From Allacma fusca (taxonomy: Eukaryota; Arthropoda; Collembola; Symphypleona; Sminthuridae): 64,000 nt of DNA. The stretch is taken from NCBI GenBank assembly GCA_947179485.1, contig OX359246.1, forward strand, positions 31,992,001 to 32,056,000, read 5' to 3'. Each line of letters begins with the position of its first letter. Position 1 is the stretch's first letter. This document shows, one piece after another, positions 1 to 64,000 of this stretch. The notes under the pieces are model-generated. The model was not told the DNA's origin. It ran no database searches and saw nothing but the letters and a program-made list of their open reading frames with translations. The position numbers were made by a program, and so were the translations under genes.

Positions 1-1951
1 GCTTGTTCAAAACATGTGCTAAATTATTTTTAGTAATAAGTGTGTCAAGATGATTGGAACCTAATTTTTTAATTTGTATATTCAAAACGTCGTCGTAAAG
101 TTTTCGCGCTTCTTCGAATTTTCCCTGGTTATCCAAAACCGACGCTAAGTTGTTTTTAGCCGTAAGTGTGTCAGGATGATTAGGGCCTAATATTTTAATT
201 TGCATTTGCAGAACGTCGTTTATAAGCTGCTCTGCTTCGCTATAGCTTCCTTGATCTTGTAAGGCATAGCTAAGATTTGCCTGAATTTTGATGGTGTCAG
301 TATGATCGACTCCCCAAAGCGTTTCGCTCGTCCTTAAAGCTGTTCTGTATATCTTGACTGCATTGGCATAGCTTCCTACGTTGTTCAGCTTTTTTGCGAG
401 AATTTTTTTAAATTTAAGGAATTTCTGTGTGCAAATACTAGGAACTTGGTCGTGAATTCGGATAACGTTGTGTAGTATTTCGTGGACGTTTTTAGTGGTC
501 GTGCTCAAAGTTTGGACAAACTCCTGAACGAGATCTACGATTTGATTATAGTTTTGGTTCACATAAGAAGGTTTTGTAGTCTTCGCGTTACTTGACTCAA
601 TTTTAGCGGCTTGGATTACACGATGCATTTGGTAATAATCGCCACAGAGGGTGATTAAGTTGTTTATATGTAATAATTTCAGAACTTTTGCTAGTTTACC
701 TTCCACGTGACTGAAAATTGTCTTTACAAGCACAGTCTGTATACTGTCGGGGTTAAGTATCGCCATTACGTCCAAGCACTGAAGTGCCAACTCTCCGTGT
801 TTCATAGACCCAATTTGTTCAAACGTCATTTCAAATAGTGTATACACGTCTGGATGATCTTCTCCATTTGGTCTGGTCTTCATGAATTTTTTCCTTTTAG
901 TAGCAACTTCAGTTAGAAAGTCTTGTATAGTGTACGGCCCCTCATCAAGAGCAGCGCGAAGTTCCCTTTTGTTTCGAACGAATGTTACTACTTGTTGCAG
1001 AGCTAGGGGTAAACCCTGGAAGATTTCTACTACCTCTTGGAGCAGTGTGGGATTATCCTCACAATCTTTCAACTGCAGAGAAGAAAGGAATGACAAACTC
1101 TCACTCAAATCAAAGACTGCCAGTTCTTGCATCTTAAAATTGTCCCAGGCCCGGTATCTAGTGGTGACTATTATCGCTGGAACTTTCCATCCAGTTTTGA
1201 TAGCTTTTGGAAGCAACCGGTAGAGGCCACTTTTACGATCATCAGTCATGAATGATTCCACGTTGTCAAAAATGACGAGAGCCAGTTTGCGGCACACAAA
1301 ATCATAAACATCTTCCATGATAATCTCGTCAGGTTTTTGCCTTCCATTTTGATTTACATCGATTGGAATTTCTCCAGCTAATCGGAGAAATTGGCTGGTT
1401 GCTCCAGTATAGCTTTCAGCGTTGATCCATAACACATGATCGTAGAATGACTTGTACTTCTGAATGTAATTTCTGACCACTTGAGTTTTTCCGACACCCC
1501 CTATTCCGCAAATGACTATGGCTTTGGATCGTATGTGTCGGTCTTTATTTTGTTCCGTGTTAGTGTTCCAGAGGTACTCATGTAGATTCTCGATAAATTC
1601 ATGTCTTCCAAAAAACGAAGGAATGCATTCTTGGACATTGAATTCAATTGGATCTTGACGCGGCTCAGATGTTAAAGTTGTGAAATTATTAAAGGTATTA
1701 TTATCACCATGACATACTGTCGGAGCTATGACATAACGCGTGTCTCCTTTGAAAATAAAACTCCCTGAGGTACCAGAAGACGAGGATCCAGAACTTATTG
1801 TTTCGTGCTTAAATTGAGAAAAATTCAAATAATTTAGTTTGGTAATGATTTTCCTGGGTAATCTGGTTTAGTATCAATTCTATCCTTTATCAATTTCTAA
1901 CATGCTTACCACAGATTTTTGCACTGTCTTACTAGTGGTGTCATTTTCCAT
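1..1951 (-). CDS. NB-ARC NTPase with kinesin-light-chain-like TPR repeats, 3' end cut by window
   Basis: About 616 residues are visible and the gene runs off the left edge. I start it at the ATG at about 1951, with one intron at about 1808-1909, because exon phases then agree. The NB-ARC ATPase core has the P-loop GGVGKT (about residue 118), the Walker B strand LALVIFDNV (about 188), the sensor IIVTTR and GLPLAL (about 280). From about residue 400 come TPR units of about 42 residues with the signature LGPNHPDTLTAKNNLA, typical of kinesin-light-chain/nephrocystin-type TPRs. Such STAND NTPases act as oligomerising signalling switches, with the TPRs as sensor; the actual partner is unknown. Exons upstream of 1951 (a donor at about 2046) could not be joined in frame. 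No stop is seen from 1807 to 1. Family call firm, function inferred. Confidence 0.85.
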
Positions 1952-3789
1952 TTGTATTTTATTTAAGGGGTCCGCCTCGTTATCTTCTACAAAAAGATAA
2001 AACTGGAATTAAACTCATTTCTTCTTTGTTGCCCTTTAATACTTACAATTAAACTATTTTGCATTTCCGTTTTCAGTGATGTTAAAATGAAATACATAGC
2101 ATTTTGTAGTATTTCCATAAGAAGTGTATGGGGTCAAGTAACTCGGGAACATTTTGCCCCGTTCTTCCACCAGAGCGCTCCAAAGTTTGACGTTAAATCC
2201 CATAAGATATTTTCATTTTCAAAAAGCCGGCCAAAAATTTAAATATGACACAGGATACGTTTAAATAAACTTTTACACAATAAAAACATTACTGTTACGT
2301 GAGGTTTATTTATCGAGCATTAATTAAATAGGACTATTCGGATTAAACCTTAAGTAAAGCTAACCGAATACTCCTCTAACTTACACAATTTTCTTATGGG
2401 GTTTCACATGGGAAAAGTCTGAGCATGCATTTAAACGTATCCTGTGTCATATTTAAATTGTATCAGGGTTATATTATGATATTTATATCACCCATATCCT
2501 GAGCAAGTTTGTGACATATTGTAAACACGCTTCGTTGTGCTTTATCAATAAAATCATACTTTCGAGATTCTACAACTTTAGCATCTACCTTTGGTTCAAA
2601 AACTCGTTCATGAGAAGTATTTATTTGGTTGAACTAGTTTAACGTAGGGATTCCAGAAAATATTAAAATTTGAAAATTAGTAATAGACCTAAAACCTGGA
2701 TTTATGCTAAAACAATTCACGTTGAAAAAATAATTCATTCACCTTGAGCAAGTTTTGCATTAAAAAAGGCCCTAAGTAAGAGCATGCCCTAAGTTTTTCA
2801 AAATCAGAGAAATAAATCAAAAGTAGTTACCACTGAGGAGTTGTAAGAGACAAAATCAAGTAAAACTCAGTTTATCTGTTTATAGGATTTTGTAAATATT
2901 CTTCAAGTAATTTTCCAATGACTTACTTTAAAGCTACATTAGGGGATTCTTCACTACTGTATTAAAAAATTAATGTTTCCTTTTGTGGCTTCCTCAGAAA
3001 ATCAAGGTATAGTGAAAACCGTAATAATAATTTGCATATAAAAATGCTGATGCGTATTAAATTCCATCAGATCAGGGCACAAATTTTCAAAACCGAGTAA
3101 CACAGTTACTTTAAAGTAAGTTAAGTTTCATATGAAATGGACGGTTGAAAATTTGTATTAAAATTTTTAGATAAATTAGAATTCCCTCGAATTTAGTGAA
3201 TATGTTTCCGATTTTGCTAAATATCATCCAAGTATGTATGGTTACTGAAGTAAGCCCAAAGATTCTGTTGATTCTAACTTTGCCTAGGTCGTTAGAATGG
3301 TTCTCCTGTTATAGTCACAACAAATACTGTTTACAACAAAGCATTTAAAGGTTATTGTGAGCTAGTTTTAAGTTCATTGTCCAGAAATTCACTAAATGAA
3401 TTTATTACCTCAAAAGATTTGGGCTGCAAAAATAGGATTGTTGAAAAAAATTTCAAAGATTTTAACTTTAAATGTTCACAAGTAAGGAAGTAAAGGACAA
3501 CTTGGCTTGAGTCAAACTATCTGTATACTTTCACCAACTTCGGAGTTGAAGTGTGCAACTTGTGCAACTTGCTAAATCTCACGATTATTATTATGCCTAT
3601 AATCAGCCACCATCAAGAAAGGAATTATGTACAAACATAATGCCAAATAGGTCAACTTAATCATTGTAACATAGGTGCCGTTAATATTTGTCTTGTGTGA
3701 CTATACGATGTTCCAATGTCTGCTAATAGTACAGTACAATTTCGTTTAAATAGCTACCCTAAAAGGAACACAATTTGAATTTAATATTA
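1952..3789. other. non-genic stretch holding one small inverted-repeat element
   Basis: I see no convincing exon here beyond possible untranslated exons of the NB-ARC gene near 1952-2097. The only clear structure is the 224-bp inverted-repeat element at 2236-2459; the rest is AT-rich. Confidence 0.5.
2236..2459. mobile_element. Fold-back MITE-like element with 31-bp perfect terminal inverted repeats
   Basis: Positions 2236-2266 and 2429-2459 are perfect inverted copies that contain GACACAGGATACGTTTAAAT. Inside, a second imperfect inverted pair (ATAGGACTATTCGG... and ...CCGAATACTCCT) makes the element fold almost end to end. There is no coding capacity. I found no clear target-site duplication, so the transposon class is open. 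Confidence 0.7.
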
Positions 3790-3797
3790 TTGTAAAG

Positions 3798-4624
3798 CAA
3801 GGATGGGAATCGGAATCGGTATCGGAATCTGAATCGGAATTATATTCGAAAATTTGAGGATTTTAATTCATATTGGAATTCCAAATAATTCCCAGGAAGT
3901 ATTTTAATTCAAAATCGCATTCAAAAAATTTTTTGGAATCGGAATTGATATTCAAATATTTTTTACTGAATTCCGATTAAAATAAAGTATTGTTTTCAAT
4001 GGTATTTTTCATCAAAGGTACATACTTATATATAAATTTAAAATTGACGCAATTTTTTACTTACAACGTAAAGGTAATCAAAGAGCATTGGCGAACGTTT
4101 TCTTTATCCGAAATAAACATGCTTCCGCATTCTACGTAAAATAGAGTCGAATAGTGAGAGGCTTTTAACGGTTGTGCTCAAAACTATTGTTTGTCCTACA
4201 AGTTAATTACTCAAGTAATTGAAATCGTGGATACTAAAATTTTTATGGGTAACTAAAAATGGCCCGAAAGAAAATTAGTAATGTTGGAGTTCAAATATCA
4301 GTTGAACGTGTTTTTTCAGCTCTTAAATGTTGAATTAGGTACCTAATGACCTGCGGGGGAAACTAGTTTCCCAAAACATTGATGATATCATATTTCTAAG
4401 GTTGAACTTTTTCCGTAATTAAATTCTTTGTATTTTCAGTATACTAGGAGTATTCAAATAAATATTCAAATCGGAATTCATAATTAACAAATACTCGAGG
4501 ATATTTAAATCCGTATTAGAATTCATATTTTTCAGTATTGCTATAAGTATTTTAAATCGGAATTCTTCGCCTTGGATATTTTAATTCGAATTAGAATTCA
4601 TATTTTTCCGATTTCCCATCCTTG
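3798..4624. mobile_element. hAT element, internally decayed, with 8-bp target-site duplication
   Basis: The ends are CAAGGATGGGAATCGG at 3798 and its imperfect inverse ending in CCCATCCTTG at 4624. The flanks carry an exact 8-bp duplication, TTGTAAAG, at 3790-3797 and 4625-4632, which is the hAT hallmark. Around 4286-4420 on the + strand a decayed stretch reads ISVERVFSALK and, after a stop, resembles the rest of the hAT C-terminal dimerisation region. In-frame stops follow, so the transposase is dead. The subterminal parts are rich in (A)ATCGGAATT-type motifs. A related relic lies at about 53.93-54.74 kb. Confidence 0.85.
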
Positions 4625-4876
4625 TTGTAAAGGGAACCCAGTTGAAATAAATCTACAAAACCTCATCCAAGGGGGTCTATTATAGTTAGACTGCATTGTG
4701 ATAAAACTCCCATACCTCCTATAGTTAAGCTACAAATATTTTCGCAGTTAGAAAATACGAGGATGAAAACATCGCTGGGTAATTTTTTGATTACGGATAA
4801 TAATAATCCTCAGATAACCATTCCGAGAATCCTTTGGCAAATGCATTCGTTTTATCATTTCATTATCGAATACTAA

Positions 4877-5124
4877 GGGTGTACTCACATATTATGTCAA
4901 CGACGAATGTTACGACTCACTATTTTGTCCGTACACGGAAAATTTTTCTCCGTTACGGAGAGACCTCTCACATAAGTTCAGACCGTTTGTAATTACTTGC
5001 GGAAGTGTGAATGCGAGATGTCTGTTCGTAAGCGGTTGGAATGTTTCTTCCGTTTAGTTCCTTCCGTGATGCCGACAAAAATATTTACGATTACGGAAGG
5101 CAAATGCTTTATGTGAGTACACCC
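4877..5124. mobile_element. Tourist-like MITE (PIF/Harbinger type) with TAA duplication
   Basis: The inverted ends are GGGTGTACTCACATA at 4877 and its complement ending at 5124. Both sides are flanked by TAA (4874-4876 and 5125-5127), the 3-bp TWA-type target of PIF/Harbinger. It is 248 bp long and has no coding capacity. Superfamily assignment is inference from the target site and end sequence. Confidence 0.7.
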
Positions 5125-5161
5125 TAATACTCATCATGTCAACCTACACCTGCTTGTTTTT

Positions 5162-5620
5162 TAGGGTGGCGTCAGCCCCCTAGTAAAATACCCTTGTCCG
5201 TACGTCCGTACGTCCTTACGTCCGTGTGTCCCTCCGCACGATTACGCAAAAACTACTGAACCGATTTCAATGAAATTTTTTATGGACATTACTTGTATCA
5301 AAAGTAAGGCTGAGTTCGTATTTGGTTGAAATCGACCGGATAGTTTTTTCGAAAACAATTCTTGAAATTTTGGACTTTATGTCAAATCACTGTTATCTCT
5401 AAAACTACTGAATCAATTTCAATGAAACTTTTTTCGAATATTGCTTATGTAAAACGTAATGGTTACTGTCTATTTGGTTGAAATCGGCCCGATAGTTTTT
5501 TCGAAAACAATTCTTAAATTTCGAAAAAAACGAAAATTTTTCCTACTTTGACGGCCGCGGCTGACGCCACCCTACGCGAAGCCTCAAATCATCGCGTAGC
5601 GATGATTTTTGAAACCACAC
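5162..5620. mobile_element. TIR element with TAGGGTGGCGTCAG ends plus adjacent hairpin
   Basis: TAGGGTGGCGTCAG at 5162 is mirrored by CTGACGCCACCCTA at 5561-5574. Directly beyond lies a near-perfect hairpin (AATCATCGC-GTA-GCGATGATT, about 5586-5608) that also follows the related copy at 36599-37085, so it belongs to the family. Inside are short CGTACGTC tandem units and two similar blocks reading CGATTTCAATGAAA. No coding capacity seen. Confidence 0.6.
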
Positions 5621-8327
5621 CCCGTGCAGTAATTCAGGTGAAGTACGGTAAATGCTCCCGTTCTAATACCCCCGACATCACCCAGATAAAACACTTGAGT
5701 TTATACGGCGCATAAAGTTAGCTTCTATGCTGAATCCTGTATCTAGAATTGAAGTCATTATTTGGAGTTCAAAAATTTAAGGATGATAGGATTACGGATA
5801 CGCCAGTGTAAATGCTACGGATATTTGATTGAAGAATGAGGATTGAATGTAAATCCCCATTCTTGTAATGACTGCAAAAGCTCTACAAGTTAACCCACTG
5901 AAAGAACAGTGTTGAATACATACAGTATAGTATGTATTTACATACAAATATCGCTAGCCTCTCCAGCCAACACCTATTACTCATTATTTAGTGGTAATGC
6001 ACCTGAAAAATATCAGACCATATTGGCACTGTGAAAAGTAGATGATAAATCCATCTTACTGGCAAATGTACTTTCGTTGCATACATTTTAGTAGAACGAA
6101 ACTTTTCTCCATTCAAATACCATAAGTAAAAATACCATTTTATTAAAAAACATATCGGAACATGATTACTGCAAAGAGAAAAAGGCAGATATTATGTAAG
6201 CGCAAAAATCAAAACTCAGGTAGCCTTAAACTATAGGAAATCATAGTACTGTAAATCTGACACTTACACAACATTCTGTTATTGCTATGGCTGGAAATCT
6301 GTGAAAGTGAGATAAGCGGAGAGCAATTATCATTTATTCTCTCAAAGTTGACGTTACTCGGGAAGATTCGACGCCTATCTCAGAGACAACGGTATAGCCT
6401 CATAAAACCGTAACCGTGAAGGTTTTTCTTTAGGTTAGTTTGTAGTAGGATCTGTTGTCACCTTGCTCAGGGAAGTGTAAGCAGTTCTCAGCAACCTTTG
6501 GTACAATGTTGTTAGGGGAGATTCTGTGAATAATAGTAATTCTTATTTCCATGCGAAAAGGATAGCAAATAAATACTCACTGTTACATTACGTAATTACA
6601 TATAATTATATAACTGATAAAATCAGCATCGATGTTCACATTGATCCCCTCCTCCATCTTTCTATTTAGTATTCTACTACGTTCCTTTATTGATTAAGTA
6701 GATTATTTATTTAGTATCCCTTACAACGTGTGCAATTTCTGCTATTTAAAATGTCGCATATTCAGGGCTGTGGATTTTAACAATCTAGTATCACCCGATC
6801 GCTTTCTAAATCACGCAAAAAAAATGCATTTATGTACTTCAAAGGCTATTAGGTATTCATGCCCTTTTATTTCCCTGGGATTTTATAATTTTAAGTTTGT
6901 GCATTCTAATGTGTCTGAATATAGTAACCTCAATGGTTATCTAATGCTGATTGTGTCTGGGTTGAGTGTGAAAGCTCTTGCATTTTCATACAACTGTAAC
7001 ATTAAACAATTTAACAGCGTTATGTCCATGTATACTATTTAACGTACATATGTATGTAGTAGCTAATACTCTAATTGTGCCTAGTTAATTCCCTTATACC
7101 ACGGTTGTAACTATAAGGATATTTTGAACCTATGTATATGTGATGTTCCATTGAATGTGAATCAACTTTTCCCCTGAAAAATAAGTAAAATATCGTGTAC
7201 ATGTAGACTTACTGGGAACTCGCCCTTGTGCTTGTACGTTTAATTCGAGAAGTAGATACGTTTGTCACGGTTCTAAACGTAGATTTACTTTGTGATGCAA
7301 AATTGCTTCCACGAATTTTAAGATCGTCCGTGACTCAACTGTGACTAATTTAAATTGAACGTGAAATGCAAGTTGAGTACTATAGTTCATGTTAAATATC
7401 CTGAAAACACTCTGAAATCATTATGCTCATGTCACAATGCCTCGAGCAGATTTCAACAGTGTCGAACGTGGAACCTATTATTCAAGGGTAGACAAAGGAA
7501 AACACGTGTACAGTCTGAAGTTACTGTTAGAATACTTAACAAAATTTGCCTCTTGTAGTGACACGGTCTTCTAAAAACAAAAAAACAAACAATGTGTCAA
7601 TGTAAAAATAGAATTAGTTAATCTTATGCTAAAAGAAAACTTTGCGTTTATGACGTGCAAATATTCTTGCCCATGACTCTGGTGAGGCGAGGTCTCACTG
7701 TATGTATCTGCATATAATTAATGTATGAGTATTGCTGAATACAATACAAGTGTAACTAATAATATTATGCCCTTAATATAAATACGGGTGTGTTAACATT
7801 CAAAAAATAATAATAACCAGGCGTGTCACTAGTTGTAAATTGACAAATGTTGCATTTTATTTGCAATTCTTGGTGAGTCAGATCACTATGACACATTATG
7901 ATATGAAAATTTATATTTCAATATTTTTGAGTTTATTTAATCTTGACCAGGATTCCTGCTCATGTTATCCAGGCTGACCTAAATCAAAACAGGCTAAGAT
8001 TTACTTTACTTTGAGCTTAATTTATTATGACGCTTTTTGGGGGGTTTATTTTAGTCATTTGTGTAAACAATGTTCCTATTTTCAATAGTAGATAGCATGT
8101 ATATATAAAGCATGTTGCGTGACAATTAAACTTACTTGTATTTTTGATTCTCGCCTAATAAAGTCTCTTTGTCAATCTCAAAAAGATTCTTCAAAGTGTA
8201 AGTTCTCAGATTTGATTTCACACACTATTGTCAGTGTAGCCCGTATTCTTGAAGTTGAATAATTGTTGGCCTGAATCATTCCTACACTTTTAATTGCAAT
8301 CAATTGAACTCTCACAACAGGAACGAA
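5621..8327. other. AT-rich intergenic region, no supported gene
   Basis: I found no exon chain with splice sites or recognisable domain. A 104-codon open frame at 6728-7042 has no family resemblance and looks like chance. A possible TATA sequence (TATATAAAG) lies at about 8101, some 220 bp before the first DUF4430 gene. Confidence 0.4.
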
Positions 8328-9046
8328 ATGAAATCTGCAATTATATTACTTCTCTCGTGTCACATAAGCATTGCTTTGGCAGGTTAGAAATTTTAGTTAA
8401 GTCAACAAATTTATCCTCTTAGAGTTTTGCAGTACAACAATAGACACAGAATTATCACTTTCATCTCAAATCTTTTCCAGAGAATGTTGCCTATCACGTC
8501 TGGAATAATCCTATCCCTGAGAAGGCTGTTGGAAACCCTGGGCAAACATGTAGCGTTCCAAAAGGTAAAACTTTTGGGGATGTCATGGATCTAGCAGCGT
8601 TGAAGAACCCTCAAGGATATGGGTAAAGCAAGCTTTTACTAATTGTCAAATGGAATTGGATCATAAAAATTCTGACATCGTTTCAAATATTTTATCTCCG
8701 TTTTGACCTTAGGTTTAACTTCACCCGGTTTGATTTTGGAAGGATGATTACTAGCATTGGAGGTGTTAGTCAAGATCCCGGGAATGGTTTGTACTGGATG
8801 TTGTTCCAACTTGATGACGAACCCAAGCCAGAAAACCCGCCGACACGAAAGAATTTAGCTTCTTACGGTATAATTTGACCTTAAATTGGTTACATGCATT
8901 TGAAGGATATTTGAAAGCTGAGCAATATTGAATATTACTTAAGGATTCCATGCTTTAAATTTTAAGGTGTCGACGGGATGATCATTGAAAGGGATGATAT
9001 TTTCTTATTCTGGCTTACCAATATGGGTCATGCTTCCCCGAAATAG
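8328..9046 (+). CDS. secreted DUF4430 (transcobalamin C-terminal-like) protein, copy A
   Basis: Four exons with clean GT-AG borders: 8328-8382, 8481-8622, 8713-8867, 8967-9046. The 143-residue product starts with the signal peptide MKSAIILLLSCHISIALA. The mature part is one domain: KGKTFGDVMDLAA, then FNFTRFDFGRMITSIGGV, DPGNGLYWMLF and DGMIIERDDIFLFWL. This order matches DUF4430/transcobalamin-like C-terminal domains, known from the cobalamin-binding face of transcobalamin and intrinsic factor. Here the domain stands alone, so B12 binding is not implied; an extracellular ligand-binding role is inference. A polyadenylation signal AATAAA follows at about 9097. It pairs with copy B 2.5 kb downstream, which has the same exon layout. 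Confidence 0.85.
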
Positions 9047-11581
9047 TAATATAGTTAAATGAGTAAACGTTTTTAGCAACTGGGTATAAGACCCCAATAA
9101 ATGAATTTTACATTCTCAAGAGAGGTCAATATACATTTAAATATTTGGTATTAATATTCTTATAATTAATCAAAGGACAGTATGTTCCTGCATATAGGTA
9201 TACACTTAAACAGGTCAGAAATTTAACAAAACTGTAACTGTGTAAAGCAAATAATAAATTCATGTTGTTTAAAATATTTACTAAGCTTTCAGCTTTTCCT
9301 ACATTACTTTTAAATAATTTATAAAAGGATATTTCTGGGTTCCGTAAATGGCTGCCATACTGAACAAACACTGCATAACAATAAATCTCAAAACACAGTG
9401 GCAAGTTACGACAGGATCAGCTTGCACCTGACAATTTATTCCCATTTTTACAAGCAATAGATAAATTTTTATTTCTATGACATGTCTGAATCTGACTTAA
9501 ATTTAAATGAATATCTCCACTCTAATAATTATTGGTCTGTCTAATACGAAAATATATAATAACACCTTGTAGCCCCCAAAAACCTACGGCAACTAAAGTA
9601 CAATTTCCCACGATGCATCCAGTCCTGGGCAAACATAAATTATTTTTTTCAATTTATACAGTGCAGTAAAAAAAACATCATAAAAAAGACAATTCAAAAC
9701 TTGGAGGACAAGTCAGGAGAGTTTTCATAAAAATTTCATACAGCCATTTACGCATGTCCTATCACTAACAATGCTTAAAGAAACATTATCACAAAGGCCG
9801 AAGGAGACCAGAGATCATTTTCTATAATAAAAAAATTCCTGACCATTGTACTTGAACTGCAATGTGTATTTTCTACTTACAAAAGCATTATCTACTAGAT
9901 ACTATCCAGCTGAAGTGAAAGTTTGTTCCTTTCAGAGATGCCCTAAAGCAGAGAAAATTTTAAGCTAAAGCCAAATCTTCAGAAACAGGTGTACCTACTC
10001 TATGTGCAGTTTTCTTTAACCATTGAAAGTATGTAATTAAATGCAGTTATTTTCTGTAAACTGGAGAAAAGTTAGACAACTTTATGGTAAGCGGGAAATT
10101 TAGTCAGGTAAAAATAACGGTTTTTTTGAGAATAAGGCAACTGAATTCTCAATGTGAGTCAATTAGACAGCTTTGAACAGCACTCTACAGTCTAATCTCA
10201 CTGATGCATGGCTGTTTAGCGAATAATTGCATATGTATAAGGGTACTTCCTTCCTTTGCCAGGTACTGTGTATAGGTTGCTAAGAAACCTGCCAATCCCT
10301 ATACAGAGAGGTGGTAAATATTATTAAATTTGCCCACTTTAAAGGAAATTATTTTCCAGACTTTTAAAAATTTAACTTAACTCACGAATTGTGGCAAGAA
10401 AAACGTGGAGCAAAGTCGAGAATTTGTGAAGAATTTACAAATTTCAAAGTTTTGCTTCCGGCCAAAGGTTTTTCTCAAATTTGGTCTCTCTCTTTTGTAG
10501 CAAATTTACTTGGCCTTCCAATGAAGCATCCAAAAGGTCTCTAAATTGAGAACTTTGGGCTTGGAAGAAATTCATCTTCAGGAGCGAAGAACCGGAAATG
10601 CGAATTTCTGATCTTGTCATTTCGTCAAGGACCATCTGCCTTTGAGAAAAATAGTCTTCGTTAGTGTTCTGAAGAAAATATCCCTTCATCATTTATTTCC
10701 AAGAGGACTATAATTTATCGGAAAAAAATAATCATTTTTGGCAAAGGAGTTATAATTACCTTAATAAAACCGTTGAAATGATCTTTATGAACACAGGTAT
10801 TTCTTCTGTTTAAATTTTCACATATTTAGGACTGTAGATTCTAAGAATCTATATTCACTCAATTGTTTTAAATAATCATGCTGGATAAACTCACGTATTT
10901 CATACGATAATAGACATTTCTGCGAATTTGTTTCCCTAACTTTTATTATTACAGTCTTTTCCATTGTACTAGTGTGCTTGCGTATGTTAACCTTACTATT
11001 ATCTCTTGCTGATTGTGAGTTCAGGCTGAGCCTCTGACAACATTTGCATTTTGGTACAGCTTTAACATTTATCAATTTAACAGCACGTCTATATTATTAA
11101 CGTGTGTACAAATAGTATAGATAATGCTCCTACAATTGTATAATTTACACGTGTGTGTATGTATATACTCATCAGTACAAGCAACCGGGTACAAAATCAA
11201 AACTGACGTGTAATCATTTTTGTAAATTCGTCTGTTATGACGAGAGCACACTGTATGCATAAATATTGCTGATTACATTACAGCACACTCACGTAAAAAG
11301 CATTCCCGATCACAATACATCTGCTTGCCCATAGACATTCAATAACTACTAATCAATAGACTTATCACCAATAAAATTATTGTAATCTAGCAGATGCTAC
11401 ATACATTGAGTTTGTAATGGAAATTTATCATGTTATAGGACGTGCTCATTTGAGCTGCAATCAGTATTCTTTTTACCACATGAATCATACAAATACGGGA
11501 GAAAGGTATGTTCATGTTCACCCCAATAACTCCTACATTTTGAGTTACATTCGTCACTCAGACTCTGGAGCCAGGAACGAA
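9047..11581. other. intergenic region between the two DUF4430 genes
   Basis: No supported gene. An 82-codon minus-strand frame at 10444-10692 is rich in charged residues (for example QKRETKFEKNLWPE), but it has no flanking splice structure or family match that I recognise. The last 30 bases before copy B (GGAACGAAATG context) are nearly the same as before copy A, so the duplication included the start region. Confidence 0.4.
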
Positions 11582-12443
11582 ATGCAGTCCGCAATTACAG
11601 TACTTTTCGCGTGTCTCCTTGGTCTTGCCTTGACAGGTAGAAATTTATCAAGAGTAGGAAATTAGCTTCTAAGCTTCTATACAGTAGGACAGTAGTATTG
11701 ATATAAATTAAAAAAATTACCACCGTCATTTACAATCTTTTCCAGAGGATGTGGGCTACCATGTATGGAATCATCCCATCCCCGAGAAGTCGGTTGGAAA
11801 CCCCGGGCAAACATTTAGCGTTGCAAAAGGCAAAACATTTGGGGATGTCATGGATCTGGCAGCGGAAAGGAACCCTGTAGGATACGGGTATAACAAAAAT
11901 TTATCTGTCTCCTTACTATAATAGTAATTAGATAAAATACTTGCATTAAATTATTATTAATTATGCATTTGTATTAAAATACTAATACAGACATAAGCCA
12001 CTTGCTGCATAAAGTGAAATAAGTAGCATATGTACAGTATGTGTCATGTTGAATTCCCAAAAATACACCCCCATTTTTGACCTTTGTAACTCCACTTTGA
12101 CTTCAGGTTTAACTTCACCCAGTACGATTTTGGAAGGCTGATTACTAGTATCGGAAATGTTAGTCACGATCCAGGGAATGATTTATACTGGATGCTGTAC
12201 GAGCTGAATGCCGAACCAAATGTCAAAAATCCACCGGATCAAAGGAATTTAACTGAATACGGTAAAAATTAATCATTTGGTTCATAAGACTATGAATGTA
12301 ATTTGGGGCTAACCATAAGTAATTTTACTTATTATTTATGTATGACTCTGTTTTTTCAAAAAGGTGTTGACGGGATGATCATTGAAAAGAATGCTATTTT
12401 CTTATTCTGGCTCACCGATACCGGCCATGCATCCAGGAAATGA
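11582..12443 (+). CDS. secreted DUF4430 protein, copy B
   Basis: Four exons, 11582-11636, 11746-11887, 12107-12261 and 12364-12443, with the same phases and exon lengths as copy A. The signal peptide is MQSAITVLFACLLGLALT. The 143-residue product keeps the core FGDVMDLAAERNP, FGRLITSIGNV, DPGNDLYWMLYEL and DGMIIEKNAIFLFWL. Copies A and B agree at most positions. They diverge mainly before the last exon (PKPENPPTRKNLASYG versus PNVKNPPDQRNLTEYG), which may mark a ligand-facing loop. Both remain open with intact splice sites. Function unknown, probably extracellular. Confidence 0.85.
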
Positions 12444-13561
12444 CTTCTGTAATAATTACATACTTGACTAAAGGTATCTGGAACAAAAAAAAAGCCTTAA
12501 TAAAAAATGCACTTCAAAACTGAAAAAAGCCAAAGCAGTTGCCTCAATTTACTTTGTAATCAGTTTGAGTAAACTGTAAAGAAAAGTTTTTTGCTGTATA
12601 AAATCCATCCATACACTCAGGCCAGACACTTTGTAAAAATCCAATTGTGGGAAGCAGATGATAGATCCGTGTTAAAAGTATTTGCTAAGATTTTGCTGTA
12701 ATATTTTTGAATAATTTACTGTACACATTGTTTTTTTTTAGTATTGACAGCTCACAATAAGCATGATGAATATTTACATGTCTCATCCTGAGGCATCAAT
12801 ATTTTAAATGAAACTAATTCTGTTTCTGTGAAGAAATGTAATTGAGTTCCACAAACAGGATATTTTCTGTTGAAACGGTTTTAGTTCTACATTAAACTAC
12901 CTCATTATTAAATAATTATAGCTATACATGAGCTTACATATGTCTTCGTACCTAGACAACGTCACAGCTATACTTGCAATGACCTTCGAATATAATTAAT
13001 TACTCATTTATGATTAGATTATTGTAAACTTGTCATGTAATTAGCAATCCTGGACGATCAATTATTCCTCCGAAAGCACTTACAATACTTTATGCTTTCA
13101 GTTAATGCGTTAAAAATGTTAATTCAGAGCTGTGCATTTTAACTATTACTGTAACAATATAATGCTTCTATGAATAATGCCGCAGTGATAATTATGAATA
13201 TTTATATAAGCATCGCCATTGCTTCCCCTGATTCCAAGTTCAGATTTTTTTCTTCAAAACAAACACAATGTGGTGTTCATGTAGAATTATACTGGAAGCC
13301 CCAACTTGTGTATTTGATTTTTAATATGGCTTTTGTAATGATTCTAAAAGTATATCCACCTTATGACGTAAACTGTTTTCGAGGCTTTAAACATCACCTG
13401 GACCTTCAGAAGTTGAAGGTGATTTGCACGTTGAGCACCAGGTTATAAAATAATCCAAATTCGCTCTGAAATCCTGATGTCGGTGTCACAGTGCCCCAAA
13501 CATAGCCTAACAACAACAGAGCCTATGTACATACATGCATACATACATAGTACCCAGGATT
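12444..13561. other. intergenic region, no supported gene
   Basis: AT-rich with no exon chain. A 92-codon frame at 13170-13448 has no recognisable feature. A short ACATACATGCATACATACATA microsatellite lies near 13530-13550. Confidence 0.4.
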
Positions 13562-13763
13562 GTTACCTACCACGTTTGAAATAATTCCATACCAAAGAAG
13601 GTCAATTGAAACCCTGGGGAAACATTTAGCGTTTCAAAAGGCAAATCCTTTGTGGATGTCATGGATTTGGCAGCGGAGAAAATCGGGATGATCGTTGAAA
13701 ACAATGATATTTTCATATTATGGCTAACCGACATGAGCCATTTATGTAAGAAATGTGTGTAAG
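13562..13763 (+). pseudogene. DUF4430 pseudogene (copy C) lacking exon 3
   Basis: The stretch matches exon 2 of copies A and B (NPGETFSVSKGKSFVDVMDLAAE) and joins directly to exon-4-type sequence (GMIVENNDIFILWLTDMSH). The whole of exon 3, both flanking introns and the signal-peptide exon are missing. The exon-2 part has two in-frame TGA codons, one at the conserved Trp of the HVWN motif. The join falls inside the exons (after GCAGCGGAGAAA) and not at splice sites, so a deletion is more likely than retroposition. It lies 1.1 kb after copy B. Confidence 0.8.
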
Positions 13764-14462
13764 ATTAGAAGCGTCTAGTATTTAGCGAAAGTTTTAATAA
13801 ATGCATTTTAAATCCAACAAGAAATGAAAAAGTATGTGTGAATTTATTTGGTATTTCTATTCCCCTGAAATGTCAATTGTCAAAGCCCGGTCTGTTATTG
13901 CTTCATATATCACATCCAAACAGACCAAGGATTTTGCAAAAATTCAACAGTGAGAAGGAGCTGATAAATCTAAGTTACATATGTACATACTACAAAACAC
14001 TGACAAAGACTTTTGTTCCATATATTTTTTGGAGATCAAATCTTGGTCCATTAAAAGCTATGAGCAAAGTGTAATACAGCATATTTCCCCTGCCTTAAGG
14101 GTGATTACCACACAATACCTCTGACATGACAATAATGGACTTTTATCTCAAATCACACCGGGAGATAATCACTGAGAAGATAAAGGCATGCATTACCTTA
14201 GGCCCATCAATGTCAAAGCAAAATACAAAAGTCAAAGCTCTGGCCAAGCCTTATCAAAATATAGGAAATCTGTAGTAAATCTGACGCTTACAAAACCTTT
14301 GTCTTGAAATCCGTGAAATGGAAATACGTAGATAGCAAGTATCATTCCGACTCCCCATTCGTCCTTCAGTTTCCAACTTACGTAATAGAGTTTGCTCCTG
14401 AAAATTCTACCCATATACAAAGACAACGGCCCAGTGGCCTCACAAAACTCCAAATAGTAACC

Positions 14463-16832
14463 ATGAAGGGATTCATATTTGTGGCCTCTCTTATTATCTT
14501 CGTCACGGATGGTGCAAGTTCTCAGCAGAAATGGAACCCAAAAGGTGAGCTCCTGGAAATAAATATTTGGTTTCAAAAATTATTATTTCCAGGTAAAATG
14601 AGTAGCACAAGAGAACTTTCCATGCTTATTCTTACACATTATATAAGTACATCATTAACCGTCACATATTTTGTATAGGAAAAAGAGCTGCTGCCATTTT
14701 GAAGAAAAATTTTTAAACAGCTTTTTCCTCAAATATTTTTGAAAAGTTTACAGATGCTTACGAAATTTTTGAATCATTGGTGTTGGTTGTTGGTGTGCAC
14801 TGATTATGAAGAGACAGCGCATTTGATTGGAAAGTATCTCAAAACACAATGGGAATTTACAATGGGATAAAGCTTGTACTTGAATTTTATTTCTATTTTT
14901 ACAACGGACGAAAGATGATTATTAATTATGTCTGATCCTGAATGACGTGTATTTTCTACACACGTGTCACATGAAAATATTATTTAACCACGACTATTAA
15001 TCTCCGCTGTAATTACGCAGATACATTCAATGTTTAATTACCACGAAACGTTTTAGTTCCCCTTAGTCCTTGAATGTTAGGAATGATAGTGACAAATCTT
15101 GAAGCCCCCATGATTTTTGTTTTCCAGAATCAGTGCTAGGGAGTGCTAAAGTTGTGAGGCATTATTTAGTAAGAGGGGCTCTATAATTTAGGTTTTGTGA
15201 GTTAACAGGGGCTCACCCGACACAATGGTTGTATGCATAAATAATATTCTATGCCATGAATTTTATAATAAATGAACTCAGTAAATGAAACTAATTCCTT
15301 GTTTCCTTGTAGAAATTGCATTGAGTTCCACAAACCCGTCCCAAACAGTGACAATAGACAGCAAAGCAACCGAGTTCATTTTTATGGTGGCTCCGGAAAC
15401 CAGGGAATTATACGGTCGGGCTCGCTACACCATTGACGTTTTCATTGATGAGTTAAACTGTACCACAAATAATCAGGATAAGGAGCCTTCTTACCTCTTA
15501 TTTGATTCCGAGTCAGGGGAAGTGAGCATCCCAAGCTTTACTAAATGCGCTGTTTTAAAAAAAGATGAACTTCCCGCTTTCCAATTTAATAATGGGAGCA
15601 ACCTTGGAGCGGACAAAATCCGAGTTAAGCCAGTGGGTGCCAAGTGGTCCCGTGAGAATTACGGGATAATTCGGGCTGAATTGAAAATAACCCGTGAGTA
15701 AATAATAACCCCAAGAATTTTATTCCTGTGACATTCCTGTACTGAAAATGTTAAAGGCTGCAATTATTTATGCTGTGCAAGAAGGAAATTAAATGTAATT
15801 ATTTTTAATACATCGTACAGGTCAAATCATTCTTGGAGATGAAACTCCTCAAGTGGACATTCAAATTGACCCCACAATTGACTACGAAATTTTAAGTGCT
15901 CAAGGGTCAAAATTCTGTAGCCAGCGGACGGATTTCAAATGTAGCGTTTCCATGACAGTGTTTGGTAGATTTAATTTCCAGGAAGAAGGACTTGGTGGTT
16001 TGAAGTACACCGTTACCGATTCCGAAGGGGTCAAGTCCGAAGTTATGTGGAGTTCTCGTAAAACCCGAACCTCTATGGAATCCCTTGATTCCATGAAATT
16101 TGAGTTAGTTGGAGAGCAAAAGGACAAATTGAACACTAGTGTCACTGTCAACCTTCAATTATGTATGAGCTATTTAAATTTCATTCTATTTAAGTGGATA
16201 TGACAGGATGGTTTTAACTTAACGAGATAATGTAGAATAATCTGGGTTTTCAGATTCGGATGAAACTCACAGGTGTCCTTCAGGTTACTTTACATGCGAC
16301 AAGACCAGAGGGAAGGACAAGAATTCTGCAAGTTGCATCCCATACAGTTGGAGATGTGATGGAAGATATAACTGCCCTTCTGAATCCGACGAGTCCATTG
16401 ATGAGTGCCAAAATTACTGTGACTACGGTAAGTTCTTAGGGGAGTCACCGAATTTAGGAGTTAGTTGTATTTCAATGAGGAATGTACTCAAAAATTTGTG
16501 TATAAATGTCTACAGTGTACACATACTCAGGCTGGTCTTTAGCTTGGGCGGTTCTGACACTCGTCCTCATGCTCAGTGGACTCATTCTTGTGATGCATGC
16601 GATCAGACGAGTGTGTCTGCGACGCCCTGTCGTAAGTACAATTAGCTTCGAAATAATTCAGAATTAAAAGTCTAATGAAGATTAATTTTTAGTAGTAATT
16701 TTTCACAAAATTGTAACACTCGCGACTTTGTACATTGTGCAGCCAAGACCAAGGACAAATGCCAATTCAGAAGCTTACCCAACCAAGGATGTTCCTCCAA
16801 CTTATCAACAGGCTACTCATAATCGGATCTAG
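14463..16832 (+). CDS. single-pass membrane protein: novel ectodomain, LDL-receptor class A module, PPxY tail
   Basis: Six exons with consistent phases: 14463-14544, 15313-15693, 15821-16162, 16254-16427, 16516-16631, 16743-16832. A signal peptide (MKGFIFVASLIIFVTDGASS) leads into two exons of about 127 and 114 residues that look like two beta-rich extracellular domains (few cysteines, repeated F/V strands); I do not recognise the family. Exon 4 is an LDLa module with six cysteines: CPSGYFTC, CIPYSWRCDGRYNC, the acidic Ca-binding SESDES and DEC. Exon 5 is a transmembrane helix (WAVLTLVLMLSGLILVMHA) followed by a basic stop. The tail ends with KDVPPTYQQATHNRI, a PPxY motif for WW-domain proteins such as Nedd4-type ubiquitin ligases. 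A cell-surface receptor or adaptor with regulated turnover is inference. Confidence 0.8.
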
Positions 16833-17265
16833 GATATTTTCTCCCTGAAGTTTAAACCTCTCAAACACTGGCCGTTCAAATCTGATTTATAGGATCGGCT
16901 TCACAATTTTTAAAATGAACCCTTGGATTATTACAAACAAACCAATATGACACAATTGAATTTTTCAGATCCCATATGTTATAACGATTTGAAATCTTAT
17001 TATATATACAGGGGAAAATATAAGGAAAAAATCCTTGTAAAATTATTATTGATTTATAAGCTTGACATTGACATAGATAATTACATATAGATTCTTTAAT
17101 TAACAAATTATCCACAAATATTTTACAGATTTAAACCACCTGGACATACACATTTTAATTTACAATTCGGTTTTACAATCAGTATTTGTTGCTGCAACAT
17201 ATTCAAGCTTCTTATATCTGCGCCTCGGATCTTTAATTAACTCTAATAATTAAATTATTACTAAA

Positions 17266-20200
17266 TCAAACACCAGAATTTTTATTGATATTGTTCCCAT
17301 TAATATCTTCAATGATTTCATCATTTTTATCTTTCTTAAGCTTCGGCGGGGGTGCATTAGTGGGTAAGATCATTTTTGCCAAGTGCATAAACGGTACTTC
17401 CACGCACATGAGCAGTAAGTAGGCTGCAAATCCTGTGACCATTAGTATTCCCAAGTATTCTATTACCTGGAATAATTCCCATTAAAAATTTAATTAACAC
17501 TTATTAATAGTAGCTATAACCAGTTTGTTAAAAATCTTTCAAGTATCAGATTATTTCAAGTCCTTATTACCACTGAATAGCTGCTAAAATGAGTGGGATG
17601 AAGCTTCATAGTGTAGTAAGTATTGAGAGTATGGAACTGCACTAAGTAAATACTAAAAGAAAGACGTCCAAGTGGAATGAAAATTTTTAAGGACAAAATC
17701 TTATTCACCCAGCCCCCATAACCATTAACACAAGCGAAGATAATCCAAGAGATGCAGAGCGCCCAAGCAAATCGATGCAGACCTCCGTAGGCTGCAGCAT
17801 GGGCTGAATTTAAGGTCTGATCCAAATTTTTCGGATCGGAGTAGTACATCACTACGTAAATAATTGCCAAGGCAAAAATAGTGCTGAAAGTCCAGCAAAC
17901 CCCAATAACGATTTTGGATATGTTCCTAAACATGGCTGGATGTTTTCCCTTCAGGTAAAATAAGTAGCCAAGGGCAAGACCTGCTGTGTACACATCCGAT
18001 CTGACCCATGGTTTTGTATACAAATCAGCCCAGTATTCCAGTTTCTTTCCCCTGAGAATTTAATAGCAACTTCCCTTTTCATTTATTTTTAAAAAAACAC
18101 GTATTTTAATGAAAGGAATATTTAAAGAAAATTTCTATTTTACGGTATTGTCAAAATGTTTGTGGGAGTCTGATGGAAATACGCTGTTACAAAGGTACGG
18201 GTCGCAAGGGAAACAGTACTCAAGGAAATTAATAGGGCAATTCCTATTTTCCTCCATCTCCATAAAGGGATGATGATGAGAGGTGATAAAAGGAAAAGCT
18301 GCATGTCCACGTCCAAGTACCACGTCAGGTAAAAACACTAAAATTTATCCAGATAATTGATATTCATTTAATTGTGAATCAATAGGACTCTTGATAAGGA
18401 GAGGGTCCTTAAAAAAACATTTTTTCTATTAAGGACATTTTCTCTTGAATAATGTCTGTGATTGTTGAATCTTACCCATCCAACTTCCCCTACATGTCCC
18501 TGAAATAAATTGCTGATGTACAGAAGGTTCCGCCACCAGTAAGTTTGACAAAGTTCTTTATGCTTGTCCATTTCGTACCAAAAAATCCCATCACCACTGT
18601 ACGGCAAAATGGTTGCGAGGATCCCCACCAAAATTGCTACAACAGGGGTTAGCCTAACATTAAATCCACAAATGTGAATACAAATGCATTGTTGACAAAA
18701 ACAAGTAAGTAATTGGATGCAATTAATTATAGTTAAGCAAATAGAAAAATCTAAAATTCATACCGAAGATACCGATGAACGGCAAAAAGGAAGTAGTTAA
18801 ATTTCCCTTTAGTCTTATCCAACATTTTGAGTAAATTATAAGCCACAAGGAAACCACTCATGAGAAAGAATGTGTCCACAGAGAGCGAGGCATTCAAAAT
18901 TGGATATGCGGACCAATCTTTGTAAATCTGTATTGGTTATACAGCAATCATAGTAATACAATATTTTGAGAGCTCGGTTTATGGATACTTACCAGAAAAA
19001 AAAAGATTTATTTCGAGAAGTTATTCTGCATTAATGAGTTCAAAATAGTGGGGAAAGAAATATTACGTGTTTTATATCCACATTGTTCCAATTCAATGTT
19101 TGCGAAGAGGCTGAAAAAGTATGACCCAGCAGAATCCAAGCTGACGTCAAAAACCGGATACCATTTAAACAAGTGAAATTGTCCGAGCCAACTTTGGTGC
19201 TGAGCCAGTTCCGTGTATTTGTATAGAAGGAAAAGGCGAGGATTATCTTCATTCCAGCTCCTTTGAAAAATCAGAAAGATTTCACAACCTTGTGAACGAA
19301 TATTTGAGCCAAGCATTTATTTTAGAGATTTTCTAACATCGCACTCAAAAAATCTAGGACATAAAATCAGGCTTCCCTAAAGGCTCTGTACCTTTCCTTA
19401 TTTCTTTTTTGCCATAAACATCTACAGCCGTGCCTACAATGCATAAGAGTGCGATTCCAGCCAGGATAAAGCTATAGGCAAAGGAAATAAAAAATCCCAT
19501 GAATTTAACTATAAAAGCATGCAGATGTAATTTAATAAAAAGTTTTTTTGTTAGTATTATTTCTTACATCATGACCCAATCTCCAGCATTGAGCGGGGGT
19601 TTTTCATCCGTGTAACAAACTTCTACGGACTGACTCACCCAGTCCTGCGACACATGTTTATGGAACGATACAAACAAATTTTGCAGGTCTTCTGTAGAGC
19701 AAGAAGCAGGGAAACATGTTCCGAGATTAGGTAGCATTGGTGGTAAAGTGGCTTCAAACAAATATTGCTAAATAAAATCAACAGTACTTAATTCTTTTCA
19801 TGTGACCAAAAACTGGGTAATTAATATAAATTTTGCTGTGCTTAAATGTAATTATACAATAATGAAACAATCTTTACGGGAAAGGTTTTTTAATACTTCG
19901 TGCACTCACTAACAAAAGCTCTAAGGAAGCAGACTCTCGTAGGCCAGGGTCCAGATTTTGTACAGAGGCCACTCCACTCTTGCCAGATCCAATAAGCTCC
20001 ACTAATTTTGGGCCGGGGAAAAGATACGTTGTACAATACTTTCCCTTGACTTCACTAACATAATTGGGCTTTCCCACTGGTCTGTACTCCCCCCGGATTT
20101 GCAAGCATTCTTTCAAATCCCCCACAGAAGCAGTGTGACCACTGAGAATTCCACTGGGAAATTTCCCCCAGGAGTCTAACACTAGATTTTCAAAATTCAA

Positions 20201-20702
20201 ATGTATTAACATTAATATACATTTTTATACAAGTGCATTTTTAAAACAATAGGATTTAATCTTGGCCTGAGATACCACCCATAAAGATTAATTTGAACTG
20301 TGGAGAAAGTATATTTGTACTTTGTAGGATCCATGTTTCAGGAATCTTGGGCAATTCCTCCACTGCCTCCACAACGTACTGTAACTGCTCAGCACAATTT
20401 TCCGTCAAATTTTCGAAAAGTTCCAAATTAGAAATTCCTGGTAAGTTCCTATACCGAAATAAGTCCTTGAATGTAGCACCACTGAATAATCCTCCTCGTG
20501 GAAATATATTTGGGATGGTACTTAAATCTTCCTTTAAATTATCAAAATTTAAATTTTGCAAATGTGGATATTGTATTGCTAACTCCTCGAAAGATCGTCC
20601 GGTTTTGTGTACAGGGAAGTTTTGTGACTGTGCGGAGGGAAGCACTAATGTTAATGTTATAACTGTAATTCCTAGCATTATTGAACACATGGGGGCATGC
20701 AT
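17266..20702 (-). CDS. NRF-6-like multipass acyltransferase, tandem copy 1
   Basis: Ten exons, 5' to 3': 20321-20702, 19910-20181, 19568-19767, 19392-19471, 19067-19260, 18764-18927, 18476-18653, 18144-18337, 17571-18051, 17266-17466. All phases agree and give about 781 residues. A signal peptide is followed by the secreted NRF domain with conserved cysteines (GKYCTTYLFPG, LGTCFPASCSTEDL, VEVCYTDEKPPL). A first membrane helix follows, then the acyltransferase-3 domain: LNGIRFLTSAWILLGHTF, SVDTFFLMSGFLVAYNLL, the WYLDVDMQLFLLSPL segment, KPWVRSDVY and LGRLSFSIYLVQ. The family is named after C. elegans nose-resistant-to-fluoxetine-6 and is proposed to move or acylate lipids at epithelial membranes. 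The tail is short, hydrophilic and lysine-rich. Copies 2 and 3 have the same gene structure. Confidence 0.9.
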
Positions 20703-21284
20703 AATGGAAAAAAGGCTTGCATTTATGGGATTTTAAATTCTAATAAAATATTTTAAAAAATTACTTCTACAAATCTCTAGATACAAAATGCACAATGATT
20801 AATTTATGTTTATATTCTCAGTCTATGAAGACGCACTATCCTCATGTGATTTAACACAAACGACAATCGCAAGCGAAGCGTGGAAAAATAAATCATTTAT
20901 CTCTTAAATCTTATTATTAAATTGAGCGAGCGACATACATAAATGCAGTGCAGAAATTGTTTGAGAGACAGCTGTCACATACTAATTGATTGCGATTTTC
21001 CCCACACTCCATAGTAGTGGCTAGATTACCCCACATCTTGAACCCTGAGGTATTAATAACTGCTATGTGCAGATAAACACAGGAGATTATCTCTCGAAAT
21101 ATAGTTGCTCAAAGCAATTGCTCATGCCCTGTCAATACAAAAGGAATTATCAATACACTAATCAGTCTTTTACGTTCTGATTTATTCTAACGTGAGCTGC
21201 TATGTATGAAGCTATAATAATTATTATAGGAAACATAAATATTGGTAGTACAATTTCTCATCGAACATTGTCATTTTGGACGGG
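20703..21284. other. intergenic region between NRF-6-like copies 1 and 2
   Basis: No gene beyond the relic at 21285-21346. The stretch contains the presumed promoter of copy 1; I could not place a clear TATA box. Confidence 0.35.
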
Positions 21285-21346
21285 ATCTTGGTTTACGTTT
21301 ACGCTAATGTCTTCACTGGCCTTAGCCTTGTCCCTCGTGAGTTTTT
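21285..21346 (-). pseudogene. relic of a further NRF-6-like gene (last-exon tail only)
   Basis: Read on the minus strand, one frame gives KLTRDKAKASEDI then VNVNQDPVQNDNV before a stop. This lines up with the C-terminal tails of copies 2 and 3 (KEKVEPLEDVNGNQAPVKNHNV) and ends at the corresponding point. No other exon of this copy is visible around it. It lies about 200 bp past the end of copy 2, as expected for the remains of a tandem gene. Confidence 0.6.
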
Positions 21347-21551
21347 AGACCGGAAATCCCAAGGAAGAATCATTTCGGTCAGCAACATAAATGTTATATT
21401 TCAAAGGTAATCAATAAAAGCTTCAAGAAGATAATAAAATTATTTTTTAATCGAAAATATATTATCACATTCATTGCTTGTACTACAGATATCTATATTT
21501 ACATTAGACCTATTTACGTAAAAACTATATACTCATAAAATCATTTTATTA

Positions 21552-24500
21552 TCAAACATTGTGATTTTTAACAGGAGCTTGGTTTCCGTTAACGTCCTCA
21601 AGGGGCTCTACCTTCTCCTTTGGTTTCTTAGGCTGGATATTAGTAGGGAGGAACATTTTAGCCAAAAGCATAAATGGAACCTCAATGGTCATGTATAGAA
21701 AGTATGACGCAAAAATATTCAGAAGGAGCAAGCCCAAGTACTCAGTCACCTGTAATTAATAAATAATTAAAACCAATGACTTCTAAAAACTATTTGCAAT
21801 GTTTGTATAAATTTACTATAGAAAACCCAAAAGAACTTATTTCCTAATAATGTATTAAAAACTTACTAGAAAATATCTGCTAAAATGAACCGGATGAAGC
21901 TTCATGGAAAAGTGTGTGTATAAAACAAGGAATTGTACTAAGTAGAAAGTGTATGTCAGTCGTCCAAGGGGGATGAAAATTTTTAAGGACAAGATCTTAT
22001 TCACAAAGCCCCCATAACCATTGACGCAGGCGAAGATAATCCAAGAAATGCTAAGTGCCCAGACAAACCGATGCAGACCTGCGTAAGCTGCCGAGTGGGC
22101 CGAGTGAAGGGTCTCTTCAATGTGTTCAGGGTAGGAGTAGTACATGACTCCGTAGACACTTCCCAGAGCAAAAATAGTACTCAAAGTCCAACCGATCAGG
22201 ATTATGATTTTTGAGATATTCCTAAAAATTGCGGGCTGCTTTGTTTTCAGGTAGAAAGCATAACCCAGAGCAATCCCAACAACGTAGACGTCAAACCGGA
22301 CCCAAGGTTTGTTGTAAAAATCAGCCCAATAACCCAAGTCTTGCTGCCTGGAAAATGACCATTATACAAAAGTTAGAGCTTTTTAAATACATCTGCTTTC
22401 ATATGGATTTGAGAAAAATACAAATCTTCATTCAATTAAGAAAACGCACGGTATGGATGGTATTGACGTTGGGGTTTGATGGAAATAAGCTTGGTTGAAT
22501 ACTCGTGCCCCCAAACCAATGACACTCAGGGCGAGGAGTAAGCTCAGACCGATCTTTTTCCATTTCCACAAAGGGATGATAAGAAGTGGGGATACAAGGA
22601 AACATTGCATGTCCACGTTCAAGTACCAAGCTGCATTATAACACTGTCATATTTCAAGGACAAAAATAACAGATCGTTTCATTTAAAAATATTTCCTTGC
22701 CAAAGGATAAAAATAATATTTTAAATGAATAGTACACTTTAACATAATTACCTCATAGTTCTTATACAAATTATTAATATACAGGAGGCTTCTCCACCAG
22801 TAAGTTCGACACTCTTCTTTTAGCCCATCTATTTCATACCAGTAGTAGCCGACGTTGAAATAAGGCCAAATGGTGGCAGTGATCCCAATCACAATTGCCA
22901 GGACAGGCGTTAGTCTGAGGGGCAAATAAATAAATAATATGGTAAAATACGCACAGGGGAAAGTCTCCTGGTAATATTACACTTTAAAATGTAGGTGTTA
23001 ATGTATGTATCTACGTTATATGTATGTACGTACATATATCTTAATTGTATTTACGCATAAAGCATGCATTTGATAGAATTTTAAATCCAAACCGTAAGTA
23101 TCGATGAATTACGAAAAGCAAGTAGTTGAACCGCCCCTTCGTTTTGTCCAGGACTTTAAGTAAATTGTAAGCCACTAAGAAACCACTCATAAGGAAAAAT
23201 GTGTCCACTGAGAGTGTCCCATTCAAAAGTGGGTAGATGGACCAGTCCTTGTATACCTGATAATTACAAAGCTCAACATCATGTAGATTTTGATCACTGT
23301 AAATAATTAGTCCTGATTAAATTCATTAAAAATAAAAATTACCATTCTTATATCCACTAGGTTCCATTTCAATGTTTGCGAGGATGAGGAGAAGCAATGG
23401 TCAAGTAAAATCCAAGCCGATGTCAAAAACCGGATTCCATTCAAACAAGTGAAATTGTCCGCTCCTACTTTGGTGTTGAGTAGACCCTTTGTATTTGTGT
23501 AGAAGGAGAAAGTCAAGATTACTTTCATTCCAGTACCTGAAAAAAATAGCGTAATTCTTGATTTTAAAAATTCTGTCAGCAGCAACTAGTAGTGTTATAG
23601 AATTTTAGTCATCCTGAAACTACTGGAAAAACTTTCATTTGAGCGTACCTTTTTTCAAATTCTCTTTCCCATAAACATCTACAACCGTGCCTATGATGCA
23701 GACGAGTGCGATTGCCCCGAGTATGATTCTATTTTAAAATAAATACATTGTGTAAGGAAATACAATTTTTGTTTATAATAAAATTGTTGTCTTTAAATGC
23801 ACTTGTGGGACCCACATCATAACCCAATCTCCGGCTTGAAGCGGCGGCTTCTCATCCGTGTAACAGACCTGAACCATTTGGCTCACAAAATCCCGTGACA
23901 CTTCTTTATGGTACGATACAAGAAATTGTTGAACATCTTCCGTTGAACACGAATCTGGGAAGCATGTTCCGAGGACGGGGAGCATGGATGGTGCAACGGG
24001 TTGAAATATATATTGCTGTGGAAATAAAAAACCAAAACGTTTAGGTGAATTCCAAATTGTAGTAATTATAATCAAAATTCTGTATCGTCAAGGATTTTAC
24101 ATATTTAGTTACTACATGCTCTTCCACTTACTAACAAAAGTTCCAACGAAACGGATTGTCTTAAGCCAGGTTCTAAATTTTGCAAAGTGGCTCTCTCGCT
24201 TTCTCCTGAACCTAGCAATGGGAAATTAGGACCAGGGAAAAGATACGTAACGCAGTACTTTCCTTTAACATCTTCAATATTCTCAGGTTCATTCTCTGAT
24301 CCGATCTTGCCCCTGATCTGCAAGCATTCTTTTAAATCCCCTTCTGACACGACGTGACCACTGAGAATCCCACTGTTCACTTTCCCCCACGCGTCCAACA
24401 CTAATTTTTTTAAATTAAATAATTTTCATGAATTTCATAAGGTTCAAATACAGACACAGTTTAATATGTAGGGAAAATATCAAGTTGAAAAAACTTACTT

Positions 24501-24871
24501 TGGAGTATCCATGTATCAATTGGCAATTTTTGAAGGGATTCCACTGTGTACTTTAAATGATTGGCACAATTTGCGGTTACATTTTCAAAAAGTGAGTCGT
24601 ACGTACTACTCTGTGAGGTTTTCCTATATCGAAGTAAGTCAGAAAATATGGTGCCTTTGGATGGTTCGGGGATAAAATTTGGATGGGGGCTAAGATCTCT
24701 CTTTAAAATATCAATGTTTAAATGTTGTAAATGTGGGTATTGTTTTGCAAACTCCTCGAAAGCCCGTCCATTTTTGTGGAGGGGGAAGTCTTGTGACAGC
24801 ACTATGGGAAGGATTATGGTTGCCCATGTTACAATTGTAAATAAGGTCTTTGATGCCAATAAGCTTAACAT
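21552..24871 (-). CDS. NRF-6-like multipass acyltransferase, tandem copy 2
   Basis: Ten exons: 24499-24871, 24132-24400, 23816-24015, 23649-23728, 23343-23536, 23093-23256, 22752-22914, 22450-22643, 21867-22347, 21552-21749. Phases match copy 1 at every junction; about 771 residues. NRF-domain cysteines are kept (GKYCVTYLFPG, LGTCFPDSCSTEDV, VQVCYTDEKPPL). The acyltransferase opening is LNGIRFLTSAWILLDHCF, with Asp in place of the Gly of copy 1 before the conserved His. The segment WYLNVDMQCFLVSPLL and the block KPWVRFDVYVVGIALGY follow. The donor after exon 3 is weak (GTGGGT), so reading through into a short alternative end is possible. The last exon is almost identical to that of copy 3, which suggests recent duplication or gene conversion. 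Confidence 0.88.
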
Positions 24872-25910
24872 TCTGGAGTAAGTTGGTAATTCTTACATTC
24901 AGAATAGAATTAATGGAGAGATGGGACGCTACAATAGCTTGAGGAATTATCATGATTTTTAAAAGTGCCTGTCTGATAATTACTGATAATTGATCTTGTA
25001 GATTGTGAACGATTTCCAATTCATAGTAAAACATTGCATTGGTATTTCCATCCGATAATCAAACATTTGTAAGAATTTTATGGTTGAGTTAATCTATAAT
25101 TAAATCATGAGGTGATATTTATTATATGTATATAATTATGATGGATGATAGTGCTGTGAAGAGTTATGTACATGATTGACAGCTGTCAGATACTCAGCAT
25201 GGTTAGTCGTAACGAACCCTTGAAGGGAGTTACACATGATGTCACGTTTAATTAACCCTGTGGTATATATTAACATATCACAGAGGAATTTTATCAGGTA
25301 CTATAAATAATAATTTATTATTGACAATTAAATTATAAATTGGCTATTTCACCATTTCCAATCTGTACTTTGGAATTATTTTCAAGTCATAATGATAATA
25401 TACAAATAGGTACTCACGTAATTACAGTTACACAGCACACAAAAATCTCAAATAAAATAGATTTCTCGAAGGTGTCCCTTTGAAAATATTTTTAAGGAAA
25501 TAAACACGCAGCCTGGGAATAAACAAAGACAGTCAAGAAGAAAAGCAATTTTCCTATCACTGAAGGCAGGCTACTGATTATTAATCAACAAAACCAGAGG
25601 TTATGGAATTAAGTTCTGAATATTTATACAAACATTCCTGTATAAGAACCACAAGAAGTAATTATTATTCGAAATTATTACAAAATTCTTTTAAAGCAAA
25701 AAAAAGCTTGAATATTGATAATTGTATTTGTTTGCTTGTTAGTCCGTCTACATTTTTAACTTGAAAATAATGGAAGTCTCAAAAAGACAAGCAGTTACAG
25801 TAAACACAATTTATAATTTAATCAAAAATATACATATTATCGCAGTCGTTGCTCGTTCTCGGCTTAATTACACTATAAATAATTATATAAAAACTGTTAT
25901 TATTTTTCCA
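24872..25910. other. intergenic region between NRF-6-like copies 2 and 3
   Basis: AT-rich, no supported gene. It presumably holds the promoter of copy 2 (near 24900-25000) and the 3' flank of copy 3. Open frames here have no domain resemblance. Confidence 0.35.
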
Positions 25911-28900
25911 TCACACATTGTGATTTTTGACAGGAGCTTGGTTCCCGTTAACGTCCTCAAGGGGCTCAACCTTTTCCTTTGGTTTCTTAGGCTGGATATT
26001 AGTAGGGAGGAACATTTTAGCCAAAAGCATAAATGGGACCTCAATGGTCATATATACAACGTAAGCCACAAATCCGGTCAGAAGGAGCAAGCCCAAGTAC
26101 TCAGTCACCTGTAATAATTATTTAGTAGTTAACTTCAACATTTGAATTTTAAATTCCCAATTTAAGATGTTTGGATTAATTTAGATACCATCGAAACCCA
26201 CAAAGAATGTTTCTAATAATGTAATAAAAACTTACTAGAAAATATCTGCTAAAATGACTCGGATGGAGCTTCATGGAATAGTGAGTGTTTAAAACAATCC
26301 CTTGTACTAAGTACAAAGTATATGTAAGTCGTCCAAGGGGTATGAAAATTTTTAAGGACAAAATCTTATTCACCCAGCCCCCATAACCATTGACACAAGC
26401 GAAGATAATCCAAGAAATGCTAAGTGCCCATACAAACCGATGCAAACCAGCGTAAGCTGCCGAATGGGCTGAATTAAATGTTTCATCTGTATTTTCAGGG
26501 AAGTAATAGTACATTACTCCGTAAACACTTCCCAGGGCGAAAATAGTACTCAGAATCCAACCGATCAGGATTATGATTTTGGAGATGTTCCGAAACATTG
26601 CGGGTTGCTTCCCTTTCAGGTAGAAAATATAACCCAGAGCAATCCCAACAATGTAGACGTCGAACCTGACCCAAGGTTTATTGTAATAGTTGGACCAATA
26701 GCCCAAGATTGGCGCCCTAGAAGATCATCATTATTTGACCATCATAAAACAGATCTGCTTTGATACAAATTTAAATCTCTACTATCTCTGTTAAGAAATT
26801 TTACGGTATGGTTGGTATGGACGCAGGAGTCTGATGGTAATAAGCTTGGACGAATACCCGTGCCCCAACACCAATGACACCCAGGATGAGGAGTAAGCCC
26901 AGACCTATCCTTTTCCATTTCCATAAAGGTAGGATTACAATAGGAGATAAAATAAAAAACTGCATGTCCACGTTCAAGTACCAAGATATATTGTAACACT
27001 GTAATAATTCAAAGACAAGAACAAAGATTATACTCCCAATCTATTTTTGTACCAAATGTTAAAAATATAATTATTCCATGCTAACATGGTTTATAGATTT
27101 TCATTTAAAAATTAAGAACTGGGAATAAGTAATAATTACCCTTAAGTTCTCAAACAAATTATTAATATACAGGAGGTTTCTCCACCAATCCGCTCTGCAC
27201 GCTTCCTTTGACATATCCTGTTCATACCAGTAAAAGCCGGTACCGAAATAGGGCCAAATTGTGGCGATGATCCCAACCAAAAGCGCCAGGACTGGAGTTA
27301 ATCTGAGGTACAAAGAATAAGTAAACAGTTACAGTACATGGAGCCCGAGCTACAAATATTTTTTATATGTTGTGCATAATTATTATTATATCTAGGTATA
27401 CCAAGTTACAGGTACACTACTTGCATTAAATAGTAATACAATAAAATCTAGAATCCATACCGTAAGTATCGATGAATTACGAAAAGCAAGTAATTAAATC
27501 GTCCTTTAGTTTTGTCCAGCATTTTGAGTAAATTATAAGTCACTAAGAAACCACTCATGAGGAAAAATGTGTCCACAGAGAGGGACCCATTCAAAAGGGG
27601 ATACATTGTCCAATCCTTGTATACCTGTCAGGTACAAAATTTAAGATCAATAATAAATTGTTTTTACCGCAAGTCCTCCAACTTGAACTTGATTGCAAAG
27701 ACTTCCTCTTGCTGTGGAAACCCGTCTCTGAGAATAATCGCGATGACTTTCATACATAATAATTTAGACAATTATTACCATTCTTGTATCCACAAGGTTC
27801 CACTTCAATGTTTGCGCAGATGAGGAGAAGCAATGGTCGAGTAAAATCCAAGCCGAGGTCAAAAACCGAATTCCATTCAAGCAAGTGAAATTGTCCGCTC
27901 CGACTTTGGTGTTGAGCCAGCTCCTTGTGTTTGTATAGAAGGAGAAAGTCATGACTGCTTTTATTCCAGTGCCTGGAAATAAAAATAATTATGTCATTTT
28001 TTATTTTACAAATTCTGCTCGTTTCTACTACTATCATAAAAAATAATCCTGAAGCTAATGGTAGAAGTTGTAATAAAAAAGCCGAGAAGAATTTAGAGTT
28101 ACAGAATCTCAAGTCTTTCAATTGTTTATATGTACCTTTTTTCAAATTGACTTTCCCGTAAACGTCCACAAACGTGCCGACGACGCAGAGGAGTATGATT
28201 GCTGCAAGTATCAAGCTATTTAAAAATTAATGGAATGTCGGTAAAAATAAAAGCGTTAGTATTACAACTGATGGCTTTAAATAAATTTTGTTTGTTTGAC
28301 CTACATCATGACCCAATCCCCAGCATCAAGAGGCGGTTTCTCATCCGTGTAACAGACCTCAACCATCTGGCTCACCCAGTCCTTTGATGCATTTTGATGA
28401 TATGAGTTAAAAAATTGCTGGACATCTTCAGTTGAGCACGAATCTGGGAAACATGTTCCCAGAGCGGGAAGCATGGATGGTAGAGCAGGTTGAAACATGT
28501 ATTGCTGTGGAAATAAAAAAACAAATTGTAGTAATTAATAATAATAAAAATTCTGTACCGTCAAGGATTTTATAATCAATACTATGTTCTACTACTTACT
28601 AACAACAGATCCAATGAAACTGATTCTCGTAAGCCAGGGTCTAAATTTTGCAAAGTGGCTCTCTCGCTTTCTCCCGAACCTAGCAATGGGAAATTAGGAC
28701 CAGGGAAAAGATACGTTACGCAGTACTTTCCCTTGACATCTTCAATGTTCTCAGGTTCATTCTCTGATCTGATCTTGCCCCTGATCTGCAAGCATTCCTC
28801 TAAATCACCTTCTGAAACTACGTGCCCACTGAGAATCCCGCTGGGGACTTTTCCCCAAGCATCTGCCACTATATTTTCAAAATAAAATCATTTACGTTAT

Positions 28901-29345
28901 AATTCCACAAGAAACAATCAAACACATGCGATATTCTATGTAGTGCAAAAATATCAAGTTGAAAAAACGTACTTTGCAGCACCCATGTCTCAATTGGCAA
29001 TTTTGTAAGCGATTCCGCCGTGTACATTAAATGATCCACACATTTTGGACTCAAATTTTCAAAAATGTCGCCGTCATTTTGTGAAGCGTCATTATATCCG
29101 TTTAAATACGAAAATAATCCGTTCTGGGTAATATCCTGTCCTGGGGAAAGATTTGGGCCGACATTCAAATCTCTCTTTAAACTTTCAATGTTAAAATATT
29201 TTAAATGTGGGTACTGTTGAGTGAACTTCTCGAAAGCCCTTCCGTTTTTGTGGAGGGGAAAGTCTTGTGAAAGGACTATGGGAAGGATTATTGCTGTCAG
29301 CGTTATAATTTTAAGGGAAGACTTTGATGAGAATAATTCAAACAT
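25911..29345 (-). CDS. NRF-6-like multipass acyltransferase, tandem copy 3
   Basis: Ten exons: 28973-29345, 28600-28868, 28305-28504, 28136-28215, 27779-27972, 27461-27624, 27140-27302, 26805-26998, 26236-26716, 25911-26108. Phases and most exon lengths equal copy 2; about 771 residues. The order is signal peptide, NRF domain (GKYCVTYLFPG, LGTCFPDSCSTEDV, VEVCYTDEKPPL), a first helix (AAIILLCVVGTFVDVYG), then the acyltransferase-3 domain with LNGIRFLTSAWILLDHCF and KPWVRFDVYIVGIALGY. The first exon differs most from copy 2 (a different loop around residues 60-95). The remaining exons differ by scattered substitutions, so the gene looks functional. Likely role: lipid or sterol handling at epithelial membranes, by family analogy. 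Confidence 0.88.
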
Positions 29346-29671
29346 TGTGTCAGAAATGTTTTTCTCGTTTCAAAAATTTAAATACGCTGGATAAAGGCTA
29401 CCCACGGTAGCTTTAGAAGGAATGTGAATTTTTAATTAGTTTCTATTCAGGGAATAATATTACTATAGATCATGAACTATAAAAATTGCATTTGTTGGAA
29501 TGTGCATTACATGATCGAGTGTCTGTACTCAAGTAATCATTATAATTGTGATTTAATATAAGATTAGCGTCACAGATATGATTGATGATAGTTGACATTG
29601 AACAGAAAGTGTCACAGGCTCTGTAGGCAATCAAACATGTGTAAGCTTGATTGTGAGTTTCCAGCATAGGG

Positions 29672-30302
29672 ATGTGTAACTTCTGGCAGGTTTTTCATTA
29701 ATGACGTCCCGAGATGATAGAACAGGCTATATTTTGTTACTTCGGTGTTTACATGTTACACCAAAAACCGAAAATGATGTAAACCAAATTCATAGGTTTA
29801 TTTAACGTTAAGTTGTGTGCTAGTATCCCAATGCCATTTTTTACAGTTTTCAAACAGGGCAATATGACACCCTGGTATTATACGAAAGTGAAACCCTCAA
29901 TGGTGTACTTCGGAGTGTAAAAATCAATAAAATTAGACTATGCGCTCGTATTGTTCCATTTTAGATTTTTTGTTGTCTATCCCCAGATAACATATAGTAC
30001 CTGGTTTCAACTCCCGGGTGAGATTGCGACAGAAAGAAGATGAAAGAGGACAAGTGCTTACATAAAAATAAACTTTGTTCGTTAAAAAAAAATTATACGA
30101 TAGAAATACTTCTAAGTTGTCAAAATCCGTTTGGGTATCCTGATTCCCGAATTTTTCAAAAAAATAAGCTCCTACATCGCTACAGAACATATCCAAGTAG
30201 TTGTGTAGCATTTAAACATAGAATTAATAAAATAACCTGAGGTGGCAGTTTTGCCTTTAGCTCGGGACGTCATGAATGGTTTACATGCCAAAAGTTACAC
30301 AT
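29672..30302. mobile_element. TIR element of about 630 bp with roughly 45-bp imperfect inverted ends
   Basis: The left end (ATGTGTAACTTCTGGCAGG, continuing to ATGACGTCCCGAG) is mirrored by the right end (CTCGGGACGTCAT...CCAAAAGTTACACAT). About 38 of 45 positions agree. There is no coding capacity and I saw no convincing target duplication. It lies in the gap behind the 5' end of NRF-6-like copy 3. Confidence 0.65.
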
Positions 30303-31139
30303 GTCATTTTTCCTGTTCGATTTGAACAACAAAAGCAGCGCAAGAGTGACAGCTGTCAGATACCAATAGGATGTGGTGCAATTTTAATGGTCTAATTTAG
30401 CTGTAGCTACACTTGAAGGGTTTTATGTACGATTAACTCGAAAAGTTAGTAGCCACAGCACAATTAAGAGTTATTATCTAACATGCATATATTGCTAACA
30501 GTAGATAATTGCAAACAAATTAATAAAAAAATAAATAAGAATGGATATGAAGTGTGATTAGTAGTAAATAATTAGTATATCATTGATAGTGCTGAAGCAA
30601 GCAGACAATTTCATGTCTTCTTCAAAGAACCTTACACTCTATAATGCTGGACGGCAAACATGGGCACCTTGCCCTGGTAAAGGCCTTGGAATAAGGCAAA
30701 AAGGAAAGGAGGCGTTCAAAAACGGCTACAATAAAGGCAAGGAAGAAGGAAGGCTTAAAAATGCATAAACGAATAAAGAAATTCAGTAGAAAGGCTTAAA
30801 AATTTTGGTACTAAAGGCAAGGTTATAGGAACCCAGTCACGCGAAACATATGGGATCTTATAAGTAACAACCATAGGATAAATGTATCTGATCTGCGGAC
30901 GATATCCCGAAGAAATATCTCATAGGATCCCATGCGCGCCTGTAGGAAGCAATCCCATGTCAATATAAGATAATAACCTAGCAATCGTATGGGAAAGCAA
31001 AACTAATTATCTTATAAGAAACACCGTGAGGGTATATATCTGTGATGACGGTTAATAATAATTGCATACAATAATTACCAACGACAAATACTTATAATTT
31101 GTTTATTCACTTCAACGCAAAAAAATCCCAAAATGAAAT
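30303..31139. other. left flank of the tnp2-type element; possible subterminal repeats
   Basis: At 30650-30820 there is a run of AAGGCAAGG-like words similar to 37.2 kb and 44.6 kb. From about 30835 to 31020, words such as TATGGGATCTTATAAG, CATAGGATCCCATG and CAATCCCATG recur. Similar words (CCTATAG, CATGGGAT, GATCTTATAG) recur at 36240-36400 on the other side of the transposase genes, as expected for subterminal repeats. I could not fix the exact termini. Confidence 0.4.
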
Positions 31140-32441
31140 TTACACTGAATTTTGAGCAGAAGTGCTTAAATGTTTCAATCGCTTTCTAGCGTCTGAACAA
31201 ATTCCTCGAACGCTGACTTCAAATTTCAAAAAAGCTGCAGATCCTCGTTCTAAACCGGATTCAGCAATGACAAACTCTGGAAATTAACAATTTCTAAATA
31301 TATTTGGTTTATTCTTGTGCAAACACACGCACTAGCTAAAATAAGTCAAACTAAATAACCAAAAATAGAAAATTCTAACCTTTCAGAGCAATGAATTTTT
31401 GAGGCAGTGCTGGACGAACCAGATTGGGATTAGAAGATGACTTTCGCCCATAAACTGAGTGTTCCGCAATTTCTTGCAGAGTAAAAGCACCGGTCTGCTC
31501 CATCATAGCTCGCAAGAATTGCGGAGGACTTCCGCGATACCGATCTCGAATGCTTTCAACTAGTTCTTTTGAAATCGTCAAGTCATAATTGAATTCCTGA
31601 AGTTATACCTGCTCACTAGTAGAACGTTTTCCTGCGAAGATACGACATTAAAGTTTGATTTGAATCAATGATTTTTTATTTCAAATTGATTCAAAGTATT
31701 CTGTTACAAATATATTCTTACTTTGCAAATTGTAGACCTTATTTTTCTCCCGCAATAATTTCCTACGTAAATTTTCAATTTCAATGTCTCTTTCAGCAAT
31801 AGCATTAACCATGCTATTCGACGATTGATCCAGGGTATCAGCATTAACACCTGGCTGTTGTTCCTAATTTGATAGTGATAAAATATTTTTTTAAAACAGT
31901 TTTCTAACATTACAAATAAAACTAAAACCTTGAATCAATAAAATTAGGATGCGATTGACGATATAACAAATGTTATGTTACCATCAAAACGTTGACAGTT
32001 CCCGTACTATCTACACAATCTAGGCTATTATTTGCGGTGTGTTGAACATTTAACGCCCGAATAATGTCCAAAGCCCCTCAGTGAACCTACAATAATTTAA
32101 GGGACATTAAAGTTTGGTAATTGTAACATGTTTAGTTATATTTGTTACAATCTAAAATCCATCCAATAAAATACCGTTTGAACTTTTTTGCGTTTGTTTC
32201 GTTTTGGTCCTATGTCAAGGTTCTCAATGTCCTAATTACAAAAAAATAAATAGTTTCCACTATGGTCACATTTATGTAGTGTGTAAATGTTGGCGTAAAT
32301 ACTAATTCAAAATGTAATGGCAAGGCTTACCTGATCAGCAACATCAATGTGAGAACGTGTTCTCTTTTGGCCGGAATTGACATTATCATTGAACGACCTA
32401 TCTCGGGCCTCTTTTGCAAGCGAGGCAGCCATCTTTGCCAT
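31140..32441 (-). pseudogene. BEN-like, coiled-coil accessory gene of the tnp2-type element, with two stop codons
   Basis: Six exons whose phases all agree: 32331-32441, 32175-32231, 31982-32086, 31722-31863, 31380-31631, 31140-31276; about 267 codons. The start is MAKMAASLAKEARDRSF. Exon 2 carries a nuclear localisation-type run PKRNKRKK. Exon 4 is a coiled coil (AERDIEIENLRRKLLREKNK). Exon 5 carries a BEN-like segment (FTLQEIAEHSVYGRKSS, RPALPQKFIALK) typical of DNA-binding BEN domains. In-frame stops occur in exon 3 (TGA, fourth last base about 32078) and exon 5 (TAA, about 31606, one substitution from CAA). Everything else is open, so the gene died recently. BEN identity is moderate confidence. 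Confidence 0.65.
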
Positions 32442-33530
32442 TTTTATTGCTATTAAATTTAACGAGCTTTAATAAAAGAAATCACAGCCAGAAAAGGGTT
32501 ATGAAATATCTACGATACTTCCACCATGCCGTTGTAATGCACACCATTAACCAATGCAGACTGCTACAAGTCTCTGAGAGTGAAATGTACGACGCAAGCG
32601 TTTGATCCCGCCGTTGACCATTCGGCAAAGATGCAGACAATACACATCAAAAAGGGACAAAGGGAAACACTTCCACAGTTGCAATAATTTTATTTGTAAT
32701 TCATACATACACTTAAAGTATCTAATAAGTAAGCTTGCAATTAATTCTGGTAATTCAACACTAAAAATTAAAATGATAGTCCTATTATGCATTTTGGGTA
32801 AAAATATTGGGAACATTGACCCTTATGCGTAAAAACGTAACGCTAATCATTAAATTCTTTAAAAAATAAAATTGGCCCTACTTTTTGTCATTTTGTTTTG
32901 ACACTTACAGGGGCCACAGTTATAGTTTTCGTATATTTTTAATTATTAATAATTTTTGGTGCATATGTAGTTGGCTATCTCACATCTGAAATTGTAATAC
33001 TATGTGTGGCGTTGTTTGCTTGCGTGGTTAAAAAGTCCTCAATTATGAACTTGAGAAAACAGGATTTTACGATTTCATTTGTTCGATGCTGAAAGTTAGC
33101 ATTCGTGTGTAGTATTGACGTAACTCAACTCTCGACACGCAACATTGTAGTAAGGAAAAATTACAAAACTCAAATAATAAAATGTACTTGTTCCATGTCG
33201 TGTACATTTCCATATTTTGAGGACTTAAATGTCTTCGCATTTGGGTAAAATCGGCTAGCGTAAAGAGGTTTCGCTTGTATTTTATAATTAACATTTAACA
33301 AACAAGTATGGTTGATATTACATTAAACAGTAACATTGATTTAAAGCTCATGACAACATCAATAGGATCTCTATACATCGCTTCGCCCCTAAAAAGAACT
33401 AAAACTGTCTCAAGCAGCTCATGTTCACAATATAATCGTTTGCGCAAACGAACGAGCTCTTGAAATTGTCTGGATCTTTTTAGCTCAGTACTACTTCATT
33501 TTCATATAATTTAAATCAAAATTAGCCAGA
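32442..33530. promoter_or_regulatory. divergent spacer between the two transposon genes
   Basis: The ATG codons of the two element genes face away from each other across about 1.09 kb, so this spacer should hold both promoters. I found no strong TATA box, and the open frames inside show no exon structure. Confidence 0.35.
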
Positions 33531-36166
33531 ATGTCAAAAAGACTAAAATTAGGTTCCACGGTTCCAAGACAAACCTTCTGGAGCAGAAAAAATCGAGTAA
33601 CTCTAATTTTATTTGCTACTCATATTTAATTCCACATACATATTAAGGGGAAATGTATTTTATTAATGCGATTTACTTTATTTAGGCAATTCGCAGTAAT
33701 AGGAAATTTGACCACATTTTGTATAACCAACCATTGGAGGAAGATGGTGCAATATTAGTTGGAGGTTGGTTCTATTTAATATCAGCTCAGTATTCGGGCA
33801 ATGGTCATGAATTGAACATGTGTACTTTTTTAACAATGTTTAAGATCCCGAGAATTGGGAAGTGTCAAGTATTAGTTCTGCGGATGAATCTGAACCCGAC
33901 ACGGACGTTCTGACTACTACAGTTTCATCCGAAATTGAAGAATTTCTCCATTCGGTAGATGAAAACAAACCTTATTCTAACAACGAATACGTGAATCGGG
34001 GAAACGGCAAGGTTTGTCAATTTACAGTTGTTTTTTATTACAAAACAGAAATATGTGATTATAATATAAATATATTTTAATGGCTTTTTCTTAGATTTAC
34101 GATGAATGTGATCTCACGTTACAAGAAAGCGTACGAATTGTGCTTCAAAAATGTTCTCAACATAATTGGACAATTGCAACCCTGGAATCCGTTCTGCAGC
34201 TAATTAAACTACATTTACCAAATCATGTCAAGTATCCAACTACTAAAACACAAGCAGAAAACGTCATTCCAACCCAAAATAGCTGGGTTAAAAAACATTG
34301 TTATTGCACCGATTGCAACCACATTCTACAAGAAATGAAGTGTGAAAAATGTAACCGAATTTATGAGCTCACTGATGACGTCAGAAATAACAATATGTTT
34401 GTGACATTGGACTTGCGTAAACAGTTAGAGCTAATTCTTACATCCCGAAATGTTTGTACCGCATTGGAAAAAGGAATGCAAGAAAGAACCTCTCTTCAAA
34501 ATATTGGTAGAAAACTGAAACAACTACCCATACAAAAGTGTGATATTTCGTTGTGCATCAATACTGACGGTATTCCCTTATTCCGATCGTCGGGTTATTC
34601 ATTGTGGCCTGTTTTGTTTGTAATTAATGAACTACCATTTTACATGAAAAAACAGTGTGCATTACTGGGAGCTCTGTGGGTTGGGAAGACAAAAATTGAC
34701 CCGTTTCTGGTATTCCCTAAATTAATTGAACATTTAAATTCTTTCCAGACAATTCCTTTAGAATGGAAAAATAATTCTGGTCAGCCAATACAATCATTTG
34801 TGTATGTAGTTAACTGTTGTGTTGATTCAGTTGCAAGATGTATGCTTCAAGGTCATACACAGTATAATGGCCGATTTGGTTGTACATTCTGTGAGCAAGA
34901 AGGAACCGTTGTTAAAAAGGGAGATGGACACACGCGCATTTACAGTCACCAGGAACGAACACGCCGGAGTCATGCAGCATATATTTCAAAAGTACGAAAC
35001 TTGGACTTTTCGATGGGAATTAAGACTGCGTCGCCGTTTCTTCTATTAAAAATTTTTGATATAGTTGATGGTTTTAGGGTTGACTACATGCACTGTACTT
35101 TGCTAGGGATTGTCCGAACGTTTTTGTTTACTTGGTTAAAAAGCCCAGGTAAAGCTTTTTATCTCGGGTCTTCAAAAGAATTAATTGATCAACGCTACAG
35201 TTTGACAAAGGTTCCAGACGAAATATCTCGTCTACCCCGTTCTATTAATGAAATTAAATATTGGAAGGCTTCTGAGTACAAAACCTGGCTATTTATGTTA
35301 CCCGTGGTCCTCGATGGCATATTAGAGCCGAGATATTTAAACCATTTTGTTATGCTTAGCAATATAATGCATAAGTTACTAGAACCCTGGGATAACTCTT
35401 AAGATCTCAATGAGTTAGAAGAAAATGTTTCTGAATTTGTGTCTAAAGTAGTCTTTATATGGTCTACAGTACTGCGTTTTTAATACACATTTATTTTCAC
35501 ACATAATAGAATGTATGATTAACTGGGGTCCCATTTTTGACAACTCGTGCTTTATATTCAAAGATTTAAATGGTTTGTTGAAACACTGGGTTAAAAGCCC
35601 CAACGGAGTTTGCATTCAAATTGCTCGTAAATTTTTGCTAAAAATCGAATTGCAAAAATCAGGGAAGCAACAAAATAATCAATCTCTAAACTATTGTCGA
35701 TCAAAATTTAAGAAATTTCAAGTGCTGGGCCCATTTAATAACTACACACGATTGTAAATATCAGCGTCAAATTATCGAAGAGAATTCAAACATATTTACT
35801 GTAACGAAAAGTGAGCGTGCTGTAATAAACCATCATATATTTAAATCCTTCGATACTACAAAACGTACTAACAATATAGTTTATTTGTCCCGTCGGTTAC
35901 TGGGCAAAATTGTATGTTTTTTCAAAGCCGTATGTTCTTGTCAATTATACACAACATGTGATTGTTGCTGTGAATTTGTACTTGTCGAAACATTTAAGAC
36001 CAAACGCTTTAGTTGCAGTAATTATATTTATAAAGTGCGACAAAACGCACAGAAAAGTATTGAATTAAAAAAATTGAGCGAAATTCGAGCTATAAAGTAC
36101 TTCAAAATTTTGCTTGATGACTGTGAATATTATGTACAACTTCCAAATGTTATTGAACATGAATAA
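33531..36166 (+). pseudogene. tnp2-type transposase (Transposase_21-like), interrupted
   Basis: Exons: 33531-33596 (start MSKRLKLGSTVPRQTFWSRK), 33686-33764, 33845-34011 (acidic), 34095 to about 35447, and about 35510-36166. The large exon has a zinc-ribbon-like CYCTDCNH...CEKCNR, then INTDGIPLFRSSGYSLWPVL, the Cys pair in NGRFGCTFCEQEG, and VDYMHCTLLGIVR. These are the conserved blocks of tnp2/CACTA transposases. The last exon has the DUF4218-like WGPIFDNSCFIFKDLNG. Breaks: an in-frame TAA at about 35400, a probable one-base frameshift near 35745 (the frame continues to a stop at 36166), and an uncertain junction at 35447-35510. It therefore cannot make a full transposase. Confidence 0.75.
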
Positions 36167-36598
36167 AAGTAAATTTCACAAATCTCATTTTAAATAAAGA
36201 AATCATTATAATTCCATACAAAATTTTAAAGTGGTAAGTATAAATTATAGGATAACGTCTACAAATTCCTATAGATTTTAATCTTATACGATGCGTAATC
36301 GCACTTTCTCATACCCCATGTATTTCCTACAAGATCTTATAGAGCTTCATGGGATTTTTGTAATTTTTTCTGACGTTGTGAAATCCTATAGCCATCCCAC
36401 ACTAGGATTTTTGCCTGGGAAGGCCCAATTTATGCTAAGGATTAAGCTAAGGCTGATCAAAAATTGCATTGCAAGTGTATCTCACGACGAGAAATCGAGA
36501 TAAATGCTTGGCGTACTTTCCATACATATTTTCAAAATATTACGTTGAAAAGACGACGTTAGCAAAGCATTAAAACGATACTTGGCGAGACTCATTTT

Positions 36599-37085
36599 TA
36601 GGGCGGCGTCCGACCTCTTATAAAATAGTGTTGCCCGTGTGTCTGTATGTCCTGCAGTTTTCCTCCGAAACTACTTGACGAATTTCGTCAAAATAATTTT
36701 AACATTGTCTAGGACGAAAACTCGCATGAGTTCGTTATTGATTGAAATCGGTCAGCTTATTGTGAGTACAAATTAAATCTGTAGATACTTCTTTCACTTT
36801 CCCTCCGAAACTGATCGGCCGAATTTGTTCAAAAATTGTGTAAGCATTATTTTGGTCACTTCCTAAGACGAATTTGTTATAAGTTGAAATTCGTTCACGT
36901 GTTCGTGCGTAAAAAAATCCACCGATTGTGTTCCACTGCCTTTCCAGAAATTATTAAAACATTTTTTAAAAATTTGTAGAAGAATTTTTTTAAATAAGTC
37001 ATAAAACAATAAAGGGAATAAGGAGAGATAGTCGTAGCTGAGCCGCCCTACGCGACAGCATAAAATAATCGCGGAAAGATGGTTT
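36599..37085. mobile_element. second copy of the TAGGGYGGCGTC inverted-repeat family
   Basis: TAGGGCGGCGTC at 36599 is mirrored by GCCGCCCTA ending at 37050, followed by CGCGACAGC and a decayed hairpin region (ATAATCGCGG...). The layout equals that at 5162-5620. The body differs in sequence but keeps the CTCCGAAACTAC-type and ATTGAAATCGGTC-type blocks in duplicate. Confidence 0.55.
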
Positions 37086-37169
37086 TTTAAATAAATTGTA
37101 ACTGCCTTGGTATACAGGATAACACTGATTGACGTCCAAGTCAAACACGTTCAGTACATAATTGCATCA

Positions 37170-37410
37170 TACTGCAAACTAACCCAGGCCCAGCGAGGCA
37201 CCCAATACCATTTTTCAACGAAAAGGACATTTAAGGCTAGACAAGGCATATTGAAATGGTACAAAAAGGCAAGGAAGGCACAAATATTTACCTTTTTTAG
37301 GATAAGGGAAACCGTGAAATATGATCCCGGGAAGGCGATAAGGAAGGTGTTATTGTATTTAAGTTTCGTGTCAATGTTAAAGGCAAGTAAAACCAATTGC
37401 CCATTACTGC
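37170..37410. repeat. degenerate AAGGCAAGG-rich repeat ending in a hAT-like terminus
   Basis: Words such as AAAAAGGCAAGGAAGGC and GGGAAGGCGATAAGGAAGG recur here, at 30650-30820 and at 44571-45155. Two of the copies end with TTGCCCATTACTG or TTGCCCATCACTG, which resembles CAGTGATGGGCAA-type hAT termini read inward. Family identity is tentative. Confidence 0.35.
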
Positions 37411-37547
37411 GTCGACGGGATATCTGGATTTCCGGAACTCACGCGTTGCATTATCGCAGGAATAACTAATTATGAACACTAAAAATGTAGCAGATGCTGG
37501 TTGAAATTGAACCTCGGTTGGGCTAAACTGCGGCAATTATTTCTAAT

Positions 37548-38290
37548 CGATCTTCAAATCTACTGTGAACAAATAACCTGAATTTTACATCCGTGTATTT
37601 TAGTCCCTAATTAGTCCATCACGAACGTATAAAGCAAGTATATATTACGTAAGTTGAAAATGTACGGTTCAACCATATTATAAGAAAATAATTGCCATGA
37701 CGTAGAGCATGTTGAAATCATTAATTAATATGTATATTTCCCAACTGGTTCTAATTTAATTTCCAATAAGTATTATTCGTTTGTAAATAATGCATCGTTT
37801 GCTTACATGGGTTGCATCCGCAATAAAAAAACGTCTCACTCGGTCGGTAATAGCAAGTTGTAGCATTGAGAGCACAAGATAATGATACCTATTGGTAAAT
37901 ATTGGATTTTAAACTGGTTTTTGCGCATATCATGCAGTTTCTAAATCTACTGGGAAAGAAAACCTGAATCTTTCTTGTATTTATCTCCATAATTAGGGAA
38001 ACTGGAAGACATGCAAGTATGCATTACGCCAGTTGAAAATTGTCGGTTCCATCCTCATTATAAGAAACCAGTTGCTTTGACGTAATTCATGTTGAAACCC
38101 TTAATTAATATGTATAATTTCCCAGCTGATTCTAATTTAATTTCTAAGAACTATTATTCGTTTTCTAAATAATGCATCATAGTTTGGTTGCATAGATTAC
38201 ATCCACAATAAAAACCCTCTCGCTCGGTCGGTAATAGCTAGTTACAACATTTAGAGCACAGGATGATGATCCTTGTTGGTATCGTTTGCA
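37548..38290. repeat. tandem duplication of the P450 5' flanking region
   Basis: About 360 bp at 37548-37910 is repeated at 37935-38290, offset by about 385 bp, at roughly 75-80 percent identity by eye. Shared landmarks are AAATCTACTG, TTGAAAA.TG.CGGTTC, TTAATTAATATGTATA, CGGTCGGTAATAGC and GAGCACA(A/G)GAT. The second copy runs into the P450 start codon. The first ends at the corresponding GATAATGATACCTATTGG, so it includes the remains of a start-codon region. Confidence 0.75.
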
Positions 38291-41200
38291 TCTTGTTGTA
38301 TATTATTTCTACTCACCGGCAAAGGAAATACCGATTACCACCAGGTTTACTTGCTAATTATTATCAACGGTATTTTTTTACAACGTATAGTCATTTATTA
38401 TTTTGTGCAACTTTGAAACTTGATGAATTGATTTGAGCAGGCCCGTGGAGCTTCCCGATAGTAGGGAATTTGCAATGGTTACAAAAGTTTCCGTGGATAT
38501 ATTTATCAACCTTAGGAAAGACGTACGGTCCAATAGCTACGATAAAATTCGGCAGAGCTCGGTAAGAAAATAAATTGCTAAAATGAAATGAACAATATGT
38601 TTTAAAGAATAATTGTTAAAAATCACTTCAAGGGTGTTTCTTCTGAATGACATTGAAACTTGGAAAGAGGCATTTCGTCGGGAAGAATTTAGCCGTCAGC
38701 CCGGCAAAATTTTTGAAGCTGTTCTGAAAAACAAAAGTACTGATTATTTACAATAAGAAAACTATATACTGTATTATAAAAAACGTTTATTAGACAATAC
38801 AAATTTCTGGTATAATTTATGTAACCACATAGGCATCATCTTTGGAGACGGGAATCCAGAAATCAAGCGGTACATGACGAGAGTTTTAAATGAATTTGGA
38901 ATGAATTCTTCAGAGGATTTGATTTTGCAGGAAGTCGCATTATTACTTGGGAAATTAGCGGACTCGAATGAAAAGGCATTGCAAGTTCAAACATTATTTC
39001 CCATTCCGACAACAAATGTGCTTTTGACACTGCTACTCGGAATGCGTATTGAAGAAGACGACCAAATCATGCAGGAGTTTATAAATATGACCGCTACGTA
39101 AGGAATTTGAGAGTATTGTTGCTTGCTGCAGAATTACTTTAAAAATCTTCTGTGGCTAGCAAGAATATATATAGTGTTAGTCACTATTTATTATGCTATT
39201 TATCACGCTATTTATTTTACTGTACAATACAAAGTCATCAAGGGGGCGGAGTGATATTTGTGCGAATCCTATAGGTCAATACAGTAGTACTAATGTCCAT
39301 AGAGATTCTGTGTGGAGACCTTTCTATCTAGGACAGCGCCTCTGTCGTAGAGATGTATTAGCATAACGTTACAATTTGAACTACAGTAATTTCTCGGCAT
39401 TACGGGCGATCGAAGGACTGAAAATGTGTGCATTCAATAATAGAATATTCCTTTTAAGCAGAGTTATGCGTTGGGCAAATGGGAATTGGGTCTGGTAATT
39501 GCAATCCATTATAACGAAAACTTTCTATTAAGGAGTTCCCTTATAGCGTGATTTAAATATATTGCAATTTCCTAAGGTTATATGAATGACCTGATCATCT
39601 CCAAAAGCAATATCCTTTTCATTCATTTGTTAACGTGTATATGAAAAAAATAATTATGTGACGACATTGGTTCGGCAATAATTTTAAGAGACATCTCTAA
39701 CATATAAAACACGCGTGATGGTGCGATAATTTCAAAACTTCTCTCCCTTTCCTAAACGCGCTTTTTAGGTTCGCGGATACAAATTACCATAAAGGTTATA
39801 TGGCTTAGCAAGTAGTAGCAAGGGCGGTGATACTGTCACGGGTTACATTTATAATACCATAAACGGTGGCTACCCATTTATATTAAAGAGAAGAGACAGT
39901 TTCTTATTAGAGTATGCTTTGCAAAGATAGTAACTTAATAAATGTCGGGGACATAGTTTTGTTTAAGTTGGCATTAATTTTAGACAACTGTATGTTGCTT
40001 TTTCGAGGGATAAGTCTAAGGAAAATATCAAGGTCGGTAAATGTACATACAAAAGTTATTGGGTTTCAAAGAAGTTTTGTAAATTGTTGCAATTAAAAAG
40101 GCTTTAATAAGGCTGCCGGCTTTCTTAATACTAGAATTTGACGATGAGGGGATATTTTTAAATCTTCACTCTCTCTCCTAAATGCGCTTTATAGGTTTGC
40201 GAAAACAAATTGCAAATTGTATATTTAAAAATGGTATTTAATGTTAGATTATAATCATACGGAGTTGTATTTCAGAAGGAAAGGCCATTTAAACAAGTAT
40301 TCTACTAGAAAAAAACTACTTCGGCAATGGAATTTTAATACTGGCGGATCAAACCACTAGACTTCGTCGGTGTTGCTATTGGTAAATGGGGGTTATCCAC
40401 CACCTCTGGTCCTCTGGTGGCTTGATCGGCTATCGGATAACATCTCCTATTGGTTTGCGATTACGATTACTAATTACCTTAAAGGCTAACTACCCGGCTT
40501 ACTTTTAGTATGTAATATGAATGTATTTGTAACTGGGGTGTATTTCTGAATCATGTGCTACTCGACTGAACCATCAAACTATGAAGCCTATCGAAGCCAG
40601 CAATAGCTGGCTCTGCAGTGCTAGTTAAAGTGATAACAATAGGAAACTTGGTTTAAGTGTTCCCCCAAAACGTATCTGTGATTAGAACTAAAATACAACG
40701 TCACCAAGAAGCACAGTGATATTTTAACGGCTCCTATCCTTCAAACGTGTGGCAAGGTCCATTCTATTTTCAGTTTTGTGCATGGCAGTCACCTAGGTTA
40801 GCGCTTTGATCGAGGACGCATGTGTTATAATGTATTTATATGTGAAGTACTTTAATTACCTAAGGTCAAATAGTTTCCCCGATCTTCACCAAAATCAATA
40901 GGGTCCTGACTAATTTGCTACAAACTGAGTTACTGTAGAAACATGGAGTTGGCTGATGAAATTTACTCGAGCCTTACCGTGATGACGAACAAGCATGCAA
41001 CTAGGCATCTGGGCTAAACCAATAGGACATTTCGTTTCACTTCGCCCCTAATAATCCATAACAGATGTAGTTGTACACAAATTAAGCTTACAATTAGTCA
41101 GTAATATTTTACATCAAATTTAATTTGTAGTATTTCAAAGGACTCCTCTATTTTTGGACGATCGATATTGCAATTGATACCTTATATATCTAAGGTAATC

Positions 41201-42093
41201 CCTTCATCATCAAGATCAAAGCTTATTAAGGGTTTTCTAGTCAAGATGACCAATGCATTCAAAGATCGAATACAACACCATGCCACCACTCGGGTCAATT
41301 CAAAAGTCCGGGACATTACCGACGTATATTTCGACAAAATGGAACAGACAGATCCAAAGTCAGATTCATTTTTTGCCGGGGGTAAAATATTTATAACAAT
41401 TTGAGAACGAAATGCAATTCAAAATTAAATTTTTTAACTGTGGACGTCAACTGTTAAACAGGCGATTCGTTGCAGTTTGTTTACGCCGGATTGTTTTTAG
41501 CTGCCTCTGACTCATCAAGTACAAGTTTAGAATGGCTTATACTCTTCGTTGTCAGCAAGTCGGGAGTTCAGAGATGTCTTCAAAGAGAAATTGATGATGT
41601 TATTGGAATTCGGAAGCCTTGTCTGGCCGACAGAGAAAGAATGCCTTACACTTCGGCCATAATCCAGGAAATGTTTCGGTTGTCGTCTATTGATATTGCT
41701 CAGTTTCACCAAGCTAAAATAGATGCCAAACTATTAGGGTATGATATTCCAAAAGGATCTATACTACTTCCAAACGTATACGGAATAAGTCATGATCCCG
41801 ATATTTGGGTGGAACCGTACGATTTTAAGCCAGAACGATTCATGGATGCGGATGGGAAATTTATAAAAAGTGACAAATTTATAGTATTTGGATTTGGTCG
41901 GCGGTCTTGCCCAGGAGAACTATTGGCAAGGAATCAGATATTTCTCTTTGCTACTAGCATGTTTCAGCGTTTTAACGTGGAAATTCATGGGAAGTGTCCT
42001 CAATTCCATGGTGTGTTTGGTATCGTACACCATCCTAGTAATTTTGATGTCGTTTTCAAAAAACGAAATCATAGCACTGGAGTAATAGTATAA
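38263..42093 (+). CDS. microsomal cytochrome P450, CYP2-clan type
   Basis: Six exons with continuous phases: 38263-38344, 38441-38561, 38633-38736, 38833-39097, 41131-41381, 41462-42093; 484 residues, the usual length. An N-terminal anchor is followed by the hinge PPGPWSFPIVGNL. The I-helix reads AASDSSSTS, where most family members have AG-x-E/D-T-T. ExxR is EMFR (about residue 344), the PERF motif is at about 398 and the heme-binding loop FGFGRRSCPGE has Cys at about 424. The enzyme would be an ER-bound monooxygenase using a P450 reductase. The substrate cannot be read from sequence; CYP2-clan insect members include hormone-pathway enzymes and detoxifiers. Intron 4 is 2.0 kb and repeat-bearing, unlike the other introns (about 70-100 bp). 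Confidence 0.9.
39737..40220. repeat. dispersed repeat, two copies inside the P450 intron 4
   Basis: The motif CTCTC(C/T)CTTTCCTAAACGCGCTTTTTAGGTTCGCGGATACAAATT, in shortened form, occurs near 39740-39795 and, diverged, near 40165-40215. A third copy is near 50276-50350 (CTCTCTGCTAAGCGCACTTTATAGATCCGC). No ends or coding capacity were found. It may explain why this intron is long. Confidence 0.4.
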
Positions 42094-43430
42094 CATACAA
42101 AATGTAACTGCTAAATAGGTTACGCTGTAACTGGGGACGTAAGGATTAGCCCACTTCTAATTCAGTTAATCCAATTGATTGCTCAAAATTTTGAATTTAT
42201 TGTTATCCATGTGTATCAAAAACTGTTAAATCTTTTGAGACTTTAGTGTGTATAACATTGAATGTTATATCATGTTATTTTTAAAATCTTATTCATAAAA
42301 TTTAAAAATCCGTTCGTGTTTTACACATTTTTGTAATTAATAAAAATTGAAAACTAAATCAAATATATTTTGTTATTTTTTTCGTATTGGTAATGTGTCA
42401 CTTAAAATGCACGCACGTTGATGCGGACTCTAATTTCACCATGATTTGTTGTGACTCCGTACTCGACCCGTACTTGTACTCGTACTTGGAACTTGAGTAG
42501 GAACTCGAACCCGTGTGAAGCTCTGCTCTAGAAATTATTGGTACTAACAAGATTGTGGTAAACTTGTTTCTTGCCATTGTTATCGTTCAGGAACGGTGTG
42601 CACCGTTACTGTCGTATTTCTGTTTTGAAACTGTGAGAATGTCTATGAGCAGGCCATGAAGATCTTGGATTCCTGGAAGCTCCTGCTTCATCAAAGAGAG
42701 TTTCGGAAATTTTATAGATCTTACCGCCCTTGGAGAATTAGCCTGGGGTGGGTTTTGTTTTGTGGACAAGGACCTTGTTTTGATTATTCTGATTGTGAGT
42801 ATTGTTGCCCAGATAACAAGGAATCTCACTCTTACTCACCGACCTAACAAATCTATGTAAGCTCACAATCAGTGGTCGAGGGCGACATTTTTAAGAGAAT
42901 AAGGAATATAGGAATTTTTTTTGTAACATGCTATGCCCAACTCTTATAGATACAACTATACACGTCATGTCAAATTCACTACTTACAAAGTCATACTCTC
43001 ATTGCCCTCCGCAGCAATGATCAAAGGAATTGTGAACTGTGACAAAACATATATTTTTCTCATTTAAATTATTTTTTTTATTTTCATTCGTCCCTTATTT
43101 TGTCACAGTCATAAATTAGTAATATTAATTGTTTCCTTACACGGGCATATAGGGCAACCCTCAATATAACGGATTAGCTGGTAAGAGCGAATATTCTGAA
43201 TGGGATCTATCTTGCCAAAAATTAGGGGGATAGTAATTTTCCTAATCAAGTGCAGACAATCCCTCAAACCTTCTTGTGTATGAGCGGTCCGTAAACCAAC
43301 ATTATAAAACGTAAAACTACTTACATAGATCTCAATGATGTGCTACTGAACTATGCTAACAAATTTCAGGCTTTAAGTTGTCGCTGGTTTATCCTTTGTT
43401 AACATTTAACCGATTTATGCACGTTGAAAA
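42094..43430. other. 3' flank of the P450 gene and intergenic region
   Basis: A polyadenylation-like AATAAA lies near 42338. At 42450-42520 there is a short degenerate repeat of GTACTCG/GTACTTG words. I found no exon chain; open frames here lack recognisable features. Confidence 0.4.
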
Positions 43431-43625
43431 TGTCTTCAGATCAGCATTATAATAATCGTTGTCTAGGCCTTGAATGGTTGTGGTTACATGCAAAGGATTT
43501 CATTAAATTGTAATTTCTAGCATACCGCCGTGGTATTGACGTTTGCTCAATTCAGCCTCGCTTATTACTATCTTCTCCTTGATATTGACATTTGGCAAGG
43601 TCCCCAACACCGTAATATGTTTGAT
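43431..43625 (-). pseudogene. decayed tandem copy of the QYYG peptide precursor
   Basis: On the minus strand one frame reads QTYYGVGDLAKCQYQGED followed by SNKR, then, after a frame slip, EAELSKRQYHGG up to a GT splice-donor position. The following sequence matches intron 2 of the intact gene (GAATGGTTGTGGT(C/T)AC and TTTCATTAAATT), and CTTCAGATCAGCAT at about 43435 matches the start of its exon 3. The KR cleavage pair has become KC in one unit. Gene order and orientation equal the intact gene 2 kb away, so this is the remnant of a tandem duplicate. Confidence 0.75.
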
Positions 43626-45398
43626 GCAGTAGATACATATGTATATGTATGCCTCTGAAATGAAAATAAGCTGGTATAGCAGATGTCAAAACAATAGGTT
43701 CAATTAGATTTCAGTTGATGTTCACATAGGCAGGTTTCAATGTAAAGACGTAAGAGTGAAAAGTACATATAAAACACCGCTTTCCGTTTTTTGTTTGCGT
43801 TGCTTGTATCTATTCGTCACTCGTGTCCACTGTACTGTACTGAAAGTGTTCTCAATATTATTAAATGTTTTCCTATTTTTGGGGATTGTGGTTTTAGCAA
43901 TATTTTGTTGAGATCCAACGGATTCACTTGGAATTGGCTTCGGTTTAATTTCCGGTTGGTCCTTCCGGGTGATAAGTATTTGCAATGGTTCTTCTACAGG
44001 AATTTTGTTCACGCTCAAGAGTTACATCATGGTGGCTGACATTAACCATAAGTTGTTGCTATAGTCTTGTAATTTTTCGTGGGGATGGTATATTTGTTTC
44101 ATCTGTATTATTTAATTTATTAATTCCAGTTTGGTCTCCTAGATACTCTTAGAGTAATGAACCCCATGCTTTTAGTTTGCCTATCTGTTACAGATATCAA
44201 TGACGACTCAATACTTCCGATGTAATGAACGAACATTATAACGGTGTACTCAGTAAGAAACTTCAGCGCTATATGTTTGTATTTACAAATTAACTATTCT
44301 CAAAATGTCAAGCTTTATTACACATTTTGAAAGCAATTCTCGCCACTCGTTATAATGGAGGACTGTATTATTTTGAATTGTAATGTTTCTCTATCTCAAT
44401 AGATTGTTTTGCGTTCGCAGACCCATTTAAATGATGCTTAATGTTTTTGCAAATAAATATAGGGGATTTAATTCATTGAATGTTCAGGAACTTACATGAC
44501 TTCAGGAGAGAGAGAGAAGATTCAAAAATGTCTCTCAACTCTCACTGTCGTCATTTTATGACAGCCCTAGAAATAGACGATAGTATAGGCGGGCTGGAAA
44601 ATGCTGAAAGTATGAAGGCGAGGTTGACAAAAAAGGGTAGGCGTTGTATAAATACTAGCCTAAGGGATAGGAAGGCAAATATAACACCAATTATAAAGGC
44701 AAGGAAACGAAGGGTGTCAAGCGTTGCCGATCATGTCAGAATATGATGTTGATGGGTACCTATCGGTGATTTTACAAGGCAATGAGTAACAGCAAATTCA
44801 TGCATCCATGCATACGCTGACTAGACGTACGATACGACCGCATTAAACGTTTTATTGGAATCTGGTTTTGGGGTTGTTGGTAAATACAGAATGATGGATA
44901 ATATAAGTATTTTGTACTATCTGTACAGTTGATAAATAAATACAACTTACGTAGCACAAATCTACTGCACTTGAAAACTACGCAAGGTGTTACCTAGGCG
45001 GTCGGAGAAAAATAGGGAAGGAAAAGTTAGGCGATGTATCTACCTAGTTTTGGGCTGTAGGGAATAGGCATCCTGTAGCCCAGAAGGTAGGGCTGTTTTT
45101 CAAATATTTTATAGGCAAGGCGAAAGGATAGGCGATCCACTTGCCCATCACTGTTTTATGATATTTACATCATACACATGTATACGCAAGCATGATTGTG
45201 CATATGTAATTATGTTTCGTACACGTAGTGACTTTGCTTTAAGCTTAAAACGCACGTGTTCTTATTACTCCTATCAGAATAATTTATCATTATTTAATAA
45301 GTTTTTATTTGTGACGGATTTTGCCAATTTATTATACTTTTATTTTGCACTGTTAACAGAATTTACTATGTGCTTTTGCTCCACTTTTTATAATATTA
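43626..45398. other. intergenic region with an AAGGCAAGG-type repeat
   Basis: No supported gene. 44571-45155 holds degenerate words like GGGTAGGCG, ATAGGAAGGCAA and TATAAAGGCAAGG, ending with TTGCCCATCACTG at about 45155. This is the best-preserved of three such stretches and may be an old non-autonomous hAT element. Confidence 0.4.
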
Positions 45399-46389
45399 TC
45401 AGCCGATTCGTGATTGTGTATATTTTGGTGGTGGGAGGTACACTACTGTTGGAGCGTATTGACGTTTCTTAATTTCGTCTTCAGCTTCATCATCTATACA
45501 ATTATAACGTGACATGTATTAGATTTATATTTAGTTCATACACAACTAAAGCAGTAGTTGCCATATTCATGACTTACCTTCTTCTGCGGCCTCTTCTTCT
45601 TCATCTTCTTGACGTTTGTTCAGATCAGCATCTATAAAGAATGCATATTTCATCTTAATTTCCGTTTTGAATGGTTGTGGTCACACATTCAGGAATTTCA
45701 TTAAATTCAACTTTATAACTTACCGCCATAGTATTGACGTTTGCTCACTTCAGCATCACCATAGTACTGGCGTTTAGCGAGATCGGCATCACCATAGTAT
45801 TGACGCTTGGTAAGGTCAGCATCTCCGTAGTATTGACGCTTGGTAAGGTCAGCATCTCCGTAGTATTGACGCTTGGTAAGGTCAGCATCACCGTAATACT
45901 GGCGCTTGGTGAGGTCAGCATCTCCGTAGTATTGACGCTTGGTGAGGTCAGCATCTCCGTAGTATTGACGCTTGGAAAGATCAGCATCTCCGTAGTATTG
46001 ACGCTTGGTAAGTTCAGCATCTCCGTAATACTGGCGCTTGGTGAGATCAGCATCTCCATAATATTGACGTTTGCTCAGATCAGCATCTCCGTAGTATTGA
46101 CGCTTGGTGAGGTCAGCATCTCCATAATACTGTCGTTTGGCGAGGTCCTCATCTCCGTAATACTGGCGTTTGGCGAGGTCCTGATCGCCATAATATTGAC
46201 GCTTGCTCAGATCAGCATCTTCTGTAAAAATGTATATATGTTGTTATAACTTCAGATCAATTCTAAAGAAAATCCTGGAACAAAATTACATAAAATTTTA
46301 TGAAATTTTACGTAGGTTGAAATTTACTTACTGTAGTACTGAGCAGCCGCAATGGTAGCGACACCCAAGAGGATAATAAACTTATTCAT
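45399..46389 (-). CDS. secreted prepropeptide with 15 QYYGD-type repeats separated by KR sites
   Basis: Four exons: about 46333-46389 (start and signal peptide, IILLGVATIAAAQYY), 45724-46221, 45578-45631, 45399-45493; about 234 residues. Exon 2 is a 33-bp tandem array of 15 units QYYGD(A/Q/E)(D/E)(L/V)(T/S/A)KR. Exon 3 is an acidic spacer (NKRQEDEEEEAAEE). Exon 4 gives EDEIKKR and then a different last peptide, QYAPTVVYLPPPKYTQSRIG, before the stop. Lys-Arg sites are the classic prohormone-convertase cleavage signal, and N-terminal Gln would become pyroglutamate. Only the last peptide ends in Gly and could be amidated. I know no named neuropeptide of this kind; a neuropeptide, pheromone or exocrine secretion are all possible. 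As I read it, the ATG and the hydrophobic frame are offset by one base in the A-run near 46379; this must be checked. Confidence 0.75.
45724..46221 (-). repeat. 33-bp coding tandem array, 15 units
   Basis: The units repeat every 33 bp from about 46193 down to about 45731 without slippage. The middle units are nearly identical at the nucleotide level (QYYGDADLTKR, six or more copies). The outermost units differ most: DQDLA and DEDLA at the start, DAEVS at the end. This pattern is typical of repeats homogenised by unequal exchange. Confidence 0.85.
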
Positions 46390-46438
46390 TTTGAATTAAT
46401 TGTTGGGATGATACTGTGACAGTGGAAGCTCCTGGGAA

Positions 46439-46446
46439 CTTTTATA
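46439..46446 (-). promoter_or_regulatory. TATA box of the peptide precursor
   Basis: TATAAAAG lies about 50 bp upstream of the start codon. A TCACAGT sequence about 27 bp further downstream fits an arthropod initiator. The resulting 5' leader would be only about 25 bases. Confidence 0.6.
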
Positions 46447-49120
46447 TTCCCAGAAATGCCCGGAAGTTCTTCAAACGTACACATGCTTCCTGCTGAAATT
46501 ACTTTTAGAATAAAATTTAAAGCCAGTGGTTTCTTCCATATGAGTTTATTTTCCTTGAAACGCAAACATACATGTCACAAAAGCCGACGTGCACAAATGT
46601 TTTAAACAAATTTCCTGCTATGTTGGTAATCTAGTCTTTCCTGGTAGCATCTATCAACAGGAACAAATCAATGTGAAGCATCTCAGAAAAACTATGAAAT
46701 AATCTTCAATGTTACTGTTTGTCGTATGCGCTACTTTTGCGGTAAACTTTTTGAGACCTGGAAACCGCGCTGCTATACACTGAGTTTTATTTAGTGTAAC
46801 CGCGTTATTGTAGGAAGCAAGCTCACAATAAAAATACGTCAACACTTTCCCCCTTGAGTTACACATGTTTGCAAAGAAAAAAAATGGTAGAAAATAAAGA
46901 ACTGCTTACAAAGTTTCAAAAATTTTTACTTTTCAAAGTTTTGATTACTAGGGCCATGAGTAAACTGTGCAGGTATGGATAAAAAGAGGAGTATTTTTTT
47001 TTCTAATTTGACCTAACAATAAGCAATCAGTTTATTGAGATTATTTCCAAGCTTTTAAGAGCATCTCAGCAAATATGTAAAAGGGCAGAAGTACCACGGT
47101 AGGCCTTTTGATTTTTTTGCGACATCACCCTCATTAATCTCATTAGAAACTGTTAGGTTAGGATGTTGTAGGTTGATTTCTTACTATGATGCACCGATGA
47201 AGATTTCAAGGCTTCTCGAATGAGTGTTTTATTAAATTTTTTCAGCAACCCGAAATTTTATTTGGACTAGGAGCTTTAAGAAAATTACTGAGAAGGAACG
47301 CGTCTGCATGATTAGAAATGGAGCTCAATACAATATACATACATGTATATATACAAAAAGTATTTTTACTTATACACATAAACTTTCTTCTGACAACAAA
47401 ACTTAAAAGCAAGGGAAGCCAATATTATTTCCGGCAAATAAAAAAAATGAATATCCGCTATAGTGATGCAACCACACAAACCCACCGATATATATCGCTT
47501 ATGAGTTGTTTGTTAACGATAACATACGCTTGTGCCGGGTTTTCCAATGTCATTGTTTTTTTTAACTTATGACCGATTGTGCAGCTTCTTTGTGTATTTT
47601 TTGTAATTCAACCGCATTGATGATGTGTGCATTCCCGGAGCAAGAATATGATTCCAGTATTTCCTTCTCATTTGCTTTTATCCAATTAAAGTGGGGCCTA
47701 ATACTGGACAAACTATGCAAAAATTATTGCTGTCTAAGGGTTCATTATGTTCAGGTGGAACGTTTTAGCGCATTGTTGTTACCTCTGGCAACGTAGAAAC
47801 TCATTGATTTTGGAAAACATAGATACAGCTGGGCTTCTTAACATTATTTCACTCAGCTTTTTGACAAATTACGAGAAAGATTAAGTGATTTTTGCATTTA
47901 TGAAGGTTATGAGGGTATTCTAATTTTACACATACAATATTGCATAAAGGTTGAACTAACCTGAACATGGAATAAGGAGGGATGCATGCATAAAGAATAG
48001 GTGGAGCTGTTTGGATTAAGGATCGTGAGTATTTTTATTTTACAGATAGTTACAGCTATTTCAGTCATTCAAGGCTAATTTAAGGATTGCGGATAGGGAG
48101 AAGTGTTTTGGTTGCAGATAGTGCCAGGATTTTAGCAGGAATTATTTACATATTTTCAGCTTGAGTTCCTATTTGTCTATTAGTATAATTAACGGTATTG
48201 AACCTGCAGCTAAGGCTTTGTACACCAAATTCTCATGTGTCAGGGATTTCAAAATCCAATGTCAACACTGGCTACAGTTTCCTGAAGGTAAATAATTACT
48301 CTTGTTACAAAAAGATACAAGACATATAATTCAATACTTCAACAATTGAATGCATCAAATTTAACGTCTTCTTTTTAATTTTTACATAGAAATTTCAAAT
48401 AATCATACATAGAATCGATTTTACCTCCAGCTACTTCTGTAGGTTTGCTGCTTGTCCTGATTCCATAAAAATGGGGTTTCGTTAAATTTCATTCGAACAA
48501 TGAACAAATTTAGGTTGGTCGGCAACTTGCTCCCCACCAGTAGTAACCTTCTCTGTTGCTTTAGAGACTTATTGGTAACCTTCAAAGGCCCTTGACCTTA
48601 TTTCCGAGGACTTACAATTATTTACGTGATACCTCAGATATGAAAATTTGAAAAAAGAAAAGAAAAATTGTGAAGTGAATTGTCGTCAGATGTTCGTGTT
48701 GGTTTTCAGGGAGATTGGTGTACGTAGAAAGTTGAGTCAAATGATTCTATCAAAGCACCCGTGATATTTTGATTTTTTTGATTTGGGAAGTGTCCTACAA
48801 GATTCTCACACAGTGCCCATGGATTTGTGAATATCAGATGATTTCTATACTAAATGACCAAACTTGGAATTGGAAAGTCATTCCCGTATGCTTCCACTTT
48901 TGTTGTACCCTGGTATGTTTATATTCAAGTCCATTACAATCTTCTCAGTTTTCATAGCTTCACGGAGACACTTTAAAGCGTTTGGAAGATTATAACTCAA
49001 CTCCGGAAATTCATGGATAAAGAGGTGTTAATTCTTTCGGTGAGAACAGACGTGTTATTGCTGACGTTTTTCTCGTCTTTTCGAAACACTTTGGCTTCAT
49101 CGTTTTTGTAGCGTAGGATT
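46447..49120. other. intergenic region, no supported gene
   Basis: 2.7 kb without a recognisable exon chain or clear repeat boundaries. Several 60-97-codon frames are present, as expected by chance. Confidence 0.4.
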
Positions 49121-49122
49121 TA

Positions 49123-49965
49123 CAGTAAAACCTGTATATAGTGGTTTCTCTAGGGAACCTAATATTTGACCACTATGTACAGTGACCACTATACTCAGTA
49201 TAGTGGTCATGGACCACTATATAGGGTGCATATATTAAATGAATATTTTAACGCGTTTAAGAAGACATAATTGAAACGGTCGCATTTTTTTTACATAATC
49301 ACTAATTTTTGACCGTTTAAAATTTTTCAACGTGTGGTAGCAAGATATTCTGTATAACGATAATTCTATATAGTAATTTTAAATACTGTTTTTGAATACT
49401 ACGTGAAATAGCTACTAGCTACCAACTATCGTAAAATTACTTTATTATTGACGCCGGCAGATTCTCCGCAAATATAATTTAAACAAATATAATGTTTCTT
49501 CTTCCAAGATTCAATCCAACCATTGCTTGGTGGCTATCCTGCCTACCACTTTCACTTTGAAATTTTCCAATAATTCTAATATTCTCTATTTTTTTGAAAC
49601 GGAAATCAAAGTGTTTTGGAACTGTGCGTGGTATGGACAGTATGGAGGTATGGTGCCGGGAATATGCTTTATTTAAGAAACCGTAATCTAGAATAATCTT
49701 AGAAATCTATAGAAATTATGAGCGACGATTTCGTCTGCACATGATTTTTAATGCTCACCACTGTATTCAGAGTTCGAAGCATGCATTTCGTAATGAATGG
49801 ACATAAGCCCGGGTCCATTATTGACAGGGGACCACTATAGAGAAAACCACTGTATACAGTGTTAACGTAATGTTAAAACATAGGGCGCATGACGGGGACA
49901 CATGATACTGGCCACTGCGAACAGGAGACCACTGTATAGGTGGTCACTATATACAGGTTTTACTG
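49123..49965. mobile_element. pogo/Tigger-like non-autonomous element with TA duplication
   Basis: CAGTAAAACCTGTATATAGT at 49123 is repeated inverted at 49945-49965 (21 identical bases). TA dinucleotides flank both ends (49121-49122 and 49966-49967), the target of the Tc1/mariner/pogo superfamily. CAGT-starting ends of this kind are known from pogo/Tigger elements. Extra GACCACTATA words form internal subterminal repeats on both sides. 843 bp, no transposase frame. Confidence 0.75.
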
Positions 49966-49967
49966 TA

Positions 49968-50965
49968 GATAAGAACTAAGTCTCCTATTGTTTTTAAAGG
50001 AATGCGGGTCACCCGTTTGACCTCGAAAAATTAAATGAGGTCACTTATAAACACACGCAAATACATATGTACAGAAAGTGCGAAGTACAACCTGCGCCAT
50101 CTGTAGTCGGATTTGTGTTAATAATAAACGTTTGTTTCTATGAGCTGGTAGATGTCGCATGAACTGTTGTAACTCTTTGCCCTGTCACATCAACGATAAC
50201 TGACCAGAGTCATACCTCTCTTCAAAAATCCTTCTTATCCTATACCATAATTTCAAGATGATGAAAGGATTTTAAATCTTCGCTCTCTCTGCTAAGCGCA
50301 CTTTATAGATCCGCAAGTACACGCTACCAAATTGCTAAACGGCTTATGCATATGAAATATATATGTAGCTTCCATTGGAGAAGCCGAGGGCTGTTTACGC
50401 TAGTCTTATTGATCTCGACCTGAGGCTTGATTTAAACTTTCGCGGCTTTGGCTTTACAATTCAAATCTTCGCGGCTCATAGCCAAGCAAGTTGGTGGTAT
50501 ATACAGCAAGTCGAGAAGCACAGCGGGCTGAAAGCTGAGACTCTGTCGCAGAGGAGAGCTTTTTCAACTCGCTCAGCTCGCTTTGTTTCTCGGGTATATA
50601 CCAACTGCTTGCAGCCTACTGAAAGCTCGCAATATTTTTCTGGAAACAATAATTTTGAACATCAATAATATTTCGAAGCCCATTTTATCGTGAAAAGTAT
50701 TAATTAATATAATAGCAAAAAATAATTCAGAAAGAGTTGGCTTTGCATACGTAATACGCATCAGCCATAGTAAAAGTATTAAACAAGGTAATTTCATTAT
50801 AATTCATTTATAAATGACTAAATGATTAATTTTGGATTACTATAAATCTTGGAACCAAAAGCAAGTGAGATTGAAGAATGAAATTACCATTAAAATGGTA
50901 TGGTAAACTGTACTTATAATTAAGCGCGTACATTCAATGATCGCATTGCTTTTGGTTATTTTTAG
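49968..50965. other. intergenic region, no supported gene
   Basis: Contains the third copy of the repeat also found in the P450 intron (about 50276-50350). A 97-codon frame at 50375-50668 has no recognisable features. Confidence 0.35.
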
Positions 50966-51656
50966 CTAGTAATAAAAGCCCTGTGCTTCACAGGGTCAAT
51001 CACTTGAAGAGGTGGTATTGCGACTGAAGAATTTAAAAGCCAAACGGCTTACGAACCAAGCCCTGACGTAGAGCACGGGTCGGATTTTTGTGGGAAGACG
51101 GGAAGATTCTTCCCAGGGAAAAAATATTTCTGGCAGGGAAAAAATATTTCTGGCAGGGAAAAAATATTTCCGGCAGGAAATCTCAAAGGAAAGGGATTCT
51201 GTTTTACGAACAGGTATTTTAAAATTCGTTGATCTTTTTTTTGGCGATTTGTTGACATGTTTCAGGGAAATTTGTTACGCAAACAGGGATTTTTAGATTG
51301 ATGGACCTTATTTGACAGGGATTTGACGACTTGCAGGGAAATTATTTGTTCCAACAGGGATTTTGAAAATCGTTGACCTTTTTTCAGCAGGGATTTTTGA
51401 AATTGTTGAGGACCTCCCAGCAGGGACATTTGATTCCTCAGGTAAATTCAGAAATAATCTTCCAGGGAGATTTAAAAAAATCCGACCCCTGTCGTAGAGA
51501 CTTGTTGTATGCCTAAATCATGGGTGCTTATATTAAGAGTAGCGCTTTACAGGTAGTGTTTGGCATGTCACCTTTTGGGCGTTGTGTGAGGCCATTGAAA
51601 TATGAACGCGCGGAACTTTAACTAAACGGACAGAAAGTTCCCTTTAATAATAAGGA
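50966..51656 (-). mobile_element. non-autonomous Helitron, tandem copy 1 (with nested insertion)
   Basis: On the minus strand the element starts TCCTTATTATTAAAGG at 51656. It ends with the hairpin CCCTGTG-AAG-CACAGGG (50979-50995) and a few bases later CTAG at 50966-50969. A TC start, 3' hairpin and CTAG end, with no inverted repeats, are Helitron marks. It abuts copy 2 with no spacer (CTAG directly followed by TCC). A 412-bp TIR element is inserted at 51077-51488. Without it and its duplicated target the unit is about 265 bp, so it depended on another element for rolling-circle transposition. Confidence 0.8.
51077..51488. mobile_element. TIR element nested in the Helitron, CAGGGA-rich, long target duplication
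   Basis: The ends are GGGTCGGATTTTT at 51077 and AAAAATCCGACCC ending at 51488. The interior repeats CAGGGAAAAAATATTTCTGG nearly perfectly three times (51113-51173) and has about eight more scattered CAGGGA words. The intact Helitron copy 2 shows the empty site. Around the insert CTGACGTAGAGCAC (51063-51076) and CTGTCGTAGAGAC (51489-51501) look like a target duplication of about 13-14 bp with small differences. The superfamily is not clear. Confidence 0.7.
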
Positions 51657-51946
51657 CTAGTAAAAGCCCTGTGCTTTACAGGTACAATTACTTGAAGAGG
51701 TATATAGTGTGATTGTAGAAATTAAAAGCCAAAAGGCTTACGAATCAAGCCCTGTCGTAGAGACTTGTTGTATGCCTAAATCGTGCGTGCTTATATTAAG
51801 AGTAGCGCTTTAAATAAACGGATAGGTAGTGCTCGTTAATAATAATTGCTTGGCATGCCACCTTTTGGGCGCTGTGTGAGGCCATTGAAATTTGAACGCG
51901 CAGAACTTTAAATAAACGGACAGAAAGTGGCCTTTAATAATAAGGA
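51657..51946 (-). mobile_element. non-autonomous Helitron, tandem copy 2
   Basis: Minus strand, starting TCCTTATTATTAAAGG at 51946 and ending ...GCTTTTACTAG at 51657, 290 bp. It is colinear with copy 1 over its length (shared words AGCGCTACTCTTAATATAAG, AAGTCTCTACGACAGGGC) and holds a short extra stretch near 51811-51845. Its 3' hairpin is less perfect (CCTGTAAAGCACAGGG). The CTAG end joins the TC start of copy 1 head to tail. Confidence 0.78.
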
Positions 51947-53668
51947 TTTTTTTTGTCTTGAATAAGCTCGCGAGAAAAAACTTTCTCAGGTATTACACTA
52001 TCGATCTGAAAATGTTTAATGCACAAGTGGGTGTTATCGTTATCCTGAGGATTATTAATTTCAGAACCTGCCATATTAAAGAACTCGCTACAATAGACCC
52101 CCTCATAATATCATACAATAAAAATACATCAATTCATGGCTCGTATGCTCCTCCCAGAACCAACGTTCACGTTTTGATCGAAACTTCCATGTTCTGGACT
52201 ATCCCGCTCTAATTTTGACAAGAATACCAAAATTTAAATATTTTGCAGAGCAATTAAATTTCTTTGAAATGAATTTTTACCTATAAAGAGATGCCACGTA
52301 TTGGAGGGTGTATGTTTGTTGAAATGTTTTTCCCCGGCCTTGAATTTACTCTTATGTTCTTGACCCTTCCTAGGACAGCCTCCCCGTAACTACACCATTG
52401 AGCAAATTAATTACTTAGCTGATTGCATTTACTTCACATATTTATCATTGGGAATTATTAACAACGACTATTACACTAGCGACTATAGAAAATAATCTTC
52501 AGTGTTGGTTAAAATTCGTTCATTTCCTTTAATTGTTTACTATATATGCAATCATACAATTTATTTAGTTAAATATCATAGACGATAGCATGAGCTTTTC
52601 CTGAATTTTTTAAATTTAGTATCCATGTATATCATGGCAAATAATACTCGTGTAGAGCTACACAAATTTGCCAAAGTATTGCGTACCATTCCAGACCAAA
52701 AACGGCCTCACTTGACTATTTTTCCCCACACATGCTCATTTATTTAAAAGGTGTGTATACATACATACATGCCCAATGGAAGTTGATTACTCCTTTGGTT
52801 TACACAGAACAGTGGAACTGATCTTTATCAAAATATGTGTGACAGTCTGAAAGGATTACACAACGTATATATTTTTGCCATAGATAAGTACAAAACTATT
52901 TTATACGGGGGCTTAACTGCTAGTTCTAAAATCTTACTCTCACCATCCACACGCCCCATATTTGCCCAAATTGTGCATCTCAAAGCTGACAATTATTGTA
53001 GGCTTGCATTACCCCGACAAAGCAAAAGTATCAATTTAGTCATTGTTGAGTTCAGTATATCTTGGTTGCATGCATGTATAGATATTCATGAGCTGATTAT
53101 ATTGACCAGCAATGACATAATGTTATGTAACAGCTTGCGCGCTTCTGCAGATGAGTCTGCTCATGGATGGGAGGTTCGGGCTCATGGAAGATGAGTCAGT
53201 GTGAAGGAAATATTGTGAGCGCGAGCATCATTGTTGCTAACAATAGCACTCTCATATTTGCGTATAATCAAGTGCAAATATAGAATCATTTGTCAGGAGT
53301 TGCAAATTAAATAAATACACTTTATAAATCATCTCTGTGTGTGTGTGTGCCTGTAGTCCATAATTATTGTTAGGACTAACACAAGTAACTACAATTATAT
53401 AGCTCCATGAGCCAAAGCCGAAACACACTATATATGTACATGCACAGTATCCACCTTCCCACCAGCACCTTCAACAATCCTCATTTGTACTCATCTCTGA
53501 TCCGATTCACAGCACGATATAACAGTCATTATCTCACTACATGTGACAAAGAAGAATACGCCCAATAAGACATTAATTTTATTTTAATAACAAAAATATA
53601 GATAATTTTGTTCCCGGGATCTTAGTTTTGAATTAATTAAGCTACACCTATTGAAATAATTACAAATT
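51947..53668. other. intergenic region, no supported gene
   Basis: A 119-codon frame at 52835-53194 lacks any recognised feature. A TG microsatellite lies at about 53336-53350. No other structure seen. Confidence 0.4.
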
Positions 53669-53929
53669 TTGCTGGTTTATTGTCTTACAGGTTTTAAAGC
53701 GGAATTAAAATTTCATATGAAAAAAATTAGGATGCCGATTTCAGAGAAAATTATCAGACATCTTGAAAAGCAATTCAAGAAGAGCTCAACCTTATATTGT
53801 CACCCATTTAAATGGGATAGTGACAAGCGTCGGCCGGATTGTAGCTTTCGACACGAAGCCTCGGGATCCAAGTACATTTGGTACTCTCACGTCATTTTAA
53901 ATGCACTTCACGGTTCTTTCGTGGCGGTA

Positions 53930-54738
53930 TTCGAATATTTTTTAACGAATTCCGATTCCAATAAAGTATCGATTTCATTGGGTTTTATACTGCCACGTCC
54001 GAGAAAATGTTCATAGGAAGCATTTTTGGAAAGCCGCACACATGCAATTATAAAGCCCAAAGGGCAAGTAACGAACGTTTGGTAAACGAAAAGTGTATGG
54101 TTGGTAATGGGCAGTGATTTATAGCCCGTTTTGTAAAAATTCCTACAAATAGGATGAGATAGCCGCATGGTGTCGGTCTTACAGGACGATTAAGTGAATC
54201 AAGTTTCTTCTTTCTTAAATCTTGTTCTCATCATGGGGATGCGTAAAACTAATTCCGTTGAAGTGAATTTTAGTTACGATGTGTTATCAAACAAATCGAT
54301 TTGCAAATATATACTGTCAGAAAAAACTAACCGGAAAAGTAGTTAGACAGGTTAACAGATTACTCCGAATTTTTTAAAAATGTTATTGGATCAATCCTTA
54401 GTTACTGAAATTTCAGTTGAGCGTGTGTTTTCTGCGCTTAAATTTATATTAAATGATTGCGTGGTAATGTATAGATGCAAAAACGCTTATAATGTGTTAT
54501 GTATCGCTTATTTTTTTGCGATTAAATTGTTCTTTTGAATAAATTCCCATTTTTTGTACGAATATCCGAAAAGTATTTGAATCGGAATTCAAATTCAGCA
54601 AGTATTCAAATATATTTTAATCCGTATCGGAATTCAAATTTTTAAGTATTATTAAAAATAATTGAAATTGAAATCGAAACTAGAAAGTATTCGAATCCGA
54701 ATTTAAATTCGTATTTTTCCGATATCCCGTCCCTGGTT
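53930..54738 (+). mobile_element. relic of a second hAT copy, left end lost
   Basis: Around 54410-54460 the + strand reads EISVERVFSALKFILND, the hAT C-terminal dimerisation motif, followed by decay. The right part has the same AATCGGAATTCAAATT-type subterminal words as the element at 3798-4624 and ends ...TTTTTCCGATATCCCGTCCCTGG at 54738. The left side around 53935-53985 (ATATTTTTTAACGAATTCCGATTCC) matches the inner left part of the 3.8-kb element. Its left terminus is missing. It sits directly against a truncated Helitron end. Confidence 0.6.
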
Positions 54739-54893
54739 TAAAGCGCTACTCTTAATATAAGCACGCACGATTTAGGCATACAACAAGTCTCTACGACACG
54801 GCTTGATTCTTAAGCCTTTTGGATTTTAATTTCTACAATCACACTACCAACTCTTCAATTAATTGTCCCTGTGAAGCACAGAGCTTTTACTAG
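54739..54893 (+). mobile_element. Helitron 3' fragment, copy 3
   Basis: Inverted relative to copies 1 and 2, this 155-bp piece carries the Helitron 3' half: GCGCTACTCTTAATATAAGC, then the hairpin CCCTGTGAAGCACAGAG (54867-54883) and CTTTTACTAG ending at 54893, followed by T as expected. The 5' half is missing at the junction with the hAT relic. Confidence 0.75.
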
Positions 54894-55465
54894 TTCAACT
54901 ATAAATTATTATTCTTACAAAACATAGCCCGCCTTTATGTATGCAAATATATTACACAAATGCCTCCATTTTAACGGATAATTTTGATTTTAACTTTAGA
55001 TGACTTCGTACTGAAATCCAAAGAGGGCGATAGAAACTCTAGTGTCAGAATGTGTGAATTATTTTTGGATTTCATAGACATTGGTTTTAACCTCGTCGTA
55101 GTTTTTCATTCCCTCAACGCCATTTTCCGACCACAGTCCCCTGAGCTATTTTCGTCAATGTTTTTGAACCAGTCTGACTCCATGGATTGGCATCTACGCA
55201 ACCCATTTGTCCTGTTCTATGGACACTAACTCCAAGTTTTTTTATCCCAGGCGAAAATGATAGCAATGCACATTGGGTGATAATTATTTTCTGAACTTCA
55301 AACAAAATTTATTTCTTGTTGGTTTTTAAAAATATTTAAAAAGTAATTCAAGCAATAATAACTTCATTTCATTTTATTTTTGTGAACTTTCAAATGCTTT
55401 ATTTATATTTTTGTAATGTACTTTCGACAGGAAACAAAGATGCGCATCTGAAATTGCCTACAAAA

Positions 55466-56698
55466 TACCCAGCTAGCACTGGAAGATCATAATGATTTCA
55501 GAATGATTTCAGTGGCACTGTAGGGTACTCTTCATAATGACAACAGCACTTTTTCATTATGAAATCAAAACGATACCACTATGATCCTGAAATGTCCGCT
55601 TATTCGGCTCATTAAGCTGTCGTAATGACATCAAAGATATTTCGTGCGTGCGGGGAAATTATGACCAGATTATGAAGCAACAGTGCTTCCCTCTAACAGT
55701 AATCATAGAATTTATTCCCTTGCTATCACTACCTCGTGTACCGGATATACAAATTCTGATAGTAATAATTATAGACAGTATAAACTACATACAACTATAT
55801 GCATATAAAATGAAACCAAAGTCACAATAAATATAATGATTGGAAATAAACATTTTTTATTAAATATTTCCAATAAAACACTTTTTCGTTCATCTACACA
55901 CGATTTCCCTTCCACAAAAGATATCGCACGTTCAAAACACCCTCATTTGAAATTAAAAAAAGATATTACACTCAAGACAGTATCAGGTAGTGTAATTATG
56001 CGAGGAAACACATTCATTTAATAATTATGTATGTATTCGTATAGTGGAAACACATGCATTTTTTGCTAATTGTACTCATGAAAAATTTACACAAAAATAT
56101 TATGTGTTGAATGCTCTTATTCAGTGTGTAAGGTTTAGGTATGTATACATTATAAGCACTTGTATATGTTTAACTCACTTCACTTCACTAATTACCAAAG
56201 TCTAAAATTTAGTCTAGAAAACCAGGGAACACTGAATTGGTGACGTATAATTAAAATCCACTGTACTTCATCCACAATCTGGTCAAACAAATAGACACAT
56301 TAAGCTAATTTATTTCACGTTTAAAAATTAATACTTTTAAGTGAATTAGGAACGATGAAGGCACACCACTAATAAACCAACTACGAATTGGTTAACAGTT
56401 TATTCCTGTACTGGTCTCGCGCCCTCCCAGTAAGCCTGCGCAAAGAGTCGTTTCATAATTTTTACGAAAAATGACACGATTATGAGCGCAGTTCAATCTG
56501 ACCCTGACATACTGAAATCATTATGAAGAACCCCAGAATCTGTAATATTTTAGGTACTATTTCAGAACCGTGTCAGAAATTGCTCATTGATATGATGTCC
56601 ATTGGAAGTCATAATCTCCTCATCAAAAAGATATGAGCTTATTATGAATTTCAAGCATTAATAATGATATCATTATGACGTTGAGTGCTAGCTGGGTA
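55466..56698. mobile_element. 1.23-kb TIR element with TACCCAGCTAGCACT ends
   Basis: TACCCAGCTAGCACT at 55466 is mirrored by AGTGCTAGCTGGGTA at 56684-56698. Both subterminal regions are dense in CATAATGA/TCATTATG words (about ten), which could be transposase-binding sites. I see no transposase frame. The target duplication is not evident, so the superfamily is open. Confidence 0.65.
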
Positions 56699-57780
56699 AA
56701 TATACAAAAATAATTATAACCTTTCACTTCATCTACACATGAATCAATGACCACAAGTTTGCAGGAGTATACCGTGCTCCACGTTCAAACCTTAGATGGG
56801 CAAAAGAATTGTCTTGTGCTCTCCCTACACGTAAAAATGTATGAAATCATATGGCGTTTATTATGAATATTATTAAAAAACTGGAACAGTTTTCATTTAA
56901 TTTGCATACCTTAAAAACTGTGGCTAGCGTAACTTAGTTATACATCTGGCGGTTAAATTTTCAGCAGAATTAATTTCATCTTTTTAAAATCTAAAACATG
57001 TCGTGTCATATCGAATTACATAGATAACCGTGTTATAGTAACCTAAATATTTTAGAGAGAAATATCTGAACCTGTGGATTGATCTGAATTTTGAAATAAG
57101 TTGGATAAAGTTGATGTTTGGTTACAAAGACTCCTTCTAAATAATCATGTAGGAAATATGTATTGTATCATACATGACACTTAAAAATTCAATGTGTTAA
57201 TTTAAGAGCATAAAGCAAAGTGAAGATTTATTGCTTGACCATATGGGGATTATTAATTTATGTTGGTATGATTCATGACGTGTTAAGCATAATGTTACAA
57301 ATACATTTTTATTGTACCAACATTAGTTTGCACTTTTAAAAAAAATTTCATGTGATTTGCTTTGTGAAAATCATTTTATTCCATCCAAACGTGCTACACT
57401 TCTAGAATTCAGCATATTGTAATTTTCTATATATAATCTACTAATAACTCCCGCGTAATTTGAAATATATACCAATTTTTGGGTTAGTCAGACTGTCAGG
57501 CATGCCGTACTCAAAACGTAGTTTTTCTACAATAAGATATCCAAGGCCTAGCACTTAAAACACTACATCAACACTAAACAATTCACCTGGAAGAATATGA
57601 CCAACAACACTGCTGATAACAAAAGATAATTGACACAAAACCGAACGTTATTATTACGAAGACACAATTGCCACATTTCCAAGGTAATGGTTTTCAAATT
57701 AAGATGTATTTAAATTATATAAAGCAAATGTTAAGCAAAATTATGTAACAAGTTCGATGATCCCTATAATTTTAAAAGAC
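56699..57780. other. AT-rich region beside the Transib copy, no supported gene
   Basis: No exon chain or clear repeat ends. It should contain the 3' terminus of the Transib element, but I could not identify a CACWATG-type end with certainty. Confidence 0.35.
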
Positions 57781-59610
57781 TTATAAATCGCATTCAATTT
57801 CCAACATCATATTTTCGTCAACCGCATCAGGTAAGTCAGTCATGTTGTATTCATCGTGCCGGACTGGAGTCAACCCGCATTCCGTTTCATCTAGTAAATC
57901 GATAACTTCGGCTGGAAGTGTCTTTCTCTTTCTAACTATGGCTCTTCGTCTCAGCGAAATGCTAGATATCAGAGGATCCGAAGTACCCAAAGATCTGTGG
58001 AACATATCAGTCAAAGTGTCAAGTCTACTTGTCTTGCGAGCTCTGTATGTGCGGTCAAACTTGTAGCATTTATTTCGCGATTCTGCACAATCCTCAGCAA
58101 GCATTCCCACCGGTAATGGACTCGCTGAAATTATTTCGGCTCCGTGAATTAGTATCTTGTGGATGCTTGATGGCAGTAAATACCAACTTTACTCGTCCAT
58201 AAGTTTGTTAAAGAGAGAAATACAATGTACTTTGAAACGGCCCGGGTTTATTGGGAATTGGCTAGACAAGGTAATTAAAACTGTCCTGAAGTCACGAACG
58301 ATATCTTCTCTCACATTTAGGATTCGAGCGAATGTCTTAAAGTTCTGAAATGCTCTACGGGCTGTGTTACCATCATTTGATGTTCCTCCTGTTGGATTAG
58401 GATAATCGACTCTTAATTTCAGTTGTTCCCAGATTTCTTTCTGAATTCGAGCCTTTTCTGCTTTGTATGGAATTTTTAAATCACCTCGTGCTTGCCATTA
58501 TTTAAATTTCATACGATATCCAATTTTCAGGAAATATTCGAGACCTCGAATATAAGCATGTAGACATGAAAGTCCATAGACAAGGCTGTTTGGCTTTGGC
58601 AAAAACAAATTGTTTGTTAAATTGATGGGCACATTAAACTGTTTTGGATTACACCAGCAAACCGGGCAAGCTTGATTAGAAGTTCCCTGAATAAATGACA
58701 ATACCTTGCCATCAATTATAGTAAAATTTAGGTTAAATTTAATCCGAACAGTAATTTCTGTGCTCAGGTGGACTTCCAAAATTTCTAGCTTTGAAATTTG
58801 ATCCATAATGTCGTTATGCTCAGCCAAGACCAAATCTTTGCTCTCTTTAGCAAAGATAATTTTTATTGGCCTGCAAAATCTGTATGATTGTGGAGCCGAA
58901 TTATTCCAATAAACTCTTTCACCATCCTGAATTCTCAATGGGTTCAGAGTAACAGCAAATAGGGATGAATCTTCGTTAGCAATAATGTCATTAGTGTATC
59001 CTTGTTTATAGTTCGAAAATCCGCTGCTGCCATCCATTCCCCAAGATAATATAAAAGTAAGAACACGTTCGGACAGATTTTCCCTTTCTTGTAAGAATAC
59101 GCTTTTCTGGTGTTTCACAATTCTTCGAGTAGTATGCTCTAGGAGTGCAGATAGTTTCACACTTGCAAACGTATCCCCAAATGACATTGAACAAGAAACA
59201 GGAAGGCAGTCAGTCTTTGCCTCACGCACTCTGTCGTAACAAGGTAAAACATTTTTACCACAAGAGTTCACAGCACGCTGTACTGCAATGAAGGAAGATT
59301 TCCCCAAATTAGCGTCAAAAAGCATTGCTAGTGCATGTTGTGGACTAATTTGCTTAACGTTGTCTATTTTCATTTTAATCTTGCTCATTAGTTCTGTTGA
59401 ATGTGCTTTGTTGGCCGAAACAAATTCTAAAATATCCGCCAAGTCTTTATCTCCACTTTGCTTCATTACTCGAGCAACTGCCAATAGAAGCTTCTCTCGC
59501 GGTTCATTCATCAATGTCTCGCTAAAAGCATAAATTTCTTTTTTCTTTGCCGCATCACCTTTCTCGTCCCAAGACTTTGGTGGTTGCCCTCTTTTTCGCT
59601 TCAGGGACAT
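57781..59610 (-). pseudogene. Transib (RAG1-related) transposase with two internal stops
   Basis: A single reading frame of about 610 codons from the ATG at 59610 to a stop at 57781, without introns. The N-terminal third is basic and helical. The DDE-type core follows: WGMDGSSGFSNYKQ with the first Asp (about residue 193), LFAVTLNPLRI, SYRFCRPIKIIFAKE, TIIDGKVL (about 300, probable second Asp), the CPVC zinc pair, and AEDCAESRNKCYK with the probable catalytic Glu near the end. These blocks define Transib, the transposon family from which the RAG1 recombinase core derives. Stops interrupt the frame at 58498-58500 (TAA after RMKFK) and at 58189-58191 (TAA after LMDE). All else is open, so inactivation is recent and the copy may be rescued only in trans. 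Confidence 0.85.
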
Positions 59611-59706
59611 AGTTGATCTGTTTAATTTGTAAGATACAGTTTAAAACATTATGCAAAGTATTTCGGATCTGAGGCAAAGTTCGATATACATGCACGGGGA
59701 AATCAC

Positions 59707-61885
59707 AATGAGCACAGTATATTTATGATCACCTGGTTGGCTCTACCTTTAAAATTGAATAAGTTATAACCTATAAGCGAGGGAACATCGCCAATTGCTT
59801 TAAATTGTAGGTAATTATGTAACCATATTATTTCTGTATTATAATTTATAATAATATTTTCCCTGCTAAATTTAAATCTACCAAAGCGTCGCACTATATA
59901 AAACGACGCAAAAAACGTTTATCGTACCATGGGCCAATGACAAGGCATGAACAACTTCTGGCAGGATTAACGCTTATTGCCGTTGAGATGAATGGAGGTG
60001 AGAGGCCCTAGCCTTTTTCTTAAATACGGGATTTAAAGGCTCGGAGATGCCGCAAAAATGTTCACTAGCATACTAGGAGCTTAAATTATTATTTTGAAAC
60101 CGATCGGGTAACAGACTAGTAGTTAAGTCACTATGAGACACTACAAACGTAATTTAAATCAACCCACCTGATTATTACTGCATTTACTCCCCGCCTAGTG
60201 CAGGACCTTAAGGGACAATTTACCAGCAGGATACGCAACTCGTATTTGCTAATGTTATTAACAGGGAAACTGTTTGACTTATATTATTCAGATGTTTTAT
60301 GTAATCCTAATCAGGTGTTTATGTTACCACCTTAATCCAAATAAAAAACATCTAGTGTTTGAATCACTTTGAAGAACAATAAATGAGGAATTGAAAAGAT
60401 TGTGGAGCTCTTGGTGATCCACACTTCATCACTAGACATACATTATTGTTTAGCTGTCAATACAATGTGTCGTAAACCTTAAAATTATCTACTATAGTCA
60501 ATGTTTTACAACTTAGATCTGCCGGGTATTACGTTACCAGATATGGATCGTTCATCAGAATTAAAGGTAGATCCATGTATTATCGTGAGAATTCTCTTTT
60601 TTAATTTATTGGAGATTTTGGTTGTTTTTCTCAAAATCCTAGTTTGATGCTACCCAGGTACAGCCTAGGGTTGGCAGTTTGTCAGTATCGGGAATATCGG
60701 TATCTGCATAACACAATTTTGCGATATTTGGATCTGAAGATAGAGAGCGAAGCTGTTATGGAAAATATTGAATTTTATTCCTATGTATATTACATGTCAG
60801 GCTCTAATTGTAGCGGTCATAAGACGTCACTAGAATTTTAAATTACTTTCTAATTTTCTGGAATTTTTTCAAAAATGTGGTTGTATGGCATCTAGGAGTC
60901 TGGAGTCCTAAATTTTCTAATTTTTTCAAAATTTGAAAAATTGTGAAAATCTAAAAATGTAAACTCAAGTTGCACATCTAGGATTTATATGATTTATATT
61001 TACGCTTGTTTCAAAATTACTTGAACCGTTCAAAAGTTTTACATCTTACAAGGTTTCGAATTGCATTGTAAAACAAAAGGTGGAGGATATCGTCAATGAA
61101 GAGGCAAAATGGTCTCAGTGCTGTAAAAAAGCATGCACACAAACTCCATTTTGCCTCTTCAGCGATGACATGCTTGCTTATGCCCTTTTTATTTGACTCG
61201 TGCGAAAGAAATATGCCAGTAAGTACTTGCAGTTTAAAATAATTTCCATAGGTGACAAGTATCGCTAAAAATATACATATTTTTGGCGATATTTGCGCTA
61301 ATATCGTATCGTAGTATCGCACTTGCCAACATTAGTACAGGCATAGCTACACATCAATAAAAACAGATTTATATGTAAACTGTGCTTCAAAATAGAACAA
61401 ATGCATTAACTTTGTACAAATTATAAACGCTTGGTCATTCCAGACATCCTGGTGCCCGATTCTGGAGCCGGGATGAAACATTAATTACCAAAATTAGATT
61501 CTGGATTTGATTTCAAGGGCCTTTTATTTTTTACAAATCGGCATAAAAGAACTAGTCATGCATTTTTAAATGGCCAAAACTAGTCTGTTACCCGATCAGT
61601 TTAAAAAATTATGTTAAGCTCCTAGTATGCCAGTGAACAATTTTGCATAATCTCCGAGCCTTTAAATCCCGTATTTAAGAAAACGACTAGGGCGTATCAC
61701 CTCCATGTACCTGGGGACGGCAATCCGTCAGCAGTAGTTCATGCCTGGTCATGACCCCAGTGGAGGATAAACGTTTTTTGCGTCGTTATATATACATATA
61801 TATTGGTATATATATTATAGGTTATAACTGATTCAATTTTAAGCCAACCAGGGGATCATAAATATAATGTGCTCACTGTATATTA
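59707..61885. repeat. long inverted repeat with arms of about 300-400 bp
   Basis: The left arm (59707-60122) and right arm (about 61577-61885) are inverted copies. Shared words are GAGCACA(G/T)TATATTTATGATC, CCTGGTTGGCT, AACGACGCAAAAAACGTTTAT, CTTAAATACGGGATTTAAAG, GGCTCGGAGAT and GATCGGGTAACAGACTAGT. The arms enclose about 1.45 kb of unrelated sequence. The left outer end is CACAATGAGCAC and the right, inverted, ACAGTGAGCAC. Both resemble the CACWRTG heptamer that starts Transib elements, but the two ends differ at several bases. It may be a fold-back transposon or two inverted copies of one element. Confidence 0.65.
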
Positions 61886-61989
61886 ACAAAATAGTAAAAC
61901 ATCATCTGTCTTATGAAAGCCAAAAAATATACCAGAAAACTTAAGTGGCGTGAAGGTCTGCAAATAAGGCGATTATTATTTTGTGCAGT

Positions 61990-62275
61990 TATTCCGTTGA
62001 CAGAGAACTGGTCACATCAACCAAATAGTAAACCAGCAATTTCCTCGTGATTTTGCTTGCGGCAAAACACCTTATCGCCACGTTATTGTTGTGAAGAATG
62101 GCCAGGGTTTCGTATTATACTTGCGTGGTAGCAGCAAAATAGTAAAGCATCAACTTTCTTGCGCTTTTTCACAAAGAAATGTATTTTCTTGACGGATCTG
62201 TTATAAATACATACCTTTGTTAAAACATTTCCGTTTATTAAATAGTAAAACATCAACTTTCCTATATGGGTTCAT
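61990..62275. repeat. diverged copies of the right-edge satellite unit
   Basis: The words AATAGTAAACCAGCAATTTCC, GAAGAATGGCCAGGGTTTCG, AAATAGTAAAGCATCAACTT and ACCTTTGTTAAAAC occur in the same order as in the array at 63463-64000. They carry many substitutions, so this is an older outlying copy. Confidence 0.65.
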
Positions 62276-62639
62276 TCTTTTATTACGTCATCACGAAAGG
62301 GTGGGGGACGAGAAGTAGTGACGATGACGAATGTAGGAGGGGGAGGGTTAATATAAAATGACGACAGTAACATCATCCGTGGGAAAATCAATTTAAAAAA
62401 TTACTTTTACTATGAGTTTTACTAAAGGTTTGTGAATGTCAGAGCACTGCTTTCAACAATTTTTAAAGCGAAGCGCTTTTGTTTAATTGCTCGTTTTTTA
62501 TTTTGGCAAAAGAAAGACTCGCACGGAACGAGTTACAGCGACCGGACCATCGACAAACGATGTGTTGAGTACTGGATTATGGTATAACACCTTTACGTTT
62601 TCAATTTTTGAAATTTCATGAAATTTTGAAAGTTCCAGA

Positions 62640-62830
62640 ATGCATGTAAAAATCTGGTTTAACCTCACAAACGAAGTCGTGGATCACTAAAATCGTGGAA
62701 AATACCTTCCCCGCCACAAAATTCAAAACTTCGAAAAAACTTTGAATTGACTTGAAACCCTGGTTAAACCGCAGGAATATACTCGTTGATCTCCAAGGTC
62801 GTAAAAATACCTTCCCCACCTGGAAATTTC
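62640..62830. repeat. imperfect tandem duplication, unit about 125 bp
   Basis: CTGGTTTAACCTCACAAACG...AATACCTTCCCCGCC recurs about 105-125 bp later as CTGGTTAAACCGCAGGAATA...AATACCTTCCCCACC, with a further weak echo near 62905 (AATGCCTTCCACAC). No coding frame uses it. Confidence 0.5.
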
Positions 62831-63462
62831 ATCAAATTTTGCAAACAATTTTAAAGTTAAAACTTAGTTTTATAACGGAAACTTTTCGATGGTGACAAGG
62901 TATAAAATGCCTTCCACACAAAGACCTGGAAAAAAGACTCATTAATACCGTCGTTTCTCTCAACGCACCCATCCAATGTGATATAGTATTACAAATTACA
63001 ACAATAACGGTTATTATATCAACCTGGTTTACTGTACACATTTCGCGTAACAACTACCCAACGAGCCAAAATTACAACTTTCAATCGAGTTCACACTATC
63101 GAGACAGTAGCTCTTCGCTTCTAATATAATATAGAATACAATTCTCACTTTCGCCTTATCTTCCAATTAAAACCTGGAACAAAAACTAGTAATTATTACT
63201 GGGAAGATGTAGACGAACGAAACCACAACTATCTTCTACACAGTACTATTCCATGTATGACCGAAACGTATTGGGGTTCGATTTGTTTAGATACTTCATA
63301 TTAATGCGAATCAAACCCGTCATGTCGGTGGTTACTGATGTCGTAATAAAAGGAGGAGGGGGAGTAAACCTGATGATTAACGTGATGATGTTCTGGACAT
63401 GGGGAGAGGGGGTAAACACATGGTGAAATTTTGATGACGTAATAAAAGACACCCTAGTGTCT

Positions 63463-64000
63463 TGCCTGGCGATGAAGAATGGCCAGGGTTTCGTATAATC
63501 TTTTCGTCCCAGCAGCAAAATAGTAAAGCATCAACTTTCCTGTGACTTTTCACGAACAAAGAGAGTCCTGAGGGATCTGTCATGAATACATGCCTTTGTT
63601 AAAACCCTTTCGTTTACTAAATAGTAAAACATCAACTTTCCCATAGTGTCTTACCTGGCGATGAAGAATGGCCAGGGTTTCGTATAATCTTTGCGTGAGC
63701 AACAGAATAGTAAACCAGCAATTTCCCCGTGATTTTGCACGCAGCAAAAATACTCCAGGTTATTGGAAGTGAAAAATGGCCAGGGTTTCGTATACTAGTT
63801 TCGTCCCAGCAGCAAAATAGTAAAGCATCAACTTTCCTGTGACTTTTCACGAACAAAGAGAGTCCTGAGGGATCTGTCATGAATACATACCTTTGTTAAA
63901 ACCCTTTCGTTTACTAAATAGTAAAACATCAACTTTCCCATAGTGTCTTACCTGGCGATGAAGAATGGCCAGGGTTTCGTATAATCTTTGCGTGAGCAAC
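63463..64000. repeat. satellite-like tandem array at window edge, unit about 296 bp
   Basis: Blocks starting GAAGAATGGCCAGGGTTTCG occur at about 63475, 63663 and 63959; the last two are 296 bp apart. Each full unit is two-part: a 108-bp part (GCGTGAGCAACAGAATAGTA...) and a 188-bp part (CGTCCCAGCAGCAAAATAGTA...). Both parts start with the same GCCAGGGTTTCGTAT words and carry AATAGTAAA.CA.CAA.TTTCC. Copies within the array are nearly identical and it runs off the right edge. Confidence 0.8.

Follow-up and report, generated by a model that had tools for sequence, protein, structure and literature searches.

A candidate gene family for secreted, Lys-Arg-cleaved multi-copy peptide precursors in the springtail Allacma fusca

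We analyzed a window of 64,000 nucleotides from the genome of Allacma fusca (contig OX359246.1, positions 31,992,001 to 32,056,000). Its minus strand carries a gene, termed G1, whose four exons encode a protein of 234 residues (Table 1). In order, the protein comprises a leader, MNKFIILLGVATIAAA, 16 tandem 11-residue units of the form QYY(G/K)DxxxxKR, an acidic spacer, QEDEEEEAAEEDDEAEDEIKKR, and a 20-residue tail. A first-pass annotation of this DNA had described a complete four-exon precursor with 15 such units at positions 45399-46389. These coordinates run exactly from the stop to the start codon, and the four exons are retained, but the definite last peptide that made the precursor "complete" is not. 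The count of 15 is replaced by 16, units 1 (QYYKDADLSKR) and 16 (QYYGDADLNKR) being split by introns 1 and 2, respectively; KR is present in both. Each of the 16 units has the Lys-Arg site and N-terminal Gln ascribed to it, and Gln follows each of the protein's 17 KR pairs, including those at the spacer and tail boundaries.

Table 1. Positions of G1, its signals, its paralogues and its relics. Positions without a contig name are those of the window.
Feature	Position	Strand	Description
TATA-box-like TATAAA	46441..46446	-	52-57 bases upstream of start codon; consensus match only
Exon 1	46332..46389	-	58 nt; start codon, 16-residue hydrophobic leader MNKFIILLGVATIAAA, QYY and one base of unit 1
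Intron 1	46222..46331	-	110 nt; phase 1; GT-AG; tandem acceptor CAG-AAG
Exon 2 (repeat exon)	45724..46221	-	498 nt; remainder of unit 1, complete units 2-15 (46198-45737), start of unit 16
Intron 2	45632..45723	-	92 nt; phase 1; GT-AG
Exon 3	45578..45631	-	54 nt; end of unit 16 (DADLNKR), first half of acidic spacer
Intron 3	45494..45577	-	84 nt; phase 1; GT-AG
Exon 4	45399..45493	-	95 nt; DDEAEDEI-KKR, tail QYAPTVVYLPPPKYTQSRIG (45461-45402), stop
First two of three AATAAA polyadenylation-type signals	45328..45344	-	55 and 66 bases past stop; consensus only
Relic R1	43435-43618 (about)	-	Decayed end of exon 2, intron 2 and, weakly, start of exon 3
Gene G2	C8:32064331-32063460	-	Same chromosome as G1, ~25 kb away
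Gene G3	C10:30961509-30962293	+	Other chromosome (chromosome 3)
Relic R2	C8 near 58,663,700		Decayed; two internal TGA

By inspection, the leader consists of MNK followed by 13 hydrophobic or small residues, with Ala at positions -3 and -1 before QYY. The donor of exon 1 is A/GTAAGT, and the tandem acceptor of intron 1 implies two possible lengths for unit 1: use of the first AG gives QYYKDADLSKR, and use of the second, with three bases less, could give QYYNADLSKR. Exons 2 and 3 have phase 1 at either end, so that each might be skipped in frame. A sequence, GTATAAAA, stands at the position corresponding to the TATA-box-like element in both intact paralogues of G1, and the AATAAA signals start at 45344, 45333 and 45309.

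The array goes beyond a chance pattern, scoring 550-669 in Tandem Repeats Finder, with 121 for the next best of the eight rows. The reading frame of the repeat exon lacks any Met, which bears out the earlier remark that annotation based on open reading frames would miss it. Antisense to this exon, plus-strand positions 45719-46249 form an open frame of 176 residues, hydrophobic and with a period of 11 residues. The pN/pS ratio in that antisense frame is 1.8, and we therefore judge the antisense open reading frame to be a by-product. A single-sequence AlphaFold2 model of the repeat exon gave no confident fold (mean pLDDT 47.8).

Several other elements occupy the window. Positions 17269-29369 of the minus strand appear to hold three tandem acyltransferase genes of the nose-resistant-to-fluoxetine type. 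The third of these, with approximate exon joins, shares 95% identity with a protein annotated in A. fusca; compared stretch by stretch, the first six stretches are 95.6-98.5% identical and three later stretches 71-93%. The five gaps between exons in this neighboring gene measure 104, 95, 89, 157 and 142 nt, so the intron sizes of G1 are ordinary for the locus. The C-terminal part of a cytochrome P450 lies on the plus strand at 41458-42093, just downstream of relic R1, and its best scores among solved structures are to CYP2D6 and CYP2R1. Repeated similar exons, recognized by eye, extend over plus-strand positions 8444-16645; one of them (12090-12269) matches DUF4430 weakly, below the Pfam cut-off, and an LDL-receptor class A domain comes after them at 16241-16645. 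A Tnp2-type transposase (Transposase_21, 29.4 bits versus 28.6) is encoded on the plus strand at 34095-35402. The minus-strand open reading frame at 57781-58188 resembles RAG1 very weakly (E 0.099, 11.2 bits versus 25) and possibly encodes a transposon protein; a long frame beside it, at 58498-59640, had no match in profile scans. A 20-base tandem repeat of 3.2 copies with 97% matches is found at 51114-51177.

The A. fusca assembly qeAllFusc8.1 comprises 392.8 Mb, with chromosomes 2 and 3 of 75.61 Mb and 66.08 Mb, and its genome report describes a planned annotation with RNA-Seq data (PMC10427803). A search of this genome with five units (E ≤ 0.001; 26 candidates, all scored) produced 12 matching stretches at four places, namely G1, G2, G3 and R2. 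Beside G1, the genome thus contains two further intact genes, one with 11 and one with 19 units. Two other copies have decayed; of these, R1 was found within the window and is absent from the results of the genome search, at whose threshold more diverged members of the family could also have been missed. G2 has four exons, 11 units and an acidic spacer shorter than that of G1. G3 has two exons and 19 units without spacer or tail, and a K-stop ends its last unit. The promoter and exon 1 are conserved among the three genes, and a genome search with this region (E ≤ 1) matched exactly G1, G2 and G3. Relic R1 aligns with G1 over 91 columns at 81% identity, with a local score of 97 as against at most 35 in 50 shuffles. 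It has stops in the three frames and no AG at the start of exon 3. The two decayed copies provide a picture of what lost constraint looks like in this genome.

Residues Q1, Y2, Y3, D5 and K10 show no variation across the 46 units of G1, G2 and G3, and 45 of these units retain R11. Gly occupies position 4 in 43 of the 46, with Lys in its place in unit 1 of each gene. Variation is concentrated at position 6 (A/E/Q/S), position 7 (D/E), position 8 (L/V) and position 9 (T/A/S/N). Synonymous codons are mixed at Q1, Y2, Y3, K10 and R11, and D5 is GAT in 44 of 45 cases. Loss of the KR pairs in homologues had been named beforehand as evidence against a processed precursor; the counts for K10 and R11 show that both intact paralogues keep them.

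The pN/pS ratios in the coding frame are 0.115 for G1 (16 units), 0.137 for G2 (11 units) and 0.124 for G3 (18 of 19 units, that without R left out), figures that are not independent tests because units may be homogenized within arrays. In the two shifted sense frames, the values are 2.18-3.23 for the three genes (14, 9 and 16 units used, respectively). Low values in the coding frame and high values in the shifted frames indicate selection on the units, Lys-Arg pairs included. A six-frame comparison of G1 exon 2 gave 0.084 for the coding frame (13 of the 14 complete units) and 1.8-3.6 for noncoding frames, save one antisense frame at 0.156. This exceptional frame shares its wobble positions with the true frame and contains stops. 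When 14 G1 units are compared, variation affects 10 of the 11 third-position codon columns and 5 of the 22 first- and second-position columns (Fisher p = 0.00045, which is only indicative because the units are not independent).

The selective pattern of the units is also seen at the array's edge, in the leader and unit 1. Between G1 and G3, they differ by six synonymous changes and one nonsynonymous change, and one of the 16 leader residues differs; in intron 1, 27 of 98 aligned bases differ. As judged from paralogues of one genome, then, repeated units bounded by dibasic sites are under selection.

The reading frame might also be that of an ordinary minisatellite, open by chance, at a decaying or nonexpressed locus. 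The open antisense strand over the array and the decay of R1 and R2 are what such a locus could be expected to show. However, the coding frame stands near 0.12 and both shifted frames exceed 2 in each of the three genes, and exon 1 and the promoter are conserved with G2 and G3. We consider a minisatellite origin of the reading frame very improbable.

The ends of the proteins do not share the conservation of the units. In place of the G1 tail, G2 has GSYVRPAPPVVYL followed by polyproline and ATYYGKK; neither the polyproline stretch nor ATYYGKK-stop is present in G1. The run in exon 4 of G2 amounts to about 20 prolines in a row, none of which has a counterpart in G1. The last residues of the G1 tail and its stop align with the 3' UTR of G2. 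The "different last peptide" of the first-pass annotation is therefore not a conserved product: its end matches untranslated sequence of G2, which has another tail, and G3 has none. Relic R2 and G2 have the ending TACTACGG in common, which suggests that the ending of the G2 type came first, the G1 tail being a derived read-on. If so, the final Gly of the G1 tail is weak evidence for amidation in G1. The G2 tail ends in GKK-stop and R2 reads TYYG-stop in one frame, both being amidation-type ends, and these are better evidence that an ancestor may have made an amidated tail. The KR that precedes the G2 tail is followed by Gly instead of Gln; the rule that Gln follows KR is thus limited in G2 to the units and the spacer. 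A genome search with the tail exon listed only G1 (two candidates scored), but this test is insensitive because it missed exon 4 of G2 despite the common DDEAEDEI. The conclusion that the tail is not conserved comes from comparison of the three genes and not from that search.

Searches for relatives covered about 5.8 billion proteins and depended on shared words, protein length and annotation. The full G1 protein found no match at E ≤ 1 (7,997 candidates that share most words scored), and a shortened G1 protein found none at E ≤ 10 (261 candidates). The searched database contains A. fusca proteins, none of which was matched by either query. Pattern matches in viral and prokaryote contigs (36 and 21, respectively) yielded no confirmed case, and the shortened query had no match at E ≤ 1 among solved structures. 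The sole NCBIfam match was far below its cut-off, and Pfam and NCBIfam scans of the G1 protein named neither orcokinin nor EFLamide nor another known arthropod family. The string QYYGD and four strings of the YYGDADL type do not occur in 5.39 million open papers, the search covering the papers themselves. Within these databases and papers, the term "undescribed" used previously is supported, and the peptide family appears to be new. Because homologues were found within the A. fusca genome and not outside it, conservation rests on the paralogues.

One profile did score above its threshold. The Pfam model for thyrotropin-releasing hormone precursors (TRH; PF05438) gave 41 bits versus a curated cut-off of 27.8, and 42 bits after removal of the spacer and tail. 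If taken at face value, this match would make the G1 protein a TRH family member. The match was lost in every control in which the unit was permuted or KR replaced (three in one run, ten in another). These include 11 scrambles with Q1 and KR retained, of which none lists TRH (one scramble run at E ≤ 1, ten at E ≤ 0.01), so residue order matters. However, 7 of 10 scrambles score above cut-off with Pfam families that are unrelated, at up to 70 bits, and such matches make the additive scores of tandem repeats unreliable. One further scramble from a separate run gained no other Pfam family. The motif that defines TRH is QHPG followed by two basic residues, from which pGlu-His-Pro-amide is released. 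Yet all 46 units have Asp at position 5 and none has a basic pair after position 4; in the 43 units with Gly 4, the next residue is always Asp. Given the scramble controls and the missing QHPG-KR, we reject membership in the TRH family, the least probable of the readings considered here, and regard the match as a likeness of layout and not of kinship. Arthropod orthologues of TRH are EFLamides (PMC7584566), and the EFLa precursors of Collembola have 4.5 copies on average (PMC4770511).

The strongest rival is a secreted structural repeat protein, such as a glue, spermatophore or gland-fiber component, in which a Tyr-rich, charge-alternating 11-residue unit stays uncleaved and Lys-Arg is part of the material. 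The units are head to tail without spacers and have two Tyr each, and array length differs between genes (11, 16 and 19 units). A short leader directly before the first unit is a layout also of cuticular and gland proteins. Regular strands appear in the low-confidence AlphaFold2 model and could also come from a structural repeat. High spermatophore production is mentioned for A. fusca in PMC9630974. Against this stands the basic pair itself: Lys and Arg are never exchanged in the 46 units, although Lys to Arg is a single base change. Gln also succeeds each KR of G1 up to the spacer and tail, with Gly at the tail boundary of G2, and G2 finishes with the amidation-type GKK. The absence of swaps and the Gln after every G1 KR favor cleavage as the probable fate of the protein, and we rate a structural role as unlikely.

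We propose, with a probability of roughly 0.7, that G1 belongs to a small A. fusca gene family encoding secreted, Lys-Arg-cleaved multi-copy peptide precursors. A secreted-type precursor with Lys-Arg-flanked units that start with Gln, as originally suggested, is supported by the gene model and by the comparison of 46 units. Points that count against this reading are the missing spacer and tail of G3 with its K-stop end, the Gly after the KR that precedes the G2 tail, the short leader placed directly before unit 1, and the want of amidation in the nonapeptides. The leader would take the precursor into the secretory pathway, where a proprotein convertase would cut after each Lys-Arg, a carboxypeptidase would remove these two residues, and the exposed N-terminal Gln would cyclize to pyroglutamate (pGlu). 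No Gly precedes KR in the units, so the resulting nonapeptides would presumably not be amidated. G1 would yield 15 acid nonapeptides of the form pGlu-YYGD(A/E/Q)(D/E)(L/V)(T/S/A/N) and one pGlu-YYKDADLS, with the acidic spacer and the variable tail as by-products. The best reading of the family product is a set of putative nonamidated pGlu-YYGD(A/E)DL(T/A/S) peptides.

Such peptides likely have a signaling role, putatively as a neuropeptide, an endocrine peptide, or an externally released chemical signal or reproductive secretion. We do not go so far as to call the product a neuropeptide. A more speculative proposal, to which we give appreciably less than even odds, is a private peptide signaling system of springtails, or of part of them, that is unrelated to known arthropod families. 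It would involve at least three genes with 43 acidic, nonamidated pGlu-YYGD copies and three pGlu-YYKD copies, possibly sulfated on the paired Tyr residues, and perhaps serve as a chemical or reproductive signal.

Known systems resemble G1 in part. Fungal Kex2-processed repeat proteins and alpha-factor precursors have a leader and tandem units separated by KR, and they work as proposed for G1; they belong to another kingdom, and no sequence relation to G1 was found. The short introns might suggest a fungal origin for G1, a reading that we reject because the neighboring gene is closest to a springtail acyltransferase. Drosophila NPLP4 gives a peptide that starts with pGlu-YYYG, and its short leader directly precedes Gln-Tyr-Tyr, as in G1. 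However, NPLP4 has a single copy and no Lys-Arg array, and we claim likeness in starting letters and layout without kinship. The TRH precursor is like G1 in its repeated KR-Q-x-x-G and acidic stretches, whereas G1 is without QHPG-KR and would release no tripeptide amide.

The precursors of allatostatin A, EFLamide and kinins consist of a leader and several near-identical copies with basic sites between them. This layout of multi-copy arthropod neuropeptide precursors is common to G1, with no sequence match in the searches run. C-terminal amidation is common in arthropod neuropeptides; unlike their precursors, the G1 units have no amidation Gly before KR, and amidation is accordingly absent from the predicted nonapeptides. 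Genes of this type can escape surveys whose starting point is the known families, and likewise gene finders that require the repeat exon to have a start codon. A survey of collembolan neuropeptides searched with known insect neuropeptides and sorted the precursors into 39 genes (PMC4770511); it was thus not designed to find the G1 peptide. For collembolan precursors in that 1KITE survey, 13 rows of Table 1, orcokinin not included, give averages of 1-5.3 copies (PMC4770511), as compared with 11-19 in the A. fusca genes. If our reading is true, G1 represents a new peptide family in a basal lineage of hexapods in which the multi-copy precursors known so far, on the figures drawn from that survey, have few copies (PMC4770511).
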